Source of the DNA: a virus
Reading direction: 5' to 3' (one strand)
Virus record (IMG/VR): IMGVR_UViG_3300046009_000811
Coordinates: 1 to 37,129 of that record
Length of the DNA stretch: 37,129 nt
Shown here: piece after piece, positions 1 to 37,129 of the stretch
How positions within the stretch are numbered: position 1 is the stretch's first letter
Layout: every line of letters starts with the position of its first letter
The notes under the pieces: model-generated
Told to the model about the DNA's origin: nothing
The model's database searches: none
What the model saw: only the letters and a program-made list of their open reading frames with translations
Made by a program: the position numbers and the translations under genes

Positions 1-3
1 TCG

Positions 4-216
4 ATGGTCACAGCAGAGGCAATTAAAAGCGCAAACTCCGCGCTTCTCGGCGTCCAGCTAGGAAAAATTTGTTTGAAGAATAATATTCCGGCTAAGGAAG
101 TCGCGGAGTTTTTTGATGTGAGTAGGATGACGGTGTATAACTGGTTTAAGGGTGAAACCATCGTCTCCCCTAGGCACATAGATAAAATGCACAAACTGAT
201 CCAAAAATTATCATAA
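4..216 (+). CDS. Small helix-turn-helix DNA-binding protein (Cro/XRE-like)
   Basis: This 70-residue protein is probably a DNA-binding regulator. Residues about 28-52 read as a helix-turn-helix (IPAKEVAEFFDVSRMTVYNW): a short helix, a turn, and a recognition helix starting at the SRMTVYNW segment, followed by a basic loop and a C-terminal helix. The ATG at position 4 gives a compact, family-sized protein, but the frame is open to the window edge, so a start further left cannot be excluded. It lies upstream of the primase on the same strand with an 87-base gap, which suggests it belongs to the early region and may regulate it. No operator was identified. Confidence 0.72.
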   Translation: MVTAEAIKSANSALLGVQLGKICLKNNIPAKEVAEFFDVSRMTVYNWFKGETIVSPRHIDKMHKLIQKLS

Positions 217-303
217 GTTTAAGAGAAGGCTAGGTTAGCTACCGAAAAGGGTGCACGCCGTCACACCCCTGCCTATCTCATCTTGACGGTTATAAGGACG
301 GCT

Positions 304-3156
304 ATGCTTTCAAGGAAAGAGTTTCTTGCTCTGGTGTTACCGCCTCTTTCAGAAGGGGAACACTATTGCAGTTGGGGGAACAAGAAGGTAGGGGACAAGG
401 ATCTAATACGTCAGCGGTTCACGACCACCATAGAGGGGTTGAGCGACTTAGCAGACGGGCTACAAGCGGATGTATTCAACGCGTTCTTTGGTCTAGCGAA
501 GTACGGTCCGGCAGAGAACGGTAGGTTTGCAACCAATGCCATCGCCCTGAAATCTTTTTTCATAGACTTAGACTGCGGTGAGGGTAAGCCCTACGCAGAT
601 ATTGCCGAAGGTCTGGCGGCACTAAAAAAGTTTTGTAAAGAAGTTAAGCTACCACGCCCCACCATTCTCCAATCAGGCCGTGGTGCGCATGTGTACTGGA
701 TCCTTGAAGAGCCTATGGAGCGCAAGGAATGGAAGTTGCATGCCGAGCGACTGAAAGATCTGTGTGAAGAATACGACTTCAAGATCGACCGTGCCGTGCC
801 AGCAGATGCCGCACGCGTGCTCAGGATGCCTGAAAGCAACCACGTCAAAGATCCGAGCAACCCAATACCGTGCGTAATTTTGCATTTAGCTCCGTTGGTT
901 TCAAACGAGAGCATCAAAGAACTCCTGGCACCCACCGACGAGATACTACGGGTAGCCAACAAGGCTGAGTTCAAACGTACGATGGACCCCGTGACCCTTG
1001 CACTCATAGGGGCCAGCCAATCGAACTTCAAAGACATCCTCATCAAGTCGGTTCAGGGTACAGGTTGCAACCAGATACTGAACATCTACGAGAATCAAAA
1101 CGACCTGGAAGAGCCGTTGTGGAGAGCAGGGCTGTCGATTGCTCAGCAGTGCGCCGACAGAGACAAAGCCATCCACATCATAAGTAAGAGGCACCCAGAG
1201 TATTCACCGGAGATCACTGAGCGCAAGGCCAACGACACCAAAGGCCCATACACCTGTGAGACGTTCAAGAAGTTAAACCCATCTGGGTGCGACGGGTGCC
1301 AGCATAAGATCACATCCCCAATACAGTTAGGCCGTGAGATTGTCGAGGCTTCCGAAGAAGATAACGTGGTGAGCGGTGTCGAGGAAGCCACCAAAGAGAC
1401 CAAGACCTACAACATACCCAAGTACCCGTTTCCGTTTTTCCGTGGCAAGAATGGCGGCATATTCATCCATACCAAAGACGAGGCCGGTAACGACAAAGAC
1501 GAAGTTGTTTATCCGTACGACTTCTACGTAGTAAAACGCATGAACGACCCAGACATAGGTGAGACCCTGCTGCTACGTCTGCACCTGCCTATGGATGGAG
1601 TGCGAGAGTTCATCATGCCGCTGGCTTCGGTGCTGGCTAAAGATAAATTCAGAGACACCGTTGCTTCTCATGGCTTGGCCGTGCTCAGCAAGCAACAGGA
1701 CGCCCTTATGTTTTACGTATCTAAATGGGTAGACGAGTTACAAATGACAGCAAAAGCAGAGAAGGCACACAAACAATTTGGCTGGTTGGAAGACGACTCA
1801 GCGATCATAGTCGGAGACAGAGAAATCCGTGCGGCTGAAATCGCATATAGCCCACCCTCTTCACCAACGCTCCCGCTGGTGCCATTGTTTTCTCCCAAGG
1901 GCGACTTTCACGTGTGGAAAGAAGTTGTCAACGCGTACGGTCGTGAAGGAATGGAGAACAGGGCGTTCGCTTTCTTCATGGGTTTTGGCTGTCTGCTCAT
2001 GAAGTTCACCGCCTTGGATGGGTTCTGCCTAAATCTGATGAGCCGCCAATCTGGTTCTGGAAAGACAACAATCCTGCACGCCATCAACAGTATCTATGGC
2101 AGACCGAAAGAACTAATGCTTTCCCCGAAGGACACGTACAACGCCAGGATGCAACGGCTAGGGGTGCTACAGAACTTTGCCGCCACGATGGACGAGATCA
2201 CCAACATGCCACCTGATGTTATGTCTCAACAACTCTACGACGTGACATCTGGCAGGGCCAAGCATAGGCTGAAGCAACACGACAACGCAGAACGCCTCAA
2301 CCACACTAAGTGGGCAACTGGATTGATAACTACTTCCAATAGTTCTGTGCCTGATGCGTTGCTATCTATTAAGAGTTTTCCAGAAGGAGAACTTATGCGG
2401 GTGCTTGAGATCGGCGTGCAAGCCGACCCGTATGACGACCCGAACTGGTCACGAGACCACTTTGGCAAACTACTTACCAACTACGGTCACGCAGTCCAAC
2501 CCTATTCCCAGGCCATAGTTAGTCACCTTCCTTTTGTACGGGATCAGATGGCAGAGATGCACCGGCGTATTGATGCGGCCACCGAGGCTAAAAGTACCGA
2601 GCGGTTCTGGACTGCCATGAGCATGCTATCTATCGTTGGCGGCTCGTTTGCCAAGCAGTTGGGATTGCACGACATACCCATCAAACCCGTCTTTAACTTT
2701 GCCGTTGACCTGATTAAAGAGACACGGAACCGCAACAAGCAGTACATGTTTGACAGCGATGATTACCTTGGCGGCTTCCTACAAAAACACTTTAACGAAA
2801 TACTGGTCATCAACGGCAACCGAGACAACAAAACCGGGCTGGAGCATGCACCCATACGGGAACCCAGAGGCGCATTGACCGTGCGCTACGAGCCGGACAC
2901 CAAGATGCTGTACGTGGTGCTCAAGACCTACCGGCAGGATTGCGCAAAAGACTTTGTCAACTTTGAAGAGTCTCTGTATCCGTACCGCAAATCAAAAGCC
3001 CTCGTGGGTATCAAGAAGAAACGCATGACGGCAGGCACTGTGGCTAACACCCAGGCGGCAGTTAACGCCCTGTGCTTTGACACCACCAAACTAGAGTTCT
3101 TTACAGACGTAGTCCTTATGCACAATGCGGATACTGAACATACCTCTGCTGATTGA
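304..3156 (+). CDS. Primase-helicase fusion (AEP-type primase plus P-loop helicase)
   Basis: This is a replication protein predicted to make primers and unwind the phage DNA. Counting from the TTG at 283, the N-terminal half has the three archaeo-eukaryotic primase motifs: DLD at 95-97 after a hydrophobic strand, SGRGAH at 131-136, and a hydrophobic-D motif at D169 (FKID). A possible metal site follows at C325, C336, C339 and H341. The C-terminal half has a Walker A (QSGSGKTT, about 589-596), a Walker B (ATMDE, about 634-638) and a sensor-like LITTSN segment, as in SF3/DUF927-type phage helicases. I chose the ATG at 304 (950 residues) over the TTG at 283 because AAGGA at 294-298 sits five bases before it. 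The gene overlaps the next one by 32 bases. Confidence 0.88.
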   Translation: MLSRKEFLALVLPPLSEGEHYCSWGNKKVGDKDLIRQRFTTTIEGLSDLADGLQADVFNAFFGLAKYGPAENGRFATNAIALKSFFIDLDCGEGKPYADIAEGLAALKKFCKEVKLPRPTILQSGRGAHVYWILEEPMERKEWKLHAERLKDLCEEYDFKIDRAVPADAARVLRMPESNHVKDPSNPIPCVILHLAPLVSNESIKELLAPTDEILRVANKAEFKRTMDPVTLALIGASQSNFKDILIKSVQGTGCNQILNIYENQNDLEEPLWRAGLSIAQQCADRDKAIHIISKRHPEYSPEITERKANDTKGPYTCETFKKLNPSGCDGCQHKITSPIQLGREIVEASEEDNVVSGVEEATKETKTYNIPKYPFPFFRGKNGGIFIHTKDEAGNDKDEVVYPYDFYVVKRMNDPDIGETLLLRLHLPMDGVREFIMPLASVLAKDKFRDTVASHGLAVLSKQQDALMFYVSKWVDELQMTAKAEKAHKQFGWLEDDSAIIVGDREIRAAEIAYSPPSSPTLPLVPLFSPKGDFHVWKEVVNAYGREGMENRAFAFFMGFGCLLMKFTALDGFCLNLMSRQSGSGKTTILHAINSIYGRPKELMLSPKDTYNARMQRLGVLQNFAATMDEITNMPPDVMSQQLYDVTSGRAKHRLKQHDNAERLNHTKWATGLITTSNSSVPDALLSIKSFPEGELMRVLEIGVQADPYDDPNWSRDHFGKLLTNYGHAVQPYSQAIVSHLPFVRDQMAEMHRRIDAATEAKSTERFWTAMSMLSIVGGSFAKQLGLHDIPIKPVFNFAVDLIKETRNRNKQYMFDSDDYLGGFLQKHFNEILVINGNRDNKTGLEHAPIREPRGALTVRYEPDTKMLYVVLKTYRQDCAKDFVNFEESLYPYRKSKALVGIKKKRMTAGTVANTQAAVNALCFDTTKLEFFTDVVLMHNADTEHTSAD

Positions 3157-3325
3157 GTGGGATAAATTTAAACCAGGCACCTCATTCTTCGTGCCTTGCA
3201 TAGACCGCAAGCTAACCCAGCGGTTCGTGGAGGAAGAGGCCAACCGCCTGAAGTTTAAAGTTGTTTCCAAACAAGTTATTGAGAAGGGCGTATACGGTTT
3301 ACGCGTCTGGAGAGTTGAGGCATAA
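3125..3325 (+). CDS. Conserved-looking 66-residue protein after the primase
   Basis: This small soluble protein is encoded in another frame over the last 32 bases of the primase gene and ends just before a strong terminator. It reads LLIEWDKFKPGTSFFVPCID, then an amphipathic segment with many charged residues, and finishes GLRVWRVEA. Most of the frame lies outside the primase, so it is unlikely to be a shadow. I recall similar WDKF..G.SFFVPC proteins downstream of phage primases but know no function. A role in replication is only an inference from position. The ribosome-binding site is poor, so translation may be coupled to the primase. Confidence 0.68.
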   Translation: MRILNIPLLIEWDKFKPGTSFFVPCIDRKLTQRFVEEEANRLKFKVVSKQVIEKGVYGLRVWRVEA

Positions 3326-3367
3326 TCGCCTTGCACTCTCTTCTTTATGCTTTCTCCTTGAAAGTGA

Positions 3368-3404
3368 CCCCACTGGTTCCTCCCTCCTCCAGTGGGGTTT
3401 TTTT
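3368..3404 (+). terminator. Rho-independent terminator ending the rightward early operon
   Basis: The arms CCCCACTGG (3368-3376) and CCAGTGGGG (3389-3397) form a perfect 9-bp stem with a 12-base pyrimidine-rich loop, followed by seven Ts (3398-3404). The T-run is only on the plus strand, so the signal stops rightward transcription. The leftward late operon reaches its last stop codon at 3403-3405, and its transcript would form the same stem without a U-tract. Confidence 0.92.
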
Positions 3405-6400
3405 ATTCTTCCAACAGATCTTCTATCTCGGGCATCAGACTCTTGTTGAACCGCACGCCATTGATCGTGTTCTGTTCATAGGCTTCCCGTGCACGTTGGG
3501 ACCTGTCTAATGTCTCTGGTGTAATCCTGGCGGCTGGGTCTTTACGTGCCTCATTAAAACTGTCTATGTCGGTTTGGACTTCCTGCATCAAATCGTAGTC
3601 CCCAGCCCTGCGTGCCATGTCGTACTTATTGAGCAGTTGTGACCTACGGGTAAGCACGTCGCGCTCATACTCCTTCTTCATGGACACTTTTTCGTAGGCA
3701 GCAGACAGGTCAGCGGGGCCAAATCCAATCATCTGCATGAGTGCGTTGTAAGCAGACACATCTTCAATGATCGGTTCACCCTTGAGATTGAGGGCACCTT
3801 CGGACATGTACCGCATACCCTTCATACCGTTACGAATGAAGCTGGGCACCATTGATTCAATACCACGAACTACTTCTCCCTGCGCCACCAGTTCTGCACC
3901 GCGACCAGCACCGATGGCAAACGACCCGACCGGACCAAAAGCCTGAGACATAGCAGTCAGCACATACCCGTGCTCAGCGACGCTACGGGGGTCATCGCGG
4001 AAGATTAGATCGTTAGCAACACCCACACGGTTGGCAATTTCTAGGTTGGTCGCGTAGTTGACGCCGCCCTTGTAGAGCAGATCACCAAAGAAATCACGCA
4101 GTTCTACGTCAAGATCAAACGGCTCATCCTCATCACCAAAGAGTGCGTTGATCATGGTGGATAGAGTCGACACAGCACCCATGAACGGCAAACCTTTGAT
4201 GCCAGCAAAAGCCATAGTCATGCCGTAGATACCAAGTAATTGCCGACGTGCCTCACGCTGGATGGCAGGGGTCTCACCTTTAAATGCTTGGTGGAAGGCA
4301 CGTGCGACTACAAACGCCGAGTTCCAAATGAACGACTTAAACGTGAAGAACACCCGACCGGCTGGGTGCTGCATGTAACGCGGAGCTGTAGCGGAAAGAC
4401 CTGACGTATTGATTTGTTTGGTGGTGTTGATGGCATACCGGATGGCATCTTGTTGGTTCATGGGTTTTATACCCAGTGCAGCATTACCCTTCAAAGCTAA
4501 GTCGTAAGCAGCAATAGCCGTAGCACCACGGTTCAATACTTCAGTCTTGGCAAACGGAATAGACAGTCCATCCATGATCCGAGCTTTCAGCCCAGTAAAT
4601 TCAGATGTTGCTTCGCGTCTGCCCTCCAGCACCTCTCTAGCCAGCGTGTGTTCTAGCTGCGCATGGTTAGATAACTCATCAAACAACTTTTGGTACTTAG
4701 GAGGAACCTTGTTGTTGAAGATGTAATTGATGGCTACTTTGGATGAGTTGAACAATGCACCACTTGCTTTATCAAACCCAAACTTTGCCCCCAGGATAGA
4801 CCAGGAGAACATTGGCACCGTCGTCAAGTTGATGAGTGCGGATGAGATGTTACCGGCAATGTAGTTGAAATAGCTGAAGGTCGTGGCTGCACTGACCAAA
4901 CTGCCGTAGGTCGGGTTATGGAAAAACGCTGCTTGATCTACAACGTTTTGTGCGGCTGTGTACGCTCCGCTACCTGCCTCGGCTACTTCAGCGGCTTCCC
5001 CTTCTAAGGCTACACCACGTAGTGCCTTATCAATTTCTGGGTTGTACTTACTAGCAGAAAGTTTGCGTGCCCATTTGATCATCGTCTCCCCATAACCACG
5101 GACGATGTCTCGTTCCATACCACGCACGTTGTCGGCTTTCATAAAGTTTTTGGCCAACGACTCTGCGGGGAACAGCGCAAGATAAGACTGGTATACGCTA
5201 TTTTTGAGCGCGTCACTAGCCCCCTGCTTGTTCAACTGGTTCATCACCCCAACAATAAAAGACCCAGGGGGTAGGCTACCTTGGGTGAACTGAGCCTCAT
5301 TTATGTTGCGGTACGCTTTGTGAGGTTTGTTTTTTAGTTGAGTATTTATGAACGCTGCACGCTCACGTTCGGATTGGAAAGCCTGTACTGCACGCTCGCC
5401 GTTCTCATCGTACTCAACCCAAAAATCACCTTGGCGTAAGAATGGAATGTAGGCTATTTGACGCTTACGTGCTTCGTACTGTGCTCTTAACTTTTGCCGA
5501 ATAGACGGATCCTGAACGGAGTTAAGAAGAATGTCTTCGTACTCGTTTATCGCGTCGTTGTACGACTTACGGATGTCTTTGTAAACCTGCTGCACATCTT
5601 CAGGCAGGCTATCGTAGATTTGCTTTAGCTTGTTGTACTCAGCTACCTGTGCAGGGCTAGGTTTAAAGTTCGGGTCAATCGGGTCCACTTGCGCAAGACG
5701 GGCGTCATAGGCCATGTCATTCATGCGCTCCATAGCCTGCGGGTGCTTCTGTGCTACCTTGGTAAACCGTTTGTAGTTCTCGTTAATTTGTTCGATGCGC
5801 TGCTCTTGCGTGCCGTTGCGTCGCTCAAGAGCGTCAATTAGCTTTTGAAGTGAGGGAAGCTGAGCGCCATAGATTTCATTTATGTTATCCAGCCGTAGTA
5901 AGCCCATAGCTATGGACTTGACATCCCCCGGCATGTTGGAAATGTAGTTACGCGTGTTCTCTACAAGCCGCCCAGTTAGGCTAGGCATTGCCTGACCCAT
6001 CATCCCCACACCCTTAAACCCACGGCGCATACCGTTAGGGGTGCTCAAGAACAAAAGATCCGAAGGCGTAGGTGGCACATCAGCCGACATATCCACGGCA
6101 CGGCTGACTAATTCGATGCCCCGCTTGTATGAGTTAGTGCCTTTGCTAAACCCAAAGAACTCAGCCAAAGTCTGCATGATGCGCTTAAACAGGCTCTCGC
6201 TCTTAGGTGCCTTGATGGTCTTAAGAAGTGCTTGGAACTCTGGGTTACTGACCAACTCTGCAGCAAATTCTTGGAGGTTTTCTCCACCGTACGCATTACC
6301 CAACTGATTTCTGATCTGCTCAAAGAAGTTACCAAACTCCTTACTCAAAGGCAGATTCCGGTTGTTAAGCACGTGGGAGATGGCAGCGTGCACTAACTCG

Positions 6401-9204
6401 TGCAACACCGTGTGCTCATTCATCCCAACATCGGGATTGATGGTTATGGTATCTGTGCGTGGGTCGTACGAGCCTGCTTTGTTACCTTCTACTGCACCCA
6501 ACTGGATCTTAGTCTTCAGGTTCAGACTCTTGATCTTGGCAAGGATGCGCTGCACGTCTTTGTTATCGGTGCCAGCTTTTAAGTTGTCGATAACACCTTT
6601 TAGATTGCCAGTCTCAACCAACGCACGGCCAGCATCATTAAGATCAGGTCCACGATGCTCAGGCAGGAAGAGTGTCTCGCCAGTCTTCTCAAAGTAAGCC
6701 TGGTTAAAAGCATCAAGTTCTTCGTCCGTAACTTCTGCCGTCTTGCCAGCTTTTCTTTTTGGCGGCTTGCGCTCAAATGACGTTTTGCCAGGGCGTACCT
6801 CGGCTGCTCTACGCTTACGATCTTCCAACCGCTCCCTAAACTCTGGGTCAGCCTGCACCGTGTCGAGGATCTGTGCTTTGGCTTCGCGGTTCATCTCACT
6901 GAAAATTGCTTCGCGGCGACTAGCAGGGACCGTGTTAAGTGCTGTGAAGAACTCGGCACCACCAATATCTTTTATGACTTGCTCTAGTGAAGCAAAGTCC
7001 TCTTTGTCTTTCTTACGCTTGGCCCGATCTTTTTTGGAGACTTGCTCGTCCGGTATTGCCAGCACATCTTTAAGACGGAAGAACTCATTGACTAGCTGCG
7101 GCAGGCGGATGTAGTTGTAGGCATCGGTGTCTACGAAGTCCTCAAGGTTCACATCTGCTGGGTCAATACCGACCTCGGCAAGTTCGTCAGCGGCTGCTTG
7201 CTTTATAAAATTAGTTGCCCGTCTGTCAGCCTCTTGCACTATCTCTAGTGTAGGCTTGACTGCTCCTTCTCCAACATCAGCGCGTTCAACAGTAGGTTCA
7301 ACTGTTTCCAGTTCTCCAGTGACAGGCTCTCCAGTTCTTTCGGTATCTGCACTAATAACTTCTGTTGGCACAGTAGTTGGAACGCTAGGCTCACCTGCTC
7401 CGGCGATAAATCCTGTAGTGGGTTCACTTGGCGTTACCTCCGTCGGTGCCGCAGTTGCTGGTGCTTCTTTTGTGGTCTGGAACTCAGGACGCTTGAGGTA
7501 CTCCTCAATTTTTGCAGCCGCACCTTCTGCGGGTTTACCTGATGCGTATGCCTCCAGCACACGTTTGACCTCGGCAGCGTCCTCTGGCTTAGATATATCT
7601 TTGCCAGCCAAGGGGCCATCTTCTTTTAGAATTTTGGCAGTGGGGCCAATACCGAACTGTTTACCAAAAGTTTTTAATGCGTTCTTGTCGCTACCAATAG
7701 CAGTGCTGGGTGCAGTGGGCGGTGTAACAGCAGTCTCAGTAGTAGCTGGTGCCGCAGATGGGGGCATGCCTGTAAACAAATCACCCTGACCAGTAGCCTC
7801 AGCTTCGGCAGCACGTGCAGCCTCTTGGGCTTGCAACGTATCAATTTCTTCTTTGCTGAACCCAGGCAGTGTGGCCTGCTTAGCAGCCAGGTACTTTTTA
7901 AGTTGTTCTTGGTACTTCTTTAGGTCAGCGGCTTGTCGTTTAGCTTCTTCACGGGCACGGTTAGCCGTTGCCTTTTGATCTTTGGTTGCGGCTTTTTCTG
8001 CCGCTTGAGTCAGGTTGCCCTTCTCATCAAACAATGATAGTTGCTTACCTGTAAGAGAGTCTTTGGCATCCTTGGCTGCTTTAGCTGCTACAGACTGTGG
8101 CTGTATGAGGCTTGTGTATACGCCCGTGTCCATCCCAGGCAATTGCATCTGTGGGTTGGCTAATTGAATCTGTTCGATCTCTGCTTCAGCCGCTGCAACT
8201 TCTTTACGCAATCTCGCTGCTTCTTGCCTTTGGCCACGCCTCTCTAGTGCATCAGCCATTTGCCGTTTGCGCTCAGCACCGGCACGCATAGATTCAATCC
8301 CACCACCAGTACCACCAAATGCACTACCCGCAATCGACCCACGGATGCTGGACTCGATAATCCGTTCCCATTCTTTACTGCCAAATACCTCTGGGTTCTC
8401 GTCGATGAACCGCTCAGCCGCGATACTAATAGACTCTTGTGCGCCTTCAGTCAGACCCTCAGTGCCAGCACCGGTGAATATGCCAGCCGTTGTGCCGCGC
8501 AACACACCCTTGTCCATGCCTGATTTCTCAAGCAGTTTCTCCACCACCCCTATACGCATCGGCCCAGTAAGTTGTCTGGCTAATGTGGCAGGGAGAACAG
8601 AGTCTAGGGCAGCAGACACAGAGCCAAACATAAGCGCCGTGGGTACTTCCATCTTCCCAGTTTCCTGGTAGATGTTTTGGAATATCTCTGGAGCGCTCTG
8701 GGCATACGACCCTAAAAACGTACCCGCTCCTACAGCAGCAGTCTGAGCAGCAGCACCAACGCCAGCACGGGCAGCAAGAGCACCAGCACCCACACCAGGA
8801 ATGAGAGAAGTAGCGATGTTGGGGACTTGCTCGATAACAGTTTCAAGTCCATACCCAAGAAGGTCTCCAGGACCGCCAATATCTTTGTAGGACTTATATT
8901 GCGGAGCATAGTAGGTTGCTATTTCCTCTTCTGTGGCAGCAGCTTCCCCCATCTGGCGCTTGGCGTAATCCTCAAACCCAAGAGCCTGCCCAGCCATAGC
9001 GGGGATGATGTCCCCAAACGTAGTGCCTAGCCGCTTCTTACCCCGTTCAAAAGCACGACTAGCCATCTCCCCAGTAGTAAGTTCTGCCCTAGGGATCTCA
9101 AACTCATATTTCTTAGAGAGTGCTTCTAACTGAGATTTGAACTCTTCATCAGTTATGTCATCCCTAAACCGAACAGGCCCAACTTTAGGGAGGGTAAGAA
9201 TCAT
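3403..9204 (-). CDS. Giant polyvalent ejection/internal virion protein with zincin motif
   Basis: At 1933 residues this is the largest gene, and it is the last of the late operon. The N-terminal ~300 residues mix charged helices with Gly/Ala-rich hydrophobic stretches (about 140-180 and 275-290). About 305-460 is coiled-coil rich in A/E/K/R/Q. About 470-690 is a Pro/Thr/Ala-rich linker. A zinc-peptidase motif HELVH lies at 935-939, followed by an LQEFAAELVSNP helix that could supply a third glutamate ligand. The rest is mostly helical, with hydrophobic segments near 1400-1650. The position matches the T7 gp16-type slot for injected proteins, and the build matches phage 'large polyvalent proteins'. 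Cell-wall or host-protein cleavage during DNA entry is an inference. Two bases separate it from the upstream stop. Confidence 0.82.
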   Translation of the reverse strand: MILTLPKVGPVRFRDDITDEEFKSQLEALSKKYEFEIPRAELTTGEMASRAFERGKKRLGTTFGDIIPAMAGQALGFEDYAKRQMGEAAATEEEIATYYAPQYKSYKDIGGPGDLLGYGLETVIEQVPNIATSLIPGVGAGALAARAGVGAAAQTAAVGAGTFLGSYAQSAPEIFQNIYQETGKMEVPTALMFGSVSAALDSVLPATLARQLTGPMRIGVVEKLLEKSGMDKGVLRGTTAGIFTGAGTEGLTEGAQESISIAAERFIDENPEVFGSKEWERIIESSIRGSIAGSAFGGTGGGIESMRAGAERKRQMADALERRGQRQEAARLRKEVAAAEAEIEQIQLANPQMQLPGMDTGVYTSLIQPQSVAAKAAKDAKDSLTGKQLSLFDEKGNLTQAAEKAATKDQKATANRAREEAKRQAADLKKYQEQLKKYLAAKQATLPGFSKEEIDTLQAQEAARAAEAEATGQGDLFTGMPPSAAPATTETAVTPPTAPSTAIGSDKNALKTFGKQFGIGPTAKILKEDGPLAGKDISKPEDAAEVKRVLEAYASGKPAEGAAAKIEEYLKRPEFQTTKEAPATAAPTEVTPSEPTTGFIAGAGEPSVPTTVPTEVISADTERTGEPVTGELETVEPTVERADVGEGAVKPTLEIVQEADRRATNFIKQAAADELAEVGIDPADVNLEDFVDTDAYNYIRLPQLVNEFFRLKDVLAIPDEQVSKKDRAKRKKDKEDFASLEQVIKDIGGAEFFTALNTVPASRREAIFSEMNREAKAQILDTVQADPEFRERLEDRKRRAAEVRPGKTSFERKPPKRKAGKTAEVTDEELDAFNQAYFEKTGETLFLPEHRGPDLNDAGRALVETGNLKGVIDNLKAGTDNKDVQRILAKIKSLNLKTKIQLGAVEGNKAGSYDPRTDTITINPDVGMNEHTVLHELVHAAISHVLNNRNLPLSKEFGNFFEQIRNQLGNAYGGENLQEFAAELVSNPEFQALLKTIKAPKSESLFKRIMQTLAEFFGFSKGTNSYKRGIELVSRAVDMSADVPPTPSDLLFLSTPNGMRRGFKGVGMMGQAMPSLTGRLVENTRNYISNMPGDVKSIAMGLLRLDNINEIYGAQLPSLQKLIDALERRNGTQEQRIEQINENYKRFTKVAQKHPQAMERMNDMAYDARLAQVDPIDPNFKPSPAQVAEYNKLKQIYDSLPEDVQQVYKDIRKSYNDAINEYEDILLNSVQDPSIRQKLRAQYEARKRQIAYIPFLRQGDFWVEYDENGERAVQAFQSERERAAFINTQLKNKPHKAYRNINEAQFTQGSLPPGSFIVGVMNQLNKQGASDALKNSVYQSYLALFPAESLAKNFMKADNVRGMERDIVRGYGETMIKWARKLSASKYNPEIDKALRGVALEGEAAEVAEAGSGAYTAAQNVVDQAAFFHNPTYGSLVSAATTFSYFNYIAGNISSALINLTTVPMFSWSILGAKFGFDKASGALFNSSKVAINYIFNNKVPPKYQKLFDELSNHAQLEHTLAREVLEGRREATSEFTGLKARIMDGLSIPFAKTEVLNRGATAIAAYDLALKGNAALGIKPMNQQDAIRYAINTTKQINTSGLSATAPRYMQHPAGRVFFTFKSFIWNSAFVVARAFHQAFKGETPAIQREARRQLLGIYGMTMAFAGIKGLPFMGAVSTLSTMINALFGDEDEPFDLDVELRDFFGDLLYKGGVNYATNLEIANRVGVANDLIFRDDPRSVAEHGYVLTAMSQAFGPVGSFAIGAGRGAELVAQGEVVRGIESMVPSFIRNGMKGMRYMSEGALNLKGEPIIEDVSAYNALMQMIGFGPADLSAAYEKVSMKKEYERDVLTRRSQLLNKYDMARRAGDYDLMQEVQTDIDSFNEARKDPAARITPETLDRSQRAREAYEQNTINGVRFNKSLMPEIEDLLEE

Positions 9205-9206
9205 CT

Positions 9207-10622
9207 TTAATCTTCCATTAGGTCTTCAACACTGGGGATGCCGCTATCTTGGCTTCCTAGCATAGCAAGTTCTCTGATGCGCCCTTCTTTTTGCCGATTG
9301 AACTGCGCCATGATCTCAGGACTCTTTGCCCAATTACTACCAAAACGCTTTTCAAACTCGCTTCTAAGAGCTGGCTCTTCCTTATTCGTGAAGAACTCAC
9401 GAGCCTTCAGTGTTGCTTGCACCTGTGCTTGACCTAATCTAGCTTTAGCTATTGCATTTCGGGCTTGGGAATCAGAAAGCCGCCCCTCGTAGTAGGCTTT
9501 TTGAACAGCCGCTGTTTGCCTATCAATATTAAGTTTCTCTTGCTGTAGACCAAGCCTATCGGCGTTGTCCTTAGCGTCCATAAATGCTTTGAAGTCTCCG
9601 CGCTTGCGAGCATCTTCAGCACGAGAAAGTTCAGCACGCATCTTCATTGCGTCACGTTCTTGAGCCTTGATGTCCTTGATGTCACCGGCGTACTGCATCA
9701 GGCCACGCTGAGCACCTGCGGAAATATTCTCTAAGGCGTTTCTTGAGGTGCCACCCATGATGCCAAGACCAGCTTGCAGGAGTGCCATGTACTTAGCTTG
9801 TTGGCGATCTTCTTTTGAACCTTTAGCAAGAGCCTCAATTTGTTTTTTGAAGTCCGCATCCGGGTCAGCGCCGATACCAAAAGCGGCTTGCTGTGCTTTG
9901 AAACTTTCAGGGGTAATACCCTGCGTGGGTATGAGTTTCTTCCCTTCCTCAGTTATGAGAGACACATCCGACTTCGGTGCTTTAGGCGTAGGTTTAGTTG
10001 AAGCAGCAGGGGTAGCAGGAGCAGCGGGTGCTGGTGTTGTGGTCGGAGCCGCCGGTGCAGTGGGTGCCGCAAACTGAGCCGGTTGTCTGGTTAAGGGTAA
10101 ACTTCCAAGGAAAGACCCGCTCTCTACTGGCGTACTACCAATCGCACTACGCAGCCGCTCAGGTAACTTCCCACTTCTGTTGTATTCCTGAAGTTCAGGC
10201 AGCGTCAGCATATTGATAAGGTCTTCCCGTGGCATGGACATCTGATCTGCACCCATACCAAAATTGGGATCGGCAACCAAGCCTTGGTTTTGGAACCGTT
10301 CTACCTGACCACCGTCTTCAAATGCTACGATCCCACCGCCAACAAACTCAGGCGTGGGTACAGGCAACTGGTCAATACCTTCCCCAGCACCATTCATTTG
10401 CTCGGCTTTGGCCATAACCATATCGCTAATTGGCGGCTCATCCGCAGGAGGCGCAATACCTTGTTGTCCTGCCATACGCATGCGCTGCTCAAACTGTATC
10501 TTTTCTTCAAGAAGTGGGATGCCGATATATCCTGGGAGGGTACGGTTTTTGAGTGCCTCTTGGATTTGCGCAATAGACATCTTCTCAGCTAAGGCCACAC
10601 GGCCAAGTCCCCTTACGCTCAT
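9207..10622 (-). CDS. Internal virion/ejection-module protein
   Basis: This 471-residue protein has no recognised enzyme domain. The N-terminal ~60 residues are helical (SIAQIQEALKNRTLPGYIG). About 75-115 contains the tag GEGIDQLPVPTPEFVGGGIV followed by EDGGQV. About 180-225 is a Pro/Ala/Thr linker, and the rest is long charged helices likely to form coiled coil. Its start overlaps the stop of the upstream gene by four bases (ATGA) and it runs directly into the giant polyvalent gene, so these products are probably made together. The context points to an ejected internal virion protein. The GEGID tag recurs in the neighbouring genes. Confidence 0.7.
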   Translation of the reverse strand: MSVRGLGRVALAEKMSIAQIQEALKNRTLPGYIGIPLLEEKIQFEQRMRMAGQQGIAPPADEPPISDMVMAKAEQMNGAGEGIDQLPVPTPEFVGGGIVAFEDGGQVERFQNQGLVADPNFGMGADQMSMPREDLINMLTLPELQEYNRSGKLPERLRSAIGSTPVESGSFLGSLPLTRQPAQFAAPTAPAAPTTTPAPAAPATPAASTKPTPKAPKSDVSLITEEGKKLIPTQGITPESFKAQQAAFGIGADPDADFKKQIEALAKGSKEDRQQAKYMALLQAGLGIMGGTSRNALENISAGAQRGLMQYAGDIKDIKAQERDAMKMRAELSRAEDARKRGDFKAFMDAKDNADRLGLQQEKLNIDRQTAAVQKAYYEGRLSDSQARNAIAKARLGQAQVQATLKAREFFTNKEEPALRSEFEKRFGSNWAKSPEIMAQFNRQKEGRIRELAMLGSQDSGIPSVEDLMED

Positions 10623-12106
10623 GCTGCCACCTTTTTCATAACGTTTTGTAGGGCTAGAGTATCAATTCCTTCCTCAATCTTTCCACCCTCTTTCTTGCCC
10701 GAGGCCAGACCATACGCCGCTGCACCTGTCAGACCTAGACCTGCTAGTTGAGACACAGGGCTTGGCGCTGCCTGGTATTGAGAGACCGTAGTAACCGGAG
10801 TCTGATAGCCACGTAACAGAGCGTTGTACGCCGCCAGTCGCTGCTGCGGATTTTCCTGGGCCATCGCGTAGTTCTGGATAGCCTGATTGATGATCTGTTG
10901 CTCCTGAGACTGCTGCGCCCCACCAACCTGCTGTTGGAACTGTAACCGCGCAATGTCTGCTGCTTGTTGCTGCTGAGCAATATCTGCAAGTGAACGACCC
11001 ATCTGGCCCATAAGTCCGTAGCCAGCCTGAGCACCAGATACACCTTGTAGTCCGACGCCTGCCCCTTGCATACCCAGACCGTAGAGTTGACCGGCCTGAC
11101 TAAGACCACGCATACCAGCTTCTTGCCCAGCCATCGCCTGGCCGATACCCGCAAGGCCAAGTTGACCACCAGAAAGTGCTGTCCCAAGCCCTGATTGCGC
11201 TCCTTGAAGCCCCTGTAGTCCCGTAGTAACACCGAACTGCTGTGCTTGTTGTGCTTGTTCAAACGCTCTTTGAAGTCCTTGAGCTTCAATGTCACTAAGC
11301 TGTTGTTGTAACCCGGCCTCACGCTGTCCTTGAAGAAGCGCCTGTCGGGCACCGCCGTATGTACCTGTGCGAACCGAGCCTAAGTTCTGGCCGAGTTGAG
11401 CACGTTGGGCGTCATCAATAGCTTTGCGTTTAGCAACTTCTGTCACCCGCTGTTGGTAGGGAGACATATAGGCTTGGATAGACCGTGGGTCTGTAGCCAT
11501 TTGCTCATACAGACTGCCCATATCTGCTGCCTGCCGAGCATATCCACGCGCCTCTTGACCAATATCCCTACCAAGTTCTTCAGCACGTAGGCCCATACCA
11601 CCAATGTCTGCTGCGGTTCGGCCATAGAGTTGTGCTTCGGGAGCCATGCCAGCGCCCATCATTCCGTAACCAGCACCAAGCTGTCCATATCGAGCCGCAT
11701 CTGCCGCAGTCCCATAACCACCCATACCCGCAGCACCAACCATTCCTTGTCCAGCACCAAAGCCACCAGGCCGCTGCATTGCCCCAGCTTCGTACATTGC
11801 CTGCTGCTGCATAGGGCTAAACGGAGCAAAGTAGTCACGGGGATTGGCACTATAGGGTGTAAACGGTTTGACGCCTGTAATGTTGTATGTGCCGTCTGGG
11901 CCTCTTTCTGTTTGGAAAGTCTCTTGCGTCGCAGCACCCAGGAGCGCTTCGGTTTGGGGTCTCAGCCAATCAGGAATTGATTGTTGAGTGACTGTGCTTG
12001 TTGTGTGGGAGGGCCCACCACCGCCACCACCTTCTAAGGTCATGCCACCAAAGGGACGCTTCTGAAAAGCCCGCTCGGGCAGCATTGAAAAGTGATCGTA
12101 TCTCAT
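10619..12106 (-). CDS. Gly/Ala/Gln-rich internal virion protein
   Basis: This 495-residue protein has an N-terminus containing GGMTLEGGGGGGPSH and then a WLRPQTEALLG segment. The centre (about 95-400) is strongly enriched in G, A, Q, M and Y, with irregular repeats such as GAGYGMMGAGM and QAGYGLMGQMGRSLADIAQQ, compatible with extended amphipathic helices. The C-terminus carries GGKIEEGIDTLALQNVMKK, a version of the tag seen in both neighbours. Four-base overlaps join it to the genes on both sides. It fits a T7 gp14/gp15-like ejection protein slot by position only. No catalytic motif is visible. Confidence 0.7.
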   Translation of the reverse strand: MRYDHFSMLPERAFQKRPFGGMTLEGGGGGGPSHTTSTVTQQSIPDWLRPQTEALLGAATQETFQTERGPDGTYNITGVKPFTPYSANPRDYFAPFSPMQQQAMYEAGAMQRPGGFGAGQGMVGAAGMGGYGTAADAARYGQLGAGYGMMGAGMAPEAQLYGRTAADIGGMGLRAEELGRDIGQEARGYARQAADMGSLYEQMATDPRSIQAYMSPYQQRVTEVAKRKAIDDAQRAQLGQNLGSVRTGTYGGARQALLQGQREAGLQQQLSDIEAQGLQRAFEQAQQAQQFGVTTGLQGLQGAQSGLGTALSGGQLGLAGIGQAMAGQEAGMRGLSQAGQLYGLGMQGAGVGLQGVSGAQAGYGLMGQMGRSLADIAQQQQAADIARLQFQQQVGGAQQSQEQQIINQAIQNYAMAQENPQQRLAAYNALLRGYQTPVTTVSQYQAAPSPVSQLAGLGLTGAAAYGLASGKKEGGKIEEGIDTLALQNVMKKVAA

Positions 12107-12534
12107 AATTGAACTTCCACTAAAGTAGTTCGTGGCTCAAAGCCGTACCGTTTCCATAAACGCACGATAGATTCTCTACCGTATCCCTGGACTTTTGTCG
12201 CCCCGCGCTGCTTTAGAATCATCTTCAACTGCTCAAACGTGTCTCTGTTTGAAATCAACTTGCCGCCGATAAGAGTGATGAACGCCACTCTGGCCATCGG
12301 GTAGTTCGCAAAAGACACTGTGGCTGCACCGTGGATTTCTCCTTGTTCATCTACAGCCACCAACAACAACCACATACCGCTCGTTAAGAATCCTTGGACA
12401 TGATGTATGTTGTAACAGTTACTCCACTCCGGCGCATCATTGTCTTTGACCAGGGCGTCAATTAAAAAATTGTCTACACGCGGCCATATCTGGGCAATGT
12501 AATTGGTATCAACAACCTGGATAGAAAGATTCAT
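12103..12534 (-). CDS. GNAT-like protein of the ejection module
   Basis: This 143-residue protein looks like a small acyl-CoA N-acyltransferase fold. There is a strand with small residues (WLLLVAVDEQGEIHGAATVSF) matching GNAT strands 2-4, a middle V-A-F-I-T-L-I-G strand leading into a helix, and a C-terminal GRESIVRLWKRYGFEP segment like the end of GNAT proteins. The acetyl-CoA loop Q/RxxGxG/A is not convincing, so catalysis is uncertain. T7 gp13, an internal virion protein, also has a GNAT-like fold and a similar position among ejection genes, so a structural role is possible. It overlaps both neighbours by four bases. Confidence 0.68.
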   Translation of the reverse strand: MNLSIQVVDTNYIAQIWPRVDNFLIDALVKDNDAPEWSNCYNIHHVQGFLTSGMWLLLVAVDEQGEIHGAATVSFANYPMARVAFITLIGGKLISNRDTFEQLKMILKQRGATKVQGYGRESIVRLWKRYGFEPRTTLVEVQL

Positions 12535-13178
12535 TTTTTCAACAGTGAGTCAATACCTTCTCCGTGAACCTTGCCGCCTGCTTTTGCACCGCCACCACCA
12601 TGATAATTACCGGTATTTGCAAATTGCATCGCCGCATCAGCCGCGCCCTCTGATCTCGCCTGGCTTACCAACTGATCTATTGATGTTTGGCTTGCAATTG
12701 GGATAGGCCGATACTGTGACTTCATCGGCTGCGGAGAGAGCATGGGTGCGTCGTAGTTTACGGAGTAAGGATAATTAGATGGTCCTTGCCCAAATCCGCT
12801 CAATGCTTCACCGGCGCCACGAAAAAGTTTTTTGAACGCGCTACCTCTAGGTTGTGTTTGCTGCATAGGTATTGGGTTGTATTGAGTTTGCATTGGCTGC
12901 GGGGTCATAGGCTGAGGCATCTGATCCATCGTTCTAACCTGCTGGTCATAACTCGGACGATAGATTGGCTGGTAGAGCTGTTGGTTCGGACCAAACGGCA
13001 TGTAGTTCGGCCTACGTGATGCAGTGTAGGGATCGTATTGACCAGGGGATGGTTCATACATTTGATTGGATGCACCGCGCCCCAACTGCTGATTAAACGC
13101 ATGTTGGTTTATGGCGTTGTAAAACTCTTGCATGTGTGGCTGCTGCGGACTTATCATCCTGCCGACTGCTGATCCCAT
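12531..13178 (-). CDS. Pro/Gln/Tyr-rich virion-associated protein with C-terminal GEGID tag
   Basis: This 215-residue, mostly disordered protein is rich in Q, P, Y, N and M (for example YMPFGPNQQLYQPIYRPSYD). A short helical N-terminus is followed by repeated PQPM and QYxPIP motifs: one copy near 95-110 (QTQYNPIPMQQ) and another near 155-165 (KSQYRPIPIASQ). The C-terminus is GGGGAKAGGKVHGEGIDSLLKK, the clearest copy of the tag found in this module. GGAGAT precedes the ATG. No function is recognised. Position and tag suggest a minor virion or ejection component. Confidence 0.65.
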   Translation of the reverse strand: MGSAVGRMISPQQPHMQEFYNAINQHAFNQQLGRGASNQMYEPSPGQYDPYTASRRPNYMPFGPNQQLYQPIYRPSYDQQVRTMDQMPQPMTPQPMQTQYNPIPMQQTQPRGSAFKKLFRGAGEALSGFGQGPSNYPYSVNYDAPMLSPQPMKSQYRPIPIASQTSIDQLVSQARSEGAADAAMQFANTGNYHGGGGAKAGGKVHGEGIDSLLKK

Positions 13179-13187
13179 GCCTATCTC

Positions 13188-14126
13188 CTACGCAGGAATG
13201 TACTTGTTGGGATTGATTTCTTTGCCCTGGCGCTTAGTTCCAGTACGGGACTTGCGTACTTTGTCCATCATGGCATAGAGCTTCCGCGCACCAGCGTCTG
13301 TGGACCCATTGCCTAGGCCAGAAACGACATCTGCCGGAACGACAAACTCACCGTCTGCTAAACGAGCAGGCTGCTTGGCTCCAATCTTGGCGGGGATGCT
13401 GTCAGACATTCCATCGCCCGGCCCTTTCAGTAAACGGCCACCATCGGAGTAAGAACCCAGATGACCACCTTTCATGTAACGCTGTGCCACTGCGGAGTCT
13501 GCTAGGCCACCACTTGCCATTGAAGAGCGATACCGGTCAGGGTTGTAGTTGAATCGACTAAGGGGGCCACTATACTTTTCCTCTTCCGGCAGACCTTCTA
13601 CGTCATACATCTGACCAATTGCGGATGTTGCTGCACCCAGACCAGCAGGCATGAGCACGGGATTTCTAGCGTAAAAGGAATTAATGGACGGGAAGGTAGG
13701 CGTCGATACTGGACCAGCACCAGCCATTTTACCTGCTGATACTTGTGTTGGTGTTAGTTGGGTAGCTAACTCAGACCCCTGATAGCTAATACCCCTGGAA
13801 ATATCTCCCATTAAAGCATTTTGTGCTGCTAAGTCTCCGGCTGTTCCACCTACCCCAGCACCAGATGCTCCGGTAATCCCCGTTGTTGCGATTGGAGAAG
13901 CACCTCCAACACCTGATCCTGCTGCTGCTCCAGTCGTACTTACCGAACTTACGGGAGCTGCTGCCGCCCCACTTGCTCCAGCACCAGCCCCAGCAATCCC
14001 GGCCCCAACACCACCACCGGCAGCGCCTAGAAGAGCACCTTTAAGCGGGTCTCCACCTGTTATTGCAGAAGTACCAGCGCCCGTTACGGCACCAATGATC
14101 ATCGCCTCGCCTACGCCCGTACCCAT
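13188..14126 (-). CDS. Glycine-rich virion protein with DSIPA / LADGEFVVPADVV motif
   Basis: This 312-residue protein has a first ~75 residues that form a Gly/Ala-rich hydrophobic stretch (AGTSAITGGDPLKGALLGAAGGG...), resembling membrane-active glycine-zipper segments. Near 235-275 comes GPGDGMSDSIPAKIG and then ARLADGEFVVPADVVSGLGN, followed by a basic tail ending NPNKYIPA. I recall the DSIPA...DGEFV pair in virion or ejection proteins of many aquatic phages, but its role is not known to me. AGGAGG (14132-14137) sits five bases before the ATG, and a candidate promoter lies upstream. This may be the head of an ejection sub-operon. Confidence 0.72.
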   Translation of the reverse strand: MGTGVGEAMIIGAVTGAGTSAITGGDPLKGALLGAAGGGVGAGIAGAGAGASGAAAAPVSSVSTTGAAAGSGVGGASPIATTGITGASGAGVGGTAGDLAAQNALMGDISRGISYQGSELATQLTPTQVSAGKMAGAGPVSTPTFPSINSFYARNPVLMPAGLGAATSAIGQMYDVEGLPEEEKYSGPLSRFNYNPDRYRSSMASGGLADSAVAQRYMKGGHLGSYSDGGRLLKGPGDGMSDSIPAKIGAKQPARLADGEFVVPADVVSGLGNGSTDAGARKLYAMMDKVRKSRTGTKRQGKEINPNKYIPA

Positions 14127-14155
14127 GAAATCCTCCTAAATACTTGAATTGACAT

Positions 14156-14184
14156 ATTATCCGCGATTTATTAGCCATTGACTA
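14156..14184 (-). promoter_or_regulatory. Candidate promoter upstream of the ejection module
   Basis: On the minus strand TAGTCA (14179-14184) and GATAAT (14156-14161) are 17 bases apart, in one of the few gaps of the late operon (14127-14181), followed by an AGGAGG ribosome site. The -35 matches the sigma70 consensus at only four of six positions, so this is a weak call. Confidence 0.33.
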
Positions 14185-15075
14185 GGCTACGGTCACCGTC
14201 GGAGCTGTTCCAGAAATCACCAAAGTGTCAATGCTCGGCTTGACTGTTACGTCCGGTACTGCTGAAACAAACGTAATAGATCCTATCGCCGAGGGTATTG
14301 CCGGTCTTGCAAAAGGAGACACCTGCGGCCCATCGTGGAAAATATAGACCCCATCTGTCGGTACCGTAGGGTCTCCTGCCTGATCTGTAGCCCAGTAAAG
14401 CTCAACCTCGTCACCCACTTGCATACTAAATGTGGCTTCTGAATAGGCGGCATTAAAACCTTCATCACCAGGGCTGGCGCTTTTTCGGGCTGGAATTGTA
14501 AAGATCGTGGCCGAGTTTGCCACATCAACACCGTTAACTTTTATCCAAACCGTAGCGTAGTGAACGTCATTGGCCGTATTAATGAACTGTAGGCTGTAGG
14601 TAATCTTATATACCCCAGCATAATCAGCCGTTGCCGATCCGGGCGCAGCCAATGTCCAACCAAACCCAGAATCCAGTGTGTTCCACTCTACAACCGTAGG
14701 CGTGTTATTGCCGCCAGCAATCTGGTCTGTCGAGTCTGAGGCAGAGATATGGGGGAAGATAATCCTATGCCCACTGCCGTTGAATACCCCGCCATTGAAC
14801 TGCTCGCCGCTAAAACTCCCGCCGTTAAAGTAGGTTCCGTTTAATGTCGTGCCGTTAAACGTGTTCCCAGTAAAAACATCGCCGGTGTAGTCATCCCCGC
14901 TAAAGTCTCCACCAATAAACTCATCTGCACGGTAGGAGTTGGCCTGCTGAGGGGTAAGCGAATCTAATTTGTTGAAGTACAACCGCAAAGCATTGATTAA
15001 CTGGTCCATCTGCTGACGGTCGTACTGCTCCCGTGGCAGAGGAAGTGCTGGTGCGCGGAATCCTATGAGGGCCAT
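14182..15075 (-). CDS. Tail fibre-like protein: pentapeptide stem plus C1q-like head
   Basis: This 297-residue protein is modular. Residues 1-50 (LPLPREQYDRQQMDQLINALRLYF) look like a tail-attachment helix. Residues 51-100 are ten perfect, uninterrupted pentapeptides of the form xx(F/Y/L)xG, predicted to form a right-handed beta-helix. About 103-250 resembles a C1q/TNF-like jelly roll, with strands such as GVYKITYSLQFINT, ATVWIKVNG and GDEVELYWATD. The last ~35 residues hold two copies of a repeat (LVISGTAPTVTV) that also builds the protein at 25861-26817. It overlaps the nozzle gene by one base. Receptor binding or a virion appendage is the likely role. Confidence 0.75.
   Translation of the reverse strand: MALIGFRAPALPLPREQYDRQQMDQLINALRLYFNKLDSLTPQQANSYRADEFIGGDFSGDDYTGDVFTGNTFNGTTLNGTYFNGGSFSGEQFNGGVFNGSGHRIIFPHISASDSTDQIAGGNNTPTVVEWNTLDSGFGWTLAAPGSATADYAGVYKITYSLQFINTANDVHYATVWIKVNGVDVANSATIFTIPARKSASPGDEGFNAAYSEATFSMQVGDEVELYWATDQAGDPTVPTDGVYIFHDGPQVSPFARPAIPSAIGSITFVSAVPDVTVKPSIDTLVISGTAPTVTVA
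14776..14925 (-). repeat. Ten tandem pentapeptide codons (xx[FYL]xG) in a fibre stem
   Basis: Residues 51-100 of the fibre protein read DEFIG GDFSG DDYTG DVFTG, then NTFNG TTLNG TYFNG GSFSG, then EQFNG GVFNG. Every fifth residue is Gly and every third position of the unit is F, Y or L, without a break. Confidence 0.85.
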
Positions 15076-17294
15076 TACCGCTTACCGTCTGGTTGAGCGT
15101 CAAGCCTAGGAGCACCGAGCTGCCATTGCACTCCAAGCCCGTCAGAACTAATCCGTATGGCCATCTGGCGTCCCCTGGTACGGATAAATACCTGTTCCGT
15201 GTACTGGTTCACCGTGGTTTGAATGACCGGCTTTTCGTTCAAAGCGTTGTTGGTAAATGTTGAGCCAGGGAAGTTACGAGACCGGACGCCCATAGTGACT
15301 TCAGGATTTGCTGCGGTAGACCCGTTAAAGTTCACATCAGGGATCACCCGTTTGGTCAGCATCAGTTGATCGCCATCCTCAATATCAAAGTCAGACGACT
15401 GAATAAAAGACTCCATCGGCAGGGTGCCATCGTCCACCCCTACCTCATGGGTGTAAAGGACTCCAGGATTCTGAGCCTCATCCGTAGACACTGCCGTCGG
15501 GAAGTCTCTGGAGGACACATCAAGCCAGGCCGTGCGAGTTAAATTACCGTAATACCAGATTTGATTGAGGTGGTTGTAAATGACGTACCGGTCTACCCAG
15601 TTTGAGTTTGCACTGCAATAGAACCACCAGATCTCGTTGTAGCCCTCGTTTGTTCCGCAGATAACCTGGTCGGCCTGATCAAAGTTAATGTCTTTAAAGA
15701 CATACTCCCGCAGTGTGCACGGCAGCGTTTGCACCCGGCCATCATAGGCGTAGAACTTATCCAGACCCATCCAGTACGTCACGTTGTTCACAGCGATACA
15801 TGATCGTGGAGACATAACTGAAATGTTGTCGGCTAACTCCTGGAGACCAAACACTTCAATAGTGCCTAGGAACTGAAAGCTGTACAGGTGCGTATCTGTG
15901 AAGACCACAATCTCTTGCCGTGTTGGTAGCGCCCGGACAATCCTTGATCCACGGGATACCCGAATGAATCCAGCGGAGTTTGTCAGTAGCGGCGTCCAGA
16001 CGTTTGGCTGATCCTGTGTGGCCCAACGAATAAGAAGTGGATCAAAAGAACCAGGAGCTCCAGCATACGGTTGGCATCCAAAAGCCAAGAGGTGTTTATC
16101 GTTCTGTGAAACCAGGATCTGATAAGCAGACTCTGGAACATCTGCCGGAGCCACACCGTCGATTGTGAGTCCAGACAAGAGGACTGCTCGGGTACTCAAG
16201 GCCCCTTGAGCGTTTGCTGTAGCACCACGCACCCAGTAATAAATTGGTCCACCAGTAGCCAAGCCAGCACCTGTCGTAACGGCACGAATGTTGGCCACCA
16301 GGTCATTGTCAAAGTTATCAAAGAACCAATCTCGTTGCGGTAGGTATACGGGCAGTGGACTAGCCAGTCCCCAAGGAGTTGGAGAAGAAACTAATTGAGC
16401 GCTCTGGGTTCCGCTCTGTGTACCAGTCGTATTGATGGCCGCGCCAGCAAGTGTTAGTGACAATCGGCATGTGCTGCCGGATGCGTTAACAACGTAATAC
16501 GCTACCCCAGCCGATAGCCCCGTAGGAAGAGCACCAGTTGTAGAGAGAATGATGACGGTGTTATCTACCGGGGTATACGCTGCAAAAGTTAACACCGCCG
16601 GAGAAGCAACAGTGACCGTAAATGTTCCTATCGTAGATAATCCAGTTGTGCCTCCAAAGCCACCAGTTCCCCAACCATAACCTGCTGTCTGAAGGGGAAA
16701 GCCTGGGTGAATCTGGCATCCGACAAATATAGATGTCCCGCCGCCATTGGTTACTGTTGATGTAGCCGCTGTGGAAACAACAATCTTAAAGTTATTGGCG
16801 TCCGTTACTTCCGTGACCTTGTGCTCAGCATTCAAAATAGCACTGGGTATGCCGCCTACGTTCGCTGCACCGGCAATCGTGATGTAGTCACCTACTAAGC
16901 ACCCATGCGACGCGATATTGATATTGACTGTGGTTGAACCGTTTGTCGTGTCAATACAGTTATCAGTAGTAGGAGTCTTAAATGTGTACTCTTGATCAGG
17001 GGACGCAAGTGGGCTACGAATTGGTGTGATGTCGTAATACAGGCCACCTACTTCAATGTATAGCTTTTGATCCGTACCGACTGCTAAGAAGTTGTCGGTG
17101 TAGGACGTAACCCAGTTCCATAGCTGCCGACAGGTTCCGATAAACCGTTCAGGCGTAGCTTCTACCCAGCCCCCAATCTTTTGCGGAAATCCAGAATAGA
17201 ACCGGATCTTGTCGCACTCGTAATAGCCGCCCTCGTTGGCGTAGTTCGTGGTGTCACGGTTGATACCAGGACGCAGGACGATCTTTTTGAGCAT
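15075..17294 (-). CDS. Tail nozzle / DNA-stabilisation-like protein
   Basis: This 739-residue beta-rich protein begins LKKIVLRPGINRDTTNYANE and continues with an RFYSGFPQKIGGW segment. I associate this opening with large podovirus tail hub or nozzle proteins (P22 gp10 / T7 gp12-type roles), but this is family memory rather than a search. Residues ~115-175 contain a domain with the pattern NIASHGCLVGDYITIAG...VTDANNFKIV, like the FCCH-type beta domains seen in phage proteins. A second beta insertion lies near 225-300 (LPTGLSAGVAYYVVNASG). The remainder looks propeller-like, with repeated WYYGN and YWMGLDKFYAYDG segments. It should close the bottom of the tail and touch the fibre encoded next to it. 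Confidence 0.68.
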   Translation of the reverse strand: MLKKIVLRPGINRDTTNYANEGGYYECDKIRFYSGFPQKIGGWVEATPERFIGTCRQLWNWVTSYTDNFLAVGTDQKLYIEVGGLYYDITPIRSPLASPDQEYTFKTPTTDNCIDTTNGSTTVNINIASHGCLVGDYITIAGAANVGGIPSAILNAEHKVTEVTDANNFKIVVSTAATSTVTNGGGTSIFVGCQIHPGFPLQTAGYGWGTGGFGGTTGLSTIGTFTVTVASPAVLTFAAYTPVDNTVIILSTTGALPTGLSAGVAYYVVNASGSTCRLSLTLAGAAINTTGTQSGTQSAQLVSSPTPWGLASPLPVYLPQRDWFFDNFDNDLVANIRAVTTGAGLATGGPIYYWVRGATANAQGALSTRAVLLSGLTIDGVAPADVPESAYQILVSQNDKHLLAFGCQPYAGAPGSFDPLLIRWATQDQPNVWTPLLTNSAGFIRVSRGSRIVRALPTRQEIVVFTDTHLYSFQFLGTIEVFGLQELADNISVMSPRSCIAVNNVTYWMGLDKFYAYDGRVQTLPCTLREYVFKDINFDQADQVICGTNEGYNEIWWFYCSANSNWVDRYVIYNHLNQIWYYGNLTRTAWLDVSSRDFPTAVSTDEAQNPGVLYTHEVGVDDGTLPMESFIQSSDFDIEDGDQLMLTKRVIPDVNFNGSTAANPEVTMGVRSRNFPGSTFTNNALNEKPVIQTTVNQYTEQVFIRTRGRQMAIRISSDGLGVQWQLGAPRLDAQPDGKR

Positions 17295-17296
17295 GA

Positions 17297-17764
17297 TTAG
17301 GCAACCAATCCAGGTAAGTAGACCGTCTTTCCATCTTTCCTGGTGGCGGTCATGACCTGTTTCTTCAGATCTTTGTCATCGTAACTAACATGAACCCAAC
17401 CACTGTCAGGTACGCCAGGAGTATAGAATTCCAAAATAAGCTGTGTGTAAGCCAGGTTGTCTCTAATATAAGCAGCAAGCTCTGCATTTGGCACCCCCGG
17501 TATCTCAATGTCAGCAGCCATCCCCCGGCAGTGATCCGAGGTTCTAGACCCCCCTACTTTAGCATTTACATCCGGCGAGCGATAGCCCGAGTTAACCTTG
17601 ACGCCCTTCTGGTAGTGGTCACGAATGGGCTGCAATACGTTGGCGCAGAGGTTCAAAAGGTTGTTCAGTTCGTCTGGGCCAGGGTTGTTCTCCATGCCAT
17701 GACGCAGCGCCGTCTCAGACTTCACCATCTCAGCTAGGCTGAAGTTCTTGGTCAGTTGGGTCAT
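17297..17764 (-). CDS. Endolysin-type M15 peptidase
   Basis: This 155-residue cell-wall peptidase has the Peptidase_M15 pattern: VNSGYRSPDVNAKVGG at 57-72, SDHCRGMAAD at 76-85 and WVHVS at 123-127. Predicted zinc ligands are H78, D85 and H125. It has no signal peptide or transmembrane segment, so it should need a holin to reach peptidoglycan, where it would cleave the peptide crosslink or stem. It overlaps the holin gene by four bases (ATGA) and is the last gene of the lysis cassette. The size is usual for this family. Confidence 0.88.
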   Translation of the reverse strand: MTQLTKNFSLAEMVKSETALRHGMENNPGPDELNNLLNLCANVLQPIRDHYQKGVKVNSGYRSPDVNAKVGGSRTSDHCRGMAADIEIPGVPNAELAAYIRDNLAYTQLILEFYTPGVPDSGWVHVSYDDKDLKKQVMTATRKDGKTVYLPGLVA

Positions 17765-18162
17765 TTCTTTTCCTTCATAGCCAGGATCTTCTCAAGCGTC
17801 CGACCGCCAAAGTAGAAGCTCATTATCAGCATCCCCCACTGGCCTAGCAGGGTGACGTAGGACTCGTTGGCGTTATGCCCATAGGCAGACATGGTGGCAA
17901 ATACCGTGTAAACAACGAGGATGAAGATCAGAGTCATGGGGCGGATGTTCTTTGACAGCCAGGAGTCAGACGCCATGTCATTCTTGGCACGCTCCGTAAG
18001 ATTGTCCTGCTCATTCATGTCGGCCTGGAGTTCGTCCAGACGGCCTTCTTTCTCCAATTTCTTTAACTCAAGCATGGCTTGAGCCTTGGCCTCTGGACTC
18101 GGCAATACTCTGTCGATGACTTTCTCACCAATCGACAGCAACGCAGCAAGGGGATGTGGCAT
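17761..18162 (-). CDS. Holin-like membrane protein (GTA_holin_3TM type)
   Basis: This 133-residue protein starts with a hydrophobic LAALLSIGEKVIDRVLPSPEAK segment, followed by a charged helix (about 20-65). It then has a clear transmembrane span at about 74-95 (MTLIFILVVYTVFATMSAYG), a second hydrophobic segment at about 102-118 (GQWGMLIMSFYFG) and a lysine-rich end. The SWLSKNIRPMTL motif before the span is typical of the '3TM holin' family known from gene transfer agents and phages. It would form the inner-membrane lesion that releases the adjacent M15 peptidase. The start codon follows directly on the upstream stop. Confidence 0.82.
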   Translation of the reverse strand: MPHPLAALLSIGEKVIDRVLPSPEAKAQAMLELKKLEKEGRLDELQADMNEQDNLTERAKNDMASDSWLSKNIRPMTLIFILVVYTVFATMSAYGHNANESYVTLLGQWGMLIMSFYFGGRTLEKILAMKEKK

Positions 18163-18396
18163 TTACTTTCCTATCTTCGTGCTGGCAACGCCAGAAATTA
18201 CACCGATCGCAACGAGCATGATCTCTTTCAGAATCTCAAGAAACTTCTGGTCTATGGGGGCCATCTGTGTCAGGTCATGATCAACAAAAAGCACACTCAG
18301 AATGATGCCAAGAGTAGAGATAACCAGCAACGACAGCACGCCAATAACCACAGCGGCCCAGACCATCGTTTGAATTTCTTCTGCGGTGTATTTCAT
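18163..18396 (-). CDS. Small two-span membrane protein, second holin candidate
   Basis: This 77-residue protein has two hydrophobic spans, at about 10-37 (VWAAVVIGVLSLLVISTLGI and onward) and about 57-73 (EIMLVAIGVISGVAST). They are joined by an acidic loop containing DHDLTQMAPIDQKF. Size, topology and place between two lysis genes fit a holin or antiholin partner of the adjacent 3TM-type protein. No sequence family is recognised. It overlaps the upstream gene by four bases and abuts the downstream one. Confidence 0.68.
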   Translation of the reverse strand: MKYTAEEIQTMVWAAVVIGVLSLLVISTLGIILSVLFVDHDLTQMAPIDQKFLEILKEIMLVAIGVISGVASTKIGK

Positions 18397-18860
18397 CCTC
18401 GGTCCTTTAGCATGTAAAGCCAGAGCGCACCAATCATCAACCCCACAAATATAGACCCTGCCACAAACAACCAGAACCCCAGAAGAATCTGCTCCATCAA
18501 CCTAGCACGACGAGCCTTCTTCTCCTGCGCTGCTCTTGCTACTTCCCGTGCTGCTGCTTCTCTATTCTGTCTAGCCTTTACCTGAAACGCCTGCCAGTCA
18601 TCCCACAACCCAGGTCGGCCCTGGTAGATGAACATCTCTTTAAGTTCTTGCTCCTGCTTCTTTAACTGCTCTAACGCAAAAAATTCTTCTAAGTCGTTAC
18701 GCTTGTGATCCGGTGTTGCTGCTACCTTTTCTTGAATCTTTGCTTTGTTGTCAAAGTAATCAAATACAGCTTTACCAGCCTGGATGATCTCCCCGCTGTT
18801 ATTGATAGCCTCCTTGATGACCGCAAAGGCTGCGTTGGCAGCGGCAAGTTCTAGTAGCAT
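18393..18860 (-). CDS. Coiled-coil membrane protein in the lysis cassette
   Basis: This 155-residue protein has an N-terminal helix (LLELAAANAAFAVIKEAINN), a charged helical middle with the EEFFALEQLKKQEQELKEM segment, a strongly basic/Ala coiled coil (about 95-122) and one C-terminal transmembrane span (about 125-150, ending LWLYMLKDRG). The span is C-terminal, the reverse of a classical Rz inner-membrane spanin, so I do not call it a spanin. I recall similar proteins near phage lysis genes without a known function. It is the first gene of the cassette, after a 73-base gap (18861-18933) in which I see no gene. Confidence 0.66.
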   Translation of the reverse strand: MLLELAAANAAFAVIKEAINNSGEIIQAGKAVFDYFDNKAKIQEKVAATPDHKRNDLEEFFALEQLKKQEQELKEMFIYQGRPGLWDDWQAFQVKARQNREAAAREVARAAQEKKARRARLMEQILLGFWLFVAGSIFVGLMIGALWLYMLKDRG

Positions 18861-18933
18861 CGTCAGCCATCTCTTTGCTTTATTTTGTCAAGCTCAACCT
18901 GAGCCTAGATTTTTAGTAATTCGATGTCGATAG

Positions 18934-19173
18934 TCATAATATGTTAGTAAGCACGGCTTTTAAACCGTCAACATTATTTGCAGCATCTATCTGAGTTTGC
19001 ATAGCAGCATATTTGTCGCGTATTTTTTGACGCTCTGCTTCTGCTTTTGCAGCCTCCATTGGAATTGTTGCTTTTATGTCTAAAGGTGCAAACTCTTGTG
19101 CTCTAGCTATTCGACGCTTTTCATGCGCTATTTCTTTTGCTTTAGAAAGATCAACTTTTATTCCCATGTCCAT
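18934..19173 (-). CDS. Small charged helical protein of the tail-fibre region
   Basis: This 79-residue protein is almost wholly helical and charged. It begins MGIKVDLSKAKEIAHEKRR and ends with NNVDGLKAVLTNIL, resembling the small helical proteins (DUF4376-like pattern) that phages encode next to tail fibres, some of which assist fibre assembly. Two start codons are possible, at 19173 or 19167; the first gives a 16-base overlap with the upstream gene. A chaperone role is an inference from position only. Confidence 0.6.
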   Translation of the reverse strand: MDMGIKVDLSKAKEIAHEKRRIARAQEFAPLDIKATIPMEAAKAEAERQKIRDKYAAMQTQIDAANNVDGLKAVLTNIL

Positions 19174-19352
19174 GCTCCACGAAAAGTCCTGTCACTAGGT
19201 ATTTGTGATACATCTACAATCTCATAAGGAACACCAGCAGGAACATCTTTTGCCGCTAACTCTTCAATCGTATGTGTTTTAAGATATTCTGATGTAGGAA
19301 TGACTACAGCAACGCCGCCGTCATCCTTTCTGTAAATAATTCGTTTGTTCAT
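19158..19352 (-). CDS. Small tail-region protein, unknown function
   Basis: This 64-residue acidic protein opens with NKRIIYRKDDGGVAVVIPTS and ends with VDVSQIPSDRTFRGAWTWE. I recall this two-part pattern (an IIY.KDDGG..V start and an IPSDRTFR.AW end) in small phage proteins beside fibre genes, where it pairs with the charged helical protein encoded just downstream. AGAGGA precedes the ATG. No function is known to me. The 16-base overlap suggests coupled synthesis of the pair. Confidence 0.62.
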   Translation of the reverse strand: MNKRIIYRKDDGGVAVVIPTSEYLKTHTIEELAAKDVPAGVPYEIVDVSQIPSDRTFRGAWTWE

Positions 19353-19365
19353 TTTTTCCTCTTAA

Positions 19366-20766
19366 TTAGCGAAAAACGGCGATGGACACGACAACCGGAT
19401 CAGTCACCGAGTTACCGTTGATCCAGGCCGAAAATATCAAACGTGCAGCAGAGCTAGACACAGCAAACGATGACACAAATCGGTCATTAGCAGTTATCGT
19501 TCCGTTTTGTGATCCACTAGCTGTGATTGCGTAATTTGTATCCGCCATTACGGCAGTAAAGTTCACAGTGTAGTCGCCAGTGCCATTATCAGTAATACTA
19601 GAAACATTACCAGACTCACGAATAGCTACGGTTCCTGTACCATTAAAGTTTACCCACGCCCTTGCTGAATATGACGGAGCAGATCCAGACGCTGTTGACA
19701 ATTTTGTTGGAAATCCAGAAGACCAAGCGTTTCCATTGGACAATAAAACATGACCACTAGATCCTGGCGCTACAAAATTAACTGCACTTGTTCCATTACC
19801 AATCAATACGTTATTGGCTGTAAGCGAAGTTCTACCTGTCCCTCCATTAGCGGCATTTAATGTGCCAGCAAGTGTTACTGCACCAGTAGTGGTTGTGTTG
19901 GGTGTTAGACCCGTCGTGCCAGCACTAAATGATGTTACTGTTAATGGAGCACTCGACACCCACGTCGTACCATTAGATGTCATTATATTGCCCAAAGCAC
20001 CAGGCGAAAGCCCCAATATCCCGCTAGTGCCATTTCCTATTAACGCAGCATTCGCTGTAAGAGTGTTGCTTCCCGTCCCCCCGTTTGCTACTGGCAGTAT
20101 TCCGTCCACGTTCGTAGCGTTTGTGAGATTGCAATACTTAGCAACCGTTTGACCTGTTCCGCCCCTGTTAGTTGGTAGCGTATTAGTTACCTGGGTTGCA
20201 AGGTCCACGTTGGTCAGAGCACCGCCAAGAGTCAGTGAACCGGACGTTGTGACATTGCCCGTCAGTGTGATGCCATTGACTGTACCCGTCCCTGTAACAG
20301 ATGTTACAGATCCACCGCCCGTACCGATTGCTACCCCGCCAACCGTAGCGCCAGCAGGTAAGTTCGTCATGGCGTTTACTACGTCTGTCCCATTGTTATA
20401 GAGGTGCATCGTGGCCCCATTGGGAACCGAGACGCCTGTCTGGCCCGTGACCTTAACTGTGACAGCAAAACCCCCGGTCGTACCATTGCGGACTATGTAG
20501 GCTTTCTGCACTGCCGGGACATTGAGTGTTGCAGCTCCGCCTGGCGTTCCCGTTAAGTTTAAGTAGAGCGCCCTGGCGTCTTGAAGAGCGTTGGTATCAG
20601 TAAGCGTAAGAGTGACAGATGTGCTGGACATCGTCACATCTGCTTTACCCCCTATGGCCTGCTCGATGGCCGTGCCCAGGTTTGTGTTCGTTGTCTGGCC
20701 CCAGGTGGCTACCTGCTCACCCGTTCCAATGAGTTCAATCTTTAGTGGGCTGTATGTACTTGCCAT
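19366..20766 (-). CDS. Tail fibre protein with GGTG-type repeats
   Basis: This 466-residue, Thr/Gly/Asn/Ala-rich fibre protein starts STYSPLKIELIGTGEQVATW, a conserved-looking attachment segment. The middle carries phage-fibre repeats of the form NRGGTGQT, NGGTGSNTLTANAALIGNGT and NGGTGRTSLTANNVLIGNGT, followed by HVLLSNGNAW-type strands. The last ~110 residues form a distinct beta domain (ARAWVNFNGTGTVAIRESGN...) likely to be the receptor-facing tip. GGAG precedes the ATG. It lies directly downstream of the 1332-residue repeat protein, so both may be carried by the same tail. Confidence 0.82.
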   Translation of the reverse strand: MASTYSPLKIELIGTGEQVATWGQTTNTNLGTAIEQAIGGKADVTMSSTSVTLTLTDTNALQDARALYLNLTGTPGGAATLNVPAVQKAYIVRNGTTGGFAVTVKVTGQTGVSVPNGATMHLYNNGTDVVNAMTNLPAGATVGGVAIGTGGGSVTSVTGTGTVNGITLTGNVTTSGSLTLGGALTNVDLATQVTNTLPTNRGGTGQTVAKYCNLTNATNVDGILPVANGGTGSNTLTANAALIGNGTSGILGLSPGALGNIMTSNGTTWVSSAPLTVTSFSAGTTGLTPNTTTTGAVTLAGTLNAANGGTGRTSLTANNVLIGNGTSAVNFVAPGSSGHVLLSNGNAWSSGFPTKLSTASGSAPSYSARAWVNFNGTGTVAIRESGNVSSITDNGTGDYTVNFTAVMADTNYAITASGSQNGTITANDRFVSSFAVSSSAARLIFSAWINGNSVTDPVVVSIAVFR

Positions 20767-20795
20767 AATTTACTCCGTCGTTAAATTCTTGAGCC

Positions 20796-23700
20796 TTACT
20801 GGAACAGCATGAACATATTACCAGTCGTGGGATTCGTAAAGATCCAGCCTGTGTTGTTGCCACCGTCTGTAGACAATGAGCCCGCAAACCATCTTGCGCC
20901 CCCCTCTGCAGTTGAGTCCGTAATATTTAATCTCTGGCAATTTGCAATCCCTGTTGCCATATTTAATCTATATATAGACCCTGGGCTCGTAGAATTGAGG
21001 GTTACTGTTCCAGCATTACGCCTTAGCGTAAAATTACTAAAATAGTATGTTCTGCCGCTAGTAAAAGTATACGTCGTTGATGATGGTACCGCACCTAAAT
21101 CACCAAAAAGTAAGTTGTTATTTGATGCTAAAAAAGTTAACACTGTATTTGTCGTATTTGTTATTGTTGGAAGTATTGTAGGTGCGGTAGCTATATCTGC
21201 ATCAAGTGACTTATCGCTACTAGCTGTAAAATTAATTGCTCCTGTTCCAGGATTGCACGTAAATGCGGGACTACCACTTTGACCGCTAATTTCCAATACA
21301 CCACTAGGATACGTAGTATCATTCCCACGCAATGCTAGTGTTCCCGAACCAAATGTAAGAGTTCTTGCTGCGGACGGATTTGAAATTGACAAAAATCTAT
21401 TTGTAGTTATGGTGTAGCCATTTAAATCTAATGTACCAGCAACGAAGTCAATATATTGTTCTGCGTCATTAGCGACGCTTTGCGTATCATGAGTAAAGTT
21501 TGAGTCAAATCTCCATGACCCACCTGCACCAGTAAATTGCACTATTGAGTCAAACGTCGTTTTGTTTTGCGTGTTGATTGATCTAACTGTTGCCGATGTC
21601 GATGCAAAATTTAAATACAAGTAATATGTTGTAAAAACTCCTGGAGGGTTTTCAAGAGTATAATTTCCAAAACTACCATTCCATGAGGGGTCTGTATAAA
21701 AATCTCCGTAAATTAAAATTTCATTGCTAGAAGCGGTAGGAATTAAACTTCCATTAGTAATAAATGAAATGTTTTTTACCTCAAATATGCTAGATACATA
21801 CGTTTGTCCGGCTGCTATTACCCTTAAATCTATGGCTTTTGCTTCCGTGGCTGATATAGACGGTGTACCCCCATTGCACTGTAAAGCAAATTTTGGTGTT
21901 CCAATATAAGTTAAATTAGTAAGAGTTCCAATATTAATTATTTGTGTATTTAAATCTACCCCACCATACGTTATTAAAATCTCACTGGATGATCCAAAAT
22001 CAAGAGTTCTAACACTACTTGTACTTGAAGAAAAAATTCCAGTTGATACCGAATAGTCATTTAGGTCAAGTGTTCCAGCAGAAACAGACAAAGTTCCTTC
22101 GTCGTGTATTGTTAAAGCGCTTTGCAACTGCCAAGTTCCACCAACAGCGTTAAAGTTTAAATTGCTTCCTACGGTCGCTCCGTTGGTAGTAATTAATTTT
22201 GTCCCGGACGTTGCTCCAAGTGTCACCGTATAACCGCCTGACGCTGTATCGGCTCTCCAAGTAACATTTGTGCCACCAATAGTAAGGTCTCCATATATCG
22301 TTGCAGAAAAACCACCACCAGCAGTCAGACTTGAAAGAGCGCATGTTACATTTGCAACAGTAAAATTATTTATCCGCCCAGTAATTGGGTTAAATGTTCC
22401 ACCAGAACTTCCGCCCAAAACAATACTTAAATTAAGCGTATTTGCTTCTGTAACCCCTGTACCAAAAGCAAAACCTCTGGTCGCTGTACCGCCGGTCAGC
22501 GCTTCAACCAACCTAGTGCCAGAAGAATTAAAGTTAGTTGAACCGCTCATACTTAAAATTGTTGCTGCACTCGTATTCGATAAAACTATTTTTCCGGTTC
22601 CAAAATTAAGGGTTCTAACGTTTGAGTTAGAAGATTCAAACGACGTAGTGCATGTAAGCGTGTACGACTGAAGCTCTAATGTTCCATTTGTAAATGTAAA
22701 CGTTGTGCTTGTAAGCGCGTCTGCAAGTTGAAATGTACCACCAACGCCATTGATCGTAACCGCGCTTAATGAATTACCATTTGATGTAATTGTTTTAGTT
22801 CCAGATGTTGCAGCAAACGTAAAAGTGTTTCCGGTTAATGTTGGGCTAGTTCCCCCAATTACAAAGTCACCAAAAATAGATGGAGTGCTGCCAGTAATCG
22901 TGTACGTACCGTTAAAGAAAGTGAGATTATTGACGTTACCAGATATTGTTATTGATGACGTTCCACCACCAGTGATAGTTGTAAGGTCTAAAGTATTAGC
23001 CGCGATAATTGAACCAAAATTAAGTGTTTTAGTTCCAGTTGCTGGGGCTGTAAGTTCTACAAGTTTTGATCCGCTACTTGTAAAGTTTGTGCCAGTAGAT
23101 GTAGTCCATGACGTTGCCCCAACCGTACCGGCCAGCAATATTTTCCCTGTTCCAAACGCTATAGAGCGCACGTTACTGTTGCTAGAACTAAACAGACCAA
23201 GAGTCAGTGTGTATGACTGAAGATCAACTATTCCTTGTGTGAGAGTAAACGTTCTAGTAAGGCCAACCGACAGCGCATCTTGTAACTGTAATGTGGAGGT
23301 TGTGGCTCCACTCTTGGTAATTGGAAAGTCTAAAGTCTCCCCATTGGTCGTAATTGTTTGAACCGTAGATCCTGTAGCCGCAAATGTCCATGCGTTTGCT
23401 CCGCCAGTAAATGTTGGCGAGGTTCCACTTACAACCAGGTTTCCAAAAATACTAATGGCTGTGTTGGCTACCGTATAGGTGGCGTCGGCAAAAGTTAGGT
23501 TTCTAAAGTTACCGGCTGTGAGCGTAAGCGTAAAGTTTCCTGCTGTTGCCGGGACTACAACGTCAAACGTGTTTGCTTCCGATGGCGAGCCTGGCGTAAT
23601 TGTTTGAGCAGCTCCAAGCGCTGGTTCTACGATTCGATCTGTTCCGGTTATTGTTAAGCTGTTTGCCGTACTGGTAGTCCATACCGTACCCGTACCAGTC

Positions 23701-24794
23701 AAGACAATTTTTCCGGTTCCAAAAGCAATCGTCCTGGTATTAGAGTTAGATGACGAAAACAAACCGGTCGTAAACGTATAAGACTGAAGATCTAACGTCC
23801 CATCAGTAAGCGTAGTCGTCCTGCCGCTGGCTACAGTTAAAGCGTCTTGTAGCTGCCATGTTCCGCTGGCCCCGTTAAACGTAATGGGGAAATCTAATGT
23901 CTCACCGCTTGTTGTGATTGTCTCCGTGGTTGCCGAGGCAGCAAATGTCCAGGCGTTTGTCCCTGCCGTAAATGTTGGAGACGTACCGTTGATTGTCAGG
24001 CTTCCATATACCGTGATTGCTGTGTTGGCAACAGTGTATGTGGCATTGGCAAATGTAAGATCGTTATACCCGCCAGCAGTCAATGTAAGAGTGAAGTTTC
24101 CTGCGGTTGCAGGAACAGAAATATCAAACGAATTTGCTTCTGATAAAGCACCCGGCGTGATTGTCTGAGCTGCACCCAAACTAGGCTCAACAATCTTGGT
24201 TGTTCCTGATGTGGTAAATCCTGTAGTTACCCCGTTAAAAACTACGCCAGACCCAGTAAGAACAAGCTTACCTGTTCCAAAGTTTAATACCCGCGTAGTA
24301 GTGGAAGTGTTGGTAAACGAAGCGGCTGTAAAAGTGTACGAACTTAACGCAAGCGTTCCTGCCGTAAGTGTGGCCACTCCAGTTATCGTTAAATTATCTT
24401 GCAGGGTCCACGTGTCGCCAGCATTGTTGAACGTGATGTTGACCAGTGATTTGCCATTTGACGTGATCGTATAGCTACCTGTGCCCTGCATAGTGACCGT
24501 TGTAAGCGTACCGGCCACAGTCATACCAGAACCTAATGTTAGGTTTCCATGTACTTGAAGGTTAGGTGTAGAAGTTCCAGCAAGCGTGCCAGTAAAACCA
24601 GTGGCATTAAAAGATAAGCAAGGACGACTTCCACTAACAGTTACAGTACCCGCCCCAGAAGCGGCATCAAAAAACACATCATCAGCCGAAGTAGGAACGG
24701 CAGCGCCACCAGTCCCACCAGAAGTGGTAGACCACTTAGTACCGGCAGTACCATCCCAGGTTGCTGTTCCACCTACCCAATACCTATTGGCCAT
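20796..24794 (-). CDS. Giant repeat-built beta-solenoid fibre or adhesin protein
   Basis: This 1332-residue protein has a very low-charge composition rich in T, S, G, N, A and F. The N-terminus (ANRYWVGGTATWDGTAGTKW, then PTSADDVFFDAASG) is a module I recall at the start of many phage fibre proteins. The body repeats a unit of about 185-215 residues with anchors SSSNSNxRTxxFGTGKIVL (six copies, FGTGK near residues 172, 356, 548, 732, 934 and 1149), TYTVANTAI..FG.L and ANAWTFAA. Such strands suggest a parallel beta-helix shaft. The last ~100 residues lose the repeat and end GNMFMLFQ. A host-binding shaft is likely; no enzyme motif is visible. AAGGGGAT precedes the ATG. Confidence 0.78.
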   Translation of the reverse strand: MANRYWVGGTATWDGTAGTKWSTTSGGTGGAAVPTSADDVFFDAASGAGTVTVSGSRPCLSFNATGFTGTLAGTSTPNLQVHGNLTLGSGMTVAGTLTTVTMQGTGSYTITSNGKSLVNITFNNAGDTWTLQDNLTITGVATLTAGTLALSSYTFTAASFTNTSTTTRVLNFGTGKLVLTGSGVVFNGVTTGFTTSGTTKIVEPSLGAAQTITPGALSEANSFDISVPATAGNFTLTLTAGGYNDLTFANATYTVANTAITVYGSLTINGTSPTFTAGTNAWTFAASATTETITTSGETLDFPITFNGASGTWQLQDALTVASGRTTTLTDGTLDLQSYTFTTGLFSSSNSNTRTIAFGTGKIVLTGTGTVWTTSTANSLTITGTDRIVEPALGAAQTITPGSPSEANTFDVVVPATAGNFTLTLTAGNFRNLTFADATYTVANTAISIFGNLVVSGTSPTFTGGANAWTFAATGSTVQTITTNGETLDFPITKSGATTSTLQLQDALSVGLTRTFTLTQGIVDLQSYTLTLGLFSSSNSNVRSIAFGTGKILLAGTVGATSWTTSTGTNFTSSGSKLVELTAPATGTKTLNFGSIIAANTLDLTTITGGGTSSITISGNVNNLTFFNGTYTITGSTPSIFGDFVIGGTSPTLTGNTFTFAATSGTKTITSNGNSLSAVTINGVGGTFQLADALTSTTFTFTNGTLELQSYTLTCTTSFESSNSNVRTLNFGTGKIVLSNTSAATILSMSGSTNFNSSGTRLVEALTGGTATRGFAFGTGVTEANTLNLSIVLGGSSGGTFNPITGRINNFTVANVTCALSSLTAGGGFSATIYGDLTIGGTNVTWRADTASGGYTVTLGATSGTKLITTNGATVGSNLNFNAVGGTWQLQSALTIHDEGTLSVSAGTLDLNDYSVSTGIFSSSTSSVRTLDFGSSSEILITYGGVDLNTQIINIGTLTNLTYIGTPKFALQCNGGTPSISATEAKAIDLRVIAAGQTYVSSIFEVKNISFITNGSLIPTASSNEILIYGDFYTDPSWNGSFGNYTLENPPGVFTTYYLYLNFASTSATVRSINTQNKTTFDSIVQFTGAGGSWRFDSNFTHDTQSVANDAEQYIDFVAGTLDLNGYTITTNRFLSISNPSAARTLTFGSGTLALRGNDTTYPSGVLEISGQSGSPAFTCNPGTGAINFTASSDKSLDADIATAPTILPTITNTTNTVLTFLASNNNLLFGDLGAVPSSTTYTFTSGRTYYFSNFTLRRNAGTVTLNSTSPGSIYRLNMATGIANCQRLNITDSTAEGGARWFAGSLSTDGGNNTGWIFTNPTTGNMFMLFQ

Positions 24795-24804
24795 CTAAAT
24801 CCCC

Positions 24805-25026
24805 TTATTGCCCAGAGGTGTCTGTTACGTCAATGACATCAACTGGTTCTTGCGGTTCTTGAGGGGGAGCTGTAATTACCGCAATCCAAGCATCGAACCT
24901 GGCCTGCTTCATGGCCTCAATCTCTTGCTCAGTATACGTATGATTGGCAGGTAAATGCAGCGCATCAGAAAAGTTAAACGTACCGTTGTCCATTCTGAAG
25001 TCAATTTTGATCATCTCTTGTGCCAT
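24805..25026 (-). CDS. Small protein between two fibre genes
   Basis: This 73-residue acidic protein opens MIKIDFRMDNGTFNFSDALH and has a helical middle (TYTEQEIEAMKQARFDAWIA) and a Pro/Glu/Val/Asp-rich tail. I recall similar DALxLPADHTYT...I.AMKQ.RF..W proteins beside phage fibre genes but no function. AAGGAG lies eight bases before the ATG. It is placed like a fibre chaperone or a small baseplate-type part, and nothing in the sequence decides between these. Confidence 0.62.
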   Translation of the reverse strand: MAQEMIKIDFRMDNGTFNFSDALHLPANHTYTEQEIEAMKQARFDAWIAVITAPPQEPQEPVDVIDVTDTSGQ

Positions 25027-25037
25027 ATATTTCTCCT

Positions 25038-25850
25038 TTACAGTTCTTGAGCGTAAGCAACTACATCCCAGAAAGAATCTGCTGAATTATAAATACACCC
25101 AACATAAACCGTTTTGTTAGCCGGTATTGTTGCTGGAAGCGTTACGGCAATCGCTCTATACCCTCCTGACGATGTTGTCCAAGTAAGCGTCCTAGTTGAT
25201 GTAATGGCTTTTAAACGAATCGTAAGTTTTTGTCCATCCGTTGGTGTTCCAGATGGAGCCGCTATAGTTGGGTTCGTAGCAAGAGCTGTAACGTTGTATT
25301 GATCGCTATCGTCGGCGGTCGGTGTAATTGTGGCAGCGCTAGTTACCGTACCAATCCGAGGCGTCACACGTTTATTGGTAAGCGTTTGGGTCTGGCTTAA
25401 ACCAACAACCGTCATATCCTCATTTGGAAACGTGTAGGTCTTTGTCGTTGTTGCAGGACCGCTTACCGCAAAAAATCCATTGCCTGTGCCACCGTTAGCT
25501 GCGCCCAAGGTTGCCGATGTTGCTGGAACAATTGATGACCCATCTACATACATAGACCGTTCAGCGGGATAGGTCACAAACACATCTTTGCTGCCAGCGC
25601 CCCAGTTAACCGCGTTACCAGAATTAGATGACTCAAGAATCGTGTCGCGGCTTAGCGTCGTACCAGAGGCTGTGTATGTACCGATTCCCACTTCCCAGTC
25701 TGTTTCGTTAGCCACGGCATAGTAGGTTGTGTTCCCGTCGCCTATAACTGAGAACGACTGATACCCAGCAACCGCACCGTCTAGCGTATACGCCCCGGTG
25801 CTCGTTGTTGTGGTGGTTTCTTTAACCCTGTCTTTTAGTACAAGTGCCAT
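25038..25850 (-). CDS. Fibre/virion surface protein starting ALVLKDRVKETTTTT
   Basis: This 270-residue beta-rich protein has an N-terminal ~90 residues (ALVLKDRVKETTTTTSTG, then YQSFSVIGDGNTTYYAV and DVFVTYPAERS) that form a module I recall in many phage tail or structural proteins, probably for attachment. A GAANGGTGNG element near 118-127 is shared with phage fibre repeats. The C-terminal ~130 residues (QYNVTALATNPTIAAPSGTP ... FWDVVAYAQEL) look like a separate beta domain. AGAGGAT precedes the ATG. A role as fibre or fibre adaptor is likely. Confidence 0.72.
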   Translation of the reverse strand: MALVLKDRVKETTTTTSTGAYTLDGAVAGYQSFSVIGDGNTTYYAVANETDWEVGIGTYTASGTTLSRDTILESSNSGNAVNWGAGSKDVFVTYPAERSMYVDGSSIVPATSATLGAANGGTGNGFFAVSGPATTTKTYTFPNEDMTVVGLSQTQTLTNKRVTPRIGTVTSAATITPTADDSDQYNVTALATNPTIAAPSGTPTDGQKLTIRLKAITSTRTLTWTTSSGGYRAIAVTLPATIPANKTVYVGCIYNSADSFWDVVAYAQEL

Positions 25851-25860
25851 GATCTATCCT

Positions 25861-26817
25861 CTATGCTGCTATGGGAATCCAGTTTGGATTCTGCGCGTCA
25901 TTTATGACCGTCCAGTTAGGACTATTTCTGCGTGGTGCAAAGGTTACGATGTTTAAGTTCGCCGTGCCAGGTCTTACTTCAAAACTTGGAAGAACCGTTG
26001 GAACAGATGTTGCAGTTACCATCGACCCTGTTTGCGGGAACAATGCTCGACCTGCAATTGCATTTGGTGCTACACCAGCAACCGTTACCGCCCCAGTACC
26101 GACCTCAATGCGTTTGTCTATGAGCGGGATGTTTCCTTGAACGGACAAAGATCCCGTTACCGTTGTTACAAATACTGCTTGTAATGGCGGAGACCCGGCT
26201 ACTACTACCGTTCCGGTTCCCGGTGTTATTGCATTACCAATAAATATGATGCTTGGGTCTGAGGCTACTGCTATTGCACCGCTTGCTGGCGAGATAAATG
26301 TCGCCGTAATGACTACAGGCTCTTGACCCTCAACGCTGATGTTGCCAGTTTCAGGCTCGTCATTGATACCAAGGGACAGCTCTGGCGCGTACCCTTCAAG
26401 CGCTACCTCACCAACAATTGTGGATATGGTGGCACCAACAAGCGTAACCGGGATCTTCCCATCTATAGAAATTGCCCCCGAACCGGGGAAAACTTCATAG
26501 TCTTGCTTGATGACTATTGGGTAGCCCTGGACTGTGATTGCTCCAGTCGCAGGCGTGATAATCCGGGAAATCTCTAACGTTGGCGCAAAGCCTAACGTCG
26601 TTAATGCGCCAGACCCTGGGGTGATTGCTGCCGAACTAACTACATCAGGAGCAGACCCAGCAACAACAATCTGCCCCGCGCCAGGCGTAACAAATGACGC
26701 TACTCTAAGAGTAGGCGCAGCTCCAGCAATGACAAGTGCCGCTGTTGCTGGAACAACACCACCCGCTCCTACTTCAGATGCAAAAGGAGCGCCCGAAAAC
26801 GGGGCTTGTGCAAACAT
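25861..26817 (-). CDS. Protein built from 13 tandem ~22-residue beta repeats
   Basis: In this 318-residue protein almost the whole chain is a tandem repeat of 20-23 residues with the pattern (I/V)TPgtGxixVxGxxPxxxx. The conserved proline of the G..P step falls at residues 35, 57, 79, 100, 123, 145, 167, 188, 210, 231, 251, 273 and 295. The N-terminus (FAQAPFSGAPFASE) and the C-terminus (NWTVINDAQNPNWIPIA) stand outside the array and may be attachment and capping pieces. Two copies of the same unit end the fibre protein at 14182-15075. The chain probably forms an elongated beta structure on the tail. Confidence 0.74.
   Translation of the reverse strand: MFAQAPFSGAPFASEVGAGGVVPATAALVIAGAAPTLRVASFVTPGAGQIVVAGSAPDVVSSAAITPGSGALTTLGFAPTLEISRIITPATGAITVQGYPIVIKQDYEVFPGSGAISIDGKIPVTLVGATISTIVGEVALEGYAPELSLGINDEPETGNISVEGQEPVVITATFISPASGAIAVASDPSIIFIGNAITPGTGTVVVAGSPPLQAVFVTTVTGSLSVQGNIPLIDKRIEVGTGAVTVAGVAPNAIAGRALFPQTGSMVTATSVPTVLPSFEVRPGTANLNIVTFAPRRNSPNWTVINDAQNPNWIPIAA
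25918..26745 (-). repeat. Tandem array coding 13 repeats of ~22 residues
   Basis: The period is 20-23 residues (about 66 bases). Copies differ widely in sequence but keep the Gly, the alternating hydrophobics and the Pro, so the array is old rather than freshly duplicated. Confidence 0.78.
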
Positions 26818-26833
26818 CTTGCCCCCTTACTGT

Positions 26834-27301
26834 TTAGGTAAGGGTGAAGACGCCAGTAGCAGCCGGGAGAACGGTAAGAGTGTTGGGCGACGAAACGGTG
26901 AACTGTGCGCTCGATAGCTGGCAGAAGCAAACCAACTTACGGGCAGACGCCACACCAGCCGATGCTCCATACGTAATCACAGCGTACTTAATGTTGTTCA
27001 ACGAAGAACCAGAGGCCGTAAAGGTCAGGCCAATAGTCGAGTACGTGAACTTCATTTGCTTGGCTGATGCCCCCGTTGTCCACTGGCCGGTAGCCGGAAC
27101 AAGAGCTTTACCACCACTCACGTATCCGCCGGTCGCAGAGATCTGGTTGGTCAACGAACCAAACGTGCTGAGAGTAAACGTTGAAGTGTTACTAGCACTC
27201 GTAAAGAGAGCCATCTTGAAGTTACCAGCGCCGAGTTCAATCGTCCCGTTGCCGATGTAGCGTTTGGCAGTGTTATACAGTTGCCATGCGGTTGCAGCCA
27301 T
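26834..27301 (-). CDS. Tail beta-domain protein, paralogue of 28169-28585
   Basis: This 155-residue beta-rich protein has a helix (WQLYNTAKRYIGNGTIELG) followed by FKMALFTSA, SATGGYVSGGKAL, KYAVITYGAS and FTVSSPNTLTVLPA segments. The order of motifs (KxALxT, GYxxGG, a strand with A-V/L-I-Y, then a final strand) matches the protein at 28169-28585, so both belong to one phage structural family, of a kind I recall near tail genes. GGAG precedes the ATG. The exact role (tail decoration or joining) is not decided by the sequence. Confidence 0.68.
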   Translation of the reverse strand: MAATAWQLYNTAKRYIGNGTIELGAGNFKMALFTSASNTSTFTLSTFGSLTNQISATGGYVSGGKALVPATGQWTTGASAKQMKFTYSTIGLTFTASGSSLNNIKYAVITYGASAGVASARKLVCFCQLSSAQFTVSSPNTLTVLPAATGVFTLT

Positions 27302-27302
27302 T

Positions 27303-28169
27303 TTAAATCTCCTCTAAGTCTGCGCGAGAAGCGCCAGTTTCCAAAATTTGACGGAGTAATCCGCCGTAGATTTCCAACTCCATTACATCACCCATACAGG
27401 CAATCAAGTCAATAAACTCTTTGGCCTGCGAAACCATCCACGGATTACAGTGAAAAACTTTGCCGCCGACACGCACAGGAATGACCATCTGGTCATTATT
27501 TTCTTGCTGCTCGTAAGCATGGTGCGCTTCACCTTCCAAACAGGAATCACATCCAAAGATATGAAACCGCTTGAATCCCAACATTCTAAACAAAGGTAGC
27601 GTCCGCAACAAGACGGTAGATCCGCCAGGAACGGGATACCAATTGGCGTACTCGGTCGCCAGAATGTCACTAATCTCTTCCGCGCTGGTGTGCCAGATAT
27701 AGCTTCGATCCTTGGGTAACGGATCAAAAACCGACGGGTCACATTGCGATGCAATAAAGTATTTGCAGTCCGGGATGATGTTCTCTACAAACCGTGCGTT
27801 AAACGGCCTGGCGTCTACCATGACCATCGCAGAAGGCATCACCCCCGCGTCGATACAGTATTGGTAGGCGTTGTTCAAAGCGATGAGTTTCACGCCCTGG
27901 CGGCGCAAACTCTTAATCTCATGGATGTATTCACGCAGGGACGGTCCGCCCCCAACAATCATTGCCTCCACCTCATTGGTTGGATGGGGAACGATCTGCT
28001 GGAAACCCTTCCTGATGTTTATTTCAACGTTCTTTTTGAGCGTGTCTAGGTCTACGTTTAGCTTCCCGCACATCTCAAAGTCTTCTGCTGGCACCCAGGT
28101 TTCATGCTCTTTGGGCGCTATTTGAGATACCACAACGGTGGGCGGTTCGGACAGGAAAGAAGCAAACAT
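27303..28169 (-). CDS. DUF115 / MptE-like nucleotide-binding enzyme
   Basis: This 288-residue protein has a nucleotide-binding loop VGGGPSL at 72-78 after a hydrophobic strand, then LIALNNAYQYCIDAGVMPSA, VMVDARPFN, FIASQCDPSVF and FHIFGCDSCLEG. This is the pattern of the DUF115/6-hydroxymethylpterin pyrophosphokinase MptE-like family, which is also found in flagellin-modifying Maf proteins. Two cysteines in GCDSC could bind metal. Its substrate here is unknown; a glycosyl- or pyrophosphate-transfer step acting on a tail or surface component is an inference. It sits between two paralogous tail genes, joined to the upstream one by TAATG. Confidence 0.7.
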   Translation of the reverse strand: MFASFLSEPPTVVVSQIAPKEHETWVPAEDFEMCGKLNVDLDTLKKNVEINIRKGFQQIVPHPTNEVEAMIVGGGPSLREYIHEIKSLRRQGVKLIALNNAYQYCIDAGVMPSAMVMVDARPFNARFVENIIPDCKYFIASQCDPSVFDPLPKDRSYIWHTSAEEISDILATEYANWYPVPGGSTVLLRTLPLFRMLGFKRFHIFGCDSCLEGEAHHAYEQQENNDQMVIPVRVGGKVFHCNPWMVSQAKEFIDLIACMGDVMELEIYGGLLRQILETGASRADLEEI

Positions 28170-28585
28170 TATTGAGACCTTATCAGGGCGGTTGTAGCCG
28201 TGTTGGCAGGCATCGTGACTGTGAATGTTCCGTTGGTCACGATCTTGTCGTTACCAAAATTTAAGACTGCTATGGACCTATTGGCCTTGCTAGAGTTGTA
28301 TATCAAAGCCCCTCGGCAGGTAAATGACGCCCCGGTCCATTGAGGATTGTCAAAGCTCACATACGCGGTTGTTCCAGACGATTCCACTGTAACATTTGTT
28401 ACAGTAACCCCACCTGCGGTATAGCCTGTTCCAGTGACTTCTTGGTCCGTGGTATAGACCGTCGTGGATGCCCCTAAATCGGCGTTGGCGGTGTAGAGAG
28501 CGATCTTGATGGTATCGGTCAAAAGATCGTGTATACCCTCGTAGAGTTCCGCTTTGAACGACGTGGTCTGTGTTTGAGTGATCAT
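28169..28585 (-). CDS. Tail beta-domain protein
   Basis: This 138-residue beta-rich protein has the sequence motifs TIKIALYTANADLGASTTVY, EVTGTGYTAGGVTVTN, CRGALIYNSSKANRSIAVL and TFTVTMPAN. These match a common phage structural domain in which an N-terminal 'IKIALYT' strand is followed by 'SGTGYTAGG' and a C-terminal '(G)TFTVTWP'. The shorter relative at 26834-27301 follows two genes later. It overlaps the connector gene upstream by four bases (ATGA), so the two are probably co-translated. Confidence 0.7.
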   Translation of the reverse strand: MITQTQTTSFKAELYEGIHDLLTDTIKIALYTANADLGASTTVYTTDQEVTGTGYTAGGVTVTNVTVESSGTTAYVSFDNPQWTGASFTCRGALIYNSSKANRSIAVLNFGNDKIVTNGTFTVTMPANTATTALIRSQ

Positions 28586-29238
28586 GTAATCGGCACTCTA
28601 ATCTGGCCATTACGGTAGGCGTCTGACCGGTTCTTGCCTTCGCTAAGCTGTTTCAGAACACTCATAGCTTCATTGTACCGTGCCGTGTAGTTGGCAATCG
28701 TCTCCGGCTCACTCTTCATGAATGCCGCAGCCTCAAGCAAAGCACCATACAGGAGCACTGAATCAAAGTTATCCCCCAGCCAGGACGTTCCAGCCGTCAC
28801 TATTGACTCGGGATAGTAGAAGTAGTGCAGCTCCATCGTGTAGTTGGCATCCGGCGTAGGCCCAAGGATGAACGTGTTTTCATCCCATAACCCATAGTAC
28901 AGAGGCTTGCCTGATGTCGTTGGATACGGATACGCCTGGCGGATAAAGTTCACATCCTTGTCCAGAAGGTACTCATACTCTCCGGTGACTGGGTCGATAA
29001 CGGCCAATGAGAACGTTGATAACCAGTCTAACGGGGCAGAAAGATACTGACTTCCGCCTGTTGTTACGCCAGTAGAGTTCTTCCGCAGCGCAAGAATCTG
29101 AATGGAATTGTAGATCCGCTGCTCTGCCTCTTGGACAAACGTGGCTATCTGGGATGCAGAGGTAAAACTCCCCACAGTCTCTGGGAAATCATTTTCTGCA
29201 TAGCCCTTAATTGCAGCGGTCAGTTCCGTGTAATTCAC
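28582..29238 (-). CDS. Putative head-tail adaptor (connector) protein
   Basis: This 218-residue protein has an N-terminus (NYTELTAAIKGYAENDFPET, ASQIATFVQEAEQRIYNSIQ) that looks like the helical start of phage adaptor or tail-tube-A proteins. The middle is beta-rich (WLSTFSLAVIDPVTGEYEYL, LYYGLWDENTFILGPTPDAN, MELHYFYYP), and the end is helical (LLYGALLEAAAFMKSEPETI, YNEAMSVLKQLS). This alternation fits a ring protein between portal and nozzle, though no search was possible. The start is GTG at 29238, overlapping the upstream stop by four bases (GTGA). Confidence 0.68.
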   Translation of the reverse strand: MNYTELTAAIKGYAENDFPETVGSFTSASQIATFVQEAEQRIYNSIQILALRKNSTGVTTGGSQYLSAPLDWLSTFSLAVIDPVTGEYEYLLDKDVNFIRQAYPYPTTSGKPLYYGLWDENTFILGPTPDANYTMELHYFYYPESIVTAGTSWLGDNFDSVLLYGALLEAAAFMKSEPETIANYTARYNEAMSVLKQLSEGKNRSDAYRNGQIRVPIT

Positions 29239-29525
29239 GCCATCGGTCCCCGAGCCATTACACCCTTAGTAGCCGCACCAGTCCCACGGATCTTGATCCC
29301 GTCGGTCTTTACATAGTCGCGGCCTGGATCACCAAAGCTCACACGCCCAGCCGGGGTGTTGCAGGTGAAGTCTTTGGCAGCGAGTGTATTGGGATCAGGA
29401 GGACGGCTGACAGCCTTCATAGCCTCTTTTGGGCCAATGTCCTTGCCAGTCATCGTATGGGGAGGGGCATAAAGAGCGCCGTCTCCGACCTCTTTGCCCA
29501 TTACTTTATTGCTGTATTTAGCCAT
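29235..29525 (-). CDS. Small head-region protein ending ATKGVMARGPMA
   Basis: This 96-residue protein is rich in G, K, P and A. Segments are KVMGKEVGDGALYAPPHTMT, CNTPAGRVSFGDPGRDYVK and DGIKIRGTGAATKGVMARGP. I recall the DGIK.RG.GAATKG..ARGP end in small proteins of aquatic phages, without a function. No fold is obvious. The gene is coupled to the downstream connector gene by a GTGA overlap and probably encodes a small virion or assembly part. Confidence 0.6.
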   Translation of the reverse strand: MAKYSNKVMGKEVGDGALYAPPHTMTGKDIGPKEAMKAVSRPPDPNTLAAKDFTCNTPAGRVSFGDPGRDYVKTDGIKIRGTGAATKGVMARGPMA

Positions 29526-29527
29526 GA

Positions 29528-29725
29528 TTAGATCCCCGTAGCACGTACTTTACGAACCGGCGAACGCTGATTCATCACCTTGGCCATTCCACGGCCATAC
29601 TTCTTCATGTCCATAGAGGTGGGGCCACCAGCCTTCATTTTTTTGGCCTTGTGCATGGTAGCTTCATGGCCCTTAACGGCCTTCATGGCTTCCCGCTTTG
29701 CAACGCCGCGCATTTGTTTCATCAT
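29528..29725 (-). CDS. Very basic small protein
   Basis: This 65-residue protein is strongly enriched in K, R and M (MMKQMRGVAKREAMKAVKGH, then KAKKMKAGGPTSMDMKKYGR). The KKMKAGG stretch resembles the GG motifs of other small basic proteins in this region. Its charge suggests nucleic-acid binding, perhaps to packaged DNA, but no domain is recognised. The stop and the next gene's start are two bases apart. Confidence 0.55.
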   Translation of the reverse strand: MMKQMRGVAKREAMKAVKGHEATMHKAKKMKAGGPTSMDMKKYGRGMAKVMNQRSPVRKVRATGI

Positions 29726-29726
29726 T

Positions 29727-30158
29727 TTAAACTCCTATTGAGATTGATACAGTTCCTACGGCTGTTGTAGCCACTAAATCGTTTGGCGTCAACCCCGCAT
29801 CTTCAGCGCTGGCCCCACCTATTGGGTACCATCCCCATTGGAACACTCTACTGCCTTCTGCCGGAAAACCAAAGCCCAGCGGCGCCGTGCTATTGGTCGT
29901 AAGCTCCTGCAATCCTGTTGTCCCTGACTGCCTATAACTGACGTCTGGGCGCGGCTCTCTAACGGCTTGTGGATCGTTGACCGGGTACATACCAAGTTGC
30001 AACTGAGGCTGATCAGGATCCCAACAGGCCCGGCACACTTTGATCTTAAATGGCCTGGTCTTAACCGTCTGGATACGCAACTCTTTGAGCATAAACCGCT
30101 GGTCGCAGCGATCACACTCCGCGATTGCAAACTTACCAGAGGCGAACCTGTTAGACAT
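29727..30158 (-). CDS. Zinc-ribbon head-tail region protein
   Basis: This 143-residue protein has a four-cysteine zinc ribbon in its first ~50 residues, with C15 and C18 (AECDRCD) and C42 and C45 (VCRACWD). It continues with PQLQLGMYPVNDPQAVREPR, a pattern I recall in small phage proteins encoded between connector genes. The last ~70 residues are low-complexity with aromatic residues (FQWGWYPIGG). The ribbon could stabilise the fold or bind DNA at the portal, both inferred. The gene follows the upstream connector gene after three bases. Confidence 0.68.
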   Translation of the reverse strand: MSNRFASGKFAIAECDRCDQRFMLKELRIQTVKTRPFKIKVCRACWDPDQPQLQLGMYPVNDPQAVREPRPDVSYRQSGTTGLQELTTNSTAPLGFGFPAEGSRVFQWGWYPIGGASAEDAGLTPNDLVATTAVGTVSISIGV

Positions 30159-30161
30159 GGC

Positions 30162-31094
30162 TTACCCGTAATAAAACATGTTCCTGGGGACGATACGCAA
30201 TGGTGCTGTATCTCTGTCCTCAGCCGATGCTAGGGTCCACTGCTCTTCGTAATCCATCTTCAGCATCTGAATCCTGGTGGGGTCTATGCCTGGCAGCTTC
30301 ATGCCTAAGTAGTAAGCCAAGCCAGACACCATGCACGGGATAAGACGGAAAGGAATGTCCTGTACCGTCGTTCCATTACCTGCATCCTGCATCCTACGAA
30401 GTCTCCAGTAGACAAACGTGTACTGGTCTCCCGGGGGGTTTGGCGTTGGCCATATGTTCACGCACGGGAGGTTTTGGACCGTGATAACAGGGGTGCCGAT
30501 AACGTTGTGTCCTACCGCTGTAGTGCCGTTCTGTCCACGGGCGCAGTTGATTAGCGAGTTACCGGAGATGTTCGGGTAGCTGATCGTCTCGTTGTTGATC
30601 TTGATGAATCCTGCCGCAGCCAGGCCCGTAGTCGTAGACAGGGGTATGGTCGTGTCAGTGGCCGTAATGTTCTGGGCCAGAAGAATCGTCGTAGGATTGT
30701 CGTTCCCAGACTGCCGGTTGAACCAATATTGAATTGGCCTGCCCTGGGTTAGTTTATTGGGGATCGAGGAGTACGTTGGTTCCGCGATGTTGCTGATGTT
30801 GATGTCGATCTGGTTCAGTGTTCCAGGATTCTGCCGGATGACCGTATCGAGGATCTGGATGGTATCTACGGGGATCGGATAAATGGCCTGGCCCGTAACC
30901 AACGGGAAAGATCCCTGCTCCATCGTCCACAGATTGATACCCCTGTTAGCCCACTCAATGGTCAACAGGTTCAAAGACCGCCTTGCCGTCCGTAAGTCAT
31001 ACCCTGAACGCAACTCACCACCGACGCGCTCAAACGCCTCTTCAATCAGGTTGGAGAGGTCTAGGTTAAATGCTACGGTGCCGGACGTTGGCAT
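30162..31094 (-). CDS. Putative head-tail connector (P22 gp4-like role)
   Basis: This 310-residue protein has an N-terminal helical part (LDLSNLIEEAFERVGGELRS, TARRSLNLLTIEWANRGINL) with the arrangement seen in P22 gp4-type tail accessory factors. Beta segments follow (WTMEQGSFPLVTGQAIYPIP), with a central beta insertion at about 140-195 (TATDTTIPLSTTTGLAAAGF, INNETISY) and a helical C-terminus (GLAYYLGMKLPG, KMDYEEQWTLASAEDRDT). The role as a ring below the portal rests on this arrangement and the operon position. AGGAAAG precedes the ATG. Confidence 0.68.
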   Translation of the reverse strand: MPTSGTVAFNLDLSNLIEEAFERVGGELRSGYDLRTARRSLNLLTIEWANRGINLWTMEQGSFPLVTGQAIYPIPVDTIQILDTVIRQNPGTLNQIDINISNIAEPTYSSIPNKLTQGRPIQYWFNRQSGNDNPTTILLAQNITATDTTIPLSTTTGLAAAGFIKINNETISYPNISGNSLINCARGQNGTTAVGHNVIGTPVITVQNLPCVNIWPTPNPPGDQYTFVYWRLRRMQDAGNGTTVQDIPFRLIPCMVSGLAYYLGMKLPGIDPTRIQMLKMDYEEQWTLASAEDRDTAPLRIVPRNMFYYG

Positions 31095-31095
31095 A

Positions 31096-31368
31096 TTACT
31101 TTCCTAATTTCTTCAGGGTCTGGGCTAAACGTGCTCGTTGACCTATTTTCCCAGGTTTCTTGGCAGCAGCAGCAAGTTTCCCAGCAGGGATCTTCTCACC
31201 CTTTTTGACGCCAAGAGATGAACGAAGGGAGCCAGGCTTCTTCACTGCCTCTTGAATCCACATACCAGACTTGGCCGTAACCGTTTTACCCTTGGCCTTT
31301 TTGAGCTGATCAATAGGATCTTTGCTCATCTGGTCTTCTTTGGCTGGACTAGGAGTAACCGTTTTCAT
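31096..31368 (-). CDS. Small basic protein with KKPGSLRSSLGVKKGEKIP motif
   Basis: This 90-residue, strongly lysine-rich protein has a core of MWIQEAVKKPGSLRSSLGVK, then GEKIPAGKL, and an end GKIGQRARLAQTLKKLGK. I recall this motif in small proteins of many uncultured phages, usually near head genes, with no known function. AAAGGA sits eight bases before the ATG at 31368; an internal ATG near residue 14 is an alternative start. A DNA-binding or capsid-associated role is an inference from charge. Confidence 0.62.
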   Translation of the reverse strand: MKTVTPSPAKEDQMSKDPIDQLKKAKGKTVTAKSGMWIQEAVKKPGSLRSSLGVKKGEKIPAGKLAAAAKKPGKIGQRARLAQTLKKLGK

Positions 31369-31382
31369 GTTATCAATCCTTT

Positions 31383-32234
31383 TTAGTAACTCATGTTCCT
31401 GGAAAAAGAAAGCATTTCGTTAGTGAGATCATTGCCTGCGTTGTAGGGTTGTTCAATCACATGGTGCATTGCGTTAGGAGTTGTTTGCCCTTGCGGTGGA
31501 TAAAATCCTTTTTCCTGAGATTGCCTATTTAGCGCGTTTCTAAACGCTAACGGTGAACCCCCACTAAAATTCATTGCTGAAAATTGTGCGCCTGGCCCTT
31601 GGCTCAAAAGATTAGAGTTTGGACCCTTATACATTGACCCCATCTCTTGTTGAGGTGGCTGCATTGGCTGTGGGTACCCCATAGGTTGGGGGTAGCCGAC
31701 CTGGCCTGAAAACTGCCCACCGTACTGACCATATCTGCCCTGTATTGGAAGTCCGGCTATACCCATGTTCATTTGCTGCGCTCTAGTTGCGTATGGATTT
31801 TGGAACCCAAATTGTTGACGCATTAACTGCTGTTGTTGCTGTAACTGTTGCTGCTGCAATTGTTGCGGGGAAGGACTTGCATAAGGGTTTTGCATTGGCT
31901 GTTGGCCAAGTCCACGAAATTGATCAAAAATTGATCCAAAAGATACTGGTTGTCGATTTCCTCTTGGAATAAAATCGTCGCCGTACCTCTGCTGCATAGC
32001 CTGGAAATCGGGCCTTCCGGTCATCGCATATTGATTTTGACCACTACCCCCTGGGTTGGTTAAGTATGTGGCTTGACCAGTCATACCTGAACCCATTTGA
32101 CTGCCCATTGGAGAGGACTGGGTTGCATAAGGGTTCTGACCGCCAAATTGATTGACGTTGCTACCCATAGGTTGGGATGTCTGCCCACCAGTCGGCTGCA
32201 TCGCTGATCCTACTGTTCCTACGCCGCTACCCAT
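31383..32234 (-). CDS. Gln/Gly/Met/Pro-rich low-complexity protein
   Basis: This 283-residue protein is almost entirely low-complexity. A polyglutamine-like run near 122-140 (QQLQQQQLQQQQQ) is flanked by three copies of a QNPYA(T/S) unit (QNPYATQ, QNPYASP, QNPYATR). Paired GYPQPM units and MGSQMG stretches also occur. No folded domain is evident until the last ~60 residues, which contain FYPPQGQTTP and an AMHHVIEQPYNAG segment. Composition resembles the Pro/Gln/Tyr-rich protein at 12531-13178. It may be a flexible virion or scaffolding-like part, but this is not shown. Confidence 0.6.
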   Translation of the reverse strand: MGSGVGTVGSAMQPTGGQTSQPMGSNVNQFGGQNPYATQSSPMGSQMGSGMTGQATYLTNPGGSGQNQYAMTGRPDFQAMQQRYGDDFIPRGNRQPVSFGSIFDQFRGLGQQPMQNPYASPSPQQLQQQQLQQQQQLMRQQFGFQNPYATRAQQMNMGIAGLPIQGRYGQYGGQFSGQVGYPQPMGYPQPMQPPQQEMGSMYKGPNSNLLSQGPGAQFSAMNFSGGSPLAFRNALNRQSQEKGFYPPQGQTTPNAMHHVIEQPYNAGNDLTNEMLSFSRNMSY

Positions 32235-32473
32235 TATCGGAACCTCGCTGTCTTTGCTGCAATTGACTTTGGTTGTTTAACGAACTGCTTTCCACCAGCT
32301 TTACCAGCTCGCTTCGCTCTAGTCGTCGCTGCATACTCAGCTGGAGATAGTGATTTGATCGCCTTCTCTGGGAGGTAACGTTCGCCAGTAACGGAAGACG
32401 GTTTCCCACTCTTAGTTCTCCACTTCTGGGTTCCCCAGTCTTTTAAGCTCTGTTGTGGCTTCTTTAGTGGCAT
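32234..32473 (-). CDS. Small basic head-region protein (PLKKPQQSLKDWGTQKW type)
   Basis: This 79-residue, very basic protein opens LKKPQQSLKDWGTQKWRTKS, has GERYLPEKAIKSL in the middle, and ends with an A/K/R-rich helix (YAATTRAKRAGKAGGKQFVK). I recall close relatives in many aquatic phages, with no function known to me. AAGGA lies nine bases before the ATG, inside the overlapping upstream small gene. TAATG couples it to the next gene downstream. The composition suggests DNA binding. Confidence 0.65.
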   Translation of the reverse strand: MPLKKPQQSLKDWGTQKWRTKSGKPSSVTGERYLPEKAIKSLSPAEYAATTRAKRAGKAGGKQFVKQPKSIAAKTARFR

Positions 32474-32576
32474 TTACTTCAATCCTTCTTCGTTCCCGGA
32501 ACACTTGCGCCGCTTTTAAAACCCAGAAAAATACATTCCCGTCCTTCTTTGGGTCATACACCGGGGCCTTGATCAC
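32412..32576 (-). CDS. Overlooked 54-residue protein with GTG start
   Basis: This short frame fills an otherwise empty ~100-base gap. Its GTG start overlaps the upstream stop as GTGA, the same junction used at 29238. It reads VIKAPVYDPKKDGNVFFWVL, then KAAQVFRERRRIEV, and ends GNPEVEN before TAA at 32412-32414. It overlaps the next gene by 62 bases in another frame. The balanced helical sequence with a hydrophobic face and basic patch looks like a real protein rather than noise. No function is recognised. Confidence 0.55.
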   Translation of the reverse strand: MIKAPVYDPKKDGNVFFWVLKAAQVFRERRRIEVNATKEATTELKRLGNPEVEN

Positions 32577-32857
32577 TTATAACCGCCGCCTTTGGCTTTG
32601 TACTTCTTGGCTAAGAGTTGGGCTTTTCTGGCTGACCACTGCCCTGCTCCTGTACCCTGAGTTGCTGAACTCTTGATCTGGTTAAAGATCTTTTTGCGTA
32701 GACCAGGATTTGTATAAACGCCTGCTTCATTGACGCGAGACTTAACCTTCCCACCATCTTTGAAAGTAGTGAATTTATCGCCATCTTTCCGCCTTCCTAT
32801 TTTGGCTTCTGGCATCTTTGAAGGGCGAATATCGCCCATTCCGCGAGACGGCCTCAT
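32573..32857 (-). CDS. Small basic protein with SRVNEAGVYTNPGLRKKIF motif
   Basis: This 94-residue basic protein begins RPSRGMGDIRPSKMP, has FKDGGKVKSRVNEAGVYTNP in the middle and GTGAGQWSARKAQLLAKKY near the end. I recall the VNEAG.YT.P..R...F..I and GTGAGQWSARKAQ.LAK.YKAKGGGY pattern in small phage proteins near head genes, without a known function. It contains one GGKV element of the type repeated through this late operon. The stop overlaps the GTG of the next small gene. Confidence 0.64.
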   Translation of the reverse strand: MRPSRGMGDIRPSKMPEAKIGRRKDGDKFTTFKDGGKVKSRVNEAGVYTNPGLRKKIFNQIKSSATQGTGAGQWSARKAQLLAKKYKAKGGGYK

Positions 32858-33097
32858 TTAGCACTTACCACCATAGCGCATCTTGGTCATGCCGCCTTTG
32901 GCCATTTTGCCCTTACCGTCGGCAGCGAAAGCAGGAACAGACTTCCCACTCTTCATAACCATGGGCATCTTTCCGCCTTCAGCCATCTTGATCATCTTGC
33001 CTTTGGTCTTGCCTTTGGTAGCAACACCGTCTTTGCTTGGAGCGGCAGTCTTAACGGAACCCATTTTAGAAGCACCCATACCAGTCATCTTTTTCAT
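32858..33097 (-). CDS. Lys/Met/Gly-rich small protein carrying the GKTKGK tag
   Basis: This 79-residue protein is dominated by K, M and G. Residues ~14-36 contain SVKTAAPSKDGVATKGKTKG, a copy of the tag that ends the two proteins encoded just upstream. AEGGKMP, AKGGMTK and a final YGGKC repeat the GG element. A final cysteine could crosslink or bind metal. No domain is recognised. ATGA joins it to the upstream gene. Strong positive charge suggests binding to DNA or to another virion part. Confidence 0.6.
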   Translation of the reverse strand: MKKMTGMGASKMGSVKTAAPSKDGVATKGKTKGKMIKMAEGGKMPMVMKSGKSVPAFAADGKGKMAKGGMTKMRYGGKC

Positions 33098-33444
33098 ACC
33101 ATTTTCCCTTTCGTTTTGCCTTTAACTGCACAACCATCAGCACGTTTAGATGCTGAGACGGAACCACCAGACTTAAATTTTAGTTGCCGTTTACCCGGCA
33201 CTTTTTCAATATCTGCTGGGTTCATACCGCCACCACCAGCACTACCACGACTGCCAGAACGACCACTAGAACTACTAGATTTGTTTTCGTTGGCTATTTT
33301 TTCTATTTCCGCATTCATCTTCGGGTCTAAATATGAATTACGGAGAATACCTGCAAAATCTTTTATTGGAAGGCCAAACTTTTTTGCTTGACCCTCAATT
33401 ACTTGTCGGCGCTCTGCGCTAGACTTTGAGTCTTTGTTAGCCAT
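33094..33444 (-). CDS. Head-region protein with C-terminal ADGCAVKGKTKGK tag
   Basis: This 116-residue protein has a charged helical N-terminus (DSKSSAERRQVIEGQAKKFG, then EIEKIANENKS), a Ser/Gly linker (SSSSGRSGSRGSAGGGG) and a C-terminus with KSGGSVSASKRADGCAVKGK followed by TKGKMV. The last ~20 residues match the end of the protein encoded immediately upstream. I chose ATG at 33444, which overlaps the upstream stop by one base; GTG at 33447 would add one residue. The tag may be a targeting or binding element. No function is recognised. Confidence 0.63.
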   Translation of the reverse strand: MANKDSKSSAERRQVIEGQAKKFGLPIKDFAGILRNSYLDPKMNAEIEKIANENKSSSSSGRSGSRGSAGGGGMNPADIEKVPGKRQLKFKSGGSVSASKRADGCAVKGKTKGKMV

Positions 33445-33503
33445 CACAGTACCTTTCCACGCGTCTTACCACGGACAGCGCAACCATCAGCACGTTTAGA
33501 TGC
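33131..33503. repeat. Pair of 23-base direct repeats encoding the shared tag
   Basis: CAACCATCAGCACGTTTAGA followed by TGC occurs identically at 33131-33153 and 33481-33503, 350 bases apart. Each copy encodes (A)SKRADGC in the C-terminus of its gene. Sequence on both sides still encodes matching residues but has drifted, so the tag was copied or is being homogenised. Confidence 0.85.
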
Positions 33504-33869
33504 GGAAGACTTAACAGAACCGCCTTTAGCCATTTTTATTGAGCCACCTTTAGCTTTTAAAGAAGCTGCACGTTGTGATACGGTTCTACCGTAATAAGGG
33601 TTGTCTTTAGGACTTCCACTAGCAGGTCTAGCACGAACCCCTTCATCTTTTTCTTCTTTTAGTTTTGTGGTGTACTTTTTCCCACCAAACATAAACGTTT
33701 TATCGCCAGCTTTACGGGCCGCAGCAAACGCAGATTTAAAAGACTGCGGACTTGCTTCTGCTTTAGATTCTTCTTTAGCTTCTTCTTTTTTACGAATAAT
33801 TTCGCCCGTTTCTTCGTCACGGACTCCACTAAACGGATCTATATCGTCACCTTGGTAGGGGTTTGCCAT
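33444..33869 (-). CDS. Head-region protein with C-terminal ADGCAVRGKTRGK tag
   Basis: This 141-residue protein has an acidic N-terminus (NPYQGDDIDPFSGVRDEETG) followed by a charged stretch (IIRKKEEAKEESKAEASPQS), a middle with SAFAAARKAGDKTFMFGGKK, and a basic C-terminus with KAKGGSIKMAKGGSVKSS and RADGCAVRGKTRGKVL. The opposite charge of its ends is notable. The tag and the GG elements are shared with the next two proteins. GGAG precedes the ATG. An assembly or capsid-associated role is inferred from position. Confidence 0.64.
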   Translation of the reverse strand: MANPYQGDDIDPFSGVRDEETGEIIRKKEEAKEESKAEASPQSFKSAFAAARKAGDKTFMFGGKKYTTKLKEEKDEGVRARPASGSPKDNPYYGRTVSQRAASLKAKGGSIKMAKGGSVKSSASKRADGCAVRGKTRGKVL

Positions 33870-33871
33870 TT

Positions 33872-34120
33872 TTAACTCCTTTTCTGCGCCATCGCGTCAA
33901 GTTTGGCCTCTAGTCTCCGGAAGCCATCATCAAAGTGTTCACGGATCTTATCCAGGTCTTGCCGTACTTCAGCACGAGTGATATGTTCCCGCGCTACTTC
34001 CTCCCGAGTCCTGTTAAGCAGGATACTCAGGCGGTTCAGTTCGTCGAACTTGCCCTTAAGCATCATTCCCATGATCGCCACTATCGCGCTTAACACGATA
34101 TTCCAAAGCATCATCTCCAT
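33872..34120 (-). CDS. Membrane-anchored coiled-coil small protein
   Basis: This 82-residue protein has an N-terminal transmembrane span (about 4-21, MLWNIVLSAIVAIMGMML) followed directly by a long charged heptad-like helix (LNRLSILLNRTREEVAREHI ... DKIREHFDDGFRRLEAKLDA). This layout (N-in anchor plus coiled coil) resembles inner-membrane spanins such as Rz and other small phage membrane proteins, but it lies in the head region, about 16 kb away from the lysis cassette. No outer-membrane partner is visible beside it. Function unknown. Confidence 0.66.
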   Translation of the reverse strand: MEMMLWNIVLSAIVAIMGMMLKGKFDELNRLSILLNRTREEVAREHITRAEVRQDLDKIREHFDDGFRRLEAKLDAMAQKRS

Positions 34121-34375
34121 TTAGCATTTCCACGCCCTGAGGCTCTTATTGATACGGCTATTGGGATCATTGGCGGTTTTGGCTGAAGTCAACTTTTTCT
34201 TCATGCCTTTCATACGGGCACAGAATGAATCCCGCCTAGACCCACCTTCAGGCTGCGGGGCTTTAAGACCGGGTTTGCCGGGGTTGGCGGCGTTATAGGA
34301 AGCTCGGCCCTTGGCATTAAGACCACCTTTAGGGTTCTTGCCCTCTTTGCGCTGCCATGCTGGAGTCTTAGCCAT
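34121..34375 (-). CDS. Small basic protein, AWQRKEGKNPKGGLNAKGRAS type
   Basis: This 84-residue, very basic protein has AKTPAWQRKEGKNPKGGLNA and KGRASYNAANPGKPGLKAP near the N-terminus, SRRDSFCARMKGMKKKLTSA in the middle, and a helical end with SRINKSLRAW. I recall this N-terminal pattern (DUF6321-like) in numerous phages, where the function is not established to my knowledge. ATG and the upstream stop overlap by eight bases. Charge and location suggest packaged or capsid-bound DNA as a partner, which is an inference. Confidence 0.66.
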   Translation of the reverse strand: MAKTPAWQRKEGKNPKGGLNAKGRASYNAANPGKPGLKAPQPEGGSRRDSFCARMKGMKKKLTSAKTANDPNSRINKSLRAWKC

Positions 34376-34859
34376 AGAACACCGTCGCAGTTACGGAAGC
34401 TCCACACCCCACAAAAATACCGTTGGGGCAGTAAATACCTTCACCGGGAATTAGTACGGGTAAACCAATTGTATTAAAAGTGTCGATCTCTAAAGCAATA
34501 CTGCTATACATCGTGACATTACCACTTGTGGTTGTAGTCGGTGCATCTTCACAAGTAAACGTGTTATCACCTGTTTTTGTGATGGTATATGCTCCATCCC
34601 GCCCAGTACCAGATGTGAAGTCCAAAAATACTCGATCCCCGGTCTCAAGGCCGTGATTTGTAATAGTCACAGTAATTGTGGCACTCGGGCTTGTACGAGC
34701 ATATGTACCAGACTTTTGTTGTGTCGGGTCGCACACACAAGTAGTTCTTAAAGACGCGGTTGCGCTTGTCACCGTAATTGACTTTAGCCGAACAGGAATC
34801 TGCGTCACCAACAGCCCAGTATTTGCTGCTCTAGCGGATTTAACGTCATATTGCATCAT
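34368..34859 (-). CDS. Beta-domain virion protein, tandem paralogue 2
   Basis: This 163-residue beta-rich protein starts QYDVKSARAANTGLLV and ends ASVTATVFYG. The middle has ITNHGLETGDRVFLDFTSGT, YTITKTGDNTFTC and GNVTMYSSIALEID, followed by LIPGEGIYCPNG. The H-G-L-x-x-G-D-x-V core with a following NTFT strand resembles the E1_FCCH-type domain annotated in phage structural proteins. The neighbour at 34864-35352 has the same domain order, so the two arose by duplication. Start could be either of two adjacent ATGs (34859 or 34856). A decoration or head-fibre role is likely. Confidence 0.68.
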   Translation of the reverse strand: MMQYDVKSARAANTGLLVTQIPVRLKSITVTSATASLRTTCVCDPTQQKSGTYARTSPSATITVTITNHGLETGDRVFLDFTSGTGRDGAYTITKTGDNTFTCEDAPTTTTSGNVTMYSSIALEIDTFNTIGLPVLIPGEGIYCPNGIFVGCGASVTATVFYG

Positions 34860-34863
34860 GGCG

Positions 34864-35352
34864 CTACCCGTAAAAAATAGTCATCGTTACAGTGGTAGAC
34901 GGCAACAAACAAAACAGACCGCCCTGTGCAAGAATACCTTCACCCGGAATCAGCGTATAAAACGCCGTACCTGAAGAACAATCCAATTCAACAAGAACAT
35001 ACGGATACATCGTCACATCACCACTTGTGGTCAGACTTGCCGTAGTTATAGTAAACGTGTTGGTTGTTACGTTTGATACGGCATATGAGTCATCTACTGC
35101 TGTACCGCTAGTAAAGTTAAAGCCAACGATGTCGCCGTTTGACAGACCGTGATTAGCAATAGTAACCGTACAGGTTGTTGAGCCTGGAATATCGTACGTA
35201 CCTGACAACGCACCCTGAGTATCAACCACACATGAGTTAAAAGTCGTCGAAGTTGAAGGCGATATAACTACACCCTTTAGCCGGGTACGGGCTGCATAGG
35301 CAAGCGAGGAACTTGTCGCGTGATATGACTTTACATCATATTGCATTGCCAT
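34864..35352 (-). CDS. Beta-domain virion protein, tandem paralogue 1
   Basis: This 162-residue protein has the same design as the one at 34368-34859: QYDVKSYHATSSSLAYA start, TIANHGLSNGDIVGFNFTSG core, NTFTITTASLTTSGDVTMYP, and LIPGEGILAQGGL before a TVTMTIFYG end. The identity between the two copies is moderate, so the duplication is old. It overlaps the helical gene upstream by 17 bases. A role as capsid decoration protein or head fibre is inferred from its place near the capsid gene. Confidence 0.68.
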   Translation of the reverse strand: MAMQYDVKSYHATSSSLAYAARTRLKGVVISPSTSTTFNSCVVDTQGALSGTYDIPGSTTCTVTIANHGLSNGDIVGFNFTSGTAVDDSYAVSNVTTNTFTITTASLTTSGDVTMYPYVLVELDCSSGTAFYTLIPGEGILAQGGLFCLLPSTTVTMTIFYG

Positions 35353-35557
35353 CTTGTATCTCCGAGATCGGCACTGGGTCAGGTAGACCTAAGTCCGAAA
35401 ATTTCAGCCCCTCTTCCTCGGGAAGATCAAGACGCGCCAACAAAGCCTGCATGGTGTCTATTGACGCCTGGGAAGCAACGGCCACATCATGCGCGTGGTC
35501 ACGTTGCTGCTCCATTTTCTTGATCTCGGCTAGAAGAAACTCTTTAGTAATTTCCAT
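35336..35557 (-). CDS. Small coiled-coil protein
   Basis: This 73-residue acidic protein opens with a long helix (EITKEFLLAEIKKMEQQRDH, then AHDVAVASQASIDTMQALLA) and finishes with a short DLGLPDPVPISEIQDGN segment. It likely forms a coiled-coil dimer or trimer. TAATG couples it to the decoration gene upstream, and it overlaps the next gene by 17 bases. I recall similar helical proteins with an LPEE...L.DLGLPDP pattern beside phage structural genes, function unknown. Confidence 0.64.
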   Translation of the reverse strand: MEITKEFLLAEIKKMEQQRDHAHDVAVASQASIDTMQALLARLDLPEEEGLKFSDLGLPDPVPISEIQDGNAI

Positions 35558-36132
35558 TAGGCCGCGTTGGATACCATGAGGTAGTACGGGGTACCAGAAG
35601 CGTTCTTAATGGCAATAACATGAGATACGGCAGCAGACGACTGGGTTGCGATCATGGCATTGGGCAGAACCGCAAACGTGCCAATCGTGCCAGTACCAGA
35701 GTTCGTGCAGCGAATGTACGAAGCATTGGTCCAGGTGCCACCAGAAGCAAAGTCAGAGTCCAGCTGGAGAGCTGCAATCGTGCCACCAGGGTTGGTAGAC
35801 GATCCGCCAAGGGTCAGACGCAGAGCATTACCAGCACCGGAGATCGTTCCAGATCCATTAATGGACAGGGAGATATGAGCGCCGTTTACCGTGCCGCCAG
35901 TAGCAGCGCCAGCGCCAGTTACGCGGGTCAGGAACCGTGCGGTCTCACCAGAACCAGTAGAGGTAAAGGTCAGACGGCTGTAGTTCAGACGAACGTCACC
36001 AGTAGTATTGGAAGCCGAAACGTAGGAAGAAGAAACGTTTGATGCGGTAGTTACCGAAATCTCATCGGTTACGGTACCAGAGATAAAGCCGTTATCCGAC
36101 GCGACTGGGCCGGAGAAGGTAGTGCGGGCCAT
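35557..36132 (-). CDS. Probable capsid decoration-type protein
   Basis: This 191-residue, Gly/Ser/Thr/Ala-rich beta protein has the opening ARTTFSGPVASDNGFISG, strands DVRLNYSRLTFTSTGSG, HISLSINGSGTISGAGNA, GGTIAALQLDSDFASGG, and an end HVIAIKNASGTPYYLMVSNA. This type of N-terminus is known to me from small virion proteins next to capsid genes. ATG at 36132 is chosen over a longer frame from 36156 because AAGGAGG ends six bases before it. The homing endonuclease gene lies directly upstream. Decoration of the capsid is inferred. Confidence 0.66.
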   Translation of the reverse strand: MARTTFSGPVASDNGFISGTVTDEISVTTASNVSSSYVSASNTTGDVRLNYSRLTFTSTGSGETARFLTRVTGAGAATGGTVNGAHISLSINGSGTISGAGNALRLTLGGSSTNPGGTIAALQLDSDFASGGTWTNASYIRCTNSGTGTIGTFAVLPNAMIATQSSAAVSHVIAIKNASGTPYYLMVSNAA

Positions 36133-36159
36133 TAAAGCCTCCTTGTGTAGTAGCACATT

Positions 36160-36202
36160 CCCATGCCGTCTCTACTAAGTCTGCTAGGCCAGTCTGCATG
36201 GG
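36160..36202. repeat. Inverted repeat in the leader of the decoration gene
   Basis: CCCATGC (36160-36166) and GCATGGG (36196-36202) are perfect 7-base inverted arms 29 bases apart. Overlapping arms AAGTCT/AGACTT could form a competing stem. They lie between the endonuclease stop and the decoration-gene ribosome site and may shape the 5' leader. There is no T-run, so this is not a typical terminator. Confidence 0.45.
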
Positions 36203-36230
36203 TGATAAATCCTAGACTTATCTCTTTGTA

Positions 36231-36956
36231 TCAGGGATTAGGGAGGGAGTCAAGGTATTTAAAGGACCAGCCCTTATAAGGTCCACGGCTCAACGGCTTG
36301 CCAGATTTCAGCGCCCGGTTAACTGTCGGCGGCTTTAGTTTTATCTCTTCTCGCAGGATAGAAATGCTGGCGTACTCCATAGTTTTCCCGAAAGGATCTG
36401 TAACAACAACAGGTTTGCTTACTTTGGCGCCATGATCAGGTCGTTTTTTGCCATACCAGAAGTTGCCCTCACCGGAGAGTGTGGCCGAGATCTTGGCGCG
36501 GGTAGCGGCAGACTTTGGTTTACCAATCCAATGTTGACGAATTTTTTCTATATCTTCTGGGGTGTGTTTACGACCCATAGAAGCAGAAGTAATAATTGCT
36601 ATAGCCTCTGGTGTGTGCTTGTACCCCCAAGTTGGGCTTGATTCTCCAGACATTCCAAGCATCGGAGCAGTAGCGTCAACGCCAAGGTTGTAGCAATACT
36701 CTTTACCAACGTGATCTTTCAACCAACGATTCTCTACCTCAAGCAGCAAGGTTTTGTCTTGAACCTCTTCCACTACGGCAAACACAAACGCACTTTCTCC
36801 ATGTTTATTCCACGATGCTTGCAACCACCGGTTGTTGTGTTTGTTGTGGCGTAACTCTGAAAAGTGCCTGGCTTTCCTGCGGCTAAAGTTGACCGCACTG
36901 CCTACATAGAACTTGTTGTTAACCACGTTGATGATCTTATAGATACCCATTCCCAT
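36231..36956 (-). CDS. GIY-YIG homing endonuclease with NUMOD motifs
   Basis: This 241-residue protein has an N-terminal GIY-YIG nuclease domain (GIYKIINVVNNKFYVGSAVN, with R/E residues in the following helices and a catalytic-type glutamate in LLEVENRWL). It is followed by three NUMOD3-like DNA-binding modules (SPTWGYKHTPEAI, GRKHTPEDIEKI, GKPKSAATRAKIS and an FWYGKKRP end) and a C-terminal NUMOD1/IENR-like helix-turn-helix (about 180-235, MEYASISILREEI). It would cut a specific DNA site to spread itself. AGGAGG (36962-36967) lies five bases before the ATG. It is free-standing between a probable capsid gene and a decoration gene, with its own promoter. Confidence 0.9.
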   Translation of the reverse strand: MGMGIYKIINVVNNKFYVGSAVNFSRRKARHFSELRHNKHNNRWLQASWNKHGESAFVFAVVEEVQDKTLLLEVENRWLKDHVGKEYCYNLGVDATAPMLGMSGESSPTWGYKHTPEAIAIITSASMGRKHTPEDIEKIRQHWIGKPKSAATRAKISATLSGEGNFWYGKKRPDHGAKVSKPVVVTDPFGKTMEYASISILREEIKLKPPTVNRALKSGKPLSRGPYKGWSFKYLDSLPNP

Positions 36957-36983
36957 GACTGCCTCCTTTTGTAGAGTGCGACC

Positions 36984-37012
36984 ATCTTACCTCAACATAA
37001 CAAATAACGCAA
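36984..37012 (-). promoter_or_regulatory. Sigma70-type promoter for endonuclease and downstream late genes
   Basis: On the minus strand TTGCGT (37007-37012), a 17-base spacer and TAAGAT (36984-36989) lie just after a terminator and upstream of an AGGAGG site. Spacing and both hexamers agree with the host-type consensus (four of six and five of six). Confidence 0.6.
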
Positions 37013-37021
37013 CATGGAAAT

Positions 37022-37043
37022 AAAAAGGGGACCGAAGTCCCCT
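37022..37043 (-). terminator. Rho-independent terminator after the right-edge gene
   Basis: On the minus strand AGGGGAC and GTCCCCT form a 7-bp stem (37026-37043) closed by a stable TTCG tetraloop, followed by a run of five Ts (37022-37026, whose first T is the last stem base). It lies 25 bases past the stop of the gene cut by the window edge, so it would end that leftward transcript. Confidence 0.88.
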
Positions 37044-37067
37044 CTTAAACCCTTGATTCTATTGGGT

Positions 37068-37129
37068 TTAGCCTGCTGAACCGAACATCCCGAGCGGATC
37101 GCTCCACCCAAAGGAGTACCTTTCACGGG
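37068..37129 (-). CDS. 3' end of a virion gene, possibly major capsid protein (partial)
   Basis: Only the last 19 codons are present (RERYSFGWSDPLGMFGSAG, then TAA at 37068-37070); the rest lies beyond the right edge. I recall capsid proteins of several podovirus groups that end with a similar aromatic/Gly/Asp-rich tail (R-Y-S-x-G-x-x-D-P). The place just upstream of decoration genes and the strong terminator after it fit a highly expressed capsid gene. The identity remains tentative. Confidence 0.45.
   Translation of the reverse strand, partial: RERYSFGWSDPLGMFGSAG

Follow-up and report, generated by a model that had tools for sequence, protein, structure and literature searches.

A conserved zincin domain in an ejection-type polyvalent phage protein: predicted fold, cargo slot and probable role

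Megadalton ejection complexes must traverse a narrow phage tail and then change shape, and in the parts of the literature examined no job has been assigned to the zincins that N4-type and phiKMV-type proteins contain. The locus described here raises the question of what a zinc peptidase would do in a giant protein of a type presumed to be packaged and ejected by phages.

A giant gene at the end of the late block

In the window (the whole stretch of 37,129 nucleotides that was analysed), a minus-strand open reading frame (ORF) at 3403-9204, stop codon included, starts with an ATG at 9204 and encodes 1933 amino acids; the plus strand across the same positions is riddled with stops. A sequence-only reading of this DNA had placed a 1933-residue ORF here at the close of a gene module, and the gene is indeed the last of the late block as well as the largest in its cluster. 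The module is closed by a convergent DUF927 primase-helicase (283-3156, plus strand; family match), which lies downstream in all 67 loci with at least 1200 nt of downstream sequence. Directly upstream lies a fast-evolving gene for 471 amino acids (9207-10622, minus strand; present in 21 of the 52 loci whose upstream DNA extends far enough), followed by a gene for a Gln/Gly-rich protein of 495 amino acids (10619-12106, minus strand; 49 of 52 loci), and both are candidates for the ejection cluster. The next gene (12103-12534, minus strand; 143 amino acids, 19 of 47 loci) is acetyltransferase-like by eye only and matched no Pfam family at an E-value of 0.1. The large gene is encoded together with virion genes, as is characteristic of polyvalent proteins.

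The 1933-residue protein is a fresh member of the phage polyvalent proteins, a type already described by Iyer et al. 2017 (PMC5512222). This membership follows from its supported zincin domain, its LPD39 domain, and its PLxRFG module "tail-700". The chassis runs from a helical N-terminal domain through flexible linkers and a zincin (residues 872-1040) to LPD39 and a PLxRFG module of about 670 residues. At the DNA level, a megablast of window positions 1-20000 against 50,697 phage records gave no match, and a PDB sequence search with the single protein returned nothing at an E-value of 5. None of the 148 prophage-type pattern stretches of genome contigs encoded a relative, and therefore no host was found. 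Weak Pfam matches (Nif11, ISP_coupler, FliG_C, and others) were discarded as noise.

The N-terminal helical, Gly/Ala-rich domain (residues 1-345; 8170-9204, minus strand) is conserved in the family with a mean column identity of 30% and has no credible fold match. Its profile found nothing credible in the PDB, nor in T7, N4, or phiKMV-type proteins, and Foldseek with its model against the PDB gave no match at E ≤ 0.001 but long, meaningless helical alignments. The VIA structural matches of this part, led by a ZIP transporter (Z 8.2 for 91 residues at 4.7 Å), are within noise and were set aside. The composition is Gly/Ala-rich at residues ~100-300 and Pro/Thr-rich at ~400-700, with highly charged stretches in addition, which bears out the Pro/Thr linker proposed earlier; the proposed coiled coil fits the predicted helices 277-322 and 326-344. 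The Gly/Ala parts had also been called membrane-like, which holds for their composition but not clearly for membrane spanning, as a single 20-residue stretch in the 1933 residues has a mean hydropathy above 1.4 and the nine N-terminal helices have means from -1.0 to +1.3. Variable Pro/Thr-rich and charged linkers follow at residues ~351-850 (6655-8154, minus strand); in relatives, additional domains sit here, behind W483, W634, and W841.

Behind the zincin, LPD39 (PF18858), a domain specific to polyvalent proteins, occupies residues 1092-1247 (5464-5931, minus strand; E 1.3e-16, 61.3 bits against a cut-off of 27), and "tail-700" (NF032893), common to giant DarB-like phage proteins, occupies residues 1251-1923 (3436-5454, minus strand; 408.8 bits against a cut-off of 100, E 4.3e-122). 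PHROG 10089 is matched as well (E 8.5e-83). The model shows the long helical C-terminus that had been expected. In VIA, this part weakly matches a core protein of T7 (9jyy_I; Z 4.7, 224 residues, 6.0 Å), a result that was not used as evidence.

Fold and conservation of the zincin domain

The zincin domain (residues ~872-1040; 6085-6591, minus strand) carries the motif HELVH at residues 935-939 (6388-6402), just where the sequence-only reading had put it, with two predicted zinc ligands and the predicted general base. It is the sole HExxH of the protein. When the protein was shuffled 20,000 times, 0.69% of the resulting sequences contained any HExxH, and the significance of the motif lies more in its conservation than in this frequency. 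The H, E, and H are kept in all 75 family ORFs (60 complete, 15 cut by a contig end), so that the loss in close relatives that would have spoken against a peptidase was seen in no relative found. Among 50 representatives, H935, E936, H939, and E979 are invariant, each with both synonymous codons in use (for Glu936, GAG in 34 and GAA in 16), while positions 937 and 938 vary among 10 and 8 residues, respectively. Two of the alignments (A2 and A3) omit eight insert-bearing or long rows of the 50. Glu979 (6268-6270, minus strand) is the probable third zinc ligand; its 50/50 count comes from loci found mostly through LQEFAAE, a seed that recovered 68 of the 74 non-window ORFs without the HExxH-adjacent one. 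Independent support for its equivalent is provided by seven of seven phiKMV-type proteins.

In the AlphaFold model (residue number = model number + 857), helix 882-893 is followed by strands 899-902, 911-914, and 919-922 and by helices 930-946 and 977-986. This is the order of a zincin, in which one helix precedes a three-stranded sheet and two follow it: HExxH sits on helix 930-946 and Glu979 on the last helix, the third ligand helix that had been thought plausible. The lack of such a fold around HELVH, which would have refuted the earlier reading, did not come up. The pLDDT values (10-residue blocks) are 78-88 up to residue 967, spanning the sheet and the HExxH helix, and drop to 61-72 at the Glu979 helix; they are lower still, at 34-52, in the linker 1038-1097. 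The best VIA match is domain C1 of the N4 vRNAP (9pnr, 2124-2366; 164 residues, 3.6 Å) with a Z of 7.9, a value that on its own lies in the range reached by models without a clear match; further zincins rank below it (Z 4.3-5.6). Foldseek of the 1076-residue model against the PDB gave no match at E ≤ 0.001, again with long meaningless helical alignments. The zincin profile matches three PDB chains, namely 23sg_S (1.3e-6), 9sfn_G, labelled "internal virion protein" (7.4e-6), and 8vb2_A, labelled "tetrameric ejection protein" (1.3e-4), and the profile-profile comparison, whose E-value is that of a single comparison and not of a search, gave 98.3% over 159 columns. BFVD gave structural matches to, among others, an internal core protein (1.7e-7) and an internal virion protein D (4.1e-6). 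In Pfam, MPTase-PolyVal (PF18818) does not list the window protein at an E-value of 1 and matches one of 42 members (E 0.064), and the zincin is not assigned to that family.

A chance HExxH in a helical protein does occur, as in T7 gp16, which has HERLH at 559 and was dropped as a zincin bearer after the zincin profile found no match there. For the window protein this explanation is very hard to sustain: it is refuted in practice by the 50/50 conservation and the profile-profile comparison, and the fold and the homologues also speak against it. The domain could also be a structural relic that binds a metal or nothing and is a mere fold of the ejection core. This would agree with the fact that no peptidase activity was found in print and that the N4 preprint (PMC12633501), in its portions consulted, names the HExxH of C1 without protease activity and ascribes a regulatory role to the whole C-terminal part. 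A structural metal site, however, would not need the general base Glu936, which is invariant with silent codon change, and we consider the relic quite improbable. The zincin looks catalytically intact in sequence and model, and is probably an active peptidase.

Cargo, linkers and the probable substrate

In close relatives, a loop inside the zincin is, by alignment, a recurrent insertion slot for interchangeable enzymes. This loop between strands 1 and 2, near residue 906 (6481-6492, minus strand), is empty in the window protein according to alignment and model. Of the 40 rows that could be aligned (35 of 75 were dropped for an alignment score below 45 or for being too short), seven have the slot after residue 906 filled, and two of the seven inserts are ADP-ribosyltransferases, the rest being unnamed. 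One row, truncated at its 5' end, counts here but is absent from the tree; another, whose insert contains a further HExxH domain and whose alignment is uncertain, was not included in the tree count. Cargo of relatives lies in the linkers or in the zincin loop and includes ADP-ribosyltransferases (E 4.4e-30 and 5e-30), a second HExxH domain, and weakly matched acetyltransferase and YkuD-like domains. The window protein itself combines the zincin with LPD39 and has no second recognised enzyme; the others occur in relatives only. The slot illustrates the exchange of injected effectors by phages and is a place to look for new ones.

Given such cargo, the zincin might serve to sever the effectors of the polyvalent protein from one another once it has entered the cell, cargo release being one of the roles suggested by Iyer et al. 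(PMC5512222) for such peptidases generally. LFLS at residues 1051-1054 (6043-6054, minus strand), an instance of a conserved [LM][FY] motif, lies behind the zincin in a linker modelled with low confidence and would suit this role as a candidate recognition or cleavage site: F or Y stands at 1052 in 44 of 50 representatives, and the strict form at 1051 is kept in 31 of 50. A protein-wide self-cleavage motif was rejected, with 187 LFLS-type sites found against 200.5 expected, and the conserved spot at 1051 alone was retained. Yet 37 of the 49 other representatives have no insert of at least 95 residues at any one site relative to the window protein (split inserts could escape this count), and HExxH is kept in all; moreover, cargo nested in the zincin sheet could not be excised without breaking the peptidase chain. 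As the catalytic residues are kept without cargo, cargo release is unlikely as the sole job, and as an explanation of the zincin we regard it as improbable.

The same persistence of the catalytic residues, with or without cargo, points to a constant substrate. A host protein of defence, envelope, or transcription, cleaved by an injected effector peptidase, would explain conservation without cargo equally well; the family cargo is of a host-modifying type, and 11 of 42 members show weak Pfam similarity (best 2.5e-5) to the toxin peptidase family Tox-MPTase4. However, one would expect an enzyme caught up in an arms race to be exchanged or lost now and then, and the presence of the domain in ejection proteins of both the phiKMV type and N4, whose hosts are very different, argues for an ejection function. 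An effector of this kind seems rather unlikely, if slightly less so than cargo release.

The preferred reading is that of an ejection protein. The sequence-only reading had suggested that the protein may combine an injection channel with an enzyme delivered to the host; this is supported in part, namely for the zincin domain and for a protein of the packaged and ejected kind, with which the fold, the conservation, and the family matches agree. The 1933-residue protein is very probably an ejected virion protein. It would be the large internal virion protein that a podophage-like virus encodes last, packaged in the capsid and passing with the DNA into the cell envelope or cytoplasm. The best explanation overall, which we consider probable, is that the peptidase of this ejection protein cuts a constant substrate, with the ejection proteins themselves as the likeliest candidates. 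The zincin would be the constant enzyme and the other effectors optional cargo plugged into the linkers or the zincin loop. Cleavage during or after ejection may hit the protein's own linkers, for example LFLS behind the zincin, or neighbouring ejection proteins, and would let the ejection complex pass, rearrange, or come apart. With regard to the substrate taken separately, there is an even chance that it is the ejection proteins, including the protein itself; a host protein is a possible but weaker candidate, and the case of neither of the two is weaker still. Since the catalytic core is kept without cargo while cargo comes and goes at fixed sites, the role of the zincin becomes testable.

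Comparison with known ejection proteins

In the passages of Iyer et al. 2017 (PMC5512222) drawn on here, polyvalent proteins with a zincin-like MPTase and LPD39 are already described, and the window protein has in common with them LPD39, a zincin with HExxH and a Glu helix, a length above 1000 amino acids, and a place among late virion genes. It differs in having no second recognised enzyme and a zincin without a PF18818 match. The zincin inserts in those passages lie between two C-terminal helices, and the slot between strands 1 and 2 is not mentioned there.

The giant PLxRFG/DarB-like proteins have the C-terminal ~850 residues, including tail-700, in common with the window protein: the C-terminal profile reaches 2.5e-144 to 1.9e-165 or better in seven of eight such proteins from named phages, whereas the zincin profile matches none of the eight at an E-value of 1. 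The DarB antirestriction proteins share the C-terminus only; no Pfam family for the adenine methylase or the SWI2/SNF2 ATPase of DarB was found in the window protein at an E-value of 1.

N4 gp50 has HELVH at 2228 in C1, the domain with the fold match to the window zincin, and according to the portions of the preprint consulted (PMC12633501) its domain order (N-terminal, other, zincin C1, helical C2) is like that of the window protein. Its RNA polymerase module is without counterpart here (no family or PDB chain), the zincin profile matches the N4 sequence weakly (E 0.024 in a five-protein set), and the C-terminal part has no sequence match in the 3008 N4 residues. The N4 vRNAP is packaged unprocessed, as stated in section 8 of Iyer et al. 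(PMC5512222), which counts against an obligatory self-cleavage before ejection.

By sequence comparison, the same zincin occurs in the gp16-like ejection proteins of the phiKMV type, for which structures have been solved. These internal virion proteins (PhiM1 gp48, F19 gp44, LKD16 gp37) belong to PHROG 342, the T7 gp16 type, and have a zincin with HExxH and Glu in all seven phages examined. They measure 1239-1337 amino acids, match the window protein beyond the zincin in short, weak stretches, and show no LPD39 in Pfam at an E-value of 0.5. Tentatively, a zinc peptidase may be the common core of the PLxRFG, phiKMV-type, and N4 ejection machines and act on the machine itself; equally tentative is the accompanying view that nested effectors have repeatedly been inserted, with similar border peptides, into the strand 1-strand 2 loop as a cargo bay. 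If true, the zincin would be a processing enzyme and a delivery vehicle at once. PHROG 342 does not list the whole window protein at an E-value of 0.1. The phiKMV-type gene is, like the window gene, the last of its internal virion protein cluster, and among the T7 genes 13-14-15-16, gp16 is likewise the largest and last of the ejection cluster. The window protein would work like the T7 gp16 type, though it is not filed with it.

Domain order, predicted fold and conserved residues

The 1933-residue protein is encoded by an uninterrupted minus-strand ORF (positions 3403-9204 of the 37,129-nt viral window). A helical, Gly/Ala-rich N-terminal domain (residues 1-345, model pLDDT 73.6) is followed by poorly conserved linkers (residues 351-850, column conservation of 0.12-0.35 per 50-residue block), the zincin (residues about 872-1040, HELVH at 935-939), LPD39 (PF18858, residues 1092-1247, E 1.3e-16), and the "tail-700" or PLxRFG module (NF032893, residues 1251-1923, 408.8 bits). 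The last region also matches PHROG 10089, "DarB-like antirestriction" (residues 1236-1924, E 8.5e-83). Among named phages, 75 records match the protein, none of them reaching 60% identity or covering more than 80% of its length. A profile of the C-terminal module strongly matches seven of eight large proteins, from seven named phages (E 2.5e-144 to 1.1e-165), and in each case the match lies close to the protein end; the zincin profile matches none of the same eight. The C-terminal module is thus spread well beyond the present family, in which the zincin is the constant enzyme. In the giant DarB-like proteins of the phages PEp14, Mwe-JY07, and Skulduggery, the C-terminal module is preceded, at a distance of 200-310 residues, by an HExxH that our zincin profile does not match.

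An AlphaFold model of residues 858-1933 (42 sequences, mean pLDDT 77.1) places a helix (882-893), three strands (899-902, 911-914, and 919-922), the HExxH helix (930-946), and a helix containing Glu979 (977-986) in the order given for this peptidase type in the excerpted text of Iyer et al. (PMC5512222). The zincin fold and the plausible third-ligand helix proposed by the sequence-only reading are both borne out in this prediction, with a pLDDT of 78-88 for the sheet and HExxH helix and just 61-72 for the Glu979 helix. Foldseek returned no PDB match at E <= 0.001 and 97 matches to predicted viral proteins at the same threshold; the best are uncultured-phage proteins, several of them named large polyvalent proteins, and lower ones include a Ralstonia phage internal core protein (1.7e-7) and a Roseobacter phage internal virion protein D (4.1e-6).

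Relatives were collected in two viral-contig scans, which gave 6 and then 74 loci; all six contigs found first came up again in the second scan. A loss of HExxH in close relatives, which would have spoken against the peptidase, did not occur, as the motif is present in 75 of 75 ORFs (74 relatives and the window). Sixty of the 75 ORFs are complete (1799-2613 aa), and 50 representatives were left once near-copies were collapsed. In these, His935, Glu936, His939, Glu979, and Glu983 are invariant, each using both codons, while positions 937 and 938 hold 10 and 8 different residues, respectively. Since 68 of the 74 relatives contain the search seed LQEFAAE and lack GMNEHT, the seed adjoining HExxH, counting His/Glu/His in them is a fair test; the counts of Glu979 and Glu983 are affected by seed bias and have their independent test in phiKMV-type proteins. 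On what the protein contains, the sequence-only reading was correct.

The zincin in phiKMV-type and N4 ejection proteins

Searched against the PDB, the zincin profile matched three chains at E <0.001: 23sg_S ("gp10"), 9sfn_G ("internal virion protein"), and 8vb2_A ("tetrameric ejection protein (gp48)"). Stretches of these are 100% identical to stretches in proteins of Klebsiella phage F19 (L090, 4385-8104), Pseudomonas phage LKD16 (L091, 4025-8038), and Pectobacterium phage PhiM1 (L089, 4178-7969), respectively, which belong to PHROG 342, the T7 gp16 type. In a profile-profile comparison, 159 columns align at 98.3%. HExxH is present in all three proteins, as is a Glu corresponding to Glu979; at the 983 position they have Gly, Trp, and Gln. 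Four more phages all have HExxH and the first Glu, one of them with Glu at 983. Because HExxH and the first Glu are kept in 7/7 of the phiKMV-type phages examined and the 983 position varies, the comparison points to Glu979 as the predicted third ligand.

The top VIA-align match of residues 858-1039 is the C1 domain of the N4 virion RNA polymerase (9pnr, Z 7.9, 164 residues, 3.6 A), followed by 9pnt (Z 7.8), with other zincins lower (Z 4.3-5.6). A Z <8 may, as the tool warns, reflect a common arrangement, but the C1 match agrees with the sequence evidence. Residues 415-563 of the LKD16 protein match the virion RNA polymerase PHROG (E 7.3e-17), which links the present family, gp16-type, and N4-type proteins. 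The HExxH of C1 is named in the available text of the N4 preprint (PMC12633501). In PhiM1, HEAAH at 385 lies inside the interval 268-528, labelled endolysin/exotransglycosidase-like in the PhiM1 paper (PMC11440229), whose examined text does not mention protease, metallo-, or HExxH; the consulted sections of an ejection-protein review (PMC8954989) do not mention zinc, protease, or peptidase. Pfam finds no zincin family in the three proteins at E 0.5, and PHROGs labels their zincin region "endolysin domain". No paper assigning a zincin to phiKMV-type ejection proteins came up in searches of the open-access literature.

Cargo slot and proposed substrate of the predicted peptidase

Extra domains in the relatives occur at fixed places, of which the loop that follows residue 906 and joins zincin strands 1 and 2 is the most telling. 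Among 40 rows with clearly aligned flanks (score 45 or more), this slot is filled in seven (98-204 residues between flanks) and spaced by 3-10 residues in 33. The inserts of L013 (residues 960-1139) and L037 are ART-PolyVal (PF18760; E 4.4e-30 and 5e-30), and those of L023, L029, L030, and L045, which match no Pfam family at E 0.1, may be undescribed effectors; the L036 insert is similar to that of L023 (72%). Although the contents differ, six of seven start G-[PQ]-[ML]-[AS]-L (L030 has EEGLAL), with borders located using the flanks themselves. On a tree of the C-terminal module (FastTree), six changes are required to account for the six carriers with complete ORFs, and L023, L045, and L013 lie beside empty sisters (L012, L028, and L008 and L009, respectively).

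Among other inserts, a second HExxH domain follows residue 634 in L017, L028, and L045, and one in L009 weakly resembles acetyltransferases (E 8e-4, below cut-off). Upstream of the zincin, residues 989-1344 of L026 weakly match YkuD (L,D-transpeptidase; E 0.087) and may be a peptidoglycan enzyme, as may a counterpart in L066 (residues ~1186-1417) that looks similar by eye. The window protein has an empty slot and none of this cargo. In the excerpts of Iyer et al., the zincin inserts mentioned are placed between the two C-terminal helices, and a slot between strands 1 and 2 does not figure.

Three roles are offered for such peptidases in the excerpts of Iyer et al. (PMC5512222): processing ahead of packaging or within the head, the freeing of domains once the protein has entered, and attack on host proteins. 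Domain release as the sole role fits poorly, since 37 of the 49 other representatives have no insert of at least 95 aa at one site relative to the window protein and still the active site never decays, and since freeing a cargo embedded in the sheet of the zincin would break the enzyme's own chain. It is therefore more likely that the zincin would cut a constant substrate; as gp16-type and N4-type ejection proteins contain the same zincin, the ejection machine itself is the favoured one. A candidate cleavage site is the conserved [LM]-[FY] pair at 1051-1052 (46/50 and 44/50), in the lowest-confidence stretch of the model right behind the zincin; this type of motif is not enriched elsewhere in the protein.

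Gene neighbourhood and known systems

The ORF ends a minus-strand block in which several genes match virion, holin, and endolysin families, and it faces a convergent plus-strand DUF927 primase-helicase, found 3' of the ORF in 67/67 loci with enough flank. Upstream genes of 495, 471, and 143 aa recur in 49/52, 21/52, and 19/47 such loci, respectively. On the minus strand of the window also lie a homing-endonuclease-like gene (GIY-YIG and NUMOD3, 36231-36956) at the virion-block edge, an MptE-like protein (PF01973, E 4.8e-20, 27303-28169) amid structural genes, a 1332-aa protein with repeated Thr/Gly-rich units (20796-24794), by eye perhaps a fibre or adhesin, and two neighbours resembling tandem paralogues by eye (34368-34859 and 34864-35352; both with QYDVKS near the start and an FYG end).

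In T7, genes 13-14-15-16 are consecutive and the largest is last, and the order gp14, gp15, gp16 is also given for podophages in the review text consulted (PMC8954989). By analogy, the gene order here resembles a T7-type ejection cluster, although sizes differ and the upstream genes of the window match no family. This kind of protein was already described in 2017 by Iyer et al.; new here are the cargo slot nested inside the zincin, the argument from active-site conservation without cargo, and the link to the phiKMV-type ejection proteins.
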